Shown here: in pieces, positions 1-64,000 of the stretch
Layout: the number at the start of each line of letters is the position of its first letter
Numbering within the stretch: the stretch's first letter is position 1
From: Paractinoplanes ferrugineus
Lineage (GTDB): Bacteria; Actinomycetota; Actinomycetes; Mycobacteriales; Micromonosporaceae
DNA: 64,000 nt
Direction: 5' to 3'
NCBI RefSeq assembly: GCF_016862195.1
Contig: NZ_BOMM01000052.1
Span: forward strand, 1-64,000
The notes under the pieces: generated by a model
Told to the model about the DNA's origin: nothing
What the model saw: only the letters and a program-made list of their open reading frames with translations
Database searches by the model: none
Translations under genes and position numbers: made by a program

Positions 1-1
1 T

Positions 2-865
2 GACCGCGGCGGGTTCCGTGGTGGAGATCGTGACCGCACCGGGTTCCAGGGTGGCGGTGACCGCGGTGGGTTCCGCGGTGGCGACCGGGACCGTGGTGGT
101 TACCAGGGTGGCGGCGACCGCGGTGGTTTCCGGGGCGGCGACCGGCCGCAGGGCGACCGCGGCGGGTTCCGTCCGCAGGGTGACCGGCCGCAGGGCGACC
201 GCGGTGGGTTCCGCGGTGGCGACCGAGACCGTACTGGCTTCCAGGGTGGCGGCGACCGCGGTGGCTTCCGTGGTGGGGATCGGCCGCAGGGCGACCGCGG
301 CGGGTACCGTCCGCAGGGTGACCGGCCGCAGGGTGACCGCGGCGGCTTCCGGGGTGGCGACCGGCCGCAGGGTGACCGTGGCGGCTTCCGCAGCGGTGGC
401 GACCGGCCGCAGGGCGACCGTGGCGGTTACCAGGGTGGCGGCGACCGTGGCGGCTTCCGCAGTGGTGGCGACCGGCCGCAGGGCGACCGTGGTGGTTACC
501 GCGGCGACCGCGACCAGACTGGGCCGCGCAGCAGCTTCCAGGGCGACCGTGGTGGATACCGCGGGGACCGGCCGCAGGGTGACCGGCCGCAGGGTGACCG
601 CGGTGGGTTCCGTGGTGGCGACCGGCCGCAGGGTGACCGTGGCGGTTACCAGGGCGGCGGCGATCGCGGCGGCTTCCGCAGCGGCGGGGACCGTGGTGGT
701 TACCAGGGTGGCGGCAACCGTGGGGGATACCAGAGCGGTGGCGACCGTGGTGGTTACCAGGGTGGCGGGGACCGTGGCGGCTACCAGGGTGGCGGCGACC
801 GGGGTGGCTACCAGGACCGGGGCGGGTTCCGGGGGGACCAGGACCGGAACTACCGGGACCGGGAG
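2..865 (+). repeat. Degenerate tandem repeats coding for [10 protein letters not shown] motifs
   Basis: About 860 bases are built from short units such as ggtggcgaccgg, ccgcagggcgaccg and taccagggtggcgg, in variable order. In frame 2 they give DRGGF, DRGGY, GGDRPQG and YQGGG units. The array lies inside the coding sequence at the left edge and probably extends beyond it. Such arrays can change in copy number by slippage or unequal crossover. Confidence 0.9.
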
Positions 866-1987
866 GACGTGCGTGACGGGCAGGGCGGCGGCGAGGAGCT
901 GCAGCCTCAGTTCAAGGCGCCGGAGATTCCCGCGGAGGTCGTGGCGACCGACCTCGACCAGGAAGTACGCGCCGAGCTGATCTCGCTGGCCCGGGACGCC
1001 GCCGACACCGTCGCGCGGCACCTGGTGGCAGCTGGTCAGGTCATCGACGAGGACTCCGAGCTGGCGCTGCAGCACGCGATCGCGGCTCGGCGGATCGCGT
1101 CGCGGATCGCGGTCGTGCGCGAGGCTGTCGGCCTGGCGGCTTACGCGGCCGGGGACTGGACGACGGCGATCGCCGAACTGCGTACCTATCACCGCATGAC
1201 CGGACGTCAGACGCACCTGGCCGAGATCGCCGACAGCGAGCGGGCGCTCGGCCGCCCGGAGCGGGCGATCGACCTCTACCGGGGTGCCGACATGGAGACC
1301 CTCGAGAAGGACGGCGCGATCGAACTGCTCATCGTGGCCGCCGGTGCGCGTGGCGACCTCGGTCAGCACGACGCCGCGGTGGCGATGCTGCAGGTGCGCG
1401 AGCTGACCGCGGACGAGGACGCCGACTGGGCGGCACGGCTGCGGTACGCGTACGCCGATGCGCTGCTCGCGGCGGACCGCCGTGAGGAAGCCCGGGAGTG
1501 GTTCTCGCGGGCGGCCGCCGTCGACGACGAGCAGCTCACCAACGCCACCGAGCGTCTCCTCGAACTCGACGGCATCACCATCGAGGGTGACGACGAGGAC
1601 GAGGAAGAGGCCGAGGCGGCCGACACCGACGTCAACACCGATCCGGCGCGGGCCGAGGCCGGCGACGAGGACGACGACCTCGATGACGAGCCGACCGATC
1701 GCGCCGCCGGTCTGCCGGCCGACGACGACGAGGACGACCTCGACGAGGACGATGACCTCGCGGACGACGAGCTCAGGGACGACCTCGAGAACGACGCCCC
1801 GGAGGGCGACGACGACGAGGACGAGCAGGCCGAAGTCCCCGCCACGAAGAGCGCGGATGCCGTGAAGGACGCGGATGTGGTGAAGAGCGCGGATGCCGTC
1901 AAGAGCGCGGATGCGGTGAAGGCGGACGGCGAGAAGGTCGAGGGTGACGAGTTCGTCGCCGAGGCCGGGAAGCGTCCGCAGGAGTGA
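2..1987 (+). CDS. TPR-like protein with long Gly/Arg/Asp-rich N-terminal repeat region (5' end outside window)
   Basis: The reading frame is open from the left edge, so the start is missing; 661 codons are visible. Residues 1 to about 288 are imperfect repeats of [19 protein letters not shown] and DRGGYQGGG type, surely disordered. Residues about 300-525 are alpha-helical and TPR-like (for example [19 protein letters not shown] and [14 protein letters not shown]). Residues about 530-640 are strongly acidic (runs of D and E), and the C-terminus carries short KSADAV repeats. A GTG at 869 could start a shorter product, but the repeat frame runs into it without a stop, so one long protein is more likely. 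The stop overlaps the next start (GTGA at 1984), suggesting co-translation with the HAD phosphatase. Related genes in this position are generally annotated only as tetratricopeptide proteins; the function is unknown to me. RGG-like repeats could bind RNA, which is inference. Confidence 0.85.
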
Positions 1988-3018
1988 GCGGCGAGCTGGT
2001 CGACGGCTACGACCTGGTCATTTTCGACCTGGACGGGGTCATCTTTCTCATCGACAGGCCGATCCCGGGTGCGCCCGAGGCCGTCGACCGGCTGCGTTCT
2101 GAGGGCACTCCGGTGGCGTACGCGACAAATAACGCATCCCGTCGCGCGCCGGAGGTCGCTGCCCTGCTCAACGGCATGGGTGTTCCGGCGGCGCCGGCCG
2201 AGGTTCTCAACTCGGCCGGCGCCGCCGCGGCTCTGCTCGCCAAGCGATTTCCCGCCGGTTCGCCGGTGCTTGTCGTCGGTGCCGAGGCGCTGGTCGCCGA
2301 GGTACGTGCGGCGGGTCTGACGCCCGTCTCCGGCGCCGAGGACGAGCCGGTGGCGGTGGTTCAGGGCTACGGGCCCGAGGTCGGTTGGAAGATCCTCGCC
2401 GAGGCGGCGCTCGCGGTGCGCGCCGGCGCGGTGTGGGTGGCCACGAACACCGACCGCACGCTGCCGAGTCCGCGCGGTCCGCTGCCTGGTAACGGTTCGC
2501 TGGTGGCGGTTCTCCGCACGGCGCTGGACCGGGATCCCGACGTGGTGGTGGGCAAGCCGGAACCGGGGCTGTTCACCACGGCGGCGGCGCTGTCCGGTGC
2601 GAAGCGTCCACTCGTGGTCGGTGACCGGCTGGACACCGACATCCAGGGCGCGGTCGGCGCCGGCATGGACAGCCTGCTCGTGCTCACCGGGGTGAGCGGT
2701 CCGGCCGACCTGTTGGCGGCCCCGCCGGAGCGACGTCCCACCTACGTGGCGGCCGACCTGAGCGGTTTGTTCCGGCCGGCCGACGAGGCCCGCCTGCCGA
2801 CGAAAGCCGGCGGCGAAGCGGCACCCGGTCAAGGGGCCGGCGGCCAAGCGGTGGAAGCCGGGGGCTGGCGGTTGGCCGGGACGCGGCTGTCGGGAGCGGG
2901 GGATCCGGTGGCGGCGTTGCTGCTGCTGTGCGGGGCGGCGTGGGACGGCGTACCCGGCAAAGCGATCGAAGGCGCCTCGCCGGAAGCCACCGATATGCTG
3001 AAAAAGTGGGACCTTTAG
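1984..3018 (+). CDS. HAD-IIA family hydrolase (NagD/phosphoglycolate phosphatase-like)
   Basis: The 344-residue cytoplasmic protein begins at a GTG that overlaps the upstream stop (GTGA). It carries the HAD motifs in order: FDLDGV near residue 15 (nucleophile Asp and acid Asp), ATNNASR near 48 (motif II), a Lys in [10 protein letters not shown] near 187 (motif III) and GDRLDTDI near 218 (motif IV acidic pair). The C2-type cap between motifs II and III puts it in the HAD-IIA group with NagD, PNPase and phosphoglycolate phosphatases, which dephosphorylate small phosphometabolites. The last 80 residues are a lineage-specific Gly/Ala-rich extension. The substrate cannot be read from sequence. The gene precedes tlyA/nadK/recN as in other actinobacteria. 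Confidence 0.9.
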
Positions 3019-3069
3019 GGCTTAACGGAAGTTGCCGCCCGAGTCGGTGTGAAAGCCGATGATCGGGGT

Positions 3070-4350
3070 ATGCCGTCCGCCCTCGACAATCTTCCGCGCG
3101 GTGCACGCCTGTCCGACGCGTCGTGGCAGGCTCGCCACCGGATCGTGACCGGGCTGCTCTGGCTGCATGTGCCCGCGTTCCTGCTGCTCGGCGTCCTCGG
3201 GCCGCGGTCCACCGCGGAGGCGGTCCTGCTGCCGCTGGCCATCGCCGCGATCGCCGCCGGTCAGCGGATGCTGCCGACCATGAAAGCCCGGTCGACGCTT
3301 ACCAGCGTCGGGCTGATCGGGTGCACGTTCGTGGCGATCGAGCTGTCCGGCGGCAGCATGTCGACGCACATCCACCTGTACGCGATCCTCATCTTCGTGG
3401 CGCTCTACCAGCAGTGGTCGCCGCTGATCGCGTCGGTGCTGGTCGTGCTCGTGCATCACGGGGTGCTCGGGTTGATGAACCCGGAGCGGGTCTTCGGCAT
3501 GCATCTCATGTCGACCGGGGCGGCGCTCGAGCAGGTCGCGTTGCATGCCGGTCTGGCCACCCTGGAGGTCGTCGGTATCGTGATCTTCTGGCACTTCGCC
3601 GAGGTGGCCGAGCGGGAGAACGAGCAGCTCGCGGCGGATGCCGAGGGGGCGCGCCGGGCCACCGAGCGGTCCGAGCTGGCGGCCCGGGAGCAGGCCGAGG
3701 CCGATCTTCGGCGGCGCTCCGAGGAGACCGCCGAGGCCGCCCGCAAGATCACCGAGGACGTCCACCTGATAAGCGTCGAGGCGCACGCCGCGATCCGGGC
3801 GGTCGCCGCCGTCGACGGCAAGCTGGGCGAGCTGACCGGTTCGGTGCGTGACATCGCGGAGCGTTCCGGGCAGGCGGCCGGCACCGCGTCGAGCGGGATG
3901 GACGCGGCCGCCTCGGCCGGCGACAAGGTGCGTGCGCTGGAACGGTCGGTCGCCGAGATCGCCGACGTCAACGCGCTGATCGCGTCGCTGGCCGACCAGA
4001 CCAACCTGCTCGCGCTCAACGCCACCATCGAGGCGGCCCGCGCCGGTGAGATCGGCAAGGGTTTCGCGGTGGTCGCCAGTGAGGTGAAGGACCTGGCCCG
4101 GGAGACCGCCACCTCGGTGGAGCGGGTCAGCCAGGTGATCACCGCGATCGTGGCCGAGACCGACGACGTGGCGCAGACGTTCGCGACCACGGCCCGGTCG
4201 GTGGGCGAGATCCATGAGGGGCAGATGACGATCGCGCAGGCGGTCGAGGAGCAGGCCCGGGTGCTGACCGAGGTGACCGAGCAGCTGGGCGAGGCCACCC
4301 AGGCCGCCGATCACGTGCTGGCCGGCCTCGACCGGCTCACCTCGGCCTAG
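3070..4350 (+). CDS. Methyl-accepting chemotaxis-type transducer with multi-span membrane sensor
   Basis: The C-terminal half is a classical MCP signalling domain with the conserved hairpin tip around [18 protein letters not shown] and [15 protein letters not shown], which binds CheA/CheW. The N-terminal 180 residues hold about six hydrophobic segments and no sizeable extracellular ligand domain; a charged coiled coil links the two parts. The input is therefore probably sensed in or at the membrane. The chosen start is ATG 3070; an in-frame GTG at 3049 would add seven residues. The gene stands alone, with no che genes in view, and its 3' end overlaps the convergent SCP2-like gene by four bases. 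The signal sensed is unknown. Confidence 0.9.
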
Positions 4351-4682
4351 AGCAGTTTCCGCAGTTTCAGCAGGTCGAACGGGTTGGCCTTGATCGACAC
4401 CTGGCGGGACGCGATCGCCTTGGTCACGTCGAGCCGGCCGGCGATCAGGGCGATCAGGTCGTCGCTCGCGGCGATCAGCGCGATCTTGGCCTTGGGGTCG
4501 TCGCCGTCGGCGATGTCGACGAGCAGACCGCCGTCGAGCCGGGCGTGGAAGGCCGTCTCCAGGTCGGTGACCCGGCACGCCAGGGTGCGGTCGAGGTCGA
4601 GCCGGCCGCGTGCGCCGGCATTGCGTTCGAGCCGCGCGGCCAGGTCGAACAGCGCCTGCCGGCAATCGTCCACGGTGGCCAT
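4347..4682 (-). CDS. SCP2 sterol-binding-domain-like small protein
   Basis: This 111-residue protein matches my recollection of the small actinobacterial SCP2-type lipid-binding proteins: an acidic middle ([16 protein letters not shown]), a [12 protein letters not shown] segment and a C-terminal [15 protein letters not shown] that resembles the domain's closing helix. The ATG at 4682 is preceded by GGAAAGG at good spacing; longer frames upstream lack such a site. It is convergent with the chemoreceptor, with a four-base overlap, and divergent from the phasin-like gene. A lipid-carrier role is family-level inference. Confidence 0.75.
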
Positions 4683-4798
4683 CGGACAACCTTTCCTCGC
4701 GACACCGTCCGCCGTACCGCACCGTACCCCAGAAGGTGCGCGAACCGCCCGGTAGCGTGGCACCCGACGTCGCACACGGGAGATACGGAGGAGCGGAC

Positions 4799-5665
4799 AT
4801 GCCGGACGCATGGCGGGCGTACCTGGAAATGGCGCTCGGACTGACCGAAGCACCTCGCAAGCGCGCCCAGAAGGTGGTGGGCGACCTGGTCAACCGGGGC
4901 GGAGCCACCGCGGGGCAGCTGCAGGGCCTGGTGGAGGACCTGGTGTCGGCGGGCATGGCCAACCGGGAGGCCCTGACCAACATCGTGCGGTACGAGGTGG
5001 ACCGCGCGCTCGGCGTCGTCGGTCTGGCCACGGCCGAGGAGGTCGACGAGCTCACCAAGCGGGTGCGTGACCTGGAGACGCAGCTGCGGGCGGCCGAGGC
5101 GGGGGCCAAGGCCACCGTCACCGAGCGGGCCGACGAGCCCACCGAGGGCGGCACCCGGATCGAGCGTCCGGCGCCGCTGCCCCGCAAGGTGGCGAAGAAG
5201 GCCGTGGCCAAGGCGGCGCCGCCCACCCCGAACGCGATGCCGTCCGCGGGGACCACGCCCGCGACGCCGGCCACCAACGTTCCGCCGGCCAAGAAGACGG
5301 TGGCCAAGAAGGCCGTGAAGAAGGCCCCTGGTCTCGGTGCCTCGCCGGTCGCCGCGGTGAAGGAGGCGGCCGAGGCGGTCGAGCTGCCGCCGGTGGTCGT
5401 GTCGCCGGTCGACCCGGCACCCGCTCAGGCCACGGTCGACGCCGCGCCGGTGCGGAAGGCCGCCCCGAAGAAGGCGCCGGCCAAGAAGCTTGACCCGGCC
5501 AAGAAGGTGGATCCGGCCAAGAAGCTCGACCCGGCCGGAAAGGCGGAACCGGCGAAGAAGGCGGCCGCCCGCAAGGCGCCGGCGAAGAAGGTGGCGCCGC
5601 CGTCGTTCAGCTCGCCGCAGATGCCGCCGGCCCCGTCCTTCCCGTCGGAAACCCCGGAGGCCTGA
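4799..5665 (+). CDS. Phasin-like protein with Lys/Ala/Pro-rich C-terminal tail
   Basis: The product has 288 residues. The first 100 form amphipathic helices ending in a short coiled coil (VDELTKRVRDLETQLR), the pattern of PhaF/PhaI-type phasins and related polyhydroxyalkanoate-granule proteins. The remainder is low-complexity, with many AKKA, PAKK and KKAP units resembling the histone-H1-like tail of PhaF, and is likely DNA-binding or disordered. The ATG at 4799 has a strong GGAGGAG site seven bases upstream. The small gene at 5670 follows after four bases, so the two are co-transcribed. The phasin assignment rests on architecture only; no PHA synthase is visible in the window. Confidence 0.7.
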   Translation: MPDAWRAYLEMALGLTEAPRKRAQKVVGDLVNRGGATAGQLQGLVEDLVSAGMANREALTNIVRYEVDRALGVVGLATAEEVDELTKRVRDLETQLRAAEAGAKATVTERADEPTEGGTRIERPAPLPRKVAKKAVAKAAPPTPNAMPSAGTTPATPATNVPPAKKTVAKKAVKKAPGLGASPVAAVKEAAEAVELPPVVVSPVDPAPAQATVDAAPVRKAAPKKAPAKKLDPAKKVDPAKKLDPAGKAEPAKKAAARKAPAKKVAPPSFSSPQMPPAPSFPSETPEA

Positions 5666-5669
5666 GGTC

Positions 5670-5954
5670 ATGACCTTCCCGCACTCGCCGCAGCCGGGGC
5701 CGCGCCCCGGCCCACCACCCGGTGGTTTCCGGCCGGGACCCCCGCCGGCGGCTCCGATCGACAGCCCGCGGGTGTACGCGGAGAGCACCGCACCCACCGA
5801 GCGCCGGATCGTCGAGGAGACCGGGCATCCGGCGGTGGACGCCGTGCTGCGGTCGCTGGCCAACGCGGCCCAGTTGGCGCCGGGTGAGCAGATCGCCGCC
5901 TACGAGGCCGCGCACCAGGTGTTCCAGGAAACCCTGTCGAGCATCGAGGGTTGA
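5670..5954 (+). CDS. Small conserved hypothetical protein upstream of tlyA
   Basis: This 94-residue protein has a Pro/Gly-rich first third, probably disordered, followed by two helices (HPAVDAVLRSLANAAQL and GEQIAAYEAAHQVFQETL). I recognise no domain with a known function. ATG 5670 follows the phasin-like stop by four bases, and the stop overlaps the tlyA start (TGATG), so it sits in one tightly packed operon. Constrained spacing on both sides argues that it is a real gene. Confidence 0.7.
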   Translation: MTFPHSPQPGPRPGPPPGGFRPGPPPAAPIDSPRVYAESTAPTERRIVEETGHPAVDAVLRSLANAAQLAPGEQIAAYEAAHQVFQETLSSIEG

Positions 5955-6811
5955 TGGCCCGCCGAGCACGACTCGACGCCGAACTGGTGCGTCGCAAGCT
6001 GGCCCGGTCCCGGGAACAGGCCGCCGCCCTGGTCGAGGCGGGCCGGGTGCAGGTGCGTGGAACGGTCGCCCGCAAGGTGGCCGCCATGATCGACCCGGCC
6101 GACCCGGTGCTGGTCACCGGCGCGGACCCGGCGACGGAGTACGTGTCGCGGGGCGGGCACAAGCTGTTCGGGGCGCTGGCCGCGTTCGGTCCGCGGGGGC
6201 TGGCCGTCGAGGGGCGGCGCTGCCTGGACGCGGGCGCCTCCACCGGCGGGTTCACCGATGTGCTGCTGCGGGCCGGCGCCCGCCAGGTGGTGGCGGTGGA
6301 CGTCGGTTACGGGCAACTGGCCTGGCCGATCCGTACCGACGAGCGGGTCGTGGTCCTGGAACGGACGAACGTGCGGACGCTGACGCCGGCGCTCATCGAG
6401 GGGACCGTCGACCTCACTGTGGCGGATCTCTCCTTCATCTCGCTGCGGCTCGTGCTGCCCGCGCTCGCCGAGTGCACGGCCGCCGACGGCGATCTCGCGC
6501 TGATGGTGAAACCGCAGTTCGAAGTGGGCAAGGAACGCGTGGGCGCCGGTGGCGTGGTGCGCGACTGGCAGTTGCGGGCCGAGGCGGTCGCCGATGTCGC
6601 GCAGGCCGCCGCCGAGCTGGGCCTGGGTGTTGCCGGGGTGACCGCGTCGCCGCTTCCGGGTCCGAGCGGGAACGTCGAGTTCTTCGTCTGGTTCCGCCGG
6701 GACGCGCCGCCCGCCGATCGTGCGGAGATCGACCGAGTGGTCGCCGCCGGGCCATCGGGGGATGTAGTTTCTGGCGAGCCGTCCCCGGCCGCCCCCATGG
6801 AGGTTGAATGA
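5954..6811 (+). CDS. tlyA: 16S/23S rRNA (cytidine-2'-O)-methyltransferase TlyA
   Basis: The 285-residue protein starts with an S4 RNA-binding domain (RLDAELVRRKLARSREQA, then VQVRGTVARK). A Rossmann methyltransferase domain follows, with the SAM loop LDAGASTGGFTDVLL near residue 95 and the FtsJ/TlyA-type acidic and Lys residues (VAVDVGYGQLAW, DLSFISLRLVLP, ALMVKPQFEVGK). TlyA methylates ribose 2'-OH of cytidines in 16S and 23S rRNA, and its loss confers capreomycin resistance in mycobacteria. ATG 5954 is preferred over the overlapping TTG at 5951. The stop overlaps nadK (ATGA), matching the widespread actinobacterial tlyA-nadK-recN order. Confidence 0.95.
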   Translation: MARRARLDAELVRRKLARSREQAAALVEAGRVQVRGTVARKVAAMIDPADPVLVTGADPATEYVSRGGHKLFGALAAFGPRGLAVEGRRCLDAGASTGGFTDVLLRAGARQVVAVDVGYGQLAWPIRTDERVVVLERTNVRTLTPALIEGTVDLTVADLSFISLRLVLPALAECTAADGDLALMVKPQFEVGKERVGAGGVVRDWQLRAEAVADVAQAAAELGLGVAGVTASPLPGPSGNVEFFVWFRRDAPPADRAEIDRVVAAGPSGDVVSGEPSPAAPMEVE

Positions 6812-7695
6812 TGCGCTCGGCCTTGCTGGTCACTCACACCGGGCGGCGGCAGAGCATGCAGCACGCGCAGACCGTGGTCCGCGACCTGACCGCCGCGGGC
6901 TTCGAGGTGCGGGTGGTCGCCGAGGAGGTCGCCGACCTCGACCTGCCCGAGGAGGTCACGCCGGTCAGCGGGCTCGCGGCGGCCGAGGGTGTCGAGATCG
7001 TGCTGGCGCTGGGCGGTGACGGCACGTTCCTGCGGGCCGCCGAGCTGGCCCGGCCGGTGAAGGCGCCGCTGCTCGGCATCAACCTGGGCCACGTCGGCTT
7101 CCTGGCCGAGGCCGAGGTCACCGACATCGACCAGGCCGTGCAGGAGATCATCGGCGGGACGTACAAGGTGGACGAGCGGCTCACGCTCGACGTCCGGGCC
7201 GAATACGAAGGACGCCTCATCGCCGACTCGTGGGCGCTCAACGAGGTGAGCGTCGAGAAGGGGCAGCGGGCGCAGATGCTCGAGCTGCTGGTCGACGTGG
7301 ACGGCCGGCCGCTGGCCCGCTACGGCTGTGACGGTGTCGTGTGTGCGACCCCGACCGGTTCGACGGCGTACGCGTTCTCGGCCGGCGGTCCGGTGGTCTG
7401 GCCCGGGGTGGAGGCGCTGCTGCTGGTGCCGATCAGCGCGCACGCCCTGTTCTCCAAGCCGCTGGTGACCGCGCCGACGTCGTCGTTCGTGCTGACCGTC
7501 GACCCGTACACGTCGTTCGCGGTGCTGTGCTGCGACGGCCGCCGGACCTGGGATCTGCCGCCGGGCGCGAAGGTCACGGTGGAGCGCGGGCAGCTTCCGG
7601 TACGCCTCGTTCGTCTCGCTCCGAAACCGTTCACTGACACTCTGGTGGCCAAGTTCGCCCTGCCGGTCGAGGGCTGGCGAGGCAATCGACGTTGA
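6808..7695 (+). CDS. nadK: NAD kinase
   Basis: A 295-residue soluble enzyme phosphorylating NAD to NADP. The diagnostic GGDGTFLRAAE motif is near residue 70, followed by GINLGHVGFLAE and the NE/D motif in SWALNEVSVEKG; the C-terminal catalytic part shows CATPTGSTAYAFSAGGP. Length and motif order are typical of the actinobacterial ATP/polyphosphate NAD kinases. The start overlaps the tlyA stop by four bases, and the recN promoter region follows. Confidence 0.97.
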   Translation: MMRSALLVTHTGRRQSMQHAQTVVRDLTAAGFEVRVVAEEVADLDLPEEVTPVSGLAAAEGVEIVLALGGDGTFLRAAELARPVKAPLLGINLGHVGFLAEAEVTDIDQAVQEIIGGTYKVDERLTLDVRAEYEGRLIADSWALNEVSVEKGQRAQMLELLVDVDGRPLARYGCDGVVCATPTGSTAYAFSAGGPVVWPGVEALLLVPISAHALFSKPLVTAPTSSFVLTVDPYTSFAVLCCDGRRTWDLPPGAKVTVERGQLPVRLVRLAPKPFTDTLVAKFALPVEGWRGNRR

Positions 7696-7779
7696 TCAGC
7701 AGTTTTCCGTAGGGGCTCGGACCAGCGGACCGGTTCAGTTCCGGGGCGACCGCGCTGGGCAATTGTCGGTGGGTCCCGA

Positions 7780-7785
7780 TACTGT
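7780..7785 (+). promoter_or_regulatory. Candidate -10 element for leaderless recN mRNA
   Basis: TACTGT fits the actinobacterial TANNNT -10 consensus and ends seven bases before the GTG at 7793. That places the transcription start at or next to the start codon. No Shine-Dalgarno sequence is seen at that GTG. I see no LexA-type SOS box in the nadK-recN gap. Confidence 0.4.
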
Positions 7786-7792
7786 CTGCGTC

Positions 7793-9550
7793 GTGCTGGA
7801 GGAGTTGCGTATCACCGGGCTCGGCGTCATCGACGACACGACGCTGAAGCTCACGTCGGGCATGAACGTCATCACCGGTGAGACCGGTGCTGGCAAGACC
7901 ATGGTCGTGACCGGCCTCGGGCTGCTGTTCGGCGGCCGGGCCGACGCCGGCCGGGTGCGTGCCGACCCGGGCCGGGCCGTGGTCGAGGGCCGGCTGCGGC
8001 TGGGCGGCCCGCTCGCCGACGCGATCACCCAGCGGATCACCGAGGCCGGCGCCGAGGTCGACGACGACGGCTCGGTGCTGCTGAGCCGCACCGTCACCAT
8101 CGAGGGCCGGTCCCGCGCGCACGTCGGTGGCCGCAGCATGCCGGTCGCGATGCTGTCCGAGGTGGGCGATCAGGTGCTCGCCGTGCACGGCCAGTCCGAC
8201 CAGTTGCGTCTGCTGCGCCCGGCCGAGCAGCGGGCCTCCCTCGACCGGTTCGCCGGACCCGAGCACGAGAAGCTCCTGGAGACCTATCGCGAGGCGTTCG
8301 CGCGCTGGCGCGCCGTGGTCGAGGACCTGGCCGACCGGCGCCGCAACGCCCGCGCCCGCTCGCAGGAGGCCGACCTGCTCAAGCTCGGCCTCGACGAGAT
8401 CAGCCGGGTCGACCCGCAGCCCGGCGAGGAGGAGGAGCTGCGCGCCGAGGTGCAGCGCCTCGAGCACGCCGAGGGGCTGCGCGTCGCCGCCGCCACCGCC
8501 GCTCAGGCCCTCGCCGGCGGCGCCGAGAGCACCGAGGACATCCCCGACGCCACCCAGCTGCTCGGCACCGCCCGGCGCACCCTGGAGGCGCAGGCCGCGG
8601 TCGACCAGTCCCTGGTCGATCTGGCCGCCCGGCTGGAGGAGGCGGCCACCCTGATCGGTGACGTGTCGTCGGAGCTGTCGGCCTATCTGATGTCGCTCGA
8701 CGCCGACCCGGCCCGCCTCGAGCAGATCTACGAGCGGCGGGCCGCCCTGCGCGGCCTGACCCGCAAATACGCCGACGACATCGACGGTGTGATCGCCTGG
8801 GCCACCAACGCGCGGGATCGGCTGGCCGTGCTGGACAGCTCCGACGAGCTGCTCGACGAGCTGGACCGGGAGCGGCAGCGTCTCGCCGCCCAGGTGGGTG
8901 AGTTCGCCGCCCGGCTGACCACGGCCCGGGCCGAGGCGGCCGTCCGCTTCGCCGAGGCGGTGAGCGTCGAGCTGGCCGGCTTGGCCATGCCGCACGCCCG
9001 GGTCGAGGTGGCGGTCATCGCGCGCACCCCCGGCAAGGACGAGCCCACCGTCGCCCACGACGGCGCCGAGCTCCCGGTCGGTCCGGACGGCGCCGACGAG
9101 GTGGAGCTGCGGCTGCTCGCCCACCCCGGGGCCCCGTCGCTGCCGCTGCAGAAGGGCGCGTCGGGCGGTGAGCTGTCCCGGGTCATGCTCGCCATCGAGG
9201 TCGTCTTCGCCGGCGCCGGTGGTCCCGAGACGCTCGTCTTCGACGAGGTCGACTCCGGGGTCGGCGGCACCGCCGCGGTCGAGATCGGCAAGCGGCTGGC
9301 CCGGCTGGCCCGCAAGCACCAGGTCCTCGTCGTCACCCACCTGCCGCAGGTGGCCGCGTTCGCCGATCGGCACCTGGTGGTCGCCAAGGACACCGGCGGT
9401 GCCATCACCACCAGCGGGGTGCGTATCGTCGAGGAAACCGAACGCGCTCGCGAGCTGTCCCGCATGCTGGCCGGCCTGCCCGATTCCGACCTGGGCATCG
9501 CGCACGCCGAGGAGCTGCTGGCCGTCGCCGGCCGGGAGAAGCGGGGCTGA
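7793..9550 (+). CDS. recN: DNA repair protein RecN
   Basis: A 585-residue SMC-like ATPase acting in double-strand break repair. The N-terminus VLEELRITGLGVIDD and Walker A GETGAGKTMVV near residue 30 are typical. The middle 300 residues are Glu/Arg/Ala-rich coiled coil. The C-terminal half carries the signature KGASGGELSRVMLAIE, Walker B ETLVFDEVDSGVGG and a VTHLPQVAAFAD H-loop. The GTG at 7793 matches the family N-terminus and lies seven bases after a -10 element; a frame ten codons longer exists but adds no conserved residues. Confidence 0.96.
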   Translation: MLEELRITGLGVIDDTTLKLTSGMNVITGETGAGKTMVVTGLGLLFGGRADAGRVRADPGRAVVEGRLRLGGPLADAITQRITEAGAEVDDDGSVLLSRTVTIEGRSRAHVGGRSMPVAMLSEVGDQVLAVHGQSDQLRLLRPAEQRASLDRFAGPEHEKLLETYREAFARWRAVVEDLADRRRNARARSQEADLLKLGLDEISRVDPQPGEEEELRAEVQRLEHAEGLRVAAATAAQALAGGAESTEDIPDATQLLGTARRTLEAQAAVDQSLVDLAARLEEAATLIGDVSSELSAYLMSLDADPARLEQIYERRAALRGLTRKYADDIDGVIAWATNARDRLAVLDSSDELLDELDRERQRLAAQVGEFAARLTTARAEAAVRFAEAVSVELAGLAMPHARVEVAVIARTPGKDEPTVAHDGAELPVGPDGADEVELRLLAHPGAPSLPLQKGASGGELSRVMLAIEVVFAGAGGPETLVFDEVDSGVGGTAAVEIGKRLARLARKHQVLVVTHLPQVAAFADRHLVVAKDTGGAITTSGVRIVEETERARELSRMLAGLPDSDLGIAHAEELLAVAGREKRG

Positions 9551-9658
9551 TCACCGGGTCAGCACGGGGGACTGGCGGGGCGTTTTGCCCCATTTTTGTG
9601 GGTGAGGCTGCGCATGTCGCGTACGAGACGGGTGTTTCGTCGTGTCAGGATGACCAGG

Positions 9659-10837
9659 ATGCGACTTCCCACCCTTCGACGTGCCCGGAGCCTCGACCCT
9701 GAGGCGATCACCGGCACCGCCCGCCTCGACCGGCGCACCAAACGGCTGACCGGGCGGTTGCGCCCCGGCGACATCGCCGTTATCGATCACGTCGACATCG
9801 ACCGGGTCGCGGCCGACGCCCTGGTCGCGGCGGGGGTGGCGGTGGTGCTCAACGCCAAGCCGTCGATCTCCGGCCGTTATCCCAATCTCGGCCCCGAGGT
9901 CCTGATCAAGAACGGCGTCCTGCTCGTCGACGACCTCGGCGAGGAGGTCTTCGAGCGCCTCCACGAGGGCGACCTGGTCACCGTCGAGGGCGACACCGTC
10001 CTGCTCGCGGGTGAACCGGTGGCCTCCGGGGTGCGGCAGGACGCCGACACCGTGGCGGGCTCGATGGCCGACGCCCGCGAGGGTCTGTCGGTGCAGCTCG
10101 AGGCGTTCGCCGCGAACACCATGGATTACCTCAAGCAGGAGCGTGACCTGCTCCTCGACGGCGTCGGTGTGCCCGACGTGCAGACCAAGATCGCCGGTCG
10201 GCACGTGCTGATCGTGGTGCGTGGCTACGACTACAAGGACGACCTGGACGTCCTGCGGCCGTACATCCACGAATACAAGCCGGTGCTGATCGGGGTCGAC
10301 GGCGGCGCGGACGCGCTCGTCGAGAACGGCTACACGCCCGACATGATCATCGGGGACATGGACTCGGTCACCGACGACGTGCTGCGCTGCGGTGCCGAGG
10401 TGGTCGTGCACGCCTACCCCGACGGACGGGCCCCCGGCCTCGAGCGGGTGCACAAGCTCGACGTCGCCGCGCTCACCTTCCCGGCCGCCGCCACCAGCGA
10501 AGACCTCGCGATGCTGCTCGCCGACGAGAAGGGGGCCACCCTGATCGTCGCCGTCGGCACCCACGCCAACCTGGTGGAGTTCCTCGACAAGGGCCGCGGC
10601 GGCATGGCCTCCACCTTCCTCACCCGGCTCAAGGTCGGCGGCAAGCTCGTCGACGCCAAGGGCGTGAGCCGGCTCTACCGGCAGAACATCTCCGGCTCGG
10701 CGCTGCTGCTCCTGGTGCTCTCGGCGATCGCGGCGATGGCCTCGGCCGTCGCTGTCTCCACGGTCGGCAAGGCGTACCTGACCGTGGTCTCCGAGTGGTG
10801 GGACAATCTGGTTTTCCAGCTGGGACACCTCTTCTAG
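9659..10837 (+). CDS. steA: SteA-type cytokinetic ring protein (thiamin-pyrophosphokinase-like fold)
   Basis: The 392-residue protein has an N-terminal domain with PGDIAVIDHVDIDRVAADAL and AKPSISGRYPNLGPEVL. A central domain like thiamin pyrophosphokinase follows (GVDGGADALVENGYTPDM, IGDMDSVTDDVL), and one C-terminal transmembrane helix lies near residue 350. In corynebacteria SteA works with SteB in cell separation, and the next gene here is the SteB homologue, as expected. The chosen start is ATG 9659; ATG 9650 (three codons earlier) or further upstream is possible. Confidence 0.85.
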   Translation: MRLPTLRRARSLDPEAITGTARLDRRTKRLTGRLRPGDIAVIDHVDIDRVAADALVAAGVAVVLNAKPSISGRYPNLGPEVLIKNGVLLVDDLGEEVFERLHEGDLVTVEGDTVLLAGEPVASGVRQDADTVAGSMADAREGLSVQLEAFAANTMDYLKQERDLLLDGVGVPDVQTKIAGRHVLIVVRGYDYKDDLDVLRPYIHEYKPVLIGVDGGADALVENGYTPDMIIGDMDSVTDDVLRCGAEVVVHAYPDGRAPGLERVHKLDVAALTFPAAATSEDLAMLLADEKGATLIVAVGTHANLVEFLDKGRGGMASTFLTRLKVGGKLVDAKGVSRLYRQNISGSALLLLVLSAIAAMASAVAVSTVGKAYLTVVSEWWDNLVFQLGHLF

Positions 10838-10854
10838 AAGCTCCGAGGCTTGTC

Positions 10855-11790
10855 GTGATCAACTTTCGGTACCACGTGGTGTCGCTCACCGCCGTCTTCC
10901 TCGCCCTGGCGCTGGGTCTGGTCGTCGGCACCACCGCCCTCAACGGGCCGGTGGCCGACAACCTGAAGAACCAGATCTCCGCGCTCAACAAGGACCTGGG
11001 CAACAAGCGCGACCAGATCAACCAGTACCGCGACGAGATCAACAAGAACCAGGACTTCGCCACCGAGATCGCGCCGTTCTACCTGGCCGGCAAGCTCGCC
11101 AACCGCAAGCTCGTGGTGATCGCGCTGCCCGGCACGAACGACTACGCCGACGGCGTCATCGGGATGCTGAAGATCGCCGGCGCCACGGTCACCGCCAAGG
11201 TCACGGTGCAGGACAAGTTCTTCGACCCCAGCTCGAACATCGAACTGCTCGACCTGGCCGGCCAGTCGTCGCAGCCGACGATCAGCGGCGAGGGGTTGCC
11301 GCTCAACAGCGACGCCGTCGAGACCGCCAGTGCGCAGCTCGCGTCGGCCCTGCTGCAGCACGCCACCGGCATCCAGCCGGCCGCCAACGACGTGACGGCG
11401 CTGCTCACCGCGTACACCAAGGGAAGCTATATCGCGGCCGACAAGACCGCGCTCGGCGGCGCCGAAGGTGCCGTGATCGTCAGCGGCGAGCCCTACACCG
11501 ACAAGGACGCGGCCAAGAAGAGCCAGTCGATGGCGACCATGGCCAACCAGTTCAGCAAGGTCAAGCCGCTGGTCGTGGCGGGTGCCAGTGTCGGCGACGG
11601 CAACCTGATCTCGGCCGTGCGGGGCGACCCGAAGCTGGTCAAGGAGATCTCCACGGTGGACAACGCGAGCACCGTGCAGGGCCAGGTCGCGACCGCGATC
11701 GTCACCTCCGAGCGGCTGGTGCAGGGCAAGACCGGCCAGTACGGTCTGGCCGCCGGCGCCTCGTCGCTGGTGCCGAAGGGCGAGAGCTGA
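10855..11790 (+). CDS. steB: SteB/MctB-type copper transporter family protein
   Basis: A 311-residue protein with one N-terminal transmembrane helix (SLTAVFLALALGLVVG), an Asn/Lys/Asp-rich coiled coil (residues 30-75) and a globular extracytoplasmic domain. This architecture and the INFRYHVVSLTAVFLAL start are characteristic of the family that includes mycobacterial MctB, proposed to limit intracellular copper, and corynebacterial SteB, which partners SteA. The GTG at 10855 has GAGG about seven bases upstream; the gap to steA is 17 bases, so they form one operon. Which of the two described roles applies here cannot be told, although the neighbour favours SteB. Confidence 0.85.
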   Translation: MINFRYHVVSLTAVFLALALGLVVGTTALNGPVADNLKNQISALNKDLGNKRDQINQYRDEINKNQDFATEIAPFYLAGKLANRKLVVIALPGTNDYADGVIGMLKIAGATVTAKVTVQDKFFDPSSNIELLDLAGQSSQPTISGEGLPLNSDAVETASAQLASALLQHATGIQPAANDVTALLTAYTKGSYIAADKTALGGAEGAVIVSGEPYTDKDAAKKSQSMATMANQFSKVKPLVVAGASVGDGNLISAVRGDPKLVKEISTVDNASTVQGQVATAIVTSERLVQGKTGQYGLAAGASSLVPKGES

Positions 11791-11801
11791 CCGCCGGTCT
11801 T

Positions 11802-11807
11802 TAGACT
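11802..11807 (+). promoter_or_regulatory. Candidate -10 element upstream of the MraY/WecA-like gene
   Basis: TAGACT fits TANNNT and ends eight bases before ATG 11816, with no Shine-Dalgarno sequence between. This suggests a leaderless transcript that opens the envelope operon 11816-17665. Confidence 0.4.
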
Positions 11808-11815
11808 CTGCAGCC

Positions 11816-12652
11816 ATGGCCACAGGAGTCCTCCGGTCGTTCGGCGTCGGTGCGTCCGTCGCCCGCGGCGCGCTCGCCTGGATCCGCCGCGACCCGAAAG
11901 CGGCCGCGCTGCGGCGCACCAACTTCCACGGCCGCACGGTCACGCTGGCCGGCGGTCCCGCGCTCGCGCTGGGCGCCTCCGTCGGCGCCGCGCTCGGCGC
12001 GCCCGGCGTCCGCGTCTCGGCCGCCGCGGTGACCGCCGGTGTCGTCTCCGGCGCGGTCGGGCTCTACGACGACATCGTGGGCAACCAGCCGGCGCAGAAA
12101 GCGGTGAAGGGCTTCGCCGGTCACCTCGGCGCGCTGCGCGAGGGGCAGGTCACCAGCGGCCTCGTCAAGATCGCCGGGGTCGGCGCGGCCGGGCTGGCCG
12201 CCTCGGCGCTTGTCGGCAGCCGCCGCACCGGCCCGCTCGGGCGGGTCACCGACGTGCTGCTCGGCGCCGGGGTGATCGCCGGGCTGGCGAACGTCGTCAA
12301 CCTGTTCGACCTGCGACCCGGCCGAGCCATCAAGGCCGGCGCCGCGGTGGCCGCGCCGCTGGCCCTGGGCCGGGGCGGGGGAGTGGCGGCCGGCACCCTC
12401 GGCGCGGCGGCCGCGTTGCTGCCCGACGACCTCGGCGAGGAGATCATGCTCGGCGACTCGGGGGCCAACGCGCTCGGCGCGCTGCTGGGGGTCGCCCTGG
12501 TCAGCCGCACCGGGGTGGGCGGCCGGCTCGTTGCCCTGGCCGGGATCGCGGCGCTGACCGCGGCCAGCGAGAGGGTCAGCTTCACCCGGGTCATCGAGGA
12601 CACGCCCTGGCTGCGCCGCCTCGACGAACTGGGCCGCCGGCCGACCGCGTGA
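11816..12652 (+). CDS. Short MraY/WecA-like phospho-sugar transferase (GT4-type polyprenyl-phosphate transferase fold)
   Basis: The 278-residue, very Ala/Gly-rich membrane protein keeps the core marks of the polyprenyl-phosphate N-acetylhexosamine-1-phosphate transferase superfamily: GLYDDIVG (DD motif, about residue 81), NVVNLFDLRPGR (residue about 160) and MLGDSGANALG (residue about 210). It is about 80 residues shorter than MraY or WecA, and the His-rich loop near the C-terminus is not evident; the tail instead reads ASERVSFTRVIEDTPWLRRLD. It overlaps murJ by four bases and probably acts in the same polymer pathway. Whether it is catalytic is uncertain. Confidence 0.75.
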   Translation: MATGVLRSFGVGASVARGALAWIRRDPKAAALRRTNFHGRTVTLAGGPALALGASVGAALGAPGVRVSAAAVTAGVVSGAVGLYDDIVGNQPAQKAVKGFAGHLGALREGQVTSGLVKIAGVGAAGLAASALVGSRRTGPLGRVTDVLLGAGVIAGLANVVNLFDLRPGRAIKAGAAVAAPLALGRGGGVAAGTLGAAAALLPDDLGEEIMLGDSGANALGALLGVALVSRTGVGGRLVALAGIAALTAASERVSFTRVIEDTPWLRRLDELGRRPTA

Positions 12653-14343
12653 CCACCAGCTCCACGACCCGCATCGCCGGCGCGGCGGTGCTGATCACCG
12701 GTCTGACGGTGCTGGCCCGGCTCGCCGGTTTCGGCCGCACCTTCGTCTTCCTGCACACCGTGGGCAACGGCCGGCTGGCCGACATCTACAACGCCGCCAA
12801 CACGATCCCGAACATCGTCTTCGAACTCGTCGCCGGCGGTGCCCTGGCCAGTCTGGTCGTGCCGCTGCTCGCCTCGCACGTCGCGGCCGGTGACCGGGAG
12901 CGGGTCGACGCGGTCGCGTCGGCCCTGCTCACCTGGGTCCTGCTGCTGATGGTGCCGCTCGCGGTGCTGGTGGCGCTGCTGGCCGGGCCGATCGCCGGGC
13001 TGCTGCCGCACGTGCCGGCCGATCACCAGGCGACCGCCGCGAGCATGCTGCGCGTGTTCGCCCCGCAGCTGCCGCTCTACGGCATCGGGATCGTGCTCAC
13101 CGGCGTCCTGCAGGCCCACCACCGATTCGCCTGGCCGGTGATCGCGCCGCTGCTGTCGAGCGTCACCGTGATGACCGCGTACCTCAGCTACGCGGTGGTC
13201 GACGGTGCGCAGACCGACTTCGGCGGCCTGACCGGCACCGGCGAGCTGACCCTGTCGATCGGCACCACCCTCGGCGTGGTCGTGCTCGCCCTGTGCCTGC
13301 TCGTCCCGCTGCGCAGGCTGCACCTGCGGCTGCGTCCGGCGGTGCGCTTCCCCGGTGCCGAGGGGCGGCAGGCGGTCCGGCTCGGCTGGGCCGGCGCCGT
13401 CACCGTCGGCTCGCAGCAGCTGATCGTCGTCGTGGTGATCGCCCTGACCGCCGACCGCGGCCTGACCCTCTACAACGCCGCGCAGACGGTGTTCCTGCTG
13501 CCCTGGGCGATCCTCGCGGTGCCGCTCGCGACCGCCGTCTACCCGACGCTGTCGGCGGCGGCCGGTCGCGGCGACGAAGACGCCTACCGCGCGTCGCTGT
13601 CGTCGGCGGCCCGCACCGTGATCCTCGCCGCGGGCCTGGGCGTGGCCGCCCTGGTCGCGCTGGCCGGCCCGGCCGCCTATCTGATCAATGCCGAGGCGGC
13701 CGCCGCGGGCATCGTCGGCTTCGCGCCGGGACTCTTTGGATATGCCCTTTTTGCACTGCTGTCCCGCGCCCTCTACGCTCGCGGGGCCACCGCCTCCGCC
13801 GCCGCGTGCACCGCGGCGGGCTGGATCGTCGGCGCGGCGACCGCGCTGGCCCTGGCCGGCGTCGGGGAGCGGCGCCAGGTGCTCACGCTGGGCCTGGCCA
13901 ACGCGGTCGCGATGACGGTGATCGGGATCCTGCTGGTGCTCGCGGTCCGCCGGCACGCGGGCGCGGCGGCCCTGGCCGGGCTGAGCCGGGCGACCGTCGT
14001 CGGTATCGTTGCCGCCGGCGTGGCGGCCCTCGCCGGGTGGGCCGTGGTGGCCGGAATCGGGCACCTGGTGGGCGCTCACCCCACCGCGGGCGGCAGCGTG
14101 GTGCAGGGCGTGCTCGGCGGGCTGACGGTCCTGGCGGTGTTCGCCGGTGTGGTCTACCCGGCCGCGCGGTCGGATGTGGCGCCGCTGGTCGGCCGGCTCC
14201 GCCGCCTTCGCGGGCGCCGCGGTGCGGCTACCGGCGCCGCTGACGATGCGGCTTCCGGCGCCGAGCATGGTGCGGCTTCCGGGGCCGCTGACGGTGCGGC
14301 TTCCGGGGCCGCGGATGACGTGGCGAGAGAGGGGAAAGCGTGA
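12649..14343 (+). CDS. murJ: Lipid II flippase MurJ-type integral membrane protein
   Basis: The 564-residue MOP-superfamily transporter has about 14 hydrophobic helices. The N-terminal segment (RLAGFGRTFVFLHTVGNGRLADIYNAA, then VFELVAGGALASLVVPLL) carries the conserved Arg and the family's cytosolic loop; the second half begins VRLGWAGAVTVGSQQL. MurJ flips undecaprenyl-linked peptidoglycan precursors. The GTG start overlaps the preceding gene (GTGA) and the stop overlaps the GT4 gene. The last 45 residues are a repetitive hydrophilic Ala/Ser/Asp tail. Because essential murJ usually lies near the chromosome origin in actinobacteria, this could be a second, specialised flippase serving the adjacent glycosyltransferase. 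Confidence 0.85.
   Translation: MTTSSTTRIAGAAVLITGLTVLARLAGFGRTFVFLHTVGNGRLADIYNAANTIPNIVFELVAGGALASLVVPLLASHVAAGDRERVDAVASALLTWVLLLMVPLAVLVALLAGPIAGLLPHVPADHQATAASMLRVFAPQLPLYGIGIVLTGVLQAHHRFAWPVIAPLLSSVTVMTAYLSYAVVDGAQTDFGGLTGTGELTLSIGTTLGVVVLALCLLVPLRRLHLRLRPAVRFPGAEGRQAVRLGWAGAVTVGSQQLIVVVVIALTADRGLTLYNAAQTVFLLPWAILAVPLATAVYPTLSAAAGRGDEDAYRASLSSAARTVILAAGLGVAALVALAGPAAYLINAEAAAAGIVGFAPGLFGYALFALLSRALYARGATASAAACTAAGWIVGAATALALAGVGERRQVLTLGLANAVAMTVIGILLVLAVRRHAGAAALAGLSRATVVGIVAAGVAALAGWAVVAGIGHLVGAHPTAGGSVVQGVLGGLTVLAVFAGVVYPAARSDVAPLVGRLRRLRGRRGAATGAADDAASGAEHGAASGAADGAASGAADDVAREGKA
14245..14325 (+). repeat. 24-bp tandem repeats in the murJ 3' end
   Basis: Three to four copies of a unit like gcggcttccggggccgctgac encode AASGAADG-type repeats in the cytoplasmic or external tail of the flippase. 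The tail lies outside the transmembrane core and is likely variable between strains. Confidence 0.75.
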
Positions 14344-15445
14344 TCGAGGACGACGGGTGGCGTGGCTCGGTGGCGTTGGTGCTGGCGTCCAGCACCGGCG
14401 GGATCGGGCAGCACGTCGCGTCGCTCGCTCGCGGCCTGCGGGCGGCCGGCTGTGCGGTGCTGGTCTGCGGACCGGCCGCCACCGACGAGCTGTTCGGCTT
14501 CACCACGGGTGGGGCCACGTTCGTCCCGGTCGAGATCCCGGCCAACCCCGGCGCCTCCGACGCCGCCGCGGTGCGGCAGCTCAAACTCGCCCTCGCCGGC
14601 CGGCCCGTCGACGTGGTGCACGCGCACGGGCTGCGGGCCGGGTTCGTCGCCGGGCTGGCCCGCCCCGGGGTCCCGCTGATCGTCACCTGGCACAACGCGA
14701 TCCTCGCCAAGGGACTGCGGGGGCAGGCCTCGGCGCTGGTCGAGCGGATCGTCGCGCGTACCGCCACGCTCACCCTCGGCGCCTCCGACGACCTGGTCGA
14801 GCGGGCCAGGACGGTCGGGGCCCGGCACGCCCGGCTCAGCGCGGTGGCCGCGCCCGCGCTCAAGCCGGCCAAACGCAGCCGCGCCGCGGTCCGGGCCGAG
14901 TTCCGCCTCAAGCCGGACACCCCGCTGGTCCTCACGGTCGGGCGGCTGCACCCGCAGAAGCGGTACGACCTGCTCATCGACGCCGCCGCCGGGTGGCGTG
15001 ACCTCGACCCGGCCCCGGTCGTGGTGGTGGCCGGCTCCGGGCCGAGCTACATGTCGCTGGCCCAGCGGTCGTCCGAGCGGCACGCGCCGTTCTACCTGCT
15101 CGGGCACCGCAAGGACGTGCCCGACCTGCTGGCCGGGGCCGACCTCGCGGTGGTGACCAGTGACTGGGAGGCGCGGCAGCTGTTCGCCCAGGAGGCGCTG
15201 ACCGCGGGCGTACCGCTGATCGCCACCGCCGTGGGCGGCCTGCCCGGCCTGGTCGACGACGCGGCCCTGCTGATCCCGCCGGGCGACCTGGACGCGCTCG
15301 ACCACGCCGGACGCGAGATGCTGGCCAGCCCGGAGATGCGCGCCGACTACCGCGAGCGGGGGCTGCGCCGGGCCGCGGCCTGGCCCAGCGAGGCCGACAC
15401 GGTGGCCGACGTCCGGGCCGCGTACGCGGAAGTGACGGCGAACGG

Positions 15446-15449
<4 letters not shown>
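14340..15449 (+). CDS. GT4-family glycosyltransferase
   Basis: A 369-residue GT-B enzyme. The N-terminal domain begins with SSTGGIGQHVASLARGLRAAG (acceptor-side glycine loop). The C-terminal domain has VGRLHPQKRYDLLIDA (conserved Lys/Arg contacting the donor phosphates) and DWEARQLFAQEALTAGVPL (the EX7E donor motif). It transfers a sugar from a nucleotide-sugar donor to an unidentified acceptor with retention of configuration. NTGA overlaps with murJ upstream and the large membrane protein downstream imply one translationally coupled operon for an envelope glycoconjugate. Confidence 0.88.
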
Positions 15450-20047
<4,598 letters not shown>

Positions 20048-20052
20048 CCGGT

Positions 20053-20721
20053 TCAGCGAGGCGGTGTCGGCAGTGGGCCGTGCAGTGCGGCCCACTGCAA
20101 CAGCATGATCGTCTTGGCGTCGGCGATGCGGCCGTCCTCGATCCACTTCAGCGCCTCGTCGAAGGGCAGCTCGAGAGATTCGATGTCCTCGCCCTCGGCC
20201 GCGACCCCGCCGCCCGCCCCGTTGCGGTCGGCGGGGGAGTAGGGCGCCGCGTAGAAGTGCAGTCGCTCGGTCACCGAGCCCGGACTCATCCAGACCTTGA
20301 AGACCTCCTGCAGCTCACCGACGGTCACGCCGAGCTCCTCGGCGGCCTCCCGGCGGATCGCGCCGGCCGGTTCATCGTCGTCCAGCAGACCGGCGGCAGC
20401 CTCGACGAGCATCCCGTCGGGATGGCCGTTGACATAGGCCGGATAGCGGAACTGCCTGGTCAGCAGCACGGTGCGCCGCTGCGGGTCGTAGAGCAGGATG
20501 GTCGCGCCGTCGCCCCGGTCGTAGGTCTCGCGCTGCTCCCGCGTCCAGTGGCCGGCGCGGTTGCGGTAGTCGTAGGTGGTGCGGCGCAGCACGTGCCAGG
20601 CGGTGGCGAGCAGCTCGACGTCGCGGATCACGACGTCCGGGTTGCCGGTGAGGTCCCGGCCGGCCTGGTCGAGGCCGGTCCGGCCGCGCGCATCCGGCAC
20701 GTCGATCCCTGGTGTGGTCAT
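20053..20721 (-). CDS. NUDIX hydrolase, GDP-mannose pyrophosphatase (NudK)-like
   Basis: The 222-residue protein begins MTTPGIDVPDARGRTGLDQ. Its NUDIX box is PAGAIRREAAEELGVTVGEL, preceded by LTRQFRYPAYVNGHPDGMLVEAAAG and followed by KVWMSPGSVTERLHFYAAPY, an order and spacing typical of NudK-type enzymes. The likely substrate class is nucleoside-diphosphate sugars. The start ATG at 20721 lies seven bases after a TACGGT -10 element, so the mRNA may be leaderless. The gene is divergent from the DeoR-type regulator, which may control it. Confidence 0.88.
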   Translation of the reverse strand: MTTPGIDVPDARGRTGLDQAGRDLTGNPDVVIRDVELLATAWHVLRRTTYDYRNRAGHWTREQRETYDRGDGATILLYDPQRRTVLLTRQFRYPAYVNGHPDGMLVEAAAGLLDDDEPAGAIRREAAEELGVTVGELQEVFKVWMSPGSVTERLHFYAAPYSPADRNGAGGGVAAEGEDIESLELPFDEALKWIEDGRIADAKTIMLLQWAALHGPLPTPPR

Positions 20722-20728
20722 GGCTCGG

Positions 20729-20734
20729 ACCGTA
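20729..20734 (-). promoter_or_regulatory. Candidate -10 element for leaderless NudK-like mRNA
   Basis: Read on the minus strand, TACGGT fits TANNNT and is followed by exactly seven bases and the ATG at 20721. No ribosome-binding site is present between them. Confidence 0.4.
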
Positions 20735-20780
20735 CACTGCAAAACGCGTAACAGTCGACAATAACAAGGAGAAACACGTG

Positions 20781-21542
20781 ATGCTGGCGGCCGAGCGGCG
20801 CGATTTTCTCCTGACCCGGCTGCGTTCGGCGGGCAAGGTGGTGGCCAAGGACATAGCCGCCGAGATCGGCGTCGCCGAGGACAACATCCGGCGCGACCTG
20901 CGGGAGATGGCGGCGGCCGGTCTCTGTCAACGGGTGTACGGGGGTGCGCTGCCCGCCGCCCCCGCCGAGGCCGACTACGCGACCCGGACGACGGTGGCCG
21001 CCGACAGCAAAGGCCGGGTGGCGGCGCTGGCCGCGACCCTGATCCCGCCCGGCGGCACCGCGATCCTCGACGGCGGCACGACGGCGCTCGCGGTCGCCGC
21101 GGCGCTGCCCGCCGACCTGGCGGCCACGATCGTCACGCACAGCCCGACCGTGGCCGCGGCCCTGGTCTCGCATCCCACCGTCGACGTCTACGTCCTGGGT
21201 GGCCGGCTGTTCAGGCACTCCGTCGTGACCTGCGGTGCCGCCACGGCCGAGGCCGCCGCCCGGATCACCGCCGACGTCTTCCTGCTCGGCGTGACCGGCG
21301 TGCACCACCGGGCCGGCCTGACCACGGGCGACCCCGACGAGGCGGCGATGAAGCGGACCCTGGCCGGCCGGGCCGCCGAGACCTACGTGCTGGCCAGCGC
21401 CGAGAAGATCGGGGCGGCGTCACCCTTCGAGGTGCTGCCGCTGTCCCGAGTGGCCGGCATCGTCACCGACGTACCGGCCGACCACGCCGAACTCGGCCGG
21501 CTGCGCGGGCTCGGCGTCCAGCTCCTCGAAGCGGCCCCGTGA
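20781..21542 (+). CDS. DeoR/GlpR-family transcriptional regulator
   Basis: A 253-residue repressor with an N-terminal winged HTH (VAKDIAAEIGVAEDNIRRDLREMAAAGLCQRVYGGAL). The DeoR C-terminal sensor domain shows LDGGTTALAVAAAL and the DVFLLGVTGVHHRAGLTTGD segment; these normally bind phosphorylated sugars. AAGGAG at 20766-20771 supports either GTG 20778 or ATG 20781. The divergent NUDIX (NudK-like) gene is a plausible target, which is inference from position. Confidence 0.92.
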   Translation: MLAAERRDFLLTRLRSAGKVVAKDIAAEIGVAEDNIRRDLREMAAAGLCQRVYGGALPAAPAEADYATRTTVAADSKGRVAALAATLIPPGGTAILDGGTTALAVAAALPADLAATIVTHSPTVAAALVSHPTVDVYVLGGRLFRHSVVTCGAATAEAAARITADVFLLGVTGVHHRAGLTTGDPDEAAMKRTLAGRAAETYVLASAEKIGAASPFEVLPLSRVAGIVTDVPADHAELGRLRGLGVQLLEAAP

Positions 21543-21617
21543 GCTCCGTCGCGTTCGGCCGGCGCGGGCCGGGACGGTGGGCGCCCGGCGGGTGGTCCGC
21601 CGGGCGCCGACGCTGTC

Positions 21618-23180
<1,563 letters not shown>

Positions 23181-23297
23181 TTACATCGATCAACTTCTAA
23201 GCAGTCATCCCAGCCGACTCATAGCTTTCCCGTAACGGCCGGCTCCCCGCCATCATCGGCTCTCCCGCGCGCCGACCTCACCGGGTGCCGAGCAAGA

Positions 23298-23903
23298 TCA
23301 CCGATCGGGGGTCAGGGCGGCGAGGATCATCCGCTGGGCGGCCCGCAGCGTGTCCGGGAAGGCGGCCGGGTCGCGGCCGATGCGTTCGGCGCCCGCCCGC
23401 ATCACGCCACTGAGCAGCTCCACCGTCAGTTGTACGTCGTCGACCCGGTGGAACTCGCCGGTGGCGAGGCCGGCGCGGACCACCGTCTCGACCTCGAGGA
23501 CGATCGCGTGGAAGGCGTTGGCCGGTGCCTTCGCGGCGCCGGCCGGGGAGCCGGAGCCGGGGCGGAACATCAGCTGCAGAGTCTGGTCCTCGAACGCCTC
23601 CAGGACCGTCGCGATGATCTCGCGCAGGCGGTCGGCGGCCGGATCCGCGGTGCGGGCGGCGATCGCCGTCACGCGTTGCACCGCCGGTTCACCCGCGCGC
23701 TGGGTCAGGGCCAGGACCAGCGCGGTCTTGTCGGCGGCATAGTTGTAGAGGGTGTTGCGGGCGAGCCCGGCGCGGGCCGCGATGTGGCCCATGTTGATCG
23801 CGTCGAAGTCCTGCTCCAGCAGCAGCTCGCGGATCGCCTCGGCGAGGGCGGCCCACACCATCTCGTGGTGTTCGTCGATGCTGGTTCCCCGGATCCGCGG
23901 CAT
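23298..23903 (-). CDS. TetR-family transcriptional regulator
   Basis: The 201-residue protein has an N-terminal HTH (MGHIAARAGLARNTLYNYAADKTALVLAL) and a helical ligand domain. GGGAGG eight bases before the ATG supports the start. It lies 53 bases downstream of the SnoaL-like gene in the same direction, and a perfect 12-bp inverted repeat sits upstream of that gene. I infer a two-gene operon controlled by this repressor. Confidence 0.92.
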   Translation of the reverse strand: MPRIRGTSIDEHHEMVWAALAEAIRELLLEQDFDAINMGHIAARAGLARNTLYNYAADKTALVLALTQRAGEPAVQRVTAIAARTADPAADRLREIIATVLEAFEDQTLQLMFRPGSGSPAGAAKAPANAFHAIVLEVETVVRAGLATGEFHRVDDVQLTVELLSGVMRAGAERIGRDPAAFPDTLRAAQRMILAALTPDR

Positions 23904-23956
23904 CCGATCATCCTCCCACGACCACCGCCGGCCCGCGGAGCGGCGCGATGGCCGGG

Positions 23957-24424
23957 CTACCGCGGCTGGGCGGCGGCGGCCAGGGCGACCCCCGACAGGT
24001 GGGGGTTCTCCTGGTGCGAGGCGGTGAGCTTGATCCGGCTCAGGCGCCAGCCGTCGGGGGTGCGGGTCGCCTCGTTGTCGTAGAAGCCGACCACCAGCCA
24101 GCGGTCGGGTCCGCCGGCCGCGAGCTCACCCGGGACCCAGTGCTCGGCGCGGACGTGGGCGTGGATCGTGGCGTGCTCGCCGTCGATGGTGACGACGTGG
24201 CCGGTGATCACGTGATGGGTCGCGGTGTAGGGCGCGAAGGACGCCCGGAGGACCTCGACGTAGTCGCCGAGCGGCATGGTCATCGGTGGGATGTCGGCGA
24301 CCGAGGAGAAGTCGAGGGTCAGCGGGTCGGTGAAGGTGCGGCCGGGCAGCTCGGTGAACTCCTTGAGGTCGGCGATGTCGGCGTAGCGGCCCATCAGCTC
24401 GATGAGTTCGGCATGCGTGTCCAT
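23957..24424 (-). CDS. SnoaL/NTF2-like fold protein
   Basis: The 155-residue protein has the cone-shaped NTF2/SnoaL pattern: an N-terminal helix (AELIELMGRYADIADLKEF), a hydrophobic strand set, HHVITGHVVTIDG, AHVRAEHWV and WLVVGFYDNEATRTPDGWRLSRIKL. Members include isomerases, dehydratases and non-enzymatic ligand binders, so the substrate cannot be told. ATG 24424 has a GAGGGA site upstream. A palindromic operator lies 23 bases before the start. Confidence 0.8.
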   Translation of the reverse strand: MDTHAELIELMGRYADIADLKEFTELPGRTFTDPLTLDFSSVADIPPMTMPLGDYVEVLRASFAPYTATHHVITGHVVTIDGEHATIHAHVRAEHWVPGELAAGGPDRWLVVGFYDNEATRTPDGWRLSRIKLTASHQENPHLSGVALAAAAQPR

Positions 24425-24446
24425 GCGGGGTCCCTCCTCGTTATAT

Positions 24447-24479
24447 GACAACCTGTCGCAAAGATTACGACAGGTTGTC
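24447..24479 (-). promoter_or_regulatory. Perfect 12-bp inverted repeat, probable TetR operator
   Basis: GACAACCTGTCG (24447-24458) and CGACAGGTTGTC (24468-24479) are exact reverse complements separated by nine AT-rich bases. The size and position, just upstream of the SnoaL-TetR gene pair, fit an autoregulated TetR operator. Confidence 0.75.
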
Positions 24480-24522
24480 GTGAAAACCAAGAGGACCGTG
24501 CCGCGACCGTGGCGGGGGTGTC

Positions 24523-25056
24523 TCAGGTGGTCCAGCCGGCCGGATTCGACGCCGTCTCCCGGCTGATGCCCGAGCCGGTCCTCGGATAGTCGCCGAACTG
24601 TTTGGCGTGCAGGTCGGCGAAGAAGTAACACATGCTCTCGCACTCCGCGTCGACCATGGCCACCCGCGGTTCGGCCCGCACTTCCTCGTAGAACGCCCGG
24701 CCGAGCGCCACGATGAACCCCCGGCAGTAGAGGAATCCGTCGTCGGATCCGTCGGTGACTTCCTGGATGTCCTCGCGGTCGAGGTCGTAGAGCTTGCGTT
24801 CCAGCACCCGGTCCAGATCGGTCAGCTGCGTGCGCGACAGCTCCTCGCAGGAGTCCCGCAGCGCGTCGAGAAAGGGGTCCAGCCACTCCTCGATGGCATA
24901 GGAGGCCTCCTCCTCGTAATCGCGGGCCAGCAGTTCCCGGCGCAGGGCCGCCGGCTCCTCGCCGAGCCGCTCCCACGCGGCCTCGATCAGCTGCCAGAAC
25001 CAGTCTTCCTCGGCTGCCGTGGGCGCCCGCCCAGGCTCATCGGCGATGGCTTTCAC
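24523..25056 (-). CDS. DUF4240-family protein
   Basis: The 177-residue protein carries the DUF4240 pattern: EEDWFWQLIEAAWERLGEEP at the start and TDGSDDGFLYCRGFIVALGRAFYEEV later. The function of the family is unknown; it is common in actinobacteria and often stands alone, as here. GTG 25056 is chosen because it lies closest to the domain; a GTG at 25083 would add nine residues. No convincing ribosome-binding site helps the choice. Confidence 0.8.
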   Translation of the reverse strand: MKAIADEPGRAPTAAEEDWFWQLIEAAWERLGEEPAALRRELLARDYEEEASYAIEEWLDPFLDALRDSCEELSRTQLTDLDRVLERKLYDLDREDIQEVTDGSDDGFLYCRGFIVALGRAFYEEVRAEPRVAMVDAECESMCYFFADLHAKQFGDYPRTGSGISRETASNPAGWTT

Positions 25057-25142
25057 GCGCGCATCGTAACGGCCGGCACGCACTGCGCGGCCACGACAGT
25101 GGAGGACGCCCGAAAGGCTGCTTACGTGACCGGCGTCACTGG

Positions 25143-25157
25143 CCTACATTTTGTAGG
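25143..25157 (+). promoter_or_regulatory. Short palindrome touching the start codon of the 83-residue gene
   Basis: CCTACA-TTT-TGTAGG forms a perfect 6-bp inverted repeat whose last base is the first base of the GTG at 25157. It could be an operator or a small mRNA hairpin hiding the start; at this size chance is possible. Confidence 0.35.
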
Positions 25158-25408
25158 TGGCCGCACGCTCTGAGGGATACAAGGTAGGGGACCTCGTCAC
25201 GGTGCTCCCGCCGTACGATCGAGATCCTTATATTTTGAACTTTCAGCACTACGGCCGGATCGCCGCCGTCCAGCACAACGACAATCAGTCGTCCTACATG
25301 GTCGAGCTCGACTCCACGCTGCCGCCGCGCCGCCGGGTCGGCCCGTTTCCCGCCGGCCGGCTCGCGAAAGGCTGGCGGGACCAGTCAGGACGCTGGCTCG
25401 TCGAGTGA
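25157..25408 (+). CDS. Small hypothetical protein, basic beta-rich
   Basis: The 83-residue product contains VGDLVTVLPPYDRDPYILNF and YGRIAAVQHNDNQSSYMVELD, a pattern like a small SH3/KOW-type barrel, and ends WRDQSGRWLVE. I do not recognise the family. The GTG start lacks a clear ribosome-binding site. The gene overlaps the convergent methyltransferase by 24 bases. Its base composition is lower in GC near the start (cttatattttgaac) than its neighbours. Confidence 0.6.
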   Translation: MAARSEGYKVGDLVTVLPPYDRDPYILNFQHYGRIAAVQHNDNQSSYMVELDSTLPPRRRVGPFPAGRLAKGWRDQSGRWLVE

Positions 25409-26194
25409 CGGCTTGACCGCCACCCCGCCGTAACCGAGACGGATCAGATCGGCGTCGATGCCGTCCGGTGCCTCGGTGTACGGCCACAGGTTGACCAGGC
25501 CCGGCGCCTCCAGCGGCCAGTCGCCGAAGAAGGCGGCGATGTCCGCGCGGCCGCGCGGGACGAAGGGCGAGTTGGCCCGCTGGTAGATCGCCGAGATGCG
25601 GCCCAGATGGTCGGGCCGGGCGTCGTTGGCGGCGTGCGAGATCGCCAGGACGCTGCCGGGCGCGGCCGCCCTGCGGTAGCCGGCCACCATCCGGTGCGGC
25701 TGGTCGTCGTCCGCGAGCAGGTGCAGCAGGAACATCATCAGGATGCCGACCGGGGCGTCCGGGTCGAGGAGCCGGCGCACGCTGGGGTCGGCCAGGATCG
25801 CGTACGGTTCGCGCACGTCACCCTGCACCATGGCGACGTTCTCCCCGGCCAGCAGGGCCTGACCGTGGATGCAGACCACCGGGTCCTTGTCGACGTAGAC
25901 CACGCGCACCGAGGGGTCGATCGCGTGCGCGATGTCGTGCACATTTTCCCCGGTGGGCAGGCCCGATCCGATGTCGATCAGCTGTTTGATGCCGCGCTCG
26001 GCCACCATGTGCCGCACCACCCGCGTGATCAGCGACCGGCCGAGCCGGGCGGCCTCGCGCATCTCCGGAGCGACCGCGAGCACCTGCTCGGCGGCGGCCC
26101 GGTCGACGGCGTAGTTGTCCTTGCCGCCGAGGTAGTAGTCGTACATGCGGGCGGCGTTGGGCACGCTCGGATCGATGCCCGGTGGCACGGTCAT
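25385..26194 (-). CDS. DUF574-type SAM-dependent methyltransferase (copy 1)
   Basis: The 269-residue protein has the hallmark start GIDPSVPNAARMYDYYLGGKDNY, then a SAM-binding motif I QLIDIGSGLPTGENVHDI and acidic VVYVDKDPVV. This family (PF04672-type, S-adenosyl methyltransferase) is greatly expanded in actinomycetes; most substrates are unknown. Here two paralogues lie in tandem 25 bases apart on the minus strand. The ATG at 26194 begins the conserved region. Confidence 0.9.
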   Translation of the reverse strand: MTVPPGIDPSVPNAARMYDYYLGGKDNYAVDRAAAEQVLAVAPEMREAARLGRSLITRVVRHMVAERGIKQLIDIGSGLPTGENVHDIAHAIDPSVRVVYVDKDPVVCIHGQALLAGENVAMVQGDVREPYAILADPSVRRLLDPDAPVGILMMFLLHLLADDDQPHRMVAGYRRAAAPGSVLAISHAANDARPDHLGRISAIYQRANSPFVPRGRADIAAFFGDWPLEAPGLVNLWPYTEAPDGIDADLIRLGYGGVAVKPSLDEPAS

Positions 26195-26219
26195 GCCGGC
26201 ATCCTATGTGGAGAACCCG

Positions 26220-27002
26220 TCAGCTTTTGACCGCGACGCCGCCGGACATCTGCACGTGCTCGTCGTCGACCTCGGTGTCCGGCCGCCAGCGATTGACCAG
26301 CACCACGCCGGGGTCGATGAGGTCCAGGCCGCGGAACAGGCGGGTGACCTCGGCGTCGGTGCGTTCCTTGGCCGGGATGCCCCGCGCGCGGTAGGCGGCG
26401 GCGGCCGCCACGGCCTGCGGGTTGTGCGCGGTCACCGTCGAGATGGCCAGGGTGCTGCCGGCCGGGAACGGGGCGAGCAGGCCGTCGATGATGCGGTGCG
26501 CCTCGTCCTCGTCGGGGATGAACTGCAGCACCGCGATCAGGCTGATCGACACCGGCCGCGCCGGGTCGATGTTCTGCGTCACCTCGGGCGACGACAGGAT
26601 CGCCGGCACCTCGCGCAGGTCGGCGTCGATGTACGAGGTGGAGCCCTCCGGCGCCGAGGTGAGCAGCGCGCGGGCGTGCACGAGCACGATCGGGTCGTTG
26701 TCGACGTAGACGATCCGGGCGGCGGGGTCGACCTTCTGCACCACCTCGTGCAGGTTGGGGGAGGTCGGCAGGCCGGTGCCGATGTCGAGGAACTGGCGGA
26801 TGCCCCGGTCGGCCGCCAGGTAGTGGGCCACCCGGGCCATGTACTGCCGGTTCGCCCGCATGGAGATCGGCAGACTCGGCGACGACTCGACGATCGCGGC
26901 GGCGGCCCGCCGGTCGGCCTCGAAGTTGTCCTTGCCACCGAGCAGGTAGTCGTAGATGCGGGCCGAGTGCGGCACCGCGGTGTTGAGATCAGCCGGGGGC
27001 AT
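26220..27002 (-). CDS. DUF574-type SAM-dependent methyltransferase (copy 2)
   Basis: A 260-residue paralogue of the downstream gene with the same blocks: NTAVPHSARIYDYLLGGKDNF, QFLDIGTGLPTSPNLHEV and IVYVDNDPIV. ATG 27002 fits the family's start; a longer frame to 27119 adds basic residues without homology. It is upstream of copy 1 and probably co-transcribed, and divergent from ald. Confidence 0.9.
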   Translation of the reverse strand: MPPADLNTAVPHSARIYDYLLGGKDNFEADRRAAAAIVESSPSLPISMRANRQYMARVAHYLAADRGIRQFLDIGTGLPTSPNLHEVVQKVDPAARIVYVDNDPIVLVHARALLTSAPEGSTSYIDADLREVPAILSSPEVTQNIDPARPVSISLIAVLQFIPDEDEAHRIIDGLLAPFPAGSTLAISTVTAHNPQAVAAAAAYRARGIPAKERTDAEVTRLFRGLDLIDPGVVLVNRWRPDTEVDDEHVQMSGGVAVKS

Positions 27003-27147
27003 GCTGGGGAACTTACCGCACGGTCTATTTAGTACCGCGATACAGATCGATCGTCGAAAGCGGACGAAACGGTCGTTGGCCGTGGCCGCGCCGGGGTAAT
27101 GTTCGCCCGAGAGCCTCACTCAGCGTCGAGAAGGGCGGTGTCCGGCG

Positions 27148-28263
27148 GTGAAGGTCGGCATCCCGAGCGAGATCAAGAACAACGAGTTCCGCGTGGCCAT
27201 CACTCCCGCGGGTGTCTACGAATTCACCCGATCGGGTCACGACGTCTTCATCCAGGCCGGTGCCGGCACCGGATCGTCGATCACGGACAGTGACTACGCG
27301 TCGGCGGGTGCGACGATCCTGCCGAACGCCGAGGACGTCTGGCAGACCGGTGACCTGATCCTCAAGGTCAAGGAACCGATCGCCGCGGAATACCCGCGGA
27401 TGCGAGCCGGTCAGGTGCTGTTCACCTACCTGCACCTCGCCGCGTCCAAGGAGTGCACCGACGCGCTGCTCGACCGCAAGGTCACCGGCATCGCCTACGA
27501 GACGGTCGAACTGCCCGACCGCTCCCTGCCGCTGCTCGCCCCGATGTCCGAGGTCGCCGGGCGGCTCGCCCCGCAGGCCGGCGCGCACCACCTGATGCGC
27601 TCGGGCGGCGGCCGCGGGGTGCTGATGGGCGGCGTCCCCGGGGTCTACGCCGCCAAGGTCGTCGTCATCGGCGCCGGCGTCTCCGGCATGAACGCGGCCG
27701 CCATCGCGCTCGGCATGCAGGCCGAGGTCCTCGTGCTCGACCGCAACATCGCCAAGCTGCGCGCGGCCGACGCCGACTACCGGGGACACCTGCAGACCAT
27801 CGCCTCCAACGCGTACGAGATCGAGAAAGCCGTCGTCGACGCCGACCTCGTCATCGGCGCCGTGCTGGTCCCCGGCGCGAAAGCACCGAACCTGATCTCC
27901 AACGAGCTGGTCGGCCGGATGAAACCGGGCAGTGTGCTCGTCGACATCGCCATCGACCAGGGCGGTTGCTTCGAGGACTCGCGACCCACCACCCACGCCG
28001 ACCCGGTCTACCAGGTGCACGAGTCGATGTTCTACTGCGTCGCCAACATGCCCGGCGCGGTCCCGCACACGAGCACCTACGCCCTGACCAACGTGACCCT
28101 GCCGTACGCCCTCGAACTGGCGAATCTCGGCTGGCGCCAGGCCCTCGCGGCCGACCCCGCGCTGGCCCTGGGTCTGAACACGCACGACGGAGACGTCACC
28201 TACGGCCCGGTCGCGGAGGCCCACGGGATGTCGCACCGGCCCCTGGCCGAGGTGCTGCGCTGA
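27148..28263 (+). CDS. ald: Alanine dehydrogenase
   Basis: A 371-residue NAD-dependent enzyme interconverting L-alanine and pyruvate plus ammonia. The N-terminus [20 protein letters not shown], the catalytic Lys in LILKVKEP, the catalytic His in [11 protein letters not shown] and the NAD loop [19 protein letters not shown] match the family over the full length. The GTG start has GAAGGGCGG upstream; a TAATGT -10 element lies about 45 bases before it (27097-27102). The TGA stop is embedded in the CTGA that begins xerD. Confidence 0.97.
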
Positions 28264-29162
28264 GCGTTCAGCGAGTCATCGACACCTACCTCGACCACCT
28301 GGCGGTCGAGCGGGGCCTGTCGCGCCACACCCTCGAGTCCTACCGACGCGACCTCGACCGTTACGCCGCGTTCCTGCCCACCGACGACCTCGCCGCCGTC
28401 CGCGCCGCCGACGTCACCGCCCACCTCGCCACCCTGCGCGAGGAGGGCCTGGCGTCGGCGAGTGCCGCCCGTGCCATCAGCGCCGTGCGCGGCCTGCACC
28501 GCTTCGCCTCCCGCGAAGGGCTGCTCGCCGTCGACGTCGCCGCCGAGATCAAACCGCCGGCGCCACCGCGACGACTGCCCAAAGCCCTCGACGTCGACCA
28601 GGTGACCCGGCTGCTCGCGGTCGCCGCCGACACCCCGCTCGGCATGCGCGACAAGGCCCTGCTCGAATTCCTCTACGGCACCGGGGCGCGCATCTCCGAG
28701 GCGGTCGGCGCGGCCATCGACGACCTCGAACTCGGTGACGAGGCCACCGCGATCCTGCACGGCAAGGGCGGGCGCACCCGACTGGTTCCGGTGGGTGACT
28801 ACGCGAAAGCCGCGCTGGACACCTATCTGGTACGGGGTAGACCGGCGCTCGCCGCGAACGGCAAAGGCTCGCCCGCGGTCTTCCTCAACGCCCGGGGCGG
28901 CGGTCTCTCCCGGCAGAGCGCGTGGACCATCCTTCGTCGAGCGGCCCGGACCGTGGGGCTGCCGGTCGACGGCCCGCACGCGGTGAGCCCGCACACCCTT
29001 CGCCACTCCTATGCCACCCATCTGCTCGACGGTGGTGCCGACGTACGCGTCGTGCAGGAGCTCCTCGGTCACGCCTCGGTGACCACCACGCAGGTGTACA
29101 CGCTGGTCACGGTGGACCGACTCCGTGAGGTGTACGCGACCGCACACCCGCGCGCTCGTTAG
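28260..29162 (+). CDS. xerD: Tyrosine recombinase XerD, apparently with a CTG start
   Basis: The 300-residue chromosome-dimer resolvase has an N-terminal SAM-like DNA-binding domain ([27 protein letters not shown]) and catalytic residues Arg in GTGARISEA, Lys in HGKGGRTR, His/Arg in [14 protein letters not shown], His in LLGHASVTT and Tyr in TQVYT. The family start reads [11 protein letters not shown]; no ATG, GTG or TTG is in frame nearby. The only reasonable codon is CTG 28260, forming CTGA with the ald stop exactly like the ATGA/GTGA overlaps elsewhere in this window. It acts with a second Xer or alone at dif. Confidence 0.93.
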
Positions 29163-29282
29163 ACGCTGCGCACCCATAGATGGCGACACGCCGGAGAGGC
29201 ACCCCGAACGGGCGGCGCGCGTGGCGTACAGTCGGGCATCGGCTCCGGCGTGCGAGTCGCGAGCCGGAAGGGGGTCAAGGCG

Positions 29283-30215
29283 ATGTCGAGCAACGATTCC
29301 CGGGCAGAGGCCTGGACCTCCGCGCTGCGGGAGCAGCAGAGTTCGTTCGATCTCGGCGCTGACCTCGGCCCGGCCGACCCGACGGCCTACACCATGCGCC
29401 GCCCGATCCCCGAGCCCATGCCGACCGACCGGCACGGCCCGGCGCGGATCATCGCGCTCGCCAACCAGAAAGGTGGCGTCGGCAAGACGACGTCCACCAT
29501 CAACCTGGGTGCCGCGCTCGCCGAATACGGCCGCAAGGTCCTGCTCGTCGACTTCGACCCGCAGGGCGCCTGCTCGGTCGGCCTCGGCGTCAACCCGCAC
29601 AACCTCGACCTGAGCGTCTACAACCTGCTGATGCAGGACGACGTGGCCACCGAGGACGTCATCATCAAGACCGATGTGGCCGGCCTGCACCTGCTGCCCG
29701 CCAACATCGACCTGTCGGCCGCCGAGATCCAGCTGGTCAACGAGGTCGCCCGGGAGATGGCGCTCGCCCGCGCGCTGCGCTCGGTCCGCAAGGAATACGA
29801 CTTCATCCTGATCGACTGCCAGCCCTCGCTGGGCCTGCTGGCGATCAACGCGCTGACCATCGCGCACGGCGTGCTCATCCCGCTCGAGTGCGAGTTCTTC
29901 TCGCTCCGCGGCGTGGCGCTGCTGCTCGACACCATCGACAAGGTGCGCGAGCGGCTCAACTTCGACCTCGAGCTCGAAGGCATCCTCGCCACCATGTACG
30001 ACTCCCGCACCACCCACTGCCGCCAGGTGCTGCAGCGCGTGGTCGAGGCGTTCGGCGACAAGGTCTACCAGACCGTCATCACCAAGACGGTCAAGTTCCC
30101 CGAGTCCACGGTGGCCGGCGCCCCGATCACCTCGCTCGACCCGGCCTCCTCCGGCGCCCGCAACTACCGCCAGCTGGCCCGCGAGGTCATCGCTGCCAAG
30201 GTCGAACGCGGCTGA
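29283..30215 (+). CDS. ParA/Soj-family ATPase next to scpAB
   Basis: A 310-residue Walker-type partition ATPase. After a 60-residue variable N-terminus comes the deviant Walker A LANQKGGVGKTTSTINLGAAL, then VLLVDFDPQGACSVGLG (Walker A') and FILIDCQPSLGLLAINAL (Walker B). The ATG has GAAGGGGG upstream, and TACAGT at about 29226 is a likely -10. No parB is adjacent. In actinobacteria this orphan parA sits next to scpA/scpB, where a role in chromosome organisation is assumed rather than proven. It is distinct from the oriC parAB pair. Confidence 0.93.
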   Translation: MSSNDSRAEAWTSALREQQSSFDLGADLGPADPTAYTMRRPIPEPMPTDRHGPARIIALANQKGGVGKTTSTINLGAALAEYGRKVLLVDFDPQGACSVGLGVNPHNLDLSVYNLLMQDDVATEDVIIKTDVAGLHLLPANIDLSAAEIQLVNEVAREMALARALRSVRKEYDFILIDCQPSLGLLAINALTIAHGVLIPLECEFFSLRGVALLLDTIDKVRERLNFDLELEGILATMYDSRTTHCRQVLQRVVEAFGDKVYQTVITKTVKFPESTVAGAPITSLDPASSGARNYRQLAREVIAAKVERG

Positions 30216-30219
30216 TCGG

Positions 30220-30888
30220 TTGCTCTTCGCTCTCGGCACACCGGTGGCGTTCGCCGCACTGGTCGTCTCCTTCCTCCTCGGCCTGACCGTGCGCGCCGTC
30301 GCCGTCCGGTTGACCGCCCGTAGCCTGGGCCTCGCCGACCGCAAGGAAGGCATCATGCCCAACCCCCGCGACGACATCGACCCGTTCGGTGCCGTCGGCG
30401 CCGCCCTCGGCGGCATGGGCTGGGGCAAAATGATCTCCGTCGACGAGGTCCCGAGATGGCGCGGCCGTGGCCGGGCCGCCGCCGTGTTCGCCGCCGGTCC
30501 GCTGAGCTGCGTCATCCTCGGCGAGCTGCTGTTCGCGGTCTACAAAGTGCTTTACCCCGACAACATCCTGTCGCTGATCGGCCCCGGCGAGATCCTCGGC
30601 GGCCTGTCCGGCCCGTTCACCGAGGTCGTGCTGCTGTCCCTGGCCGCCGGCCTGGTCAGCTTCGGCCTGCTCGCCCTCATCCCGATCCCGCCCCTCGACG
30701 GCTTCGGCATCCTTTACCACGCGCTGCGCCGCCCCGGGCCGAGCATGCAGTGGATGCGGCTGTGGTTCGAGGAGAAGAACGTCGGCGTGCTGATCCTGCT
30801 GATCTGCAGCCTGTTCCCCTTCGGCTACCCCTTCCTGTTGCGCATCGTCAACGCCCTCGGACTGGTCTTCGTCCGCGTGTGGGGCTGA
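30220..30888 (+). CDS. Site-2-protease (M50)-like membrane protein lacking the zinc motif
   Basis: The 222-residue protein has about five transmembrane segments and clear family landmarks: PNPRDDIDPFGAVGAALGGMGWGK (normally NPxxHIDPxG) and IPIPPLDGFGILYHAL (the LDG motif). Where active members carry HEXXH, the first helix reads LTVRAVAVRLTARSLG, so both zinc-binding His and the catalytic Glu are absent. It is therefore probably a pseudoprotease. TTG 30220 lies four bases after the parA stop, so it belongs to the parA-scpAB operon. Its job is unknown. Confidence 0.8.
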   Translation: MLFALGTPVAFAALVVSFLLGLTVRAVAVRLTARSLGLADRKEGIMPNPRDDIDPFGAVGAALGGMGWGKMISVDEVPRWRGRGRAAAVFAAGPLSCVILGELLFAVYKVLYPDNILSLIGPGEILGGLSGPFTEVVLLSLAAGLVSFGLLALIPIPPLDGFGILYHALRRPGPSMQWMRLWFEEKNVGVLILLICSLFPFGYPFLLRIVNALGLVFVRVWG

Positions 30889-30960
30889 CCCGCCGGCCCT
30901 CCGCCGGTCTTCGGTGTCGGTCTTCCGTCACCCACGTGATCTTGGCGCGTTGGTGCCGAT

Positions 30961-32562
30961 GTGAGCCTCGAACAGCTTGTCGAGCCGGTGGACTACGGTC
31001 AGCAGGTGCCTGAAGAGCCTGTCGCCGATCTCCCCGTCGAGTCCGCCCCGGACAATGCGGCCGTTCCGGACGACTCGGCTGTTGCAGACGACTCGGCTGT
31101 TCCAAACGACTCGGCCGTTCCCGACGAATCGGCCGCTCCGGACGACTCGGGCAAGTTCCTGGTGCGGCTGGACAACTTCACCGGCCCGTTCGACCTGCTG
31201 CTCCAACTGATCGGCAAACACAAGCTCGACGTCACCGAAGTCGCCCTCCACCAGGTGACCGACGACTTCATCGCCTACATCCGTGCCATGGGCGACGACT
31301 GGGACCTCGACGAGACCAGCGAGTTCCTCCTGGTCGCCGCCACCCTGCTCGACCTCAAAGCGGCCCGCCTGCTCCCGTCCGCCGAGGTCGAGGACGAGGA
31401 AGACCTGGCCCTGCTCGAAGCGCGCGACCTGCTTTTCTCCCGGCTCCTGCAATACAAGGCCTTCAAGGAGGCGGCGGCTTTCATCGCCGACCTGGAGGGT
31501 ACGGGCGCCAAGCGCTACCCCCGCGCCGTGTCCATGGAGCCCCGCTACGCCGAGGCCCTGCCCGACCTGGTGCTCGGCATCGGGGTCGACCGACTGTTCA
31601 AGCTGGCGCTCAAACAGTTCCTCCCCAAACCGGGCCCGCCCCAGGTCTCCGTCGCCCACATCCACCAGGTGCGGGTGAGCGTCCGCGAACACGCCCAACT
31701 GCTCCGCGACCGCCTGCGTCGCGCCGGCAGTGCCACGTTCTCCCTGCTGATCGCCGACTGCGAGAGCACCCTCGAAGTCGTCGCCCGCTTCCTGGCGCTG
31801 CTGGAGCTCTACCGGGAGGGCCTGATCGACTTCGAACAGCCGGTCTCCCTGGAGGAGATGACCGTCCGCTGGATCGGCGGCGAGGCGGCCGAGGCCGACC
31901 TCGACATCGACGACTACGAAGGTTCGAAGCCCGAACCCGACACCGCCGCCGAGCCGCTGCCGGGCGACGCTCTCGATACCGCCGACTTCGATGACGACGA
32001 CGAACTATCCGGCGGTGCTGGTTTCGACGTCGACGTTGACGGCGGCGGCGATGGCGAGGCGTTGGTCGGAGCCACGGTCGATGACGACGAGGCGTCGGGT
32101 GAGGCGGCCGGATCCGTCATCGGTGATGAGGGAACAGCCCCGCCGACCGAAGTGGCCTCCGCCGACCGGGACGAATCGTATTTCTCGGATGAGACGGCCG
32201 GCGTCGGCGAACTTCCCGGCCCGGGAACACGCGAGCCGTCGGTGGGCGACTTCGCCGGCCCCGCGGATATCGGCGCGACCGACAGTGAGCTGCCCGGCGA
32301 GGCGGGCGCGGAATTCCCCGCCCTCACCGACGAGAGCCCGCTCCGCGAGTCCACCGAGCCGGACATGTCGGACAGCGGCGGTTGGGCGGCCAAAGCGGGG
32401 GACAGCGGCGGTTCAGAGGATCGCCGGATGGGCACACCGGGTGTGATCGTGTCCGACTCGGGGGAGATTCCAGCGGGCAGATTTGACTCGGCCGGGTCCC
32501 GCCGTGATGTTGACGGGCGACAAAACGACGCGGCTTCGACCGCGGTGGAGGAACAATCGTGA
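30961..32562 (+). CDS. scpA: Segregation and condensation protein ScpA with long acidic extensions
   Basis: A 533-residue kleisin. Residues about 65-310 are the conserved part: FLVRLDNFTGPFDLLLQLIGKHKLDVTEVAL (SMC-neck-binding N-terminal domain) and a C-terminal winged helix (DCESTLEVVARFLALLELYREGLIDFEQ). The first 60 residues are a six-residue repeat (DDSAVP). The last about 220 are Asp/Glu/Gly/Ser-rich and predicted disordered; usual ScpA is 250-280 residues. It bridges SMC heads in chromosome condensation. The stop overlaps scpB (GTGA). Confidence 0.93.
   Translation: MSLEQLVEPVDYGQQVPEEPVADLPVESAPDNAAVPDDSAVADDSAVPNDSAVPDESAAPDDSGKFLVRLDNFTGPFDLLLQLIGKHKLDVTEVALHQVTDDFIAYIRAMGDDWDLDETSEFLLVAATLLDLKAARLLPSAEVEDEEDLALLEARDLLFSRLLQYKAFKEAAAFIADLEGTGAKRYPRAVSMEPRYAEALPDLVLGIGVDRLFKLALKQFLPKPGPPQVSVAHIHQVRVSVREHAQLLRDRLRRAGSATFSLLIADCESTLEVVARFLALLELYREGLIDFEQPVSLEEMTVRWIGGEAAEADLDIDDYEGSKPEPDTAAEPLPGDALDTADFDDDDELSGGAGFDVDVDGGGDGEALVGATVDDDEASGEAAGSVIGDEGTAPPTEVASADRDESYFSDETAGVGELPGPGTREPSVGDFAGPADIGATDSELPGEAGAEFPALTDESPLRESTEPDMSDSGGWAAKAGDSGGSEDRRMGTPGVIVSDSGEIPAGRFDSAGSRRDVDGRQNDAASTAVEEQS
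31051..31140 (+). repeat. 18-bp tandem repeat in scpA (five units)
   Basis: Five imperfect units of the form gacgactcggctgttcca code for DNAAVP, DDSAVA, DDSAVP, NDSAVP and DESAAP. The array lies in the disordered N-terminus before the kleisin domain. Confidence 0.9.
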
Positions 32563-34301
32563 GCAACGACGAGCGTCCTGAGTCGCTCGAAGCCCAGGCC
32601 GCCGCCTGGGTGCCGCCCTGGGAGCGCCAGCAGCGACCGCCCGACCGCGCCTACCAGGCCGCCGCCGAGGCCGAAGCCCGCCGCGGCGACCCCGACCCCG
32701 AGTCGCCCGACCCCGAGTCGCCCGACCCCGAGTCGCCTCAGGCTGAGGCGCACCAGGTGGCCGTGGCTCCGGCTGAGGCGCCCGAAGCTGAGGCGCGCCG
32801 GGCCGAGGGGCGTGGGGCAGAGGCGCCTCGGGCTGAGGTGCACGGGTCTGAGGTGCACGGGTCTGAGGCGCATGGGGTTGAGGCCGGCGGCGATTCCGGG
32901 GCCGCCGATGATGAGGAGCTGTCGGAAGCCGGTCTCTCCGACGACGATGACGACTTCGACGAGGCGTTCGAGGGGGCGAACCCGCCCGGATACAACGAGG
33001 GCGGCGGCTCCGGGCCGGCGTCGGATGACGACCTCGAGGAAGGCGCGCTGGGTGACGAGCCGCCGGTCAGCGTCGATGCTCCGGTCGACGCCGACATCGA
33101 CGACCCGGTGCCGGCCGAGGCCGAGCTCGGGCCCGACATCGATCTGCCCGGAGCGATCGAGTATGCCGCCGAGAACGCGGACGACGACCTCGACGGGGTG
33201 CCGGCCGACGCGCCGCTTCTGCCCGACGGCGACGATGCGGGCAGCATGTTCGACGCCGCTGCCGACGACGACGTCAGTGATGACGAAGACGTCGACATTC
33301 CGGTAAGCGACGACCCGGCCGCGGACGACGACAGCGCCGCCGCCGCCGACGAAGACGACCCGACCACGGCGGCCGACGAGGGAGCCTCGTCCGAGGAAGA
33401 CGACCCCGCCGCGACGGACAGCGGCGGCGGTGACCCGGCCCCGGCGGACGGCGACGACGGCCCCGCCGCGGCCTCGGTGGGGCATGGCCCGGCGACGGCG
33501 GGCGACGAGGGCGACGCGGTGTCGGTTGGTGGCTTGGCGGGGAGCGGCGGAGAGGCGGCCGGCGGTGGGGGAGTGGGCGGAGCTCAGCTCACCACTCAGC
33601 CGGCGGCGGGCGCGGGTCAAGAGGCGGGACGGGCGTTGGCCGGGGCGGCGGTGCCGGAGCAGGGGCGGCGTCGGCGGGGCGGGGACGTTGCGGTCGGGGG
33701 AGTTGCCGAGCGTACGGCTGGAAATGCGGAAGTCGTTGATCTGCCGGACCTGACCGATGAGGCGGAATTGGCCGCGGCGCTCGAGGCGATTTTGCTCGTG
33801 GTCGATGAGCCGGTGGCGGAGATGCAGCTGGCGCAGATCCTCGAGCAGCCGACGGAGCGGGTGGGGGCGCTGCTGGAGAACATCTCGGCTCGCTACACCG
33901 GGGCGGGGCACGGGTTCGATCTGCGGCGGGCGGCCGGTGGGTGGCGGTTGTACACGCGGCCGGAGTATGCGGCCTACGTCGAGCGGTTCGTGCTCGACGG
34001 TCAGTCGGTGCGGCTGACGCAGGCGGCGCTCGAGACTCTGGCGGTGGTCGCTTACAAGCAGCCGGTGACGCGGTCGCGGATCTCGGCTATCCGGGGCGTC
34101 AACTGCGATGGGGTCATGCGTACCCTTGCTACGCGCGGTCTGATCGAGGAATGCGGCGTCGAGGGTGAAACCGGGGCATATCTGTACCGGACCACCGACC
34201 TCTTCCTCGAGAAGCTCGGACTCAACTCGGTTGACCAGCTGCCACCGCTTGCCCCGTTCCTGCCCGACGATGTGGAAGAAGTACTCGATGCCCCAGGCTG
34301 A
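32559..34301 (+). CDS. scpB: Segregation and condensation protein ScpB with about 390-residue acidic N-terminal extension
   Basis: The 580-residue product ends in a standard ScpB of about 190 residues: ALEAILLVVDEPVAEMQLAQIL and LTQAALETLAVVAYKQPVTRSRISAIRGV form the paired winged helices that bind ScpA. The first 390 residues are Asp/Glu/Ala-rich low complexity with small repeats (DPESP, VHGSE) and contain no recognisable domain. ScpB is normally 180-250 residues. The GTG start has the GGAGG-like site gtggaggaaca and overlaps scpA. The extension was checked for frame: it stays open and acidic throughout, so it is real coding sequence. Confidence 0.9.
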   Translation: MSNDERPESLEAQAAAWVPPWERQQRPPDRAYQAAAEAEARRGDPDPESPDPESPDPESPQAEAHQVAVAPAEAPEAEARRAEGRGAEAPRAEVHGSEVHGSEAHGVEAGGDSGAADDEELSEAGLSDDDDDFDEAFEGANPPGYNEGGGSGPASDDDLEEGALGDEPPVSVDAPVDADIDDPVPAEAELGPDIDLPGAIEYAAENADDDLDGVPADAPLLPDGDDAGSMFDAAADDDVSDDEDVDIPVSDDPAADDDSAAAADEDDPTTAADEGASSEEDDPAATDSGGGDPAPADGDDGPAAASVGHGPATAGDEGDAVSVGGLAGSGGEAAGGGGVGGAQLTTQPAAGAGQEAGRALAGAAVPEQGRRRRGGDVAVGGVAERTAGNAEVVDLPDLTDEAELAAALEAILLVVDEPVAEMQLAQILEQPTERVGALLENISARYTGAGHGFDLRRAAGGWRLYTRPEYAAYVERFVLDGQSVRLTQAALETLAVVAYKQPVTRSRISAIRGVNCDGVMRTLATRGLIEECGVEGETGAYLYRTTDLFLEKLGLNSVDQLPPLAPFLPDDVEEVLDAPG

Positions 34302-35070
34302 CACCGCCGAACGCCTCCAGAAAGTGCTGGCTGCCGCCGGTGTGGGTTCCCGCCGTGCGTGCGAAGACCTGATCTTCCGCCGGCGGGTCACCGTCAACGG
34401 AAAGGTCGCCAAGCTCGGCGACAAGGTCGACCCCGCAAGCGTCGAGATCCGGGTGGACGGGCAGCGGGTGATCACGGACACGAAGCTGGCCTACATCGCG
34501 CTGAACAAGCCGCGTGGGGTCGTGTCGTCACTCGACGACGAGAAGGGGCGCAGTGAGCTCGCCGACTTCCTGGCGCAGTTCCCGCAGCGGCTGCACCACG
34601 TCGGCCGGCTCGACGCCGACAGTGAAGGGCTGCTGCTCCTCACCAACGACGGCGACCTGACGAACAAGCTGACCCACCCGCGGTACGGCATCTCCAAGAC
34701 CTACCTGGCCGAGGTCATCAACGGGCCACTCGCCCGCAACGTCGGACGGCGGCTGCTGTCGGGCGTCGACCTGGAGGACGGGCCGGCGCGTGTCGACGCG
34801 TTCAAGCTGGTCGGTGCGCTCGGCAAGACCGCGCAGGTGGAGCTGACGCTGCACGAGGGGCGCAAGCACATCGTGCGCCGCATGATGGAGGCCGTCGGTC
34901 ACCCGGTCTCCCGGCTGGTCCGCACGTCGATGGGGCCGATCCGGCTCGGTGACCTGCGCCCGGGTGGCTTCCGCCATCTGTCCAACGCGGAGATCGCGGC
35001 GTTGTTCAAGGCGGCCGAATCCTCGGACAGCTCCTCCTCGGACGAGGGCTCACTCGAAGAGGACGACTGA
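34288..35070 (+). CDS. RsuA/RluB-type rRNA pseudouridine synthase
   Basis: A 260-residue enzyme. An S4 domain (RLQKVLAAAGVGSRRACEDLIFRRRVTVNG) is followed by the synthase domain with the catalytic Asp in HVGRLDADSEGLLLLTND and the KTYLAEV and GRKHIVRRMMEAVGHPV blocks. It isomerises a uridine in rRNA, probably 23S as in RluB. ATG 34288 is chosen with GGAAGAAG upstream; ATG 34270 is an alternative, six codons longer. The start lies inside the scpB 3' end, so it is the last gene of the operon, and it overlaps the convergent oxidoreductase by 21 bases. Confidence 0.93.
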   Translation: MPQADTAERLQKVLAAAGVGSRRACEDLIFRRRVTVNGKVAKLGDKVDPASVEIRVDGQRVITDTKLAYIALNKPRGVVSSLDDEKGRSELADFLAQFPQRLHHVGRLDADSEGLLLLTNDGDLTNKLTHPRYGISKTYLAEVINGPLARNVGRRLLSGVDLEDGPARVDAFKLVGALGKTAQVELTLHEGRKHIVRRMMEAVGHPVSRLVRTSMGPIRLGDLRPGGFRHLSNAEIAALFKAAESSDSSSSDEGSLEEDD

Positions 35071-35994
35071 CTTTCCCCTCGTGTGGCGGTTCGCGAAGTC
35101 GGCGATCGCCTGGCCGGCCTGCTCGAACGGGTAGCGCCGGCCGATCGTCGCGGTGAGGTCGACCACGTCCTTCATGCCGGCGATCGTGCCGTCGATGTCC
35201 AGCACCAGCTCGAACGACACGTCGTCGCGGTCGATGAAGCCGGGCTGCGGCACGGGAAACGTGATCGTCAAGAGTCGGCCGCCCGGTGCGAGGGCGTCGG
35301 CGACGTCGGTCAGCTCGTCGCTGGGCAGCACCAGATTGAGCGCGACGTCCACTTTCGCCGGATATTCGCCGTAGGCGACGGTCGTGGTGGCGCCCAGCTC
35401 GCGCAGCAGCTCCACATCCTCCGGCTTCGCGGTTGCGATCACCGCCTTGGCCGCCTCGGCCAGCAGCGGCAGCACGGTGGTGCCCACGCCGCCGCTGGCG
35501 CCGACCACCAGGACCGTCTCATGCGGCTGGATCTTCGCGGCTTTCAGCAGGGCGACCGCGGTGACGCCCACGGTGGGCAGGGCGGCGGCCTGCTCGACGC
35601 TCAGCCCGGCGGGACGGTGGGTGAGGAACGGGGTGTCGGCCTCGAACACCGCGTATTCGGCAAGAGTGCCGCTGGTCAGGGACGGCCGATCTTTCGACGC
35701 CATCGCCCGCAGTGCATGGGGGACGGCGTGGCCGAAGATCTGATCGCCGATCTCGAACGCCGTGACGCCCTCGCCCACCTCGGTGACCGTGCCGGCGAAG
35801 TCGTTGCCCGGCACGTGCGGGAAAGTGACCGGGAGCTGTGGGAAGTCGCCCCGCGGCAGGCGCAGGTCGAGGGGGTTGATCGAGGCGGCGGCGACGCGGA
35901 CCTGGATCTGGCCGGGACCGGCGTGCGGCTCGGGAATGTCGTCGAGCGTCAGGCTCTCGGGTGGACCATATTGGTGGACCGTCACTGCTCGCAT
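35050..35994 (-). CDS. NADP-dependent quinone-oxidoreductase-like MDR protein
   Basis: A 314-residue zinc-free medium-chain dehydrogenase/reductase. It has the GroES-like N-terminal fold (AASINPLDLRLPRGDFP, PHVPGNDFAGTV) and a Rossmann domain (TVLVVGASGGVGTTVLPLLAEAAK). Zinc-ligand Cys residues are missing, as in quinone reductases. The physiological substrate is unknown. It is divergent from a TetR gene, with two operator-like repeats in the 80-bp gap, so it is probably repressed by that TetR and induced by a reactive or xenobiotic compound. Confidence 0.92.
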   Translation of the reverse strand: MRAVTVHQYGPPESLTLDDIPEPHAGPGQIQVRVAAASINPLDLRLPRGDFPQLPVTFPHVPGNDFAGTVTEVGEGVTAFEIGDQIFGHAVPHALRAMASKDRPSLTSGTLAEYAVFEADTPFLTHRPAGLSVEQAAALPTVGVTAVALLKAAKIQPHETVLVVGASGGVGTTVLPLLAEAAKAVIATAKPEDVELLRELGATTTVAYGEYPAKVDVALNLVLPSDELTDVADALAPGGRLLTITFPVPQPGFIDRDDVSFELVLDIDGTIAGMKDVVDLTATIGRRYPFEQAGQAIADFANRHTRGKSVVLFE

Positions 35995-36012
35995 GGGGTG
36001 CTGCTCCTCACC

Positions 36013-36060
36013 TAAGCGGACCGTGTGGTCACCTTATGGCTAAGCGGACCGGGCGGTCAA
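36013..36060. promoter_or_regulatory. Two tandem operator-like sites between oxidoreductase and TetR genes
   Basis: TAAGCGGACCGTGTGGTCA (36013-36031) and TAAGCGGACCGGGCGGTCA (36041-36059) are near-identical direct repeats spaced 28 bases. Each contains a GACC-N4-GGTC inverted core. They occupy the divergent promoter region and are likely bound by the adjacent TetR protein. Confidence 0.7.
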
Positions 36061-36077
36061 CTTGTTAATGTGCCGTG

Positions 36078-36674
36078 GTGACACGTCCTCTGCGCTCCGA
36101 CGCCGCCCGCAACCGAGTGCTCCTGCTGGCGGCGGCCGCCGAGGAGTTCGCGGCGGCCGGGATGAACGCGTCGATCGCGGACATCGCCCGGCGCGCCGGG
36201 GTCGGCAAGGGCACGGTGTTCCGGCACTTCCCGACGAAAGACGATCTACTGGCCGCGATCGTGCTGGACCGGGTCGAATCGCTGACCGCGCTGGCGTTCT
36301 CGCTCGCCTCGGCCGACGACGCGGGCCAGGCGCTGTTCGACTTCCTGGCCGAGGCGGCGGGGCGGCAGCAGCAGCTCGACTTCTCGTTCCTGCGCGACTC
36401 CGGCGACATCAACGACCAGCTCCGCGAGGCCCGGGAGCGGCTCTACCTGACGATCATCGCGCTGGTCGAGCGGGCGCAGGCGGCCGGCGCGGTGCGCGCC
36501 GACGTGACCGGTCTCGACGTGATCCTGATGATGTGTGTCCCGGCGCACGTGGTCAGTTTCGTGCCGGGCGCCGCCCCGGATCTGTGGCGGCGCTATCTGG
36601 CCATGGTGATCGACGGGTTGCGGCCCGAGGGAGCTCATCCGCTCGGGCCACCGTCGCCGGTCGAGGCTGTCTGA
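36078..36674 (+). CDS. TetR-family transcriptional regulator
   Basis: The 198-residue protein has the HTH SIADIARRAGVGKGTVFRHFPTKDDLLAAIV and a helical ligand domain of the common MSMEG-type found beside oxidoreductases. GTG 36078 lies six bases after TAATGT (36066-36071), consistent with a leaderless mRNA; GTG 36075 is the alternative. It is divergent from the MDR oxidoreductase with shared operator sites. Confidence 0.92.
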   Translation: MTRPLRSDAARNRVLLLAAAAEEFAAAGMNASIADIARRAGVGKGTVFRHFPTKDDLLAAIVLDRVESLTALAFSLASADDAGQALFDFLAEAAGRQQQLDFSFLRDSGDINDQLREARERLYLTIIALVERAQAAGAVRADVTGLDVILMMCVPAHVVSFVPGAAPDLWRRYLAMVIDGLRPEGAHPLGPPSPVEAV

Positions 36675-36690
36675 AGTCGGTCGAGGCGGT

Positions 36691-37374
36691 CTAGGGGCGC
36701 TCGAGTCCGGCTTTCGGATTGGCCGCCTCCTGCGCCAGGGCGGCGAGGACATCGGCGTACATCCGCGTCTTGATGGTCTTGATCGTCGGGCCGGCTTTGG
36801 GGACGTTGGCCTCGGCGAGGGCGATCGCCCGGACGCGCACCTCGGGCTCGGGCACGGCTTCATCGACGATCTGATTCGCGTACGCGTCAAGGCCGCCGAA
36901 TCGCCGGGCCGTCACCATTGCCTGATGTGCCGTTTGTGGCGTCAGCCGCGACTGGATCAGCGCGCCCATGCCCACCGAGAACGGGATGTTGATGTCGGCC
37001 TCGGGCAGGCACCAGAAGCCTCGGTCGGCGCGCATGATGCGGAAGTCGTGGCAGAGCGAGAGCATGGCGCCCGCCGCGAAGGTATGACCTTGAAGAGCCG
37101 CGACCGTGATCATCGGCAGGCTCAGGTAGCGCGCGAACAGATTGTGCACGCTTGCGGTGTACGCCGGGAATTGTTCCGGGTGCTCGATCAGCCATTCCAG
37201 GTCGAGCCCGTTGGACCAGATCTTTCCGGACGCGGTGGTGACCAGCGCGCTCGCACCCTTCTCGACCTCGTCGAGCCGGGCGTTGACCTCGTCGATCCAG
37301 TCGGGGTGGAAGCGGTTCTCGGTGTCGCCCAGATCGAGGATGAAGACGGCGTCGTGGCGGTCGAGCGTGGGCAT
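36691..37374 (-). CDS. Enoyl-CoA hydratase/isomerase family protein
   Basis: The 227-residue crotonase-fold protein has the oxyanion-hole segments GKIWSNGLDLEWL and LQGHTFAAGAMLSLCHDFRIM. The Glu expected in hydratases after CDFR-like sequence is represented by CLPEADINIPF, resembling delta3,delta2-enoyl-CoA isomerases rather than classical hydratases. It probably works on unsaturated fatty acyl-CoA. The gene is divergent from cmk and convergent with the TetR gene. Confidence 0.88.
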   Translation of the reverse strand: MPTLDRHDAVFILDLGDTENRFHPDWIDEVNARLDEVEKGASALVTTASGKIWSNGLDLEWLIEHPEQFPAYTASVHNLFARYLSLPMITVAALQGHTFAAGAMLSLCHDFRIMRADRGFWCLPEADINIPFSVGMGALIQSRLTPQTAHQAMVTARRFGGLDAYANQIVDEAVPEPEVRVRAIALAEANVPKAGPTIKTIKTRMYADVLAALAQEAANPKAGLERP

Positions 37375-37485
37375 GGCGGCTCCTCCGGGTTACTGGTCGG
37401 TAACATACCCTAGTTCGTCGATGCGCGGAGCGACGGGCACAATAGGAGGGTTGGTTTTGACCGGTTGACAAACCTGGGGGAAACG

Positions 37486-38162
37486 GTGGCGGAAGAAGTA
37501 CGGCCGGAGAAGTGTGTTGTGGCCGTCGATGGGCCTTCCGGCTCCGGCAAATCCACCGTTTCCCGGCGCCTCGCGGCCGCGCTCGACGGCGTCTACCTCG
37601 ACACCGGCGCGATGTACCGGGCCGTCACCTGGGCCGTCCTGCAGGCCGGCGCCGACCTCGCCGACCCGGACGCGATCACGAAGATCGCCCTGGAGACTGA
37701 ATTGTCGATCGGCACCGACCCGTCCGCGCCGCACTTCGCGGCCAACGGGATCAACGTCGACACTCCCATCCGCGGCGCCGAAGTCACCGGCGCCGTCTCC
37801 GCGGTCGCCGCCGTGCCCGCCGTGCGCAAGCAGCTCGTCGCCCTTCAGCAGGCCATCATCGCTGGTCACCCCCGCATCGTGGTCGAGGGCCGCGACATCG
37901 CGTCGGTCGTCGCGCCGGACGCCGACCTGAAGGTCTACCTGACCGCCTCGGCCGCCGCGCGGGCCGCCCGGCGCAGCGCCGAGGACGCCACCGACGTCGC
38001 CGCGACCGAGGCCGCCCTCGCCCGGCGTGACAAGCTTGACTCGTCGCGGTCGGTTGATCCCCTGCGGGTCGCATCGGACGCCGTCGAGGTCGACACGACC
38101 GGCATGGGCATCGACGACGTCGTCGCCCATCTTCTTTCGCTTCTGAATTCCAAGGTGTCCAG

Positions 38163-38166
<4 letters not shown>
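37486..38166 (+). CDS. cmk: Cytidylate kinase
   Basis: A 226-residue NMP kinase phosphorylating CMP and dCMP. P-loop [22 protein letters not shown]-binding [43 protein letters not shown] and the LID region are all present. The GTG at 37486 has GGGGG five bases upstream and gives the usual length; the TTG at 37465 is less likely. The stop overlaps der (GTGA), the conserved cmk-der pair. Confidence 0.97.
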
Positions 38167-39548
<1,382 letters not shown>

Positions 39549-39598
39549 GGCTTGGTAAGGTGTACTGGTTGCCGCGCGGTGCTTTTGCCGGGTGGCAT

Positions 39599-39672
<74 letters not shown>

Positions 39673-39677
39673 CAGCG

Positions 39678-39719
39678 AAGGGGTTTCCGCAGGTCAGAGA
39701 CTTGTGGGAGCCCCTTTTT
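39678..39719 (+). terminator. Intrinsic terminator after tRNA-Pro
   Basis: A stem of 14 pairs (AAGGGGTTTCCGCA with TGTGGGAGCCCCTT, including G-U pairs) and an 11-base loop is followed by a T run ending at 39719. Confidence 0.85.
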
Positions 39720-39788
39720 CGTGTCTGACGACGTCACCGGGATCGAGCACGCCGCTTGTAGACCCCTTGACTCGGCAGGTGACGAGAG

Positions 39789-40751
39789 ATGCCCCTACTG
39801 AAGCTCGACCGACTGTGCGACGGTCTGGAGTCCGGCGACTGGGCCGGCTTCTTGCGCGACTGGGACCGCGCTCTGCGGGCCGGGAATCACCCGGAGACGA
39901 CCCGCTACAACTACCTTCTGGCCGCCGCGCAATTGGCGAAGTATCTGGCCGGCGAGTCCCCCGATCCGGACGCCGATGACGCCGCCCAGGACCCGACCCT
40001 GGTGACCAAGGCACACGTCGAGTCGTTCCAGGCGTGGATGATCGAGACCCGGTCGCCGTCGACCGCGCTGAGCAAGCACAAGAGCTTGCAGCAGTTCTTC
40101 AAGTACCTCCTCGAGGAAGAGGAGATCGACCGGTCGCCGATGGAGCGGGTGAAGCAGCCGCAGACCCCGCAGAAACTCGTGCCGATCATGGGTGACGACG
40201 ACACGAAGAAACTGCTCGATGGCACCAAGGGCAAGACGTTCATGGCGTTGCGGGACGAGGCGCTGATCCGGCTGTATTACAACACTGGTGCCCGGTTGTC
40301 GGAGATCGGCAATCTGCTGCTGACCGATCTGGATATGAACACCGAGTCGGTGCACCTGCACGGCAAAGGCGCCAAGGACCGCCGGGTGAGGTTCGGCCCC
40401 AAGACCTCGCGAGCGATTGCGCGATATCTGCGGGCCCGGGCGAAGCGCAAAGGCGCCGCCGACGTCCCGCAGCTTTGGATGGCCGAGAAGGGCGCAAAGC
40501 CGTTATCCCCGAACGGCATCAAGCTGATGCTCAAGCGCCGTGGTGCCGCCGCCGGCGTGACGAATACGCACGCGCACCGGTGGCGGCACAACTTCGCCCA
40601 CGAATGGCACAAGGGCGGCGGGAACACCGGCGACCTCATGCTGCTTCTCGGCTGGGCGTCGGAGGACATGCCCCGTCGGTACGGCGCGAGTGCTGCGGCG
40701 GAGCGGGCGCAGGAGCTCCAGGTGCAGATGGGCATCGGCGAGCGGGTCTGA
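39789..40751 (+). CDS. Tyrosine-type integrase 1
   Basis: A 320-residue site-specific recombinase. The N-terminal core-binding domain runs to residue about 115. Catalytic residues are Arg in NTGARLSEI, Lys in HGKGAKDRRVRFG, His-x-x-Arg in AHRWRHNFAHEW and Tyr in MPRRYGASAA. The third His position reads Trp (LLGWASEDM), a substitution seen in other integrases. ATG 39789 follows a GAGAG site. It lies 116 bases behind tRNA-Pro and is paralogous, with most positions identical by eye, to the next integrase. It could drive integration of the island into tRNA-Pro, which is inference. Confidence 0.92.
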   Translation: MPLLKLDRLCDGLESGDWAGFLRDWDRALRAGNHPETTRYNYLLAAAQLAKYLAGESPDPDADDAAQDPTLVTKAHVESFQAWMIETRSPSTALSKHKSLQQFFKYLLEEEEIDRSPMERVKQPQTPQKLVPIMGDDDTKKLLDGTKGKTFMALRDEALIRLYYNTGARLSEIGNLLLTDLDMNTESVHLHGKGAKDRRVRFGPKTSRAIARYLRARAKRKGAADVPQLWMAEKGAKPLSPNGIKLMLKRRGAAAGVTNTHAHRWRHNFAHEWHKGGGNTGDLMLLLGWASEDMPRRYGASAAAERAQELQVQMGIGERV

Positions 40752-40759
40752 GCGATTCG

Positions 40760-40797
40760 CCGGCTGCGGCGGCGCGTAGGGTCGCCGTCGCAGCCGG
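40760..40797 (+). terminator. Long GC-rich hairpin after integrase 1
   Basis: CCGGCTGCGGCGGCG (40760-40774) pairs over all 15 positions, one as G-U, with CGCCGTCGCAGCCGG (40783-40797) across an eight-base loop. No T run follows, as is usual for actinobacterial terminators. It separates the two integrase genes. Confidence 0.7.
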
Positions 40798-40983
40798 ACC
40801 GGCGCCAGGGGAGTGGTGGGGGAGGAGTTAGGGGAGGACAGCCGCAGACAGCTATCGCCCGTTGCGCCGCAGCTCGGATGATCGAACGAGCGCCGCGCGT
40901 ACTGGCTCGTGGTGCGATACGTGCCCTTGTACGTAGTCAAGGGATGCACGGTGTCGGCCCGGCGAAGCGTCTGCGAGGTGGAT

Positions 40984-41934
40984 GTGCTCGATCTGCAGAA
41001 GGTCTGCCGCGATCTTCCGCCCGCCTGGTCCGATTACCTGCGGGACTGGGACCGGATGCTGCGCTCCGGGAACTACCCGGAGACCACCCGCTACAGCTAC
41101 CTCCTTGCCGGTGCGCAGCTGAGCCGCTTCCTCGTCGACAACGCCGAGCCGCTGGGTGCCGAGGACGCGGCGGAGGATCCGACCGAGGTCGAGCGGGGGC
41201 ACATCGAGGAGTTCCAGGCTTGGATGGTGCGGACCCGCTCGGCGTCGACGGCGTTGAACAAGCACAAGGGGTTGCAGCAGTTCTTCCGGTGGCTGACCGA
41301 GGAAGAAGACCTGGAGCGTTCGCCGCTGGACCGGATCCGGCAGCCGAAGACCGCCCAGACGCTGATCCCGATCCTGGGCGACGACGACACCGCGAAGATC
41401 CTCGCCACCTGTAAGGGCAAGGACTATCTATCGCTGCGTGACGAGGCCATCATCCGGCTGTTCTACAACACCGGCGCCCGGTTGTCGGAAGTTGCGGGCC
41501 TTCAGTTGGATGATGTGGACCTCAACAGCGATTCGCTGCTATTCCACGGCAAGGGGATGAAGGACCGACGTGTGCGGTTCGGCCCTAAGACCGGCCACGC
41601 GCTGACCAAGTTCCTTCGATCGCGCAGCCGCCGCAAGGCAGCCTCATCTACAGCGATGTGGTTGCCGGCTCGAGGTGCAGTGCCGCTATCGAGCAACGGC
41701 ATCAAGCTCATGCTCCGACGGCGCGGAGTCCTGGCCAGGGTGGACAACGTCCATGCGCATCGCTGGCGGCACAACTTCGCGCACGAATGGAAGCTCGCCG
41801 GCGGTGACACCGGCGATCTGATGCTGGTGCTGGGCTGGTCATCAGACGACATGCCCCGCCGCTACGGCGCGTCAGCGGCAGCCGAGCGAGCCCAAGCGAC
41901 CCACGCGCGGCTGCGAATCGGCGAACGAGTCTGA
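40984..41934 (+). CDS. Tyrosine-type integrase 2
   Basis: A 316-residue paralogue of integrase 1 with the same catalytic set: Arg in NTGARLSEV, Lys in HGKGMKDRRVRFG, HRWRHNFAHEW, Trp replacing the third His in VLGWSSDDM, and Tyr in MPRRYGASAA. GTG 40984 is chosen because GAGG lies five bases upstream and the length then equals that of integrase 1; GTG 40978, 40951 and 40909 are possible. A tandem pair may reflect duplication, or two stacked elements that used the same tRNA. Confidence 0.9.
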   Translation: MLDLQKVCRDLPPAWSDYLRDWDRMLRSGNYPETTRYSYLLAGAQLSRFLVDNAEPLGAEDAAEDPTEVERGHIEEFQAWMVRTRSASTALNKHKGLQQFFRWLTEEEDLERSPLDRIRQPKTAQTLIPILGDDDTAKILATCKGKDYLSLRDEAIIRLFYNTGARLSEVAGLQLDDVDLNSDSLLFHGKGMKDRRVRFGPKTGHALTKFLRSRSRRKAASSTAMWLPARGAVPLSSNGIKLMLRRRGVLARVDNVHAHRWRHNFAHEWKLAGGDTGDLMLVLGWSSDDMPRRYGASAAAERAQATHARLRIGERV

Positions 41935-41950
41935 ACGGGGGAGACAAATC

Positions 41951-42211
41951 ATGGCGTTGACGGCGAAGCAGCGGTCACGGCGGGCGCGGATCGCCGCGCA
42001 CGCCTCATGGGCGAACACAGCAGATCGGCAAGGCCGCACGGCGTCGGCGACGGCATCGTTCCTGGCACGGTTCGAGAAGCAGGTTGATCCACTCGGTGTG
42101 CTGGAGCCGGAGGTCCGGACGACGATGGCGCTGCACGCGCGGCGGGCGTACATGCTGCAGCTGGCGGAGCGTTCGGCGAAGGCACGCGCCCGGGGCGCCG
42201 GTGATGGCTGA
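41951..42211 (+). CDS. Small basic hypothetical protein of integrative elements
   Basis: This 86-residue, Ala/Arg-rich, probably all-helical protein (RIAAHASWANTADRQGRTA, FEKQVDPLGVLEPEVRT, ARRAYMLQLAERSAKARAR) is of a type I recall seeing often near integrases and phage-like genes in actinomycetes. The function is unknown. ATG 41951 has GGGGGAG upstream and lies 16 bases after integrase 2, so co-transcription is likely. Confidence 0.7.
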   Translation: MALTAKQRSRRARIAAHASWANTADRQGRTASATASFLARFEKQVDPLGVLEPEVRTTMALHARRAYMLQLAERSAKARARGAGDG

Positions 42212-42332
42212 TGTCCCCGTTCGAGGTACCAACTCGGCTGCGGCCCGCGGTTCTGCGCGACGATCGAAGCGGCACCGTGGTTCGAGATCAGCAAGGCGAC
42301 ATGATTCGCGTCCACTTGAGAAGGAGACCATC

Positions 42333-43406
42333 GTGACCAACTACGCCATCGACGAGGACACCGGAACGCTGCTGCGAATCTGGCCGACAGGGCGAGGCCA
42401 ACGCGCGGCGGTGGTGGGCGCCTTGCCCGCCGCCGCGAGGGAGGACCGGTTGCGGCTCGCTGCGGCTCTGACGTCGTTGTCCGAAGCGTTGTGGCGCTGC
42501 TATACCCATCCCGGTCTGGCTACCGACGACCCGGACGGCAACGGTGAGGGCTGGCGGCGGGAGCAAAGCCGCGAGGTCTTCTCGCAGCTGGTCGGCTTCA
42601 TCAAGGAGCCGAATCTGCCGGGTGAGGGCGGCGCCATCATCGAGAGCTACGACCCGGTCGAAGAATGGGCTCATAGCGTCGGCCGGGCCGTGCGCGCCAT
42701 CGGCGACGCGAAGCTTTTCGAGGCGGTCAGCGCGGACGTCGCCGCGGAGATCGAAGCGGTCGAGTCCGCCGAACGCGGTGATCTCAGTGGGCGAGCCCAG
42801 CAGGCGGTGGTGTTGAGCCGCACCGACGTGAACCCCGTCCAGGTCGCCGCCGCCGACGGTGTCCTGGCGCTGGACCCGCTGAACGGCGAGCAGCTGTTCG
42901 TGAACGTCGACCCGACCGCCGCATCGGTGGCGGCCGCGCACTGGCTCAAAGCTGCTGCGGACGTTGTCGCCGAAGTGTCCGGCATGCCGGCGGACGAGGT
43001 GGTGCAAGCCGCCGACGACATCGAGGCGTTGCCGGTGGAGACGCCGAGTGAGGTGCTGCGGCTGTTCGACTTCAGCGACACCGCGTACGGCGTGGTGGTG
43101 GAGATGGTTCGCGGGGCGGTTCAGGTCGGTGAAGGCTCTGTCGCTGATCTCGGTGCGCTCCTGGTCGAGCATGACACTGGGGACGACAGCGACGATCCGG
43201 AAGCCGAGCCAACGCCCGTGCGGCTGACCGTATTGGATCCACAACGACCTGCTCTCGATCTGCTGGAAGATCTCCTCACTGGCATCCACGGCTGCCGCCT
43301 GGTCTACGAGGAGTACGTCGACGCCGGCGATGCCGCCGCCACCGACACGCAGTTCTGCGAGGCGGTGCGGGAGCAAGCTAAGAAGGCCTACACCCGCTTG
43401 ATGTGA
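42333..43406 (+). CDS. Hypothetical protein of the integrative region
   Basis: The 357-residue acidic soluble protein has no signal peptide or membrane helix. Recognisable only as helical, with LAAALTSLSEALWRCYTHPG, VEEWAHSVGRAVRAIGDAKLFEAV and LLEDLLTGIHGCRLVYEEYVDAG. I do not know the family. GTG 42333 has a strong AAGGAGA site at 42320-42326. It follows the 86-residue gene by 121 bases and ends 92 bases before the tRNA 3' remnant. Cargo or regulatory function cannot be told. Confidence 0.75.
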   Translation: MTNYAIDEDTGTLLRIWPTGRGQRAAVVGALPAAAREDRLRLAAALTSLSEALWRCYTHPGLATDDPDGNGEGWRREQSREVFSQLVGFIKEPNLPGEGGAIIESYDPVEEWAHSVGRAVRAIGDAKLFEAVSADVAAEIEAVESAERGDLSGRAQQAVVLSRTDVNPVQVAAADGVLALDPLNGEQLFVNVDPTAASVAAAHWLKAAADVVAEVSGMPADEVVQAADDIEALPVETPSEVLRLFDFSDTAYGVVVEMVRGAVQVGEGSVADLGALLVEHDTGDDSDDPEAEPTPVRLTVLDPQRPALDLLEDLLTGIHGCRLVYEEYVDAGDAAATDTQFCEAVREQAKKAYTRLM

Positions 43407-43498
43407 CTATGGAGCTGGCGGAGCGTCATGCATTTCGCTCGCGTATTCTTGCGCTAGGGACATGGCGCCTCCGCGTGCTGCCACCCGAGACCTCGTCG

Positions 43499-43545
43499 AC
43501 ACACTGGCAGTGTGGGGGTCAGGGGTTCGAGTCCCCTCAGCTCCA
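43499..43545 (+). other. 3' half of a tRNA (anticodon GGC, Ala-like), candidate attachment-site remnant
   Basis: An anticodon arm (ACACA/TGTGG, four of five pairs) with loop CTGGCAG is followed by variable loop GGGTC, a perfect T arm AGGGG-TTCGAGT-CCCCT, acceptor strand CAGCTCC and discriminator A. No D arm or 5' acceptor strand is found in the expected 26 bases upstream, so this is not a functional tRNA as it stands. Such 3' halves are left when elements integrate into or excise from tRNA genes. A terminator follows. Confidence 0.7.
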
Positions 43546-43565
43546 CCCTTTCTGAACTGGGAAAA

Positions 43566-43608
43566 CGCATCGTCTGACTCTCCAAGTTAGACGGTGCGGT
43601 TTTTTTTT
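43566..43608 (+). terminator. Intrinsic terminator behind the tRNA remnant
   Basis: CGCATCGTCTGA pairs with TTAGACGGTGCG (12 pairs including G-U) over a nine-base loop, followed by nine T residues at 43600-43608. Confidence 0.9.
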
Positions 43609-44071
43609 GCGCACACATGTGCACACCTGATGATCTTGAAGCGCGATCCGTACCACGTCTCAGAAGCGTCCAATTGTAGGCTGAAAACCACCTCTGAGCT
43701 GTGGAAACACCTTAGAAAGACCGACCATTGACCGTCGGTTCGGCCTCCGGAGAGGCTGTCTAGATCATGGGCGCCGGTGATCCAAATCACATTCTCTTCT
43801 TGTGGAGCCCCGATTCTCCCGTAGGCATCTCGCCGGCTGTCGCTGGCCGTCGCCAAGGCGGCCAGTCAGCCTCCGGGACAGCCTCGGACAGCCTCGGTTA
43901 GGGCCTGTGCAGCTGTTCCCGGCCGCCCAGATCAGCAAGGCTCGGAAGAGCCAGCACAAGCCTTCCTCGGGGCTCCGGCTGGCAGCCGGGGACACCTTCG
44001 TAACGGTGCAGCCCTACGGCCGGGGCCTTCCACGGGCTGCACCGCAGGCGTCCACACGACAGGAGGAACGC
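43609..44071. other. Gene-free stretch between tRNA remnant and HTH gene
   Basis: About 460 bases with lower GC than the core. I see no credible gene; the minus-strand frame here runs through the terminator. The only structure noted is a 10-bp tandem repeat, ggacagcctc, at 43875-43897. It probably holds the promoter of the HTH/replication genes. Confidence 0.5.
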
Positions 44072-44368
44072 ATGGCAGAGCAGGATGCCCAGCAACCGCA
44101 GCGCCGGGACGCCGACCAGGATCTCTACTTCTCCGTGGAGCAGGTGGCCGCCAAGCTGAAGGTCTCAGCACGATGGCTCGCCGATCAGTGCCGTGATGGC
44201 CGAGTCGAGCACGTACACCTCGCAAGGAAGCGCAAGTTCACTCCCGCGCAGGTTCAGAAGCTCCTCGACAGCCACACGGTCAAGCCGGCGGAGGTTCGGG
44301 AGCAAGAACGGGGGCATGAGCGTGCGGTGCAACGCGTGCTTCGGGAGCGCGCGCGACAGCGCCGCTAG
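44072..44368 (+). CDS. Excisionase-like small helix-turn-helix protein
   Basis: The 98-residue protein holds a MerR/Xis-type winged helix in the middle: FSVEQVAAKLKVSARWLADQCRDGRVEHVHLARKRKFTPAQVQKLLD. The tail is basic and helical. ATG 44072 has a near-perfect AGGAGG six bases upstream. Its position before a Prim-Pol replication gene and its size match the excisionase/regulator of actinomycete integrative elements; an HTH regulator of replication is the alternative. Confidence 0.75.
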   Translation: MAEQDAQQPQRRDADQDLYFSVEQVAAKLKVSARWLADQCRDGRVEHVHLARKRKFTPAQVQKLLDSHTVKPAEVREQERGHERAVQRVLRERARQRR

Positions 44369-44563
44369 AGACGCTTATACGGGTCTTATTGGCGCCGGGA
44401 ATGCTCTGACTCCCACAAGAATTTCTGTGGGGGTCACCTCTCCCTGGCCGCAATGAAAATTGCAGCCTGACCGCCCAGAGACTGTATCCCAGGGCCGCCT
44501 TCACCGCCAGCGGCACGACGGCGCTATGTCGTCGATGCACGCAAGTAGCTCAATGGGGATTAA

Positions 44564-47041
44564 GTGAATAGCACACCAGACACCCTCTCGGCAGCAATGG
44601 CCTGGTTCGATGCGGGCTGCGCAGTCATTCCCATTCGTGCGGATGGAAGCAAAGCGCCTCTCGTGCCATGGCGCAGTTATATGCACACGCCGCCCGACCG
44701 AAGACAAGTCGAAGAATGGTTCACGGGTAACCCTCCGGGAGTGGCCATTGTGTGTGGCAGTTCTTCCTCGGGGCTTGAGATGCTCGAGCTCGAAGGACGA
44801 GCAGTCGACGAGGGATTAGGGCAGGCGCTGATTGACCTCCTTACCCAAGCTGGCCTAGCCGACCTTTGGAAACGCGTAACGGCCCACGGTTATTGGGAGA
44901 GGACACCGTCCGGAGGGGTCCATATCCTTTACAGGATCAGCGACGCCGAGGTCGATAGGAACCTCAAACTCGCACGGCGACCCGCTACCGAGTACGAGCT
45001 CTCGATCGATGCAACCGACAAGATCAAGACGCTTGCCGAAACCCGGGGCGAAGGCGGCTATACGATCGTCGCCCCGTCCAACGGCACCGTGCACGAAACG
45101 CGCCGCCCGTGGGTGGCCCTTAGCGGATCAACGCCCGCGCGCATTCCGGTCATCAGCGTGACCGAACGGGCGGCGTTGTTGGACGCGGTTCGAGCGCTTG
45201 ATGAAATGCCGCCCCCGCCACTCACTGCGCCGCATCGTCCGGCTCCGCCGTCAACGGGACAGGGCATTACGCCGGGCGATGACTTCGAGCTGCGTATGGA
45301 CTGGAGCGACCTATTGGTGCCCGCCGGGTGGACGCTCGTGCACACGGCGGGACGCACGCGGTATTGGCGCCGCCCGGGAAAGAGCACTGGAGTTTCTGCG
45401 ACGACGGGTCGCGCTGACGACCGCGATCGCCTCTTCGTGTTCAGCAGCAGCACTGTGTTCGAGACGGAGACGCCCCTGACGAAGTTTCACGTCTTTGCGG
45501 TGCTTCACCACGGCGGAGACCATCGAGCGGCCGCTCGCGCGCTGCGTAACGACGGATACGGTCGACGACTCGATGCGGAACCGGCACCGGATGACTCGGC
45601 TACAGGCTCAGGCGTCCGAGAGCCTCGGGAAACGGCGCCAGTCCACGCCCCCGTCGTCCGGGAAACGGTGTCGCCGCCAGCAGCATGGGGACCAACGGAA
45701 GACGGACTGGCTCGCGCCCTGGTCGCCCACCACGGTCATGAGCTGCGATATTGCCCCCAACGAGGAGCTTGGCTGTTGTGGGCGGGGCATCGCTGGGTCT
45801 GGGACGACGCCGAACGGCACCGGGAGTACGTGAGGGAACTGGCTCGGCAGTTGCCCAGCGCCGGCGGCTGGCGTCGTTTCCGATCTCAAGCGTTGTCTGC
45901 CGGCGGAGTATCCGGCGTAGTGCGCCTGGCACGTTCGGACCCCGCGGTGACCGTGTCCTTGGCCGCGCTGGACGCCCGTCCCTATGAGCTGAACACTCCA
46001 GCAGGTGTGGTGGACCTTCGGACCGGCGAGGTGAGTGCCGCGGATCCGCGGCTTCTACACACTCGATCGACGGCGGTGGCGGCGGACTTCGAGCGGCGGT
46101 CGGAAGTCTTCACCGCCTTCCTGCATGACACCTTCGGCGATGACGACGAGCTCGCGGGGTACGTACAGCGGCTGATCGGCGTGTCGGCCATCGGCAGTGT
46201 GCTTGAGCAGCTGCTTCCGTTCGCGGTGGGACCTGGAGCGAATGGCAAGTCGACGCTGCTGGAAGCAGCGATGCATGCCCTGGGCCGTGGCGATGACGGC
46301 TATGCCCGGGCAGGGTCGTCGGAGATGTTGATGGTGCGCAAGCATGCTGAGCATCCGGCGGAGCTGGCGCAGCTGTCCGGTGCGAGGTTGGTGGTGTGTG
46401 CGGAACTAGATGAGGGTCAGCGTTTCGCTGAGGCGCGGGTCAAGCAGTTGACCGGTCGGGACTCGTTGTCGGCGCGGTTCATGCGGCGAGACTGGTTCAC
46501 GTTCGAGCCCAGCCACACGCTGTGGCTGCTCGGCAATCACCTGCCGGCGGCCCGGGCGGGCGGGCCGGCGTTCTGGAGGCGCATTCGGGTACTGCCGTTC
46601 AACCGCGTGGTACCACCGGAGCGGCAGGACAAGAAGCTCGGCGAGCGTCTGGCGCAGGACGCACCCGCAATCTTGGCGTGGATCATCGCAGGGGCAGCGG
46701 CATATCACCAGGGCGGGCTTCGCGAGCCGGTGTCGGTGTCCTCGGCCACTGAGGCATATGCCCGGGATCAGGACACCGTTGGCCGCTTCGTTGAGGAGCA
46801 ATGCCACCGCCAGCCCGGGTCTGCGGGTGTGCGGACCGCGGTCAGCGTGCTACGGGAGGCGTATCAGCAGTGGTGCGAGCAACTGGGCGAACGGCCCGTG
46901 TCGGCCAAGCGCCTGACGCAGGAGCTGCAGAGCCGTTTCGGCGTCGCCGACGCCCGGGGCGGCAAGGGGCAGCGCTTTTACACCGGCATTGCGCTGCTGG
47001 ACGCCGATGACCTCCAGGCCGTACTGCCGGTCGAGTCGTGA
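44564..47041 (+). CDS. Prim-Pol / D5-type SF3 helicase replication protein
   Basis: An 825-residue protein. Residues about 8-200 form an archaeo-eukaryotic-type primase-polymerase: AMAWFDAGCAVIPIRADGSK, MLELEGRAVDEG (Glu pair where many members have Asp) and RTPSGGVHILYRI. The middle is D5_N-like (LIGVSAIGSVLEQLLPFAVG). The C-terminal helicase has Walker A GPGANGKSTLLEA near residue 555, Walker B LVVCAELDEG and sensor LWLLGNHLPAA. It would prime and unwind DNA for autonomous replication of the element. GTG 44564 (no strong ribosome-binding site) begins the conserved part. Confidence 0.9.
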   Translation: MNSTPDTLSAAMAWFDAGCAVIPIRADGSKAPLVPWRSYMHTPPDRRQVEEWFTGNPPGVAIVCGSSSSGLEMLELEGRAVDEGLGQALIDLLTQAGLADLWKRVTAHGYWERTPSGGVHILYRISDAEVDRNLKLARRPATEYELSIDATDKIKTLAETRGEGGYTIVAPSNGTVHETRRPWVALSGSTPARIPVISVTERAALLDAVRALDEMPPPPLTAPHRPAPPSTGQGITPGDDFELRMDWSDLLVPAGWTLVHTAGRTRYWRRPGKSTGVSATTGRADDRDRLFVFSSSTVFETETPLTKFHVFAVLHHGGDHRAAARALRNDGYGRRLDAEPAPDDSATGSGVREPRETAPVHAPVVRETVSPPAAWGPTEDGLARALVAHHGHELRYCPQRGAWLLWAGHRWVWDDAERHREYVRELARQLPSAGGWRRFRSQALSAGGVSGVVRLARSDPAVTVSLAALDARPYELNTPAGVVDLRTGEVSAADPRLLHTRSTAVAADFERRSEVFTAFLHDTFGDDDELAGYVQRLIGVSAIGSVLEQLLPFAVGPGANGKSTLLEAAMHALGRGDDGYARAGSSEMLMVRKHAEHPAELAQLSGARLVVCAELDEGQRFAEARVKQLTGRDSLSARFMRRDWFTFEPSHTLWLLGNHLPAARAGGPAFWRRIRVLPFNRVVPPERQDKKLGERLAQDAPAILAWIIAGAAAYHQGGLREPVSVSSATEAYARDQDTVGRFVEEQCHRQPGSAGVRTAVSVLREAYQQWCEQLGERPVSAKRLTQELQSRFGVADARGGKGQRFYTGIALLDADDLQAVLPVES

Positions 47042-47069
47042 TCAACCAGGCGGCCGGCCGCCGGCGAGA

Positions 47070-47195
47070 GGTGACAGGTGACAGATGTTCCCGGGTTTCC
47101 CGGTTGACGGCTATCGCGCGCGCGGGCGCGCGGACATGTGGTGCGCGCACGGTGCCGGTCAGCCTGCAACCGGGGATGATCTGTCACCTGTCACC
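47070..47195. repeat. 17-bp inverted repeat of doubled GGTGACA units; candidate replication origin
   Basis: GGTGACAGGTGACAGAT (47070-47086) and its exact reverse complement (47179-47195) flank 92 bases. Inside lies a second perfect inverted repeat, CCCGGTTG (47099-47106) with CAACCGGG (47167-47174), and an alternating CG stretch. Each outer arm is two direct copies of a 7-bp unit, like iterons. It lies 29 bases after the Prim-Pol/helicase gene. Confidence 0.8.
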
Positions 47196-47280
47196 CACGA
47201 CGCTTCTGTCGGAAAGCCGACATCATTCAGTGACTGACGCCGATACACCGGGTTGTGTCACACGCCGATCTTGCACCAGG

Positions 47281-48234
47281 ATGTCCGGCATGGGGGGTCT
47301 GGAATACCGGCGAGGAATGCATCAGCTCGGCCGAGGCACGTGGGCCTATCTCAGTCCGCCAGGCACGTGGGGGTGGAGCAACTGCGGCCTGCTCGTCGAT
47401 GGAGCGCATGGGTTGCTGGTGGACACCCAGTTCGATCTGCCGTTGACGCGGGAACTGCTGGCCGCCGTCGCCGAGGTCGCGCCGGGGGTAGAGATCAGCA
47501 CGGTGGTGACCACGCACGCGAACGGCGATCACTGCTGGGGTAACGAGCTGCTGCCGCGAGCGGAGGTGGTCGGCTCGTCGGCGTGCGGGCTCGGCATGGC
47601 GCACGAGGTGCAGCCGGCCGAGTTGGCAGCGCTGAGCGGCCCCGGGTCGCCGGCCACACCACTGGGCGATTACATGCGCCGGCACTTCGGCGCCTTCGAC
47701 TTCGAGGGCATCACGGTGACGCCCCCGACCCGCACCTTCACCGGTCAACTCGACCTGGCCCTGGGAAACCGGCGGGTCGAGCTCATAGAAGTCGGACCGG
47801 CACACACCGACGGTGATGTGATCGTGCACATGCCCGACGTCGGCGTGGTGTTCGCCGGAGACATCCTGTTCATCGGTGGGCATCCGATCATGTGGACCGG
47901 ACCTATCCGGAACTGGATCAGCGCATGCGACCGGATCGCGGAGACCGGCGCGGATCACGTCGTCCCGGGACACGGACCTGTCACCGACCAGGCTGGAGTG
48001 GCCGTGTTCCGCGGTTACCTCGAATGGGTTGCCGACTGGGCACGGAAGGCTTATGGGGCGGGCCTGCCGTACTGGGAGGCCGGCGACCCGCGGAGGCTAC
48101 CCGCAGCGTATGCGGGGTGGGGCAATCCGGAGCGGCTGGTGATCACTATGGCTGCGGCATATCGCGAGCTGGGTGACGGGCCCCACGAATTGCTGGATGT
48201 GCTCGCGAAGACCGCTGCCGCCGAACCCAGGTAG
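47281..48234 (+). CDS. MBL-fold metallo-hydrolase
   Basis: The 317-residue protein has the metallo-beta-lactamase pattern: GLLVDTQFD, THANGDHCWGNELL (metal site with Asn in place of the second His of HxHxDH), GPAHTDGDVIVHMPD, VVFAGDILF and VPGHGPVT. Members with HxNxDH form a recognised clade; substrate is unknown, thioester- or ester-type hydrolysis being likely. ATG 47281 is chosen; ATG 47290 and 47317 are in frame. It abuts the convergent MmyB regulator with no intergenic space. Confidence 0.88.
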   Translation: MSGMGGLEYRRGMHQLGRGTWAYLSPPGTWGWSNCGLLVDGAHGLLVDTQFDLPLTRELLAAVAEVAPGVEISTVVTTHANGDHCWGNELLPRAEVVGSSACGLGMAHEVQPAELAALSGPGSPATPLGDYMRRHFGAFDFEGITVTPPTRTFTGQLDLALGNRRVELIEVGPAHTDGDVIVHMPDVGVVFAGDILFIGGHPIMWTGPIRNWISACDRIAETGADHVVPGHGPVTDQAGVAVFRGYLEWVADWARKAYGAGLPYWEAGDPRRLPAAYAGWGNPERLVITMAAAYRELGDGPHELLDVLAKTAAAEPR

Positions 48235-49095
48235 TCAGTGGGGTCGCTTGGGTCCGTCGGGCTCGATCGGCACGAGCATCATCAGCCGGCTCGCCTGTGC
48301 ACGCAGGGGAGCGAAGGCGATCAGCTCGATCGGCTGCAGCCGTTTGTGCAGGGGAAGGTGCAGGTAGCGGTGATCGCCGTCGGGATGGGGGTAGGTGATC
48401 GGGTGTTGCTGGAAGCGCCGGGCGTCCGCGTTGACGTCGAGGATCTCCTCGATCACGGCGGCGAGCCGCTTGTTCTCTGGTTGCCGCGCCTGAGCGAACT
48501 GCATCTGGGCGAACATCTGCGGTCCCCAGTCGGTGTCCCAGTTGTGCAGCTGGGTGCGGGCCTCGGGGAACGTGAAGACCCAGCGCATGATGTTGTTCTC
48601 GTGGCCCTCGACCCACGGGAACCAGCGGCTCATGTGCTCGTTGAAGGCGACCAGGTCCCACGCCTCGTCGTTGACGTAGGCGGGCCAGGGCTGCGCGTCG
48701 ACGATGCGCTGGATCGTCGGAGTGGATCGCATCCTCGACTGGTGGACCGTGATGGTTAGCGCGTGCCCGGTGGCGAGGAAGAACAGCATGCTCTTCTCCG
48801 CCTCGTTCAAGCGCAGGGTGTAGGCCACGCGGTTGAGGAAGTCATCGGAGTAGTTCTGCAGCACTCCGCGCTCGAGCGCGCTGTACCAGCCGACGCTGTA
48901 GCCGGTCAGCGCGGCGACGGTCTCCTTGCTCACCCGGCGGTGGCGGCGGTTGCGAGGCAACGATGCGTGCAGTCCGGGGATCTCGTCGGGGTTGAGCCGC
49001 AACCTCCAAGCGTGGACGTGGCGCGCGAGGTCGTCGCTCAGTTCGGGCGGAGTCTGGCGGGGCGTCGTCTCATCGGTCGGGGGCTCAGAGGTCAT
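48235..49095 (-). CDS. MmyB-type XRE regulator
   Basis: The 286-residue regulator has an XRE HTH (RVSKETVAALTGYSVGWYSALERGVLQNYSDDFLNRVAYTLRL). The MmyB-like ligand domain follows (WPAYVNDEAWDLVAFNEHMSRWFPW, NIMRWVFTFPEARTQLHNWDTDW), which in characterised structures binds fatty-acid-like ligands. Such genes are typically divergent from a short-chain dehydrogenase that they control; here the FabG-like gene lies 336 bases away in that arrangement. Confidence 0.92.
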   Translation of the reverse strand: MTSEPPTDETTPRQTPPELSDDLARHVHAWRLRLNPDEIPGLHASLPRNRRHRRVSKETVAALTGYSVGWYSALERGVLQNYSDDFLNRVAYTLRLNEAEKSMLFFLATGHALTITVHQSRMRSTPTIQRIVDAQPWPAYVNDEAWDLVAFNEHMSRWFPWVEGHENNIMRWVFTFPEARTQLHNWDTDWGPQMFAQMQFAQARQPENKRLAAVIEEILDVNADARRFQQHPITYPHPDGDHRYLHLPLHKRLQPIELIAFAPLRAQASRLMMLVPIEPDGPKRPH

Positions 49096-49431
49096 CGCGC
49101 TTCCTCGGGCGTGGTCGCCATGGATGCAAAGTACGAATGTCCTTCACAGAAAGGACCGAACCTAGCAGCGTTGATCTATCCGTAAAGACCTCTTTCAGGA
49201 AGATGACGACCGATGCATGCCCAGCGGACGGGAAGCGGCCGCCGCACTGCGTGACAAGTCGTCAGTCCCAATTCCGGCAGTGTCACTGTGGATCTCACAG
49301 TGTGTGGTCAAGCGCCACCGCAAGGTGCACGATATTGGCTTCATCTCGGCGTGGGGGCGTCCTCGATGGTCAAAAGCACTGTGACCAGCAGATCCTGGGA
49401 TTTGGCCGCCACGCATGGCGGAAGGAGAACC
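49096..49431. other. Divergent promoter region between MmyB regulator and FabG-like gene
   Basis: 336 bases without a credible gene. It contains the inverted repeat at 49284-49302 and presumably the promoters of both genes. Confidence 0.5.
49284..49302. promoter_or_regulatory. Inverted repeat in the MmyB/FabG divergent region
   Basis: CACTGTG-GATCT-CACAGTG is a perfect 7-bp inverted repeat with a five-base spacer, about midway between the divergent starts. It is a plausible operator for the MmyB-type regulator. Confidence 0.55.
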
Positions 49432-50136
49432 ATGGGTCGAACCGCACTGGTAGTCGGTGGTGCGCGGGGCATCGGCCTCGCGACAGCTCACGAGTTGGTC
49501 AAGGACGGACACCGGGTTGCCGTCACCTACCGTGACTCGACGCCACCGGCAGACATCAGTTCTGTCCACTGTGATGTGCGCGACACTGCATCGGTGGACG
49601 ATGCCTTCGCCCATGTCGAACGCGAACTCGGTGCGGTGGAAATCGTTGTCGTAGCTGCCGGCGTTACCCGCGACAAGCTGGTGATGCGCATGGACGACGA
49701 GGACTTCACCGACGTTCTCGACGCCAACCTGACGGGAGCGTTCCGCGTGGCCAAGCGAGCCAGTCGCGCGATGCTGCGCGCTCGGTGGGGACGGTTGATC
49801 TTCATCTCATCGGCAGTGGCGCTCCGTGGAGAGGCCGGCCAAGTCAACTACGCAGCCTCTAAGGCGGGCCTTATCGGAGTGTCCAGGTCGCTGACGCGTG
49901 AGTTCGGCAGCCGCAATATCACCGCCAACGTGGTCGCTCCCGGCTACACCGAGACGGACATGACCGCGTCGCTGACCGAAAGTCAGCGCGAGCACATGCG
50001 TTCGCAGATCCCGCTGGGCCGGGCCGCCCAGCCGGAAGAGATCGCTGCGGCCGTGTCCTTCCTCGCCAGTGACGGAGCCGCCTACATCTCCGGTGCCATC
50101 ATCCCCGTCGACGGAGGCGCCGGCATGGGGCACTGA
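49432..50136 (+). CDS. FabG-like short-chain dehydrogenase/reductase
   Basis: A 234-residue classical SDR. Cofactor loop LVVGGARGIGLATAHEL, NNAG equivalent VVVAAGVTRDKL, catalytic Ser in IFISSAVALRG, YxxxK in NYAASKAG, and the closing PVDGGAGMGH. It resembles 3-oxoacyl-ACP reductases (FabG/MabA). ATG 49432 has AAGGAGA seven bases upstream. It is divergent from the MmyB regulator and probably regulated by it. The reductase could supply the nearby biosynthetic operon, but that is a guess. Confidence 0.92.
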   Translation: MGRTALVVGGARGIGLATAHELVKDGHRVAVTYRDSTPPADISSVHCDVRDTASVDDAFAHVERELGAVEIVVVAAGVTRDKLVMRMDDEDFTDVLDANLTGAFRVAKRASRAMLRARWGRLIFISSAVALRGEAGQVNYAASKAGLIGVSRSLTREFGSRNITANVVAPGYTETDMTASLTESQREHMRSQIPLGRAAQPEEIAAAVSFLASDGAAYISGAIIPVDGGAGMGH

Positions 50137-50299
50137 CGTGCCCGGTAGGCACGGGCCCCAACCTGCAAGAGCCGACATCACCATGGGGGACGATGTGCTG
50201 AGCACCGGCGACAAACCGGCGACGACGCAGGCTGAGCATGCGGAATCACGGTCGATGAGTTCCGCTCTCAAAACTGATGAGAAAGGAGAGGAAGCGGGA

Positions 50300-50596
50300 A
50301 TGGCGCCGGCCAGGATGGCCGACAACGACTCGGAGGACGATCTCACCTACGGCCGGCGGTTGCGTCGGGCTCGCCTGGCCAAACAGTGGTCCCAGCTGCA
50401 ACTGGCGCATCGCATCCGCGAGGTCGGCGCCAAACATCGCGGTGTCGCTGCCCTTCACTCGCTGTTGATCATGATCAGCAAGTGGGAAAACGATCGCAAG
50501 CGGCCGAATCAGTACAGCCTGCACCTGATCGCCGCCGCCCTCGAGATCGACGTGACCAGCCTTGGACTGCCCGTCGATCGCGACTTCGTCTTCTAG
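50300..50596 (+). CDS. Small XRE-type regulator
   Basis: The 98-residue protein contains an HTH (YGRRLRRARLAKQWSQLQLAHRIREVG, SLLIMISKWENDRKRPNQYSLHLIAAALEI). The usual XRE loop is lengthened by an insertion (AKHRGVAALHSLL). ATG 50300 has GGAGAGGAAG upstream; in-frame ATGs at 50183 and 50255 would add disordered residues. Its neighbour downstream on the minus strand is a hypothetical protein. Confidence 0.75.
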   Translation: MAPARMADNDSEDDLTYGRRLRRARLAKQWSQLQLAHRIREVGAKHRGVAALHSLLIMISKWENDRKRPNQYSLHLIAAALEIDVTSLGLPVDRDFVF

Positions 50597-50665
50597 CCGG
50601 GGCGACCCGCGCACGAGTGGCGTGCGCTGTGACGGCCGGCCACAGCTATCAATCGGGGTATCGCG

Positions 50666-51337
50666 TCAGCCGTCGTGCTTGACACCGCTGAAGACGCTTA
50701 ATGCCCAGACGAGCACGCTGGCGTACGTGTGCAACGCGGCCGGAAACTCTGCGAGCCGATTCTCGCCACCGTCGTTGCCTGCAACGACGGTGGCGATGTC
50801 GTCGTACGCATCGGACGGAGCGCCCTGCATTTGGTGCGTGATCAGATTGAGGAGATGCTGGCGAGCTTCACTGATCATCTCGTTCTGCTCTGCAACGACT
50901 CGCGACTCGGGGTCGTCGTCAGAGAAGCGTACATCGGGTAAGTACAGCCCGGCCGCGGTGATGAGATCCGACGGTGCAATGCGCTGCGACCCCGGAAGCG
51001 GCGGCGGCTCCCCCGCCGCCACAGCGACCGCCACTTGCGACGCATACCCGGCATAGACCGTGCCGGCTTTGGCCAGGACGATGATCGCCTGCTCGAAGTT
51101 CTGGTCAGCGAGACGCCTGAGATCGTCGGTGACCTGCTGGAGCAGCGCCCCCGCCTGACAGCCTGTCCGCTGGGCCTCCAAAGCGCACTCGACCTGCAGC
51201 GTGAATGTCAGCGCCTGGTGCAGATGAACGGCCGCCTGGTTGCAGGCCGTCCCCATTTCCAGCAGTGCCGCGCGCACGTCCAACGGTAGCCGTAGGCCCA
51301 TCTCGGGCTGCAGCAGCTGGTGCGTTGTCAGCACCAT
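50666..51337 (-). CDS. Hypothetical helical protein
   Basis: The 223-residue protein is predicted almost entirely helical: VRAALLEMGTACNQAAVHLHQALTFTLQVECALEAQ, DLRRLADQNFEQAIIVLAKAGTVYAGYASQ and ISEARQHLLNLITHQMQ. Hydrophobic heptads suggest a helical bundle or coiled coil. No family is recognised, and there is no signal peptide. It is convergent with the small XRE gene and divergent from the AsnB-like operon, so it is a candidate partner or regulator of that operon, on position alone. Confidence 0.65.
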   Translation of the reverse strand: MVLTTHQLLQPEMGLRLPLDVRAALLEMGTACNQAAVHLHQALTFTLQVECALEAQRTGCQAGALLQQVTDDLRRLADQNFEQAIIVLAKAGTVYAGYASQVAVAVAAGEPPPLPGSQRIAPSDLITAAGLYLPDVRFSDDDPESRVVAEQNEMISEARQHLLNLITHQMQGAPSDAYDDIATVVAGNDGGENRLAEFPAALHTYASVLVWALSVFSGVKHDG

Positions 51338-52038
51338 CCGTGGCTACCTCCCCTCACTCAGGCCCGGCGGCCGGCGTCCACAGCGGACCCACAGCTATCG
51401 CAAAGTTACCTATCCACCTGCGCGGCACCGTGTCAAGGAGACCGAATTCGCAGCCAGAAGGACAGCCCCGGACAGCCCCGGACAGCTACCCCGAACGCAC
51501 GATGTCGCCGAGGGTCGAACTCGTGGCAAATGCTGGTCCGACTCTAGACGTGTACCCGCGCAGACGGGGCGCACCCCCGGTCACGGCTGCACCTACGCCC
51601 GCACTCGAAGCGAGCCCGCCGCGGTCGTGGCCCACCAGATCGCGGATGGCGCGCGTTCCGCCTCGGCACCGTGCCGTCCTCCTGCGCCGCCTGCTCATCC
51701 TGGCCTGCCGACGCGCGGAGAAGTCGAAGCCAACGCACAGCGCGCTGACTCGTCCGACCGGACGTCGCGCTCAGCCCCCTTAGTTCCCCCACGAAAGGTC
51801 TCGATCATTGCGGCCGCGTCACCTAAACGCTTGCCTGTCGGGCAGCGGGCCTCTGACCGCAGCCGCGGCGACCTGCGCCTCTGCCTGGACACGCGCCTCA
51901 ACACGGCGTCTCCCACGAGGCGCTGACTGCTCCGCACCTGATCTCAAGCGTGCCGCCTCGTGCACCTCGCAGCGCGCTGGGCCACCACCTCTCTCATCCC
52001 TGTCTTTGCACCGATCACTGCTTCACGGGGGAAACAGC
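51338..52038. other. 701-bp gene-free region upstream of the AsnB-like operon, with 10-bp tandem repeats
   Basis: No frame here looks like a gene. A period-10 direct repeat (ggacagcccc, almost three copies) lies at 51461-51486 and resembles the one at 43875-43897. The downstream operon promoter must lie here, but I could not place it. An in-frame TTG at 51808 with GAAAGG upstream could extend the AsnB-like protein by 77 residues; the extension has no conserved features. Confidence 0.5.
51461..51486. repeat. Period-10 direct repeats
   Basis: GGACAGCCCC, GGACAGCCCC and GGACAG occur head to tail. One helical turn per unit would present repeated protein contacts on one DNA face. A related array (GGACAGCCTC) lies at 43875-43897. 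Confidence 0.6.
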
Positions 52039-53817
52039 ATGGCAATCACCGGGTGGATCCATCCCAAACGGGACCTGCGCGACGAGCGACCCGCCGTCAA
52101 CGCGATGACCGTCGCGCTCACCGCCGGCACGTTGCGCCGCGACGTCGTCCGGCTGGCCCGCCACGCCGCGTTCGCCCACCTCGGGCTGGCCAGCGGCTAC
52201 GCCGACTGGCGGCATCCCGAACGCCCCGATCCGGACCTGGTCCTGGTCATCGACGGGCAGCTGACCAACCGCGGTCATCTCGACGAGCAGCTGTACGGCC
52301 GGGCCCGGCCGCTGTCGGCTGACGCCGAGGTGCTCCTGCACGCCTACCGGACGTGGGGACCCGGCCTGGTCGACCGGATCGACGGCGCATACGCCATCGC
52401 CATCTGGGACAACCTCGCCCGGCAGTTGCTGCTCATCCGCGACCCGCTCGGCGCTCGCACCCTGTTCTTCACGTTGGTGGACGGCGGGATCATATTTGCG
52501 ACCCGAGCCACGGCTCTGCTGGCCCACCCGCAGGTCAAACCGGTCATCGACGCCGACGGCCTCAACGAGTTGCTTACCCTTGGCCCGGTACGCACGCCCG
52601 GCCACGGCGTCCTGGACGAGGTGGCCGAGGTCCTGCCCGCCGAAATCATCCAGGCAGGCGCGGACGGGCTGCGCCGGCGTTCGTACTGGTATCTCGAAGC
52701 CGACGACCCCCGCCCCGACGCCGCCACCGCCGTGCAGGTCGTGCGTCAAGCGCTGGCCGAGACCACCGCGGCGCACCGCACACGACCGGCGGGCGCGGTG
52801 CTGCTGTCCAGGGGCATCGCGTCCGGCGCCGCAGCCGTCTACGCCGCCGGAACCTCCGGCCATCGGCCAGCCGCCTGGACCCTCGCCCTGACCGGTCCGC
52901 AAGATCCGCCCGCAGACGGTGGCGCGGACGTGGACCAGGCCGAACGCGTCGCCGAGCAGCTACGCCTACGGCACGACGTATTCGCCATCGACACGGACAC
53001 GCTCCTCGACACCGCGCACGCCGCGCGCGAGGCCCTCGATTTCCCCTGCGAAGCCGGCACGGATGCCGTCTTGCTCGCGGGGCTTCGGCGGATCGCCGCC
53101 GCCGGCAGCACCAGCGTGGTCACCGGCGACGGCGCGAACGCGGTGTTCGGCGGCTACCGGTGGCTGCACGAGCCGCTCACCCTGGCCACCGACGACTTCC
53201 CCTGGCCCGGCGTCGGCGACCCCGCAGAACTCCTGAACGCTGACGCCCGCCGCCATCTCATGCCCGGGGTCTATCGCCGGCACCGCTACGAGCAGGCCAC
53301 CCTCGGCGTGCCGCACCAGGCCGGCGCCGACGCACTGGCACGACGCCGACGCACGATGGCATACCTGACTCTCACCCGGTATGTGCCGTACCTGCTGACC
53401 CGGCTCGGCCAGCTCGCCGACGCCGCCGGAGTCACCCTGCGCACTCCTTTCGCCGACTGGCTGCTCGCGGCCTACCTGTTCAACACGCCGACGGGCCTGC
53501 GGCACCTGCTCGGCATCCCGAACGGGCTGCTGCGGCACGCCGTCGCCGGTGTATTGCCGGACGAGACCATCTGGCTGCGACCCCGCCAGTTCCCTAGCGC
53601 CGACCTGCTGCACGGGTGGCAGCAAACCCGTCTCGATCAGCTGCGTGATGTCCTCACCGACCGCGAGGCACCGCTGCGCCCGCTGCTGGACCGAGACCGC
53701 GTCACCGACCTGGTCACCCGGCCTGCGGGTCCGGGAGGCGAACGCGGTACGGCCACCGTCGGCTACCTGCTCGACGTCAACGCCTGGTTGCAGCGCCACC
53801 ACATCTCGCTCACCTGA
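52039..53817 (+). CDS. Asparagine-synthetase (AsnB)-like protein with lost catalytic motifs
   Basis: The 592-residue protein aligns by motif order with actinobacterial glutamine-hydrolysing asparagine synthetases but is altered at the key sites. The N-terminus is MAITGW instead of MCGITGW, so the glutaminase Cys is missing. The ATP-pyrophosphatase loop SGGLDSS reads LSRGIASG (residues 255-263). GESADEVFGGYRW reads GDGANAVFGGYRW (363 onward), and the LEVRVPFCDHRLVE segment reads VTLRTPFADWLLAA. It cannot use glutamine and may bind ATP differently or not at all. ATG 52039 has GGGGGAAAC upstream. It heads an operon with a P450 and a decarboxylase, suggesting a secondary-metabolite role such as amide formation, or a structural pseudoenzyme. 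Confidence 0.88.
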   Translation: MAITGWIHPKRDLRDERPAVNAMTVALTAGTLRRDVVRLARHAAFAHLGLASGYADWRHPERPDPDLVLVIDGQLTNRGHLDEQLYGRARPLSADAEVLLHAYRTWGPGLVDRIDGAYAIAIWDNLARQLLLIRDPLGARTLFFTLVDGGIIFATRATALLAHPQVKPVIDADGLNELLTLGPVRTPGHGVLDEVAEVLPAEIIQAGADGLRRRSYWYLEADDPRPDAATAVQVVRQALAETTAAHRTRPAGAVLLSRGIASGAAAVYAAGTSGHRPAAWTLALTGPQDPPADGGADVDQAERVAEQLRLRHDVFAIDTDTLLDTAHAAREALDFPCEAGTDAVLLAGLRRIAAAGSTSVVTGDGANAVFGGYRWLHEPLTLATDDFPWPGVGDPAELLNADARRHLMPGVYRRHRYEQATLGVPHQAGADALARRRRTMAYLTLTRYVPYLLTRLGQLADAAGVTLRTPFADWLLAAYLFNTPTGLRHLLGIPNGLLRHAVAGVLPDETIWLRPRQFPSADLLHGWQQTRLDQLRDVLTDREAPLRPLLDRDRVTDLVTRPAGPGGERGTATVGYLLDVNAWLQRHHISLT

Positions 53818-53861
53818 GCCGCCACCAAATCCCCGCGAAAATCCTGTATCGGGAGCATGCG

Positions 53862-55127
53862 ATGAGACTCGACCCGTTCAGCGGCCCTTACAGCCGCGAC
53901 CCCGCCACCACCTGGCAGCGCCTCAACGCCACCGCCACGCCCATCAGCTACGACGACGACCTCGAGATGTGGCTGATCGCCGGCCACGACAACGTCCGTA
54001 CCGTGCTGTCCGACACCGCCCGTTTCAGCAACGCCGCCACCCTGCTGCCGATCACCGCGCTCACCGTCGACGCCGGTGCCATCCTGGCCGGTCTCGACGC
54101 CCCGCCGGTGGCCGTGACCGCCGATCGCCCGCAGCACCTGCGCACCCGCGGCATCCTGCGGGCGTTGATGCCCACCACCGCGGTCCGCGCCGAACAGCAG
54201 TGGGGGCCGCTCGTCACGGCCCGCACCGATGAACTCCTCACCGACATGAAGGCCAGCGAGCCGACCGACCTGATGCACTTCGCGGTGCAACTGCCGCTGC
54301 TGGTCATCCATGACGTCCTCGGCCTGCCGGCCGCGGCTTCTGAAATGATCCGCGGCTGGACCGACGACTTCGCCGATCTCGTCTGGGGAAACCCCACCCC
54401 CGAAGTGCAGATCGCGTACGCCTACTCGAGCGTCGCGTTGTGGCGGTATTGCGCCGACATCGTCTCCCGGCGCGCTGAGCGCGGCCACTACGGCGCCGGT
54501 CTGATCGGTGAGCTGCTGCGCTACCGCAACAACGACGACAGCAACCTCACCGTCGCCGAGGTCGCGGCCCTGGCCCTCAACATCGTAGGCGCCGGCTGGA
54601 TCACCACCGCCGGCGCCCTCGGCAACGCCCTCGCCCACGCCCTGGCCGATCCCGGCCGGTGGGCGCTACTGGCCGGCAACGAGCACTATCTCAACCTGCA
54701 CGTCGAGGAAACCCTGCGGCATAGCCCCGCCATCGACGGCTGGCTGCGCCTGACCATCACCGACGTCACCCTCGACGGTGTCACCATCCCCGCCGGCAGC
54801 CGCTGCCTGGTCCTGATCGGCGCGGCGAACCACGACCCCGCCGTCTACACCGAACCCGAGGTCTTCGATCCCCACCGCGGCCGCGCCGGGCAACATCTCG
54901 CCTTCGGCGCCGGACCGCACTACTGCATCGGCGCCGCTCTGGCCCGCCTCGAACTCACCACCGCGCTGCGCGCCCTGGCCGGCCGGCTGCCGGATCTCGC
55001 CGTGGCCGACGGGTTCCGGCAGCAGTTCAAGACCAGCGCGGCCCTGCGCCAGCTCACCAGCCTGCCCGTCCAGCAGCGTCCGGCCGGGCGGTGCCCCGTC
55101 GGGCACGGCACCTCGGCGGAGTCATGA
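53862..55127 (+). CDS. Cytochrome P450
   Basis: A 421-residue bacterial class-I P450. Heme ligand motif FGAGPHYCIGAALARLE, K-helix ETLR, and I-helix VGAGWITTAGAL, where the acid normally before the two Thr residues is Ile; proton delivery or reaction type may therefore be unusual. No redox partner gene is nearby. ATG 53862 has GGGAG upstream; the stop overlaps the decarboxylase start (ATGA). It probably oxidises an intermediate of the same pathway. Confidence 0.95.
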   Translation: MRLDPFSGPYSRDPATTWQRLNATATPISYDDDLEMWLIAGHDNVRTVLSDTARFSNAATLLPITALTVDAGAILAGLDAPPVAVTADRPQHLRTRGILRALMPTTAVRAEQQWGPLVTARTDELLTDMKASEPTDLMHFAVQLPLLVIHDVLGLPAAASEMIRGWTDDFADLVWGNPTPEVQIAYAYSSVALWRYCADIVSRRAERGHYGAGLIGELLRYRNNDDSNLTVAEVAALALNIVGAGWITTAGALGNALAHALADPGRWALLAGNEHYLNLHVEETLRHSPAIDGWLRLTITDVTLDGVTIPAGSRCLVLIGAANHDPAVYTEPEVFDPHRGRAGQHLAFGAGPHYCIGAALARLELTTALRALAGRLPDLAVADGFRQQFKTSAALRQLTSLPVQQRPAGRCPVGHGTSAES

Positions 55128-55534
55128 CTGCACACGGCACGACCGACACTCGCCCGCCCGGTCTCGTCATCCGCTCCCCGCGCGCCCACCGGGCCATGAA
55201 CGCGCGCCTGCGCGCTGTTGAGGCGCGGGTGGCCGCAGCCGGCCCCACGAACATCGGGTTCCCGGCGGCCCGTGACATCGACTACCGGCCGTTGGCGCCC
55301 CTGCTGGGGCATCTGCTCAACAACCTCGGCGACCCGCGCATCGACCCGTTGTACCCGGGCCACGTGCACGATCTGGAACGTGAGGTGCTCGACTTCACCG
55401 CCGAGCTGTTCCGGGCACCGTCCGGCTGGAGCGGCTACCTCAATAGCGGCGGCACCGAAGGCAACCTGTACGGCATGTGGCTCGGCCGCACCAAACTCCC
55501 GAACGCCGTCGCCTACTACTCCAGCGCCGCGCAC
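55124..55534 (+). pseudogene. Truncated histidine-decarboxylase-type PLP enzyme (N-terminal 137 codons)
   Basis: The fragment begins with ATG 55124 overlapping the P450 stop and follows the group II histidine decarboxylase pattern: NIGFPAARDIDYRPLAPLL, HLLNNLGDPR, SGYLNSGGTEGNLYGMWLGR and AYYSSAAH. Homology stops after His137, just before the YSV segment; the PLP-Lys half is missing. The frame continues without a stop into the recombinase downstream. The full-length paralogue at 59241 shows what is lost. The break is attributed to insertion of the recombinase pair. Confidence 0.85.
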
Positions 55535-55636
55535 CCTGTTGACCGAACTACCTGGCAAAACCACCGCGCGGCAGGTTCGAACGGCCATCGGCAGTCGGTA
55601 TCAACCATGCGACGTCCATTGAGGAGTTGCGTGGTA

Positions 55637-56860
55637 ATGATGGTTCGAGATCGTGATCTTGCCTCGTTGGTCCTGCCCCGTTGGGGCCGGGTGGTCCGGG
55701 TCGACGGCCCCCTTCCGTTCGTGGTTGTCGACGCGGACGGTTCGGCGGTCGAGCCAATTGAGGTTTTCTTGCGGGATTTCGTGGCCCGCGGCAGCAGTCA
55801 GGGAAGCGTGCGCAGCTACGCGTACGCGTTGGTGCGCTGGTGGCGGTTTCTGCGTGTGGTCGAGGTCGGTTGGGAGCGGGCGACGTCGGCGGAGGGCCGC
55901 GACTTCGTGTTGTGGATGCGGCAGGCGCGTAAGGGGGCCGGCGCTCGCAAGGACCGATCGACGTTCGAGCCGGGGTCGGTGAATCCGGTTACCCGCAAGC
56001 AGCGTTTGGACGACAGCTTCAAGGTCACGACGGTGCGGCACAGCAATGCGGTGCTGCATACGTTTTACGAGTTCTGGATCGAGCAGGGCACCGGCCCGCT
56101 GGTGAATCCGATGCCTCGCGATGCGGCGCGGGGGCAGCGGCCGCACGGGCATCACAACCCGATGGAGCCGTTCCGGGCGGAGGGACGGCTGCGCTACAAC
56201 CCGAAGTTGCCTCGCCGCAGGGTTCGGGCGATGCCGGACGAGGCGTGGGAGGCGCTGTTCGCGGCGTTGCGGTCGGAGCGGGACCGGGCGATCACCGCGC
56301 TGGCGGTGAGCACGGGGGCGCGGGCCGGGGAGCTGCTCGGTATCCGGCTCGCGGATGTGGACTGGGGCGATCAGCTGATCCGGGTGCAGCGCAAGGGCAC
56401 GGGCGCCGAGCAGTGGCTACCCGGGAGCCCGGAAGCGTTCTTGTGGTTGCGGCTGTATCTGGAACAGGTTGGGCCGCTGCGGCCCGGTGACGTGCTCTGG
56501 GTGACGCTGCGCCGGCGCGGACCGGGCCGAGTCCGGCGGCCGTTGAGCTACGACGCACTACGGGCGGTGCTACGCAGGGTGAACCACCTGTCGGGCGCAA
56601 ACTGGACGATGCACGACCTGCGGCACACCTGTGCGCTGCGGATGGCCCGTGATCCGCGGCTGAGCTTGGTCGATATCCAACGGATTTTGGGCCATGCCCA
56701 CCTGTCGACGACGCAGATCTACCTGCAGGCCGATGACCACGAGGTGATCGACAAGGTCAGCCAGTATCTCGCCACGCCGCCGCCGTCGGCTGCGGGAGCT
56801 GTCGCACACGGGTACGCGGCGCACGACGTGGCCGTGCTGCTGGGCGGGACGAGCCGTTGA
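55637..56860 (+). CDS. Tyrosine recombinase of a two-gene mobile element (TnpA-like)
   Basis: The 407-residue recombinase has a core-binding domain (SQGSVRSYAYALVRWWRFL) and catalytic residues Arg in STGARAGELLG, Lys in VQRKGTGAEQ, His/Arg in MHDLRHTCALRMA, His in ILGHAHLSTTQ and Tyr in IYLQ. GAGGAG at 55621-55626 supports ATG 55637 (or GTG 55631). The TTG of the next recombinase overlaps its stop, so the pair is translationally coupled. Size and order resemble TnpA and TnpB of Tn554-like elements. Confidence 0.88.
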   Translation: MMVRDRDLASLVLPRWGRVVRVDGPLPFVVVDADGSAVEPIEVFLRDFVARGSSQGSVRSYAYALVRWWRFLRVVEVGWERATSAEGRDFVLWMRQARKGAGARKDRSTFEPGSVNPVTRKQRLDDSFKVTTVRHSNAVLHTFYEFWIEQGTGPLVNPMPRDAARGQRPHGHHNPMEPFRAEGRLRYNPKLPRRRVRAMPDEAWEALFAALRSERDRAITALAVSTGARAGELLGIRLADVDWGDQLIRVQRKGTGAEQWLPGSPEAFLWLRLYLEQVGPLRPGDVLWVTLRRRGPGRVRRPLSYDALRAVLRRVNHLSGANWTMHDLRHTCALRMARDPRLSLVDIQRILGHAHLSTTQIYLQADDHEVIDKVSQYLATPPPSAAGAVAHGYAAHDVAVLLGGTSR

Positions 56861-59244
56861 CCGCCGCTGTTCGTTCACCGCGCCGGCCGCGGCACGAGCG
56901 CCACGAAGACCTCCTGACCGAGGTGCCACCGAGCCGGCTCGGCCCCTGGGACACCGCGGGAGCAGACGACATCGTCTCCTCGCTGACTCGACTGGTGACC
57001 TGGCGGGCCGGGGCTGAGGACGATCTGGCGCGGCAGCGCGCAGCTCGCAGAGTGCTGCAGTGGTTGTCCGGATTTGAAGGGCGGGGATGGCAGGCCCAGT
57101 GGGAGGCTGCCGGCATCCACGACAGCTCGTGGGTCGCCCGGGTCCAGGAGGCGTTCCCCGACGACCGGGTGTGTCGGCGGGGCGTGATCGTTCCGGCGAT
57201 GGGCGGGCTGCTGCTGCGCCGGGTCGTGCTGCCCAGCTACCGGTTTCTGAGGGCATACCGGGCTAACACGCTCCTTCGCGCCGTCACCGAGGAGATCGCC
57301 CCGCAGGTCTTCACCCGCATTCGGCAGACGTCAGCTGAGGCCGGCCTGGGCCAGCAGCATGTTCATGACGGGATGAACGCGATCGCGAAGATGGTCCTGC
57401 ACACCGGCCGCGATCCCGATGAGCTGACCGGCGAGGACGTTCTTCGCTTCCGCGCCATGGACATGCACCTGAGCTCGGGCAGGTCGTTCTCGCCGACCGG
57501 AGTTCACGCGGCCTGGGCGATGCTGCACCGCGCGGGCATCATCTCCGGCCCGCAAACTCTGTTGGAGAGCCTGCGCCGCGGCCAACGCCCGACCGCCGAG
57601 ATCGTCGACCGGTATGCGATCCGTTGCCGCCCGATCCGCGATGTGATCGTCCGCTACCTTGACGAACGTCGCCCGAGCTTGGATTACGGCACGTTCCGGG
57701 TGCTGGCCGCGACGCTGGCCGGCCGATTCTGGGCCGAGCTGGAGAAGCACCATCCCGGCATCGACAGCCTGCATCTGGCTCCTGATGTCGTGCAGGCGTG
57801 GAAGCAACGGCTCTCGCAGCTGGCCCCGGAGCACGGCGGCGGACAACGCAGCGACTACATCGAGAACCTGCTCCAGGTCCGGGCGTTCTACCTCGACATC
57901 ACCCAGTGGGCGCTCGAGGACCCGTCCTGGACGCCATGGGCGGTGCCCTGCCCGATCCGCCGCGGCGACACCGTCGGGATCTACAAGAAACGCCGCGCGG
58001 TCGTGGCCCGGATGCACCAGCGGGTCCGCGACATGCTGCCGCACCTGAACACCATCCTCGACACGGCCGAGGACTACCGCACGGAGCAGGCCGTGCTCCT
58101 CGCGAAAGCTGCTGCGACTGAGGTCGACGGCTTCTTCGAACACGTAGGAGTCCGCTACCAGCGCGCCATCCGCAAGTCGTCCACCGGACGCGAACGGACT
58201 CCTTCCATCCTGGCCGTCGACACGACCAGCTCCGAACTGATCAACCTGAGCCGGCGCGAGGACGAGGCGTTCTGGGCCTGGGCCGTCATCCAGACCCTGC
58301 GGCACACCGGGGTGCGAGTCGAGGAACTGCTGGAAATCACCCAGCTTGCGCTGGTGTCCTACCGGCTCGCCGACACCGGCGAAACCGTTCCCCTGCTGCA
58401 GATCGTGCCGTCGAAGTCGGACGAGGAACGTCTTCTACTGGTCAGCCCCGAACTCGCCCACGTCCTGGCCACGATCATCAGCCGGCTACGAGACGCCAAC
58501 GACGGAACCGTTCCGCTCACCCGCCGCTATGACGACTACGAGGCGACCACCGGACCCACGCTGCCGCACCTCTTCCAGCGCAGAAACGGATGGCGCAACG
58601 AAGTCATCACCGGCGGCACCGCGACGAACCTCATCAAGCTCATCGTCGCCCGGGCTCAGCTCACCGACGCGGCAGGTCAGCCCCTGCGCTGCACCCCGCA
58701 CGACTTCCGAAGGATGTTCGCCACCGAAGCCGTCACCGGCGGACTACCCGTGCACATCGCCGCCCGGATCCTCGGCCACCACAACCTAACCACCACACAG
58801 GCCTACCTCGCGGTGTTCCAGGACGACCTGATCCGCAGCTACCGGGCGTTCCTCGACCAGCGCCGCGCCACCCGCCCCACGAGCGAATACCGCGAACCCA
58901 CCGAAGACGAATGGCGCGAGTTCGAGCAACACTTCGCCCTGCGCCAGCTCGAGCTCGGCACCTGCGCCCGCCCCTACGGCACCCCCTGCAAACACGAACA
59001 CGCCTGCGTCCGCTGCCCGATGCTGCGCGTCGACCCCCGGCAACGCTCGCGTCTGATCGCGATCGTCCGCAGCCTCAGCGAACGCATCGCCGAGGCCCGC
59101 CTCAACGGCTGGCTCGGCGAAGTCCAAGGGCTGCAAACCAGCCTGAATGCCGCCGAAGCGAAACTCGCCGCCCTCGACCGCGCCGCGAAGCGCCCGGGCC
59201 CGGTCCCGCTCGGCCTGCCCACCATCACCGGAGGAAAACCATGA
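56857..59244 (+). CDS. Large tyrosine recombinase with C-terminal Cys cluster (TnpB-like)
   Basis: The 795-residue recombinase has a long N-terminal DNA-binding part and a catalytic domain near 470-690: Arg in RHTGVRVEELL, Lys in IVPSKSDEER, HDFRRMFATE, LGHHNLTTTQ and the Tyr in AYLAV. Near the C-terminus CARPYGTPCKHEHACVRC is a zinc-finger-like cluster typical of the larger member of these recombinase pairs. The TTG start overlaps the previous stop (TTGA). Its own stop overlaps the next decarboxylase start (ATGA), so decarboxylase 2 is read from the element's transcript. Confidence 0.88.
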   Translation: MTAAVRSPRRPRHERHEDLLTEVPPSRLGPWDTAGADDIVSSLTRLVTWRAGAEDDLARQRAARRVLQWLSGFEGRGWQAQWEAAGIHDSSWVARVQEAFPDDRVCRRGVIVPAMGGLLLRRVVLPSYRFLRAYRANTLLRAVTEEIAPQVFTRIRQTSAEAGLGQQHVHDGMNAIAKMVLHTGRDPDELTGEDVLRFRAMDMHLSSGRSFSPTGVHAAWAMLHRAGIISGPQTLLESLRRGQRPTAEIVDRYAIRCRPIRDVIVRYLDERRPSLDYGTFRVLAATLAGRFWAELEKHHPGIDSLHLAPDVVQAWKQRLSQLAPEHGGGQRSDYIENLLQVRAFYLDITQWALEDPSWTPWAVPCPIRRGDTVGIYKKRRAVVARMHQRVRDMLPHLNTILDTAEDYRTEQAVLLAKAAATEVDGFFEHVGVRYQRAIRKSSTGRERTPSILAVDTTSSELINLSRREDEAFWAWAVIQTLRHTGVRVEELLEITQLALVSYRLADTGETVPLLQIVPSKSDEERLLLVSPELAHVLATIISRLRDANDGTVPLTRRYDDYEATTGPTLPHLFQRRNGWRNEVITGGTATNLIKLIVARAQLTDAAGQPLRCTPHDFRRMFATEAVTGGLPVHIAARILGHHNLTTTQAYLAVFQDDLIRSYRAFLDQRRATRPTSEYREPTEDEWREFEQHFALRQLELGTCARPYGTPCKHEHACVRCPMLRVDPRQRSRLIAIVRSLSERIAEARLNGWLGEVQGLQTSLNAAEAKLAALDRAAKRPGPVPLGLPTITGGKP

Positions 59245-60437
59245 ACACGCAGCCCGAGCACACCAGCCGCAACTCGACGGCCGGGCGGTCACAGCCCGCA
59301 CGCACGATCGACGAGCTCACCCGGCGCCTCAACAACGCTCGCCGATTCACCATCGGCTTCCCCGCCGCCACCGACTTCGACTACACCGAACTCAGCGAGA
59401 TCCTCACCAAACACCTGCTCAACAACATCGGCGACCCCTACATACCGGGCACCTGGCGCGGCCACACCAAATCCGAAGAACGCCAGGTCGTCGACTGGTG
59501 CGCCGACCTGTTCCGCGCCCCCGCCGACGATCGCTGGGGATACGTCAGCAGCTGCGGCTCAGAAAGCAACTTCTACGCCCTGCACCAAGCAAAATCCTTG
59601 CTGCCCGGCGCATTCTGCTATTTCTCCGATTCAGCCCACTACTCGATCGAGAAACATCACCGATCGTTGTCGCTACCCGCCGTCAGAATCCGCAGCGACG
59701 CCCACGGCGAAATTGACTACGCCGACCTGCGAACCCAGATCAGCCTCCGCCGCGACCGGCCCGCCATCGTCGTCGCCACCATCGGCACCACCATGGCCGA
59801 AGCAATCGACGACGTCCGCCGCATCACCGACATCCTCGACGACCTCGCCGTGCGCCAACGCTACATACACGCCGACGCCGCCCTCGCCGGCATCCCACTC
59901 GGCCTGCTCAACCCCGACGACCGGCCAGGATTCGACTTCACCGACGGTGCCGACTCCATCGCCGTGTCCGGACACAAATTCATCGGCTCACCCATCCCCA
60001 GCAGCGTCGTGATCACGAAAGCCTCCAGCCGGACCCGCGCCGCGCAATCCGTCGGCTACATCGACAGCCCAGACACCACCGTCGGCGGTTCACGCTCCGG
60101 ACACGCACCCCTGATCCTCTGGCACGCCATCACCAAACACGGCATCACCGGCATGCGCCAACGCGCCGAGCACGCACGAGCCCTCGCGACCCACCTGCAT
60201 AAGGGCCTCCAACAACTCGGGTGGGACACCTACCGGCACCCCCACGCCTTCACCACCGTATTGCGCACCCCACCCGAACCAGTCCTACACAAATGGATTC
60301 TGGCCTCCGACAACGGCTGGAGCCACGTCATCACCATGCCCGGCGTCACCAACGAGTCCATCAACGCCTTCCTCCACGACATAACCAACGCAACCCGCTC
60401 GCTGAAGGCGAATATCCTGCTCCAAGGCGCACGATGA
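59241..60437 (+). CDS. Histidine-decarboxylase-type PLP-dependent decarboxylase
   Basis: A 398-residue group II decarboxylase. Blocks in order: FTIGFPAATDFDYTELSEIL, HLLNNIGDPY, GYVSSCGSESNFYAL, YFSDSAHYSIEKHH, IVVATIGTTMAEAIDDVR, HADAALAGIPL (PLP Asp) and the PLP Lys in SGHKFIGSPIPSSV (Lys246). It is closest in pattern to pyridoxal-dependent histidine decarboxylases. The exact amino acid is unproven. ATG 59241 has GGAGGAAAA upstream. It is a diverged paralogue, not a copy, of the truncated gene at 55124. Confidence 0.92.
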   Translation: MNTQPEHTSRNSTAGRSQPARTIDELTRRLNNARRFTIGFPAATDFDYTELSEILTKHLLNNIGDPYIPGTWRGHTKSEERQVVDWCADLFRAPADDRWGYVSSCGSESNFYALHQAKSLLPGAFCYFSDSAHYSIEKHHRSLSLPAVRIRSDAHGEIDYADLRTQISLRRDRPAIVVATIGTTMAEAIDDVRRITDILDDLAVRQRYIHADAALAGIPLGLLNPDDRPGFDFTDGADSIAVSGHKFIGSPIPSSVVITKASSRTRAAQSVGYIDSPDTTVGGSRSGHAPLILWHAITKHGITGMRQRAEHARALATHLHKGLQQLGWDTYRHPHAFTTVLRTPPEPVLHKWILASDNGWSHVITMPGVTNESINAFLHDITNATRSLKANILLQGAR

Positions 60438-60580
60438 CCGCTATCCTCGCTGGCCTGTCGGCGCACGGCTTCAAGTGCAGAGCCGCATACGCCACCGACT
60501 ACACAACAGGTATCGACATCTGCGAGGGCAAGGCGGGCTCACGGCGACCTGGCCCAGCAACGGTTGACTACAGACCGTGA
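60434..60580 (+). CDS. Short 48-codon frame coupled to the decarboxylase; probable remnant
   Basis: ATG 60434 overlaps the decarboxylase stop (ATGA), as at the other real junctions of this operon. The product MTAILAGLSAHGFKCRAAYA... has 48 residues and two Cys. I recognise no family. It may be the truncated start of a further pathway gene lost by rearrangement, or a small peptide; coding status is uncertain. Confidence 0.35.
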   Translation: MTAILAGLSAHGFKCRAAYATDYTTGIDICEGKAGSRRPGPATVDYRP

Positions 60581-60731
60581 TGTTGGTGACCTCGACGGCG
60601 CCGCGATATGCCGATGCGAGGACGCCTTTCAAATGCATCGATATACCTACGTGCCTAGGTGCGGTCGATCCAGGGGTATGCCCGTTTCCCGTTCAGAATG
60701 AACAGGCCGGGGCCGGGGGTTGGGTTAGACA

Positions 60732-61496
60732 TCACTGGCCGACTGGTCGGATCCACGGGTCGAGGATCAGGCGGTCGAAGCCGATCGCGGCCAGCTTGTC
60801 GTACAGCGGCTCGGTCAGCTGGAGCATCAGCACCCGTATCTTGCCGTTCTCGGAGGTGGTGAGGTAAATGTCCGACCTGTCGGTCCCGTCCGTGAGCGCT
60901 TCGATTGCTTTGCCGGTGGTGGCCTGGAGCCTGTTCTCGGCGGCGATGCTGTGTCCGCCCGGTACGGCGACCACGCAGAGGTTGTGGTTGTATATCGCCT
61001 TCAACGCCGCGCGGGCCTGGTCTACGTCGCCGCTGACCACCTCGACTACCAGGATTCGGGCGTTCCCGACGTGTGTCGCGAACGGCTCCGCGAACTGTTC
61101 AGCATGTGCGTGCAGATAGGCGCGGACCGGCTCGTCGAACCAGTCCTCCCCGTCGCGCCAACCATGGGCGGGCGCCGGGCACGGCGGTGTGTCCAGCACA
61201 TCGGGGTCCTTGAGCCGGCCGGTCGACGGGGGCGAGTACGCCATCCGCTGGATGTCGGACAGCCAGCCCGGATGCCACCGCCCGCGCACCGTCGCGCCGT
61301 GCGTCGGTTCGACGCCCGGCACCTGGATGCCCCATTGGCAGGGGGTGTTGATGAGAAGGGGGTTCGGGGCCGGCGAGCACATCCTCGAGCCTGCCTCAAC
61401 CGGGCCGCTCGCCTCTACCAGATCGCCCTCCCGGACGATCAGCCCGGAGGGCTCCACCGCGCCGATCCCCGGCACCGCTGCAACGCTAATCGGCAC
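60732..61496 (-). CDS. Hypothetical protein of the accessory region
   Basis: The 254-residue protein starts at a GTG with GGGAGAG upstream. It has no signal peptide; the first half is Pro/Gly-rich, and the second half looks like an alpha/beta domain (ARILVVEVVSGDVDQARAALKAIYNHNLCVVAVPGG, KIRVLMLQLTEPLYDKLAAIGFDRLI). I do not recognise the family. It points away from the decarboxylase operon, with a 150-bp gap at its 3' side. Confidence 0.65.
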   Translation of the reverse strand: MPISVAAVPGIGAVEPSGLIVREGDLVEASGPVEAGSRMCSPAPNPLLINTPCQWGIQVPGVEPTHGATVRGRWHPGWLSDIQRMAYSPPSTGRLKDPDVLDTPPCPAPAHGWRDGEDWFDEPVRAYLHAHAEQFAEPFATHVGNARILVVEVVSGDVDQARAALKAIYNHNLCVVAVPGGHSIAAENRLQATTGKAIEALTDGTDRSDIYLTTSENGKIRVLMLQLTEPLYDKLAAIGFDRLILDPWIRPVGQ

Positions 61497-61963
61497 TGAT
61501 ACTCTCCCGTGGATCGCTGAGCATGTTCTGGTGGCCAGAGGCTTGCGTCGAAGTCCGGCGCCGCAGGGCCGAACTCCTCGGCTGCTGGATTGCTCGCCGC
61601 CACCCCGGCGTGCGTCCCGGCCTGGCCCTGGAGGGAAGTGAGCGAGGTCGCCGCTTACCTCAGCAGTTCACGGCGGCCCATCTGGCGGGAATCGGGCGTC
61701 CGTGGGCTGGGGGCTTCTGCGGACTCGCTGTTTCACGGTCCGCCGGGGTCATGGCTTGTTCGTCAAATGTTACGTCGTCCTTCCATCTGCCCTGTTCCCC
61801 GTGATCACCATCGTAGCGCCGCGCCGGCGAACCTTAGGGCCCCGCTGAACGCATCAGCGGTAACCGGGCGTCGGCAATTCTGACGCGGGAAAGGATAAGC
61901 GCAGACGGGATGCAGAGAAGGGCGAAAACCGTATTCCGGTATTCGCCCTTCTACGATTTGTCC
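61497..61963. other. Gene-poor stretch before the protease
   Basis: About 470 bases of mixed composition. I see no credible gene. It contains the hairpin terminator of the minus-strand protease (61916-61952) and presumably the promoter of the hypothetical gene at 60732-61496. Confidence 0.5.
61916..61952 (-). terminator. Strong hairpin after the protease gene
   Basis: AGAAGGGCGAA (61916-61926) pairs exactly with TTCGCCCTTCT (61942-61952), and inside ACCG pairs with CGGT around tattc after one A-A mismatch. The hairpin lies 12 bases beyond the protease stop. Confidence 0.8.
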
Positions 61964-64000
61964 TTACTTGTGGACGAGCGACGAATTCGGCACACCCCGA
62001 ATAATAGTGTTAATCGAGGTATAGATGACCGTCTTGTAGCAATTGACGGTGCTGTGACGCACGGGGACGCACGGAACCCTGCCGTCGCCGGCTTGGATCA
62101 TCCCGACGGCATACACGTCTTGGGCCGTCTTGTTCCGGTAGACCGCTCCGCCGCTGTCGCCTGCCGCGGAGGCGACTCCGCCATCAATACGGTCGGCGAC
62201 GAGCATGGACACGTACCCGTCACCGTCGTCATGCCTGACGCTTTTGCTACGCACCTTCATGTTCGCGCCGCCGCCGCAGTGGCTGCCTGAGTTGCCGCCG
62301 CTGGTACACACGTAGTCGCCAGCGCCGACGTTCAGGCTGCCGATCACGTTGGCCTTCAGCGAACTGTCGTAGCCGCCGTAGAACATCAGAGTTGATCCGC
62401 CAGCGGTCAGCACCCTGGCAGCGCCGTCAGTCGAGAGCTGCTTCGTGCCGTAGATCGGGGCATTGGGGTTGTCATAGATCCGGACTTTCGGACCGCAGTG
62501 GCGAGCGGTTGTGGCGTAGGTCGCTGAGCCAATGCGCAGGCCGAAGCCTAGCGTGCAGCCCGCATACACGAACGCGCCGGCGTTGAACGGGGATGTGTCG
62601 GTGCCCCGGGTGGTGCCGCTGGTGTTCTCGAACATCGGCGCGGTCTGGACCTTCACCGCAACGCCCAATGCCTGGGTGGCTTGTTGGGACAGTGCCTGGT
62701 CCGCGGCGGTGGTGTCCGCCGGGTTCGACTTGTGCTGACCGGTGATCACGATGCCGTCGAACTCGGGGGAGAGAGGTTCCGCCGTGTTGACGGTGAAGCC
62801 GGCGAAGACACCGGTACCGGAGGTCGTGCTGGCGACTACCGCGTCGGCCGCCTGGTTGAGCTGATCCTTGGTGTAGTTGCGCTGCACGACGGTGGCGGTG
62901 ATGTTGCGGCGCTGGGCTTCGGCCAGAATGCTCGCCTGCATCGCGTTGGGCGCTCCAGCCCACAGCAGGGTGACCGACTTAGTGTCCGCATTGTTGACCG
63001 AATCGATGTAGCCGCTTGTGGTGCCAACCTCGGCGACAGTCCAGTCACGGAAGTCGCTCAGCGCAGTCTGGTTCGCCCACAGCGCCGCGTCCGGGTCGAC
63101 CGGGTTGGGCGGCAGCGTGTACCACACCTCAACGTAGGGCGACTTCGACGAGTCGGCGTAATTGTACGACCAGAACTCTTTGTACTGGCTGGTGTCGGTC
63201 TCGTCAGCCGCGCGCAGGCCCATAGTGGGCTGCTCGATTCCCTTCTCAGCGGCGCGCTGGAAGAAGCTGGTTGCGTCTGCGACGACCCAGCCACCATCGC
63301 AGGCGTAATCGTTTGAGGTGGCTTCTTTGGAAAGCCATTCCGGCTGGTGGTCCCAGGAGGTTTCGCCGTTGATCGGTTCGGTGGTCCAGATTTCCCACGG
63401 AGCCGGTTCACACGATGCTGAGTAAGGGCTGGCCAAGTGCAGGGTTGCGGCGGAGACGTCGAACCCGCCGATCCCGGTTGCCCACCAGGTCACAAACGAG
63501 CGGGCGCTCCACGTGTCGTCGTAGGTCCCCACGAACAGCGTGTCAGCCTCCGACCAGCCCTTGTCGTAGCCCTTGACCACCGTGGTGCTGCTGGCCGTGG
63601 TCGACCAGTCGTAATACGGGTCAATCGTGACCGGGTAAACGGTGTCCGGGCTGGTCAGCCACTTCTTGTCCGGCTTGAGGGTGACGTTGACCGGGTCAGT
63701 GGCGTCGAGTCCTTGACGGGCCTTCGCCGACGCGTTGTGAGTGATGCTGACGCCCACCGGGCGGTGCCGGCGCGGTCCGCCGTGTTTCAGCGACTTCGAG
63801 TCCCACATCATCGGGGTCGGGATGGTCCCAAGCGGTACGCCGCGCCGGCCATGGATCTGGATGTTGCCCTTCTTGTCGGCCCTCACCACCGAGGCGCCCG
63901 GACCGGACAGCGGCAGCGCGATCTGGTCGGCGTACTTCGCCGCGGCAGCCGATTTGAGGACGGCGAACTGCTCAAACCCGCTCCGGGTCGCCTGGACCAC
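61964..64000 (-). CDS. Secreted DNRLRE-domain protein with trypsin-like serine protease domain (5' end outside window)
   Basis: 678 codons are visible, open at the right edge. The N-terminal visible part contains a DNRLRE-type beta domain (TVYPVTIDPYYDWSTTASSTTV, SFVTWWATGIGGFDVSAATLHLAS). A linker follows, then an S1-type protease: His in YATTARHCGPK, Asp in YGGYDSSLKANV and Ser in ASAAGDSGGAVYRN, with several Cys likely in disulfides, as in alpha-lytic-protease relatives. It is surely exported, although its signal peptide is outside the window. It probably cuts extracellular proteins. An adjacent hairpin ends its transcript. Confidence 0.88.
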   Translation of the reverse strand: MVQATRSGFEQFAVLKSAAAAKYADQIALPLSGPGASVVRADKKGNIQIHGRRGVPLGTIPTPMMWDSKSLKHGGPRRHRPVGVSITHNASAKARQGLDATDPVNVTLKPDKKWLTSPDTVYPVTIDPYYDWSTTASSTTVVKGYDKGWSEADTLFVGTYDDTWSARSFVTWWATGIGGFDVSAATLHLASPYSASCEPAPWEIWTTEPINGETSWDHQPEWLSKEATSNDYACDGGWVVADATSFFQRAAEKGIEQPTMGLRAADETDTSQYKEFWSYNYADSSKSPYVEVWYTLPPNPVDPDAALWANQTALSDFRDWTVAEVGTTSGYIDSVNNADTKSVTLLWAGAPNAMQASILAEAQRRNITATVVQRNYTKDQLNQAADAVVASTTSGTGVFAGFTVNTAEPLSPEFDGIVITGQHKSNPADTTAADQALSQQATQALGVAVKVQTAPMFENTSGTTRGTDTSPFNAGAFVYAGCTLGFGLRIGSATYATTARHCGPKVRIYDNPNAPIYGTKQLSTDGAARVLTAGGSTLMFYGGYDSSLKANVIGSLNVGAGDYVCTSGGNSGSHCGGGANMKVRSKSVRHDDGDGYVSMLVADRIDGGVASAAGDSGGAVYRNKTAQDVYAVGMIQAGDGRVPCVPVRHSTVNCYKTVIYTSINTIIRGVPNSSLVHK

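Follow-up and report, generated by a model that had tools for sequence, protein, structure and literature searches.

The 126-base module that lies behind a primase-helicase gene at positions 47070-47195 of the window (the whole 64,000-nucleotide stretch of DNA analysed here) is very probably the vegetative replication origin, or an essential part of it like the crr of P4, of an integrative and probably conjugative element. The first-pass annotation had proposed an initiator-bound origin of an integrative element, and this remains the best reading, with the layout being kept in the closely related modules of alignment A2 and in about half of the distant loci. We read the module as the origin of the element because it matches the published layout of PICI and SaPI origins; the origin is of a known general kind, and its core and its carrier are what differ. 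The finding would provide a sequence rule by which the origins of many Prim-Pol/D5 replicons, among them phages, plasmids, and islands, can be located from the stop codon of one gene, and it points to the protein domain that should bind the module. It also suggests that some actinobacterial conjugative elements may carry their own replicon, contrary to the general assumption, and raises the question of how a GC-rich duplex is opened by a pair of SF3 hexamers facing each other.

Table 1. Features of the module, the adjoining primase-helicase gene, and the left part of the mobile element, in window coordinates
Feature	Position	Strand	Remarks
tRNA-Pro(GGG)	39599..39673	+	candidate present attachment site
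Tyrosine integrase 1	39789..40751	+	PF00589 3.5e-23
Tyrosine integrase 2	40909..41934	+	PF00589 5.1e-23
47-bp exact copy of tRNA-Ala(GGC) 3' end	43500..43546	+	candidate old attachment site
Helix-turn-helix/excisionase-like gene	43802..44368	+	phrog_1840 excisionase 2.4e-11; upstream of the primase
Prim-Pol + D5_N/SF3 helicase, 825 aa	44564..47041	+	proposed initiator, helicase, and primase
C-terminal winged-helix domain, ~aa 735-820	46766..47023	+	proposed iteron binder
Left arm GGTGACAGGTGACAGAT	47070..47086	+	GGTGACA iterons 47070-47076 and 47077-47083, then GAT; conserved in alignment A2
Core between the arms	47087..47178	no strand	92 bases, not AT-rich
Alternating purine-pyrimidine tract	47115..47155	no strand	34/40 steps, within the core
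Right arm ATCTGTCACCTGTCACC	47179..47195	-	exact inverse of the left arm; iterons 47182-47188 and 47189-47195

The perfect 17-bp inverted repeat with a 92-base gap that the first-pass annotation described is present, as are the two 7-bp direct units claimed for each arm, with GGTGACA standing in tandem in both, and the left arm does begin just downstream of the primase-helicase gene, 28 bases intervening between its stop and the first unit. An 8-bp inverted repeat had also been reported inside the larger one, and a perfect copy does occur in the core (CCCGGTTG, 47099-47106, and CAACCGGG, 47167-47174), but it is not conserved: among the nine rows of A2, CAACCGGG is restricted to that of the window, so that conservation backs the outer arms and the core tract only, and the nested repeat was dropped as a functional part. 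The tandem 14-mer made of two GGTGACA units has two sites in the 9,407,631-base genome, both of them arms of the module, and its reversed control has none; the window holds two perfect 17-bp inverted repeats with arms no more than 300 bases apart, the other being at 2186/2211. Enrichment in the window was found neither for the single 7-mer (9 observed against 8.3 expected) nor for the 14-mer with up to 3 mismatches (6, including the two perfect sites, against 6.1 expected), and an Rfam scan of 39000-49000 at the gathering score matched a tRNA alone.

A primase-based search of genome contigs returned ten loci, of which six (L003-L008) match the primase gene over nearly its full length at 72-91% identity, and the module is present in each, with degenerate left units in L007. 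Alignment A2 brings together nine modules (those of the window, L003-L008, L019, and the viral contig L128), in which the arms are nearly invariant and the layout is kept; L128, which encodes a relative of the window primase at 51% identity, counts both in A2 and in the 67 survey clusters described below, yet was retrieved via the motif itself. BLAST homology with the window continues into the next gene in L003, L005, and L006, ends at 47010, short of the module, in L007, and ends at 47196, one base beyond the right arm, in L004 (with ~240 bases of its sequence remaining), L008, and G198, so that in L004 and L008 the downstream sequence differs while the module persists. This persistence bears on the suggestion that the module is a pair of transposon ends, a terminator, or an operator of the next gene, which encodes a metallo-beta-lactamase fold. 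The module is indeed intergenic, and in L005, where an insertion puts ~680 bases between the primase and the intact module, it has stayed beside the metallo-beta-lactamase gene and away from the primase; with the module being kept in L004 and L008, simple consensus scans finding no promoter or terminator pattern at it, and the genome holding a single copy, we regard this suggestion as highly improbable. Two of the relatives are decayed: the primase frame of L008 (Actinoplanes subtropicus) is broken (6001-8471) and was left out of the protein alignments, and Actinoplanes sp. NBRC 103695 has primase fragments on two contigs (L011 and L012).

The same layout recurs behind distant primase-helicase genes, where a blind scan of the downstream sequence found inverted pairs of tandem units built from other unit sequences; its many weak 6-mer matches were discarded in favour of stricter detectors. 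The exact detector, which asks for two direct copies of an exact 6-mer 7-11 bases apart and two inverted copies spaced likewise within a span of at most 200, found the layout in 43 of 112 primase loci (not dereplicated), against 1 of 1404 control tiles taken elsewhere in these loci and none of 2240 shuffles. The survey set comprises 113 loci minus L027, which has too little sequence, and is counted as 67 clusters (68 with that of L027), the window, L004, L005, and L006 falling inside the cluster of L003. With dereplication and at most one mismatch, the layout is found in 41 of the 67 D5-type primase-helicase loci versus 55 of 1664 tiles, and by position in 37 of 67 at the stop codon, compared with 11 of the 751 windows placed at 12 other offsets. 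An 8-mer detector gave 34/67 versus 1/857 at up to two mismatches, 42/67 versus 10/857 at up to three, and 44/67 versus 36/857 at up to four. Loci fetched later carry the layout at the stop in 13 of 29 cases versus 3 of 255 windows elsewhere; of 156 such loci, 147 have a stop followed by 250 bases of sequence, and only the 29 clusters that are wholly new at 85% DNA identity were counted; their protein family is that of the first set, so they are new loci and not an independent family. Comparison with sequences behind other Prim-Pol genes, a check suggested in the first-pass annotation, did not refute the proposal, the layout being kept in the nine A2 modules as well as in these 37 and 13 distant loci.

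Across the 41 positive loci the unit spacing is 9 in 14, 10 in 8, 7 in 7, 8 in 2, and 11 in 1, with unequal spacing in the other 9; the left arm is the G-richer in 34, the C-richer in 3, and even in 4, and GTGAC or GTG is frequent inside the units. The layout is not universal, as no module was detectable in 26 of the 67 dereplicated loci (at most one mismatch) and 16 of the 29 later ones, and iterons were absent from six of ten named phage and plasmid records (phiBT1, BMP-1, Icarian, JCL1032, Cyan, and a Kitasatospora plasmid), the four with iterons being Methanoculleus virus L4768, rho14, RcapNL, and Patt. Some of the survey negatives resemble a worn layout by eye and were left out of the counts.

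The core of the module departs from what is published for such origins. According to passages of PMC6092414, PICI origins always have two iteron sets around an AT-rich region, and the cores in our survey are AT-richer than their own loci (mean 0.43 versus 0.33, 41 loci, Wilcoxon 2e-10), whereas the window core has an AT content of 0.27 against 0.30 for the entire window; the cores of L003, L007, and L019 match their loci in AT content, and that of L008 is slightly AT-richer (0.39 versus 0.31). What marks the window core is alternation of purines and pyrimidines: its 41-base alternating tract has no equal across the 64 kb, and none of 1000 shuffles of the core attained its number of steps (maximum 31). 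Alternation is found in all nine A2 modules (p ≤0.004), with longest unbroken runs of 11 in the window, 26 in L019, and 28 in L128. Over 37 of the 41 armed loci (those with a core of at most 130 nt, the core of L128 being too short here, as the detector picked an inner repeat), the longest run has a mean of 14.3, compared with 6.5 for shuffled sequence and 6.2 for tiles of the locus; 14 of the 37 cores contain a run of at least 16, in every case centred between 0.43 and 0.51 of the core. At the stop codon, 24 of 67 loci have an unbroken run of this length, compared with 3 of 587 windows elsewhere, and in the later set 12 of 29 do, compared with 0 of 255; among the seven later loci with both features, the tract sits at 0.45-0.52 of the core in six and outside it in one. 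About two thirds of the loci are without a long unbroken tract, and among the four positive named records RcapNL alone has a 16-nt run in its core, by eye off-centre.

A core that is nearly perfectly alternating instead of AT-rich looks new: open-licence PMC literature yielded nothing joining Z-DNA with iterons and replication origins and nothing on origins behind primases in satellites, and titles and the starts of abstracts yielded nothing on alternating tracts in such origins. Left-handed DNA may be one physical reading of the tract, and loose pyrimidine-purine stacking another. Tentatively, and with distinctly less confidence than we place in the origin itself, we propose that many Prim-Pol/D5 (AEP-SF3) replicons, pRN1 included, share a three-part origin made of an iteron pair, a core centred on an alternating tract, and a mirrored iteron pair. 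In the clear cases the tract runs for 16-28 nt without interruption; that of the window is 41 nt long and broken six times. Under strain from two opposed hexamers, opening of the tract would take the form of left-handed or weakly stacked DNA. If this were true, such origins would possess an opening element other than AT richness, suited to GC-rich hosts.

The inverted symmetry of the module invites another explanation, namely that a DNA structure, a cruciform or stem-loop, is recognised by the replication protein in place of iterons. This is what the authors of the pRN1 study concluded: as set out in sections of PMC4234260, the origin is without iterons and consists of a 21-nt stem and a 58-nt loop, 54 bp behind orf904, the stem-loop being recognised and phage BIP-1 given as a second case. 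In the window, folding of 130 bases gives -46.4 kcal/mol (z -6.2), and in 69 of 90 cells the bases linking the units complement each other. Against this, the units are kept in the 9 of 41 loci where their spacing differs between the arms and a stem would bulge, and the core by itself is unremarkable (fold z -1.8); the palindromy of the alternating tracts is at expectation (0.780 versus 0.782, n=36), so that alternation rather than hairpin potential seems to be what is kept. For A2, consensus folding gives a covariation term of +0.74, with 3 of 32 pairs changed on both sides, the arms being too invariant to tell. On balance we consider structural recognition unlikely. The same fold score, lack of covariation gain, and lack of excess palindromy led us to reject a conserved hairpin in the core; an inner inverted repeat is mildly enriched in the cores (mean 5.55 versus 4.20, n=47, Wilcoxon 3e-6), partly due to CG runs.

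The pRN1 stem itself (5084-5182 of its record) contains a pair of TGTCCA units at 9-base spacing and its mirror image, and is caught by the exact detector; judged by its letters, the "stem" reads as two mirrored iteron pairs, a reading that is ours and not that of the authors and that is apparently new. The pRN1 stem-loop origin thereby becomes re-testable as mirrored iterons. For BIP-1 as a second case this is unsupported, its near-identical sister BMP-1 giving no iteron match, a point in favour of structural recognition. The two systems are alike in that ORF904, as the window protein, combines Prim-Pol, an SF3 helicase, and a C-terminal winged helix, followed by an inverted structure of ~100 bp (126 bp in the window); they differ in unit sequence, in the polarity of the units, which is reversed, and in that pRN1 has no long alternating run by eye. 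A related observation, reported in part of PMC7581432, is that Cch2 of SCCmec binds direct repeats behind its own gene and that deleting the inverted repeats there has no effect.

The protein proposed to act on the module has Prim-Pol (9.3e-13) and D5_N (4.7e-26) matches in Pfam together with a DUF5906 domain, and its C-terminal part scores 272.4 bits (cutoff 108.7) against TIGR01613, the P4-family primase C-terminus. The model of the helicase part (aa 395-825, pLDDT 92) matches AsfvPrimPol, poxvirus E5/D5, and the SaPI5 primase-helicase 7ola, the last being a link to the SaPI elements. The P4 origin-binding domain is C-terminal in the alpha protein. In the window protein, the C-terminal domain (pLDDT 74) resembles the P4 structure 1ka8 at rank 3 (VIA-align: Z 8.2, rmsd 3.6, 79 of 100 residues aligned), a Z that barely exceeds the level the tool calls uninformative, with RFX DNA-binding domains ranking higher (Z 10.2 and 9.9), so that the match speaks for likeness of fold only and shows no function. 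The window protein thus shares with P4 alpha the helicase C-terminus and an origin-binding-like fold. P4 alpha binds its origin repeats via a winged helix and ORF904 has its winged helix at the C-terminus (both from passages of PMC4234260), and SaPI Rep is described in an excerpt of PMC7581432 as binding DNA through its C-terminal domain; from these precedents C-terminal binding is expected here too. The first-pass annotation had assigned DNA binding to the N-terminal domain, and this we revise: by analogy and from the model, the C-terminal winged helix is the likelier site and the likely binder of the GGTGACA units.

We envisage that the C-terminal winged helix of the primase binds the units, that each two-unit arm nucleates one SF3 hexamer, and that, owing to the facing orientation of the arms, two hexamers would load around the core duplex in opposition and open it; the Prim-Pol domain would then prime on the separated strands, and host enzymes would carry out extension. 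This mechanism is inferred from what is published for related SF3 systems: in the account given in part of PMC9894130, two head-to-head hexamers load at the SV40 origin, and SaPI origins mirror this with repeats in opposite orientation. SV40 large T antigen is likewise an SF3 initiator, a comparison made from papers alone, and differs from our proposal in that its binding domain is N-terminal, as stated in a passage of PMC7581432. A more speculative addition is that the alternating tract could be the opening site, through a strain-driven B-Z change or its loose pyrimidine-purine steps.

The closest published layout is that of PICI and SaPI elements (EcCICFT073 and SaPIbov1), in which, according to the relevant parts of PMC6092414, the primase-helicase gene is directly followed by two iteron sets around a core, and a rep-ori segment lets a conditional plasmid form colonies, which disappear when rep is missing and become fewer when ori is. 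The window agrees with them in having the origin directly behind the gene and two iteron sets; it departs from them in having an alternating core where theirs is AT-rich, and in the conjugation genes near the module. P4 offers a second parallel, as its crr lies directly behind alpha, starting 46 bases past its end, and its type 1 iterons mostly read TGTTCACC, i.e., GGTGAACA, against GGTGACA in the window. P4 differs in its Toprim-type primase (so described in a section of PMC4234260), where the window has an AEP Prim-Pol, and in unit spacing (9 between the crr units 4314 and 4323, 7 bp in the window), and its crr escapes the exact detector. The P4 record also holds both an ori and a crr, with type 1 iterons at 9310-9413 within ori, away from crr, and by this example replication could start at some other place, the module instead being where the primase or a different factor binds for partition, incompatibility, or copy control. 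Unlike in P4, the exact tandem unit of the window is confined to one genomic module, with no second exact tandem copy in the genome, and in pRN1, on the evidence in portions of PMC4234260, 100 bp behind orf904 are enough together with the rep operon. We give such a site a low probability, and an origin remains the preferred reading.

The carrier has the marks of a conjugative element. Its tyrosine integrases stand at tRNA-Pro(GGG), as in T4SS-type ICEs, and with a MobF (TrwC) relaxase and a coupling protein they resemble the AICEs and T4SS-type ICEs described in parts of PMC3218068. The coupling protein (TraG-D_C 2.1e-18; L133:14143-16002) and the relaxase (194.5 bits, cutoff 100; L134:14801-19255, contig 94801-99255) are encoded on the contig of the module, 27-52 kb to its right. 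That they and the primase belong to one element is inferred from the order of genes, which to the right is common to G170 and G180 up to ~99 kb, with gaps. An SCO6880-family protein was found, and among the ORFs tried there was no VirB4 match; of the two ends, attL and attR, the left side alone was located, no further exact copy of the 40-nt end of tRNA-Pro occurring up to 100 kb. Since the right end was not found and no VirB4 homologue was identified, we call the element no more than likely conjugative. The relaxase raises the thought that the module is instead an oriT; its gene is ~47.6 kb away, and the layout also occurs behind phage primase genes, which makes a transfer origin very improbable. 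With regard to replication, the available text of PMC3218068 relates that some actinobacterial AICEs carry Prim-Pol genes and that T4SS-type ICEs, few exceptions aside, are generally assumed to lack autonomous replication; unlike ICEs as so assumed, the window carries a primase-helicase-origin cassette.

Homology of L003, L004, and L008 with the window begins exactly at 43500, the start of the tRNA-Ala copy, which in L003 and L008 falls within a complete tRNA-Ala, no complete tRNA being called in L004; the 47-mer is also present in G180. The same cassette behind two different tRNA genes fits an element that has switched its integrase. A complete tRNA-Ala(GGC) lies on contig C11 of the genome, which ends 80 bases beyond it. 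Copies of ~43 bases of the tRNA-Pro 3' end recur across many genomes of the genus, four being listed on contig C50 here, which is a sign of an integration hotspot. At 51808-60437, genes for an asparagine-synthase-like protein, a cytochrome P450, two further integrase-family proteins, and a PLP decarboxylase may represent cargo or an old insertion, and L134:9651-12803 encodes a caspase-domain protein fused to a DEAD-box helicase, possibly a defence gene.
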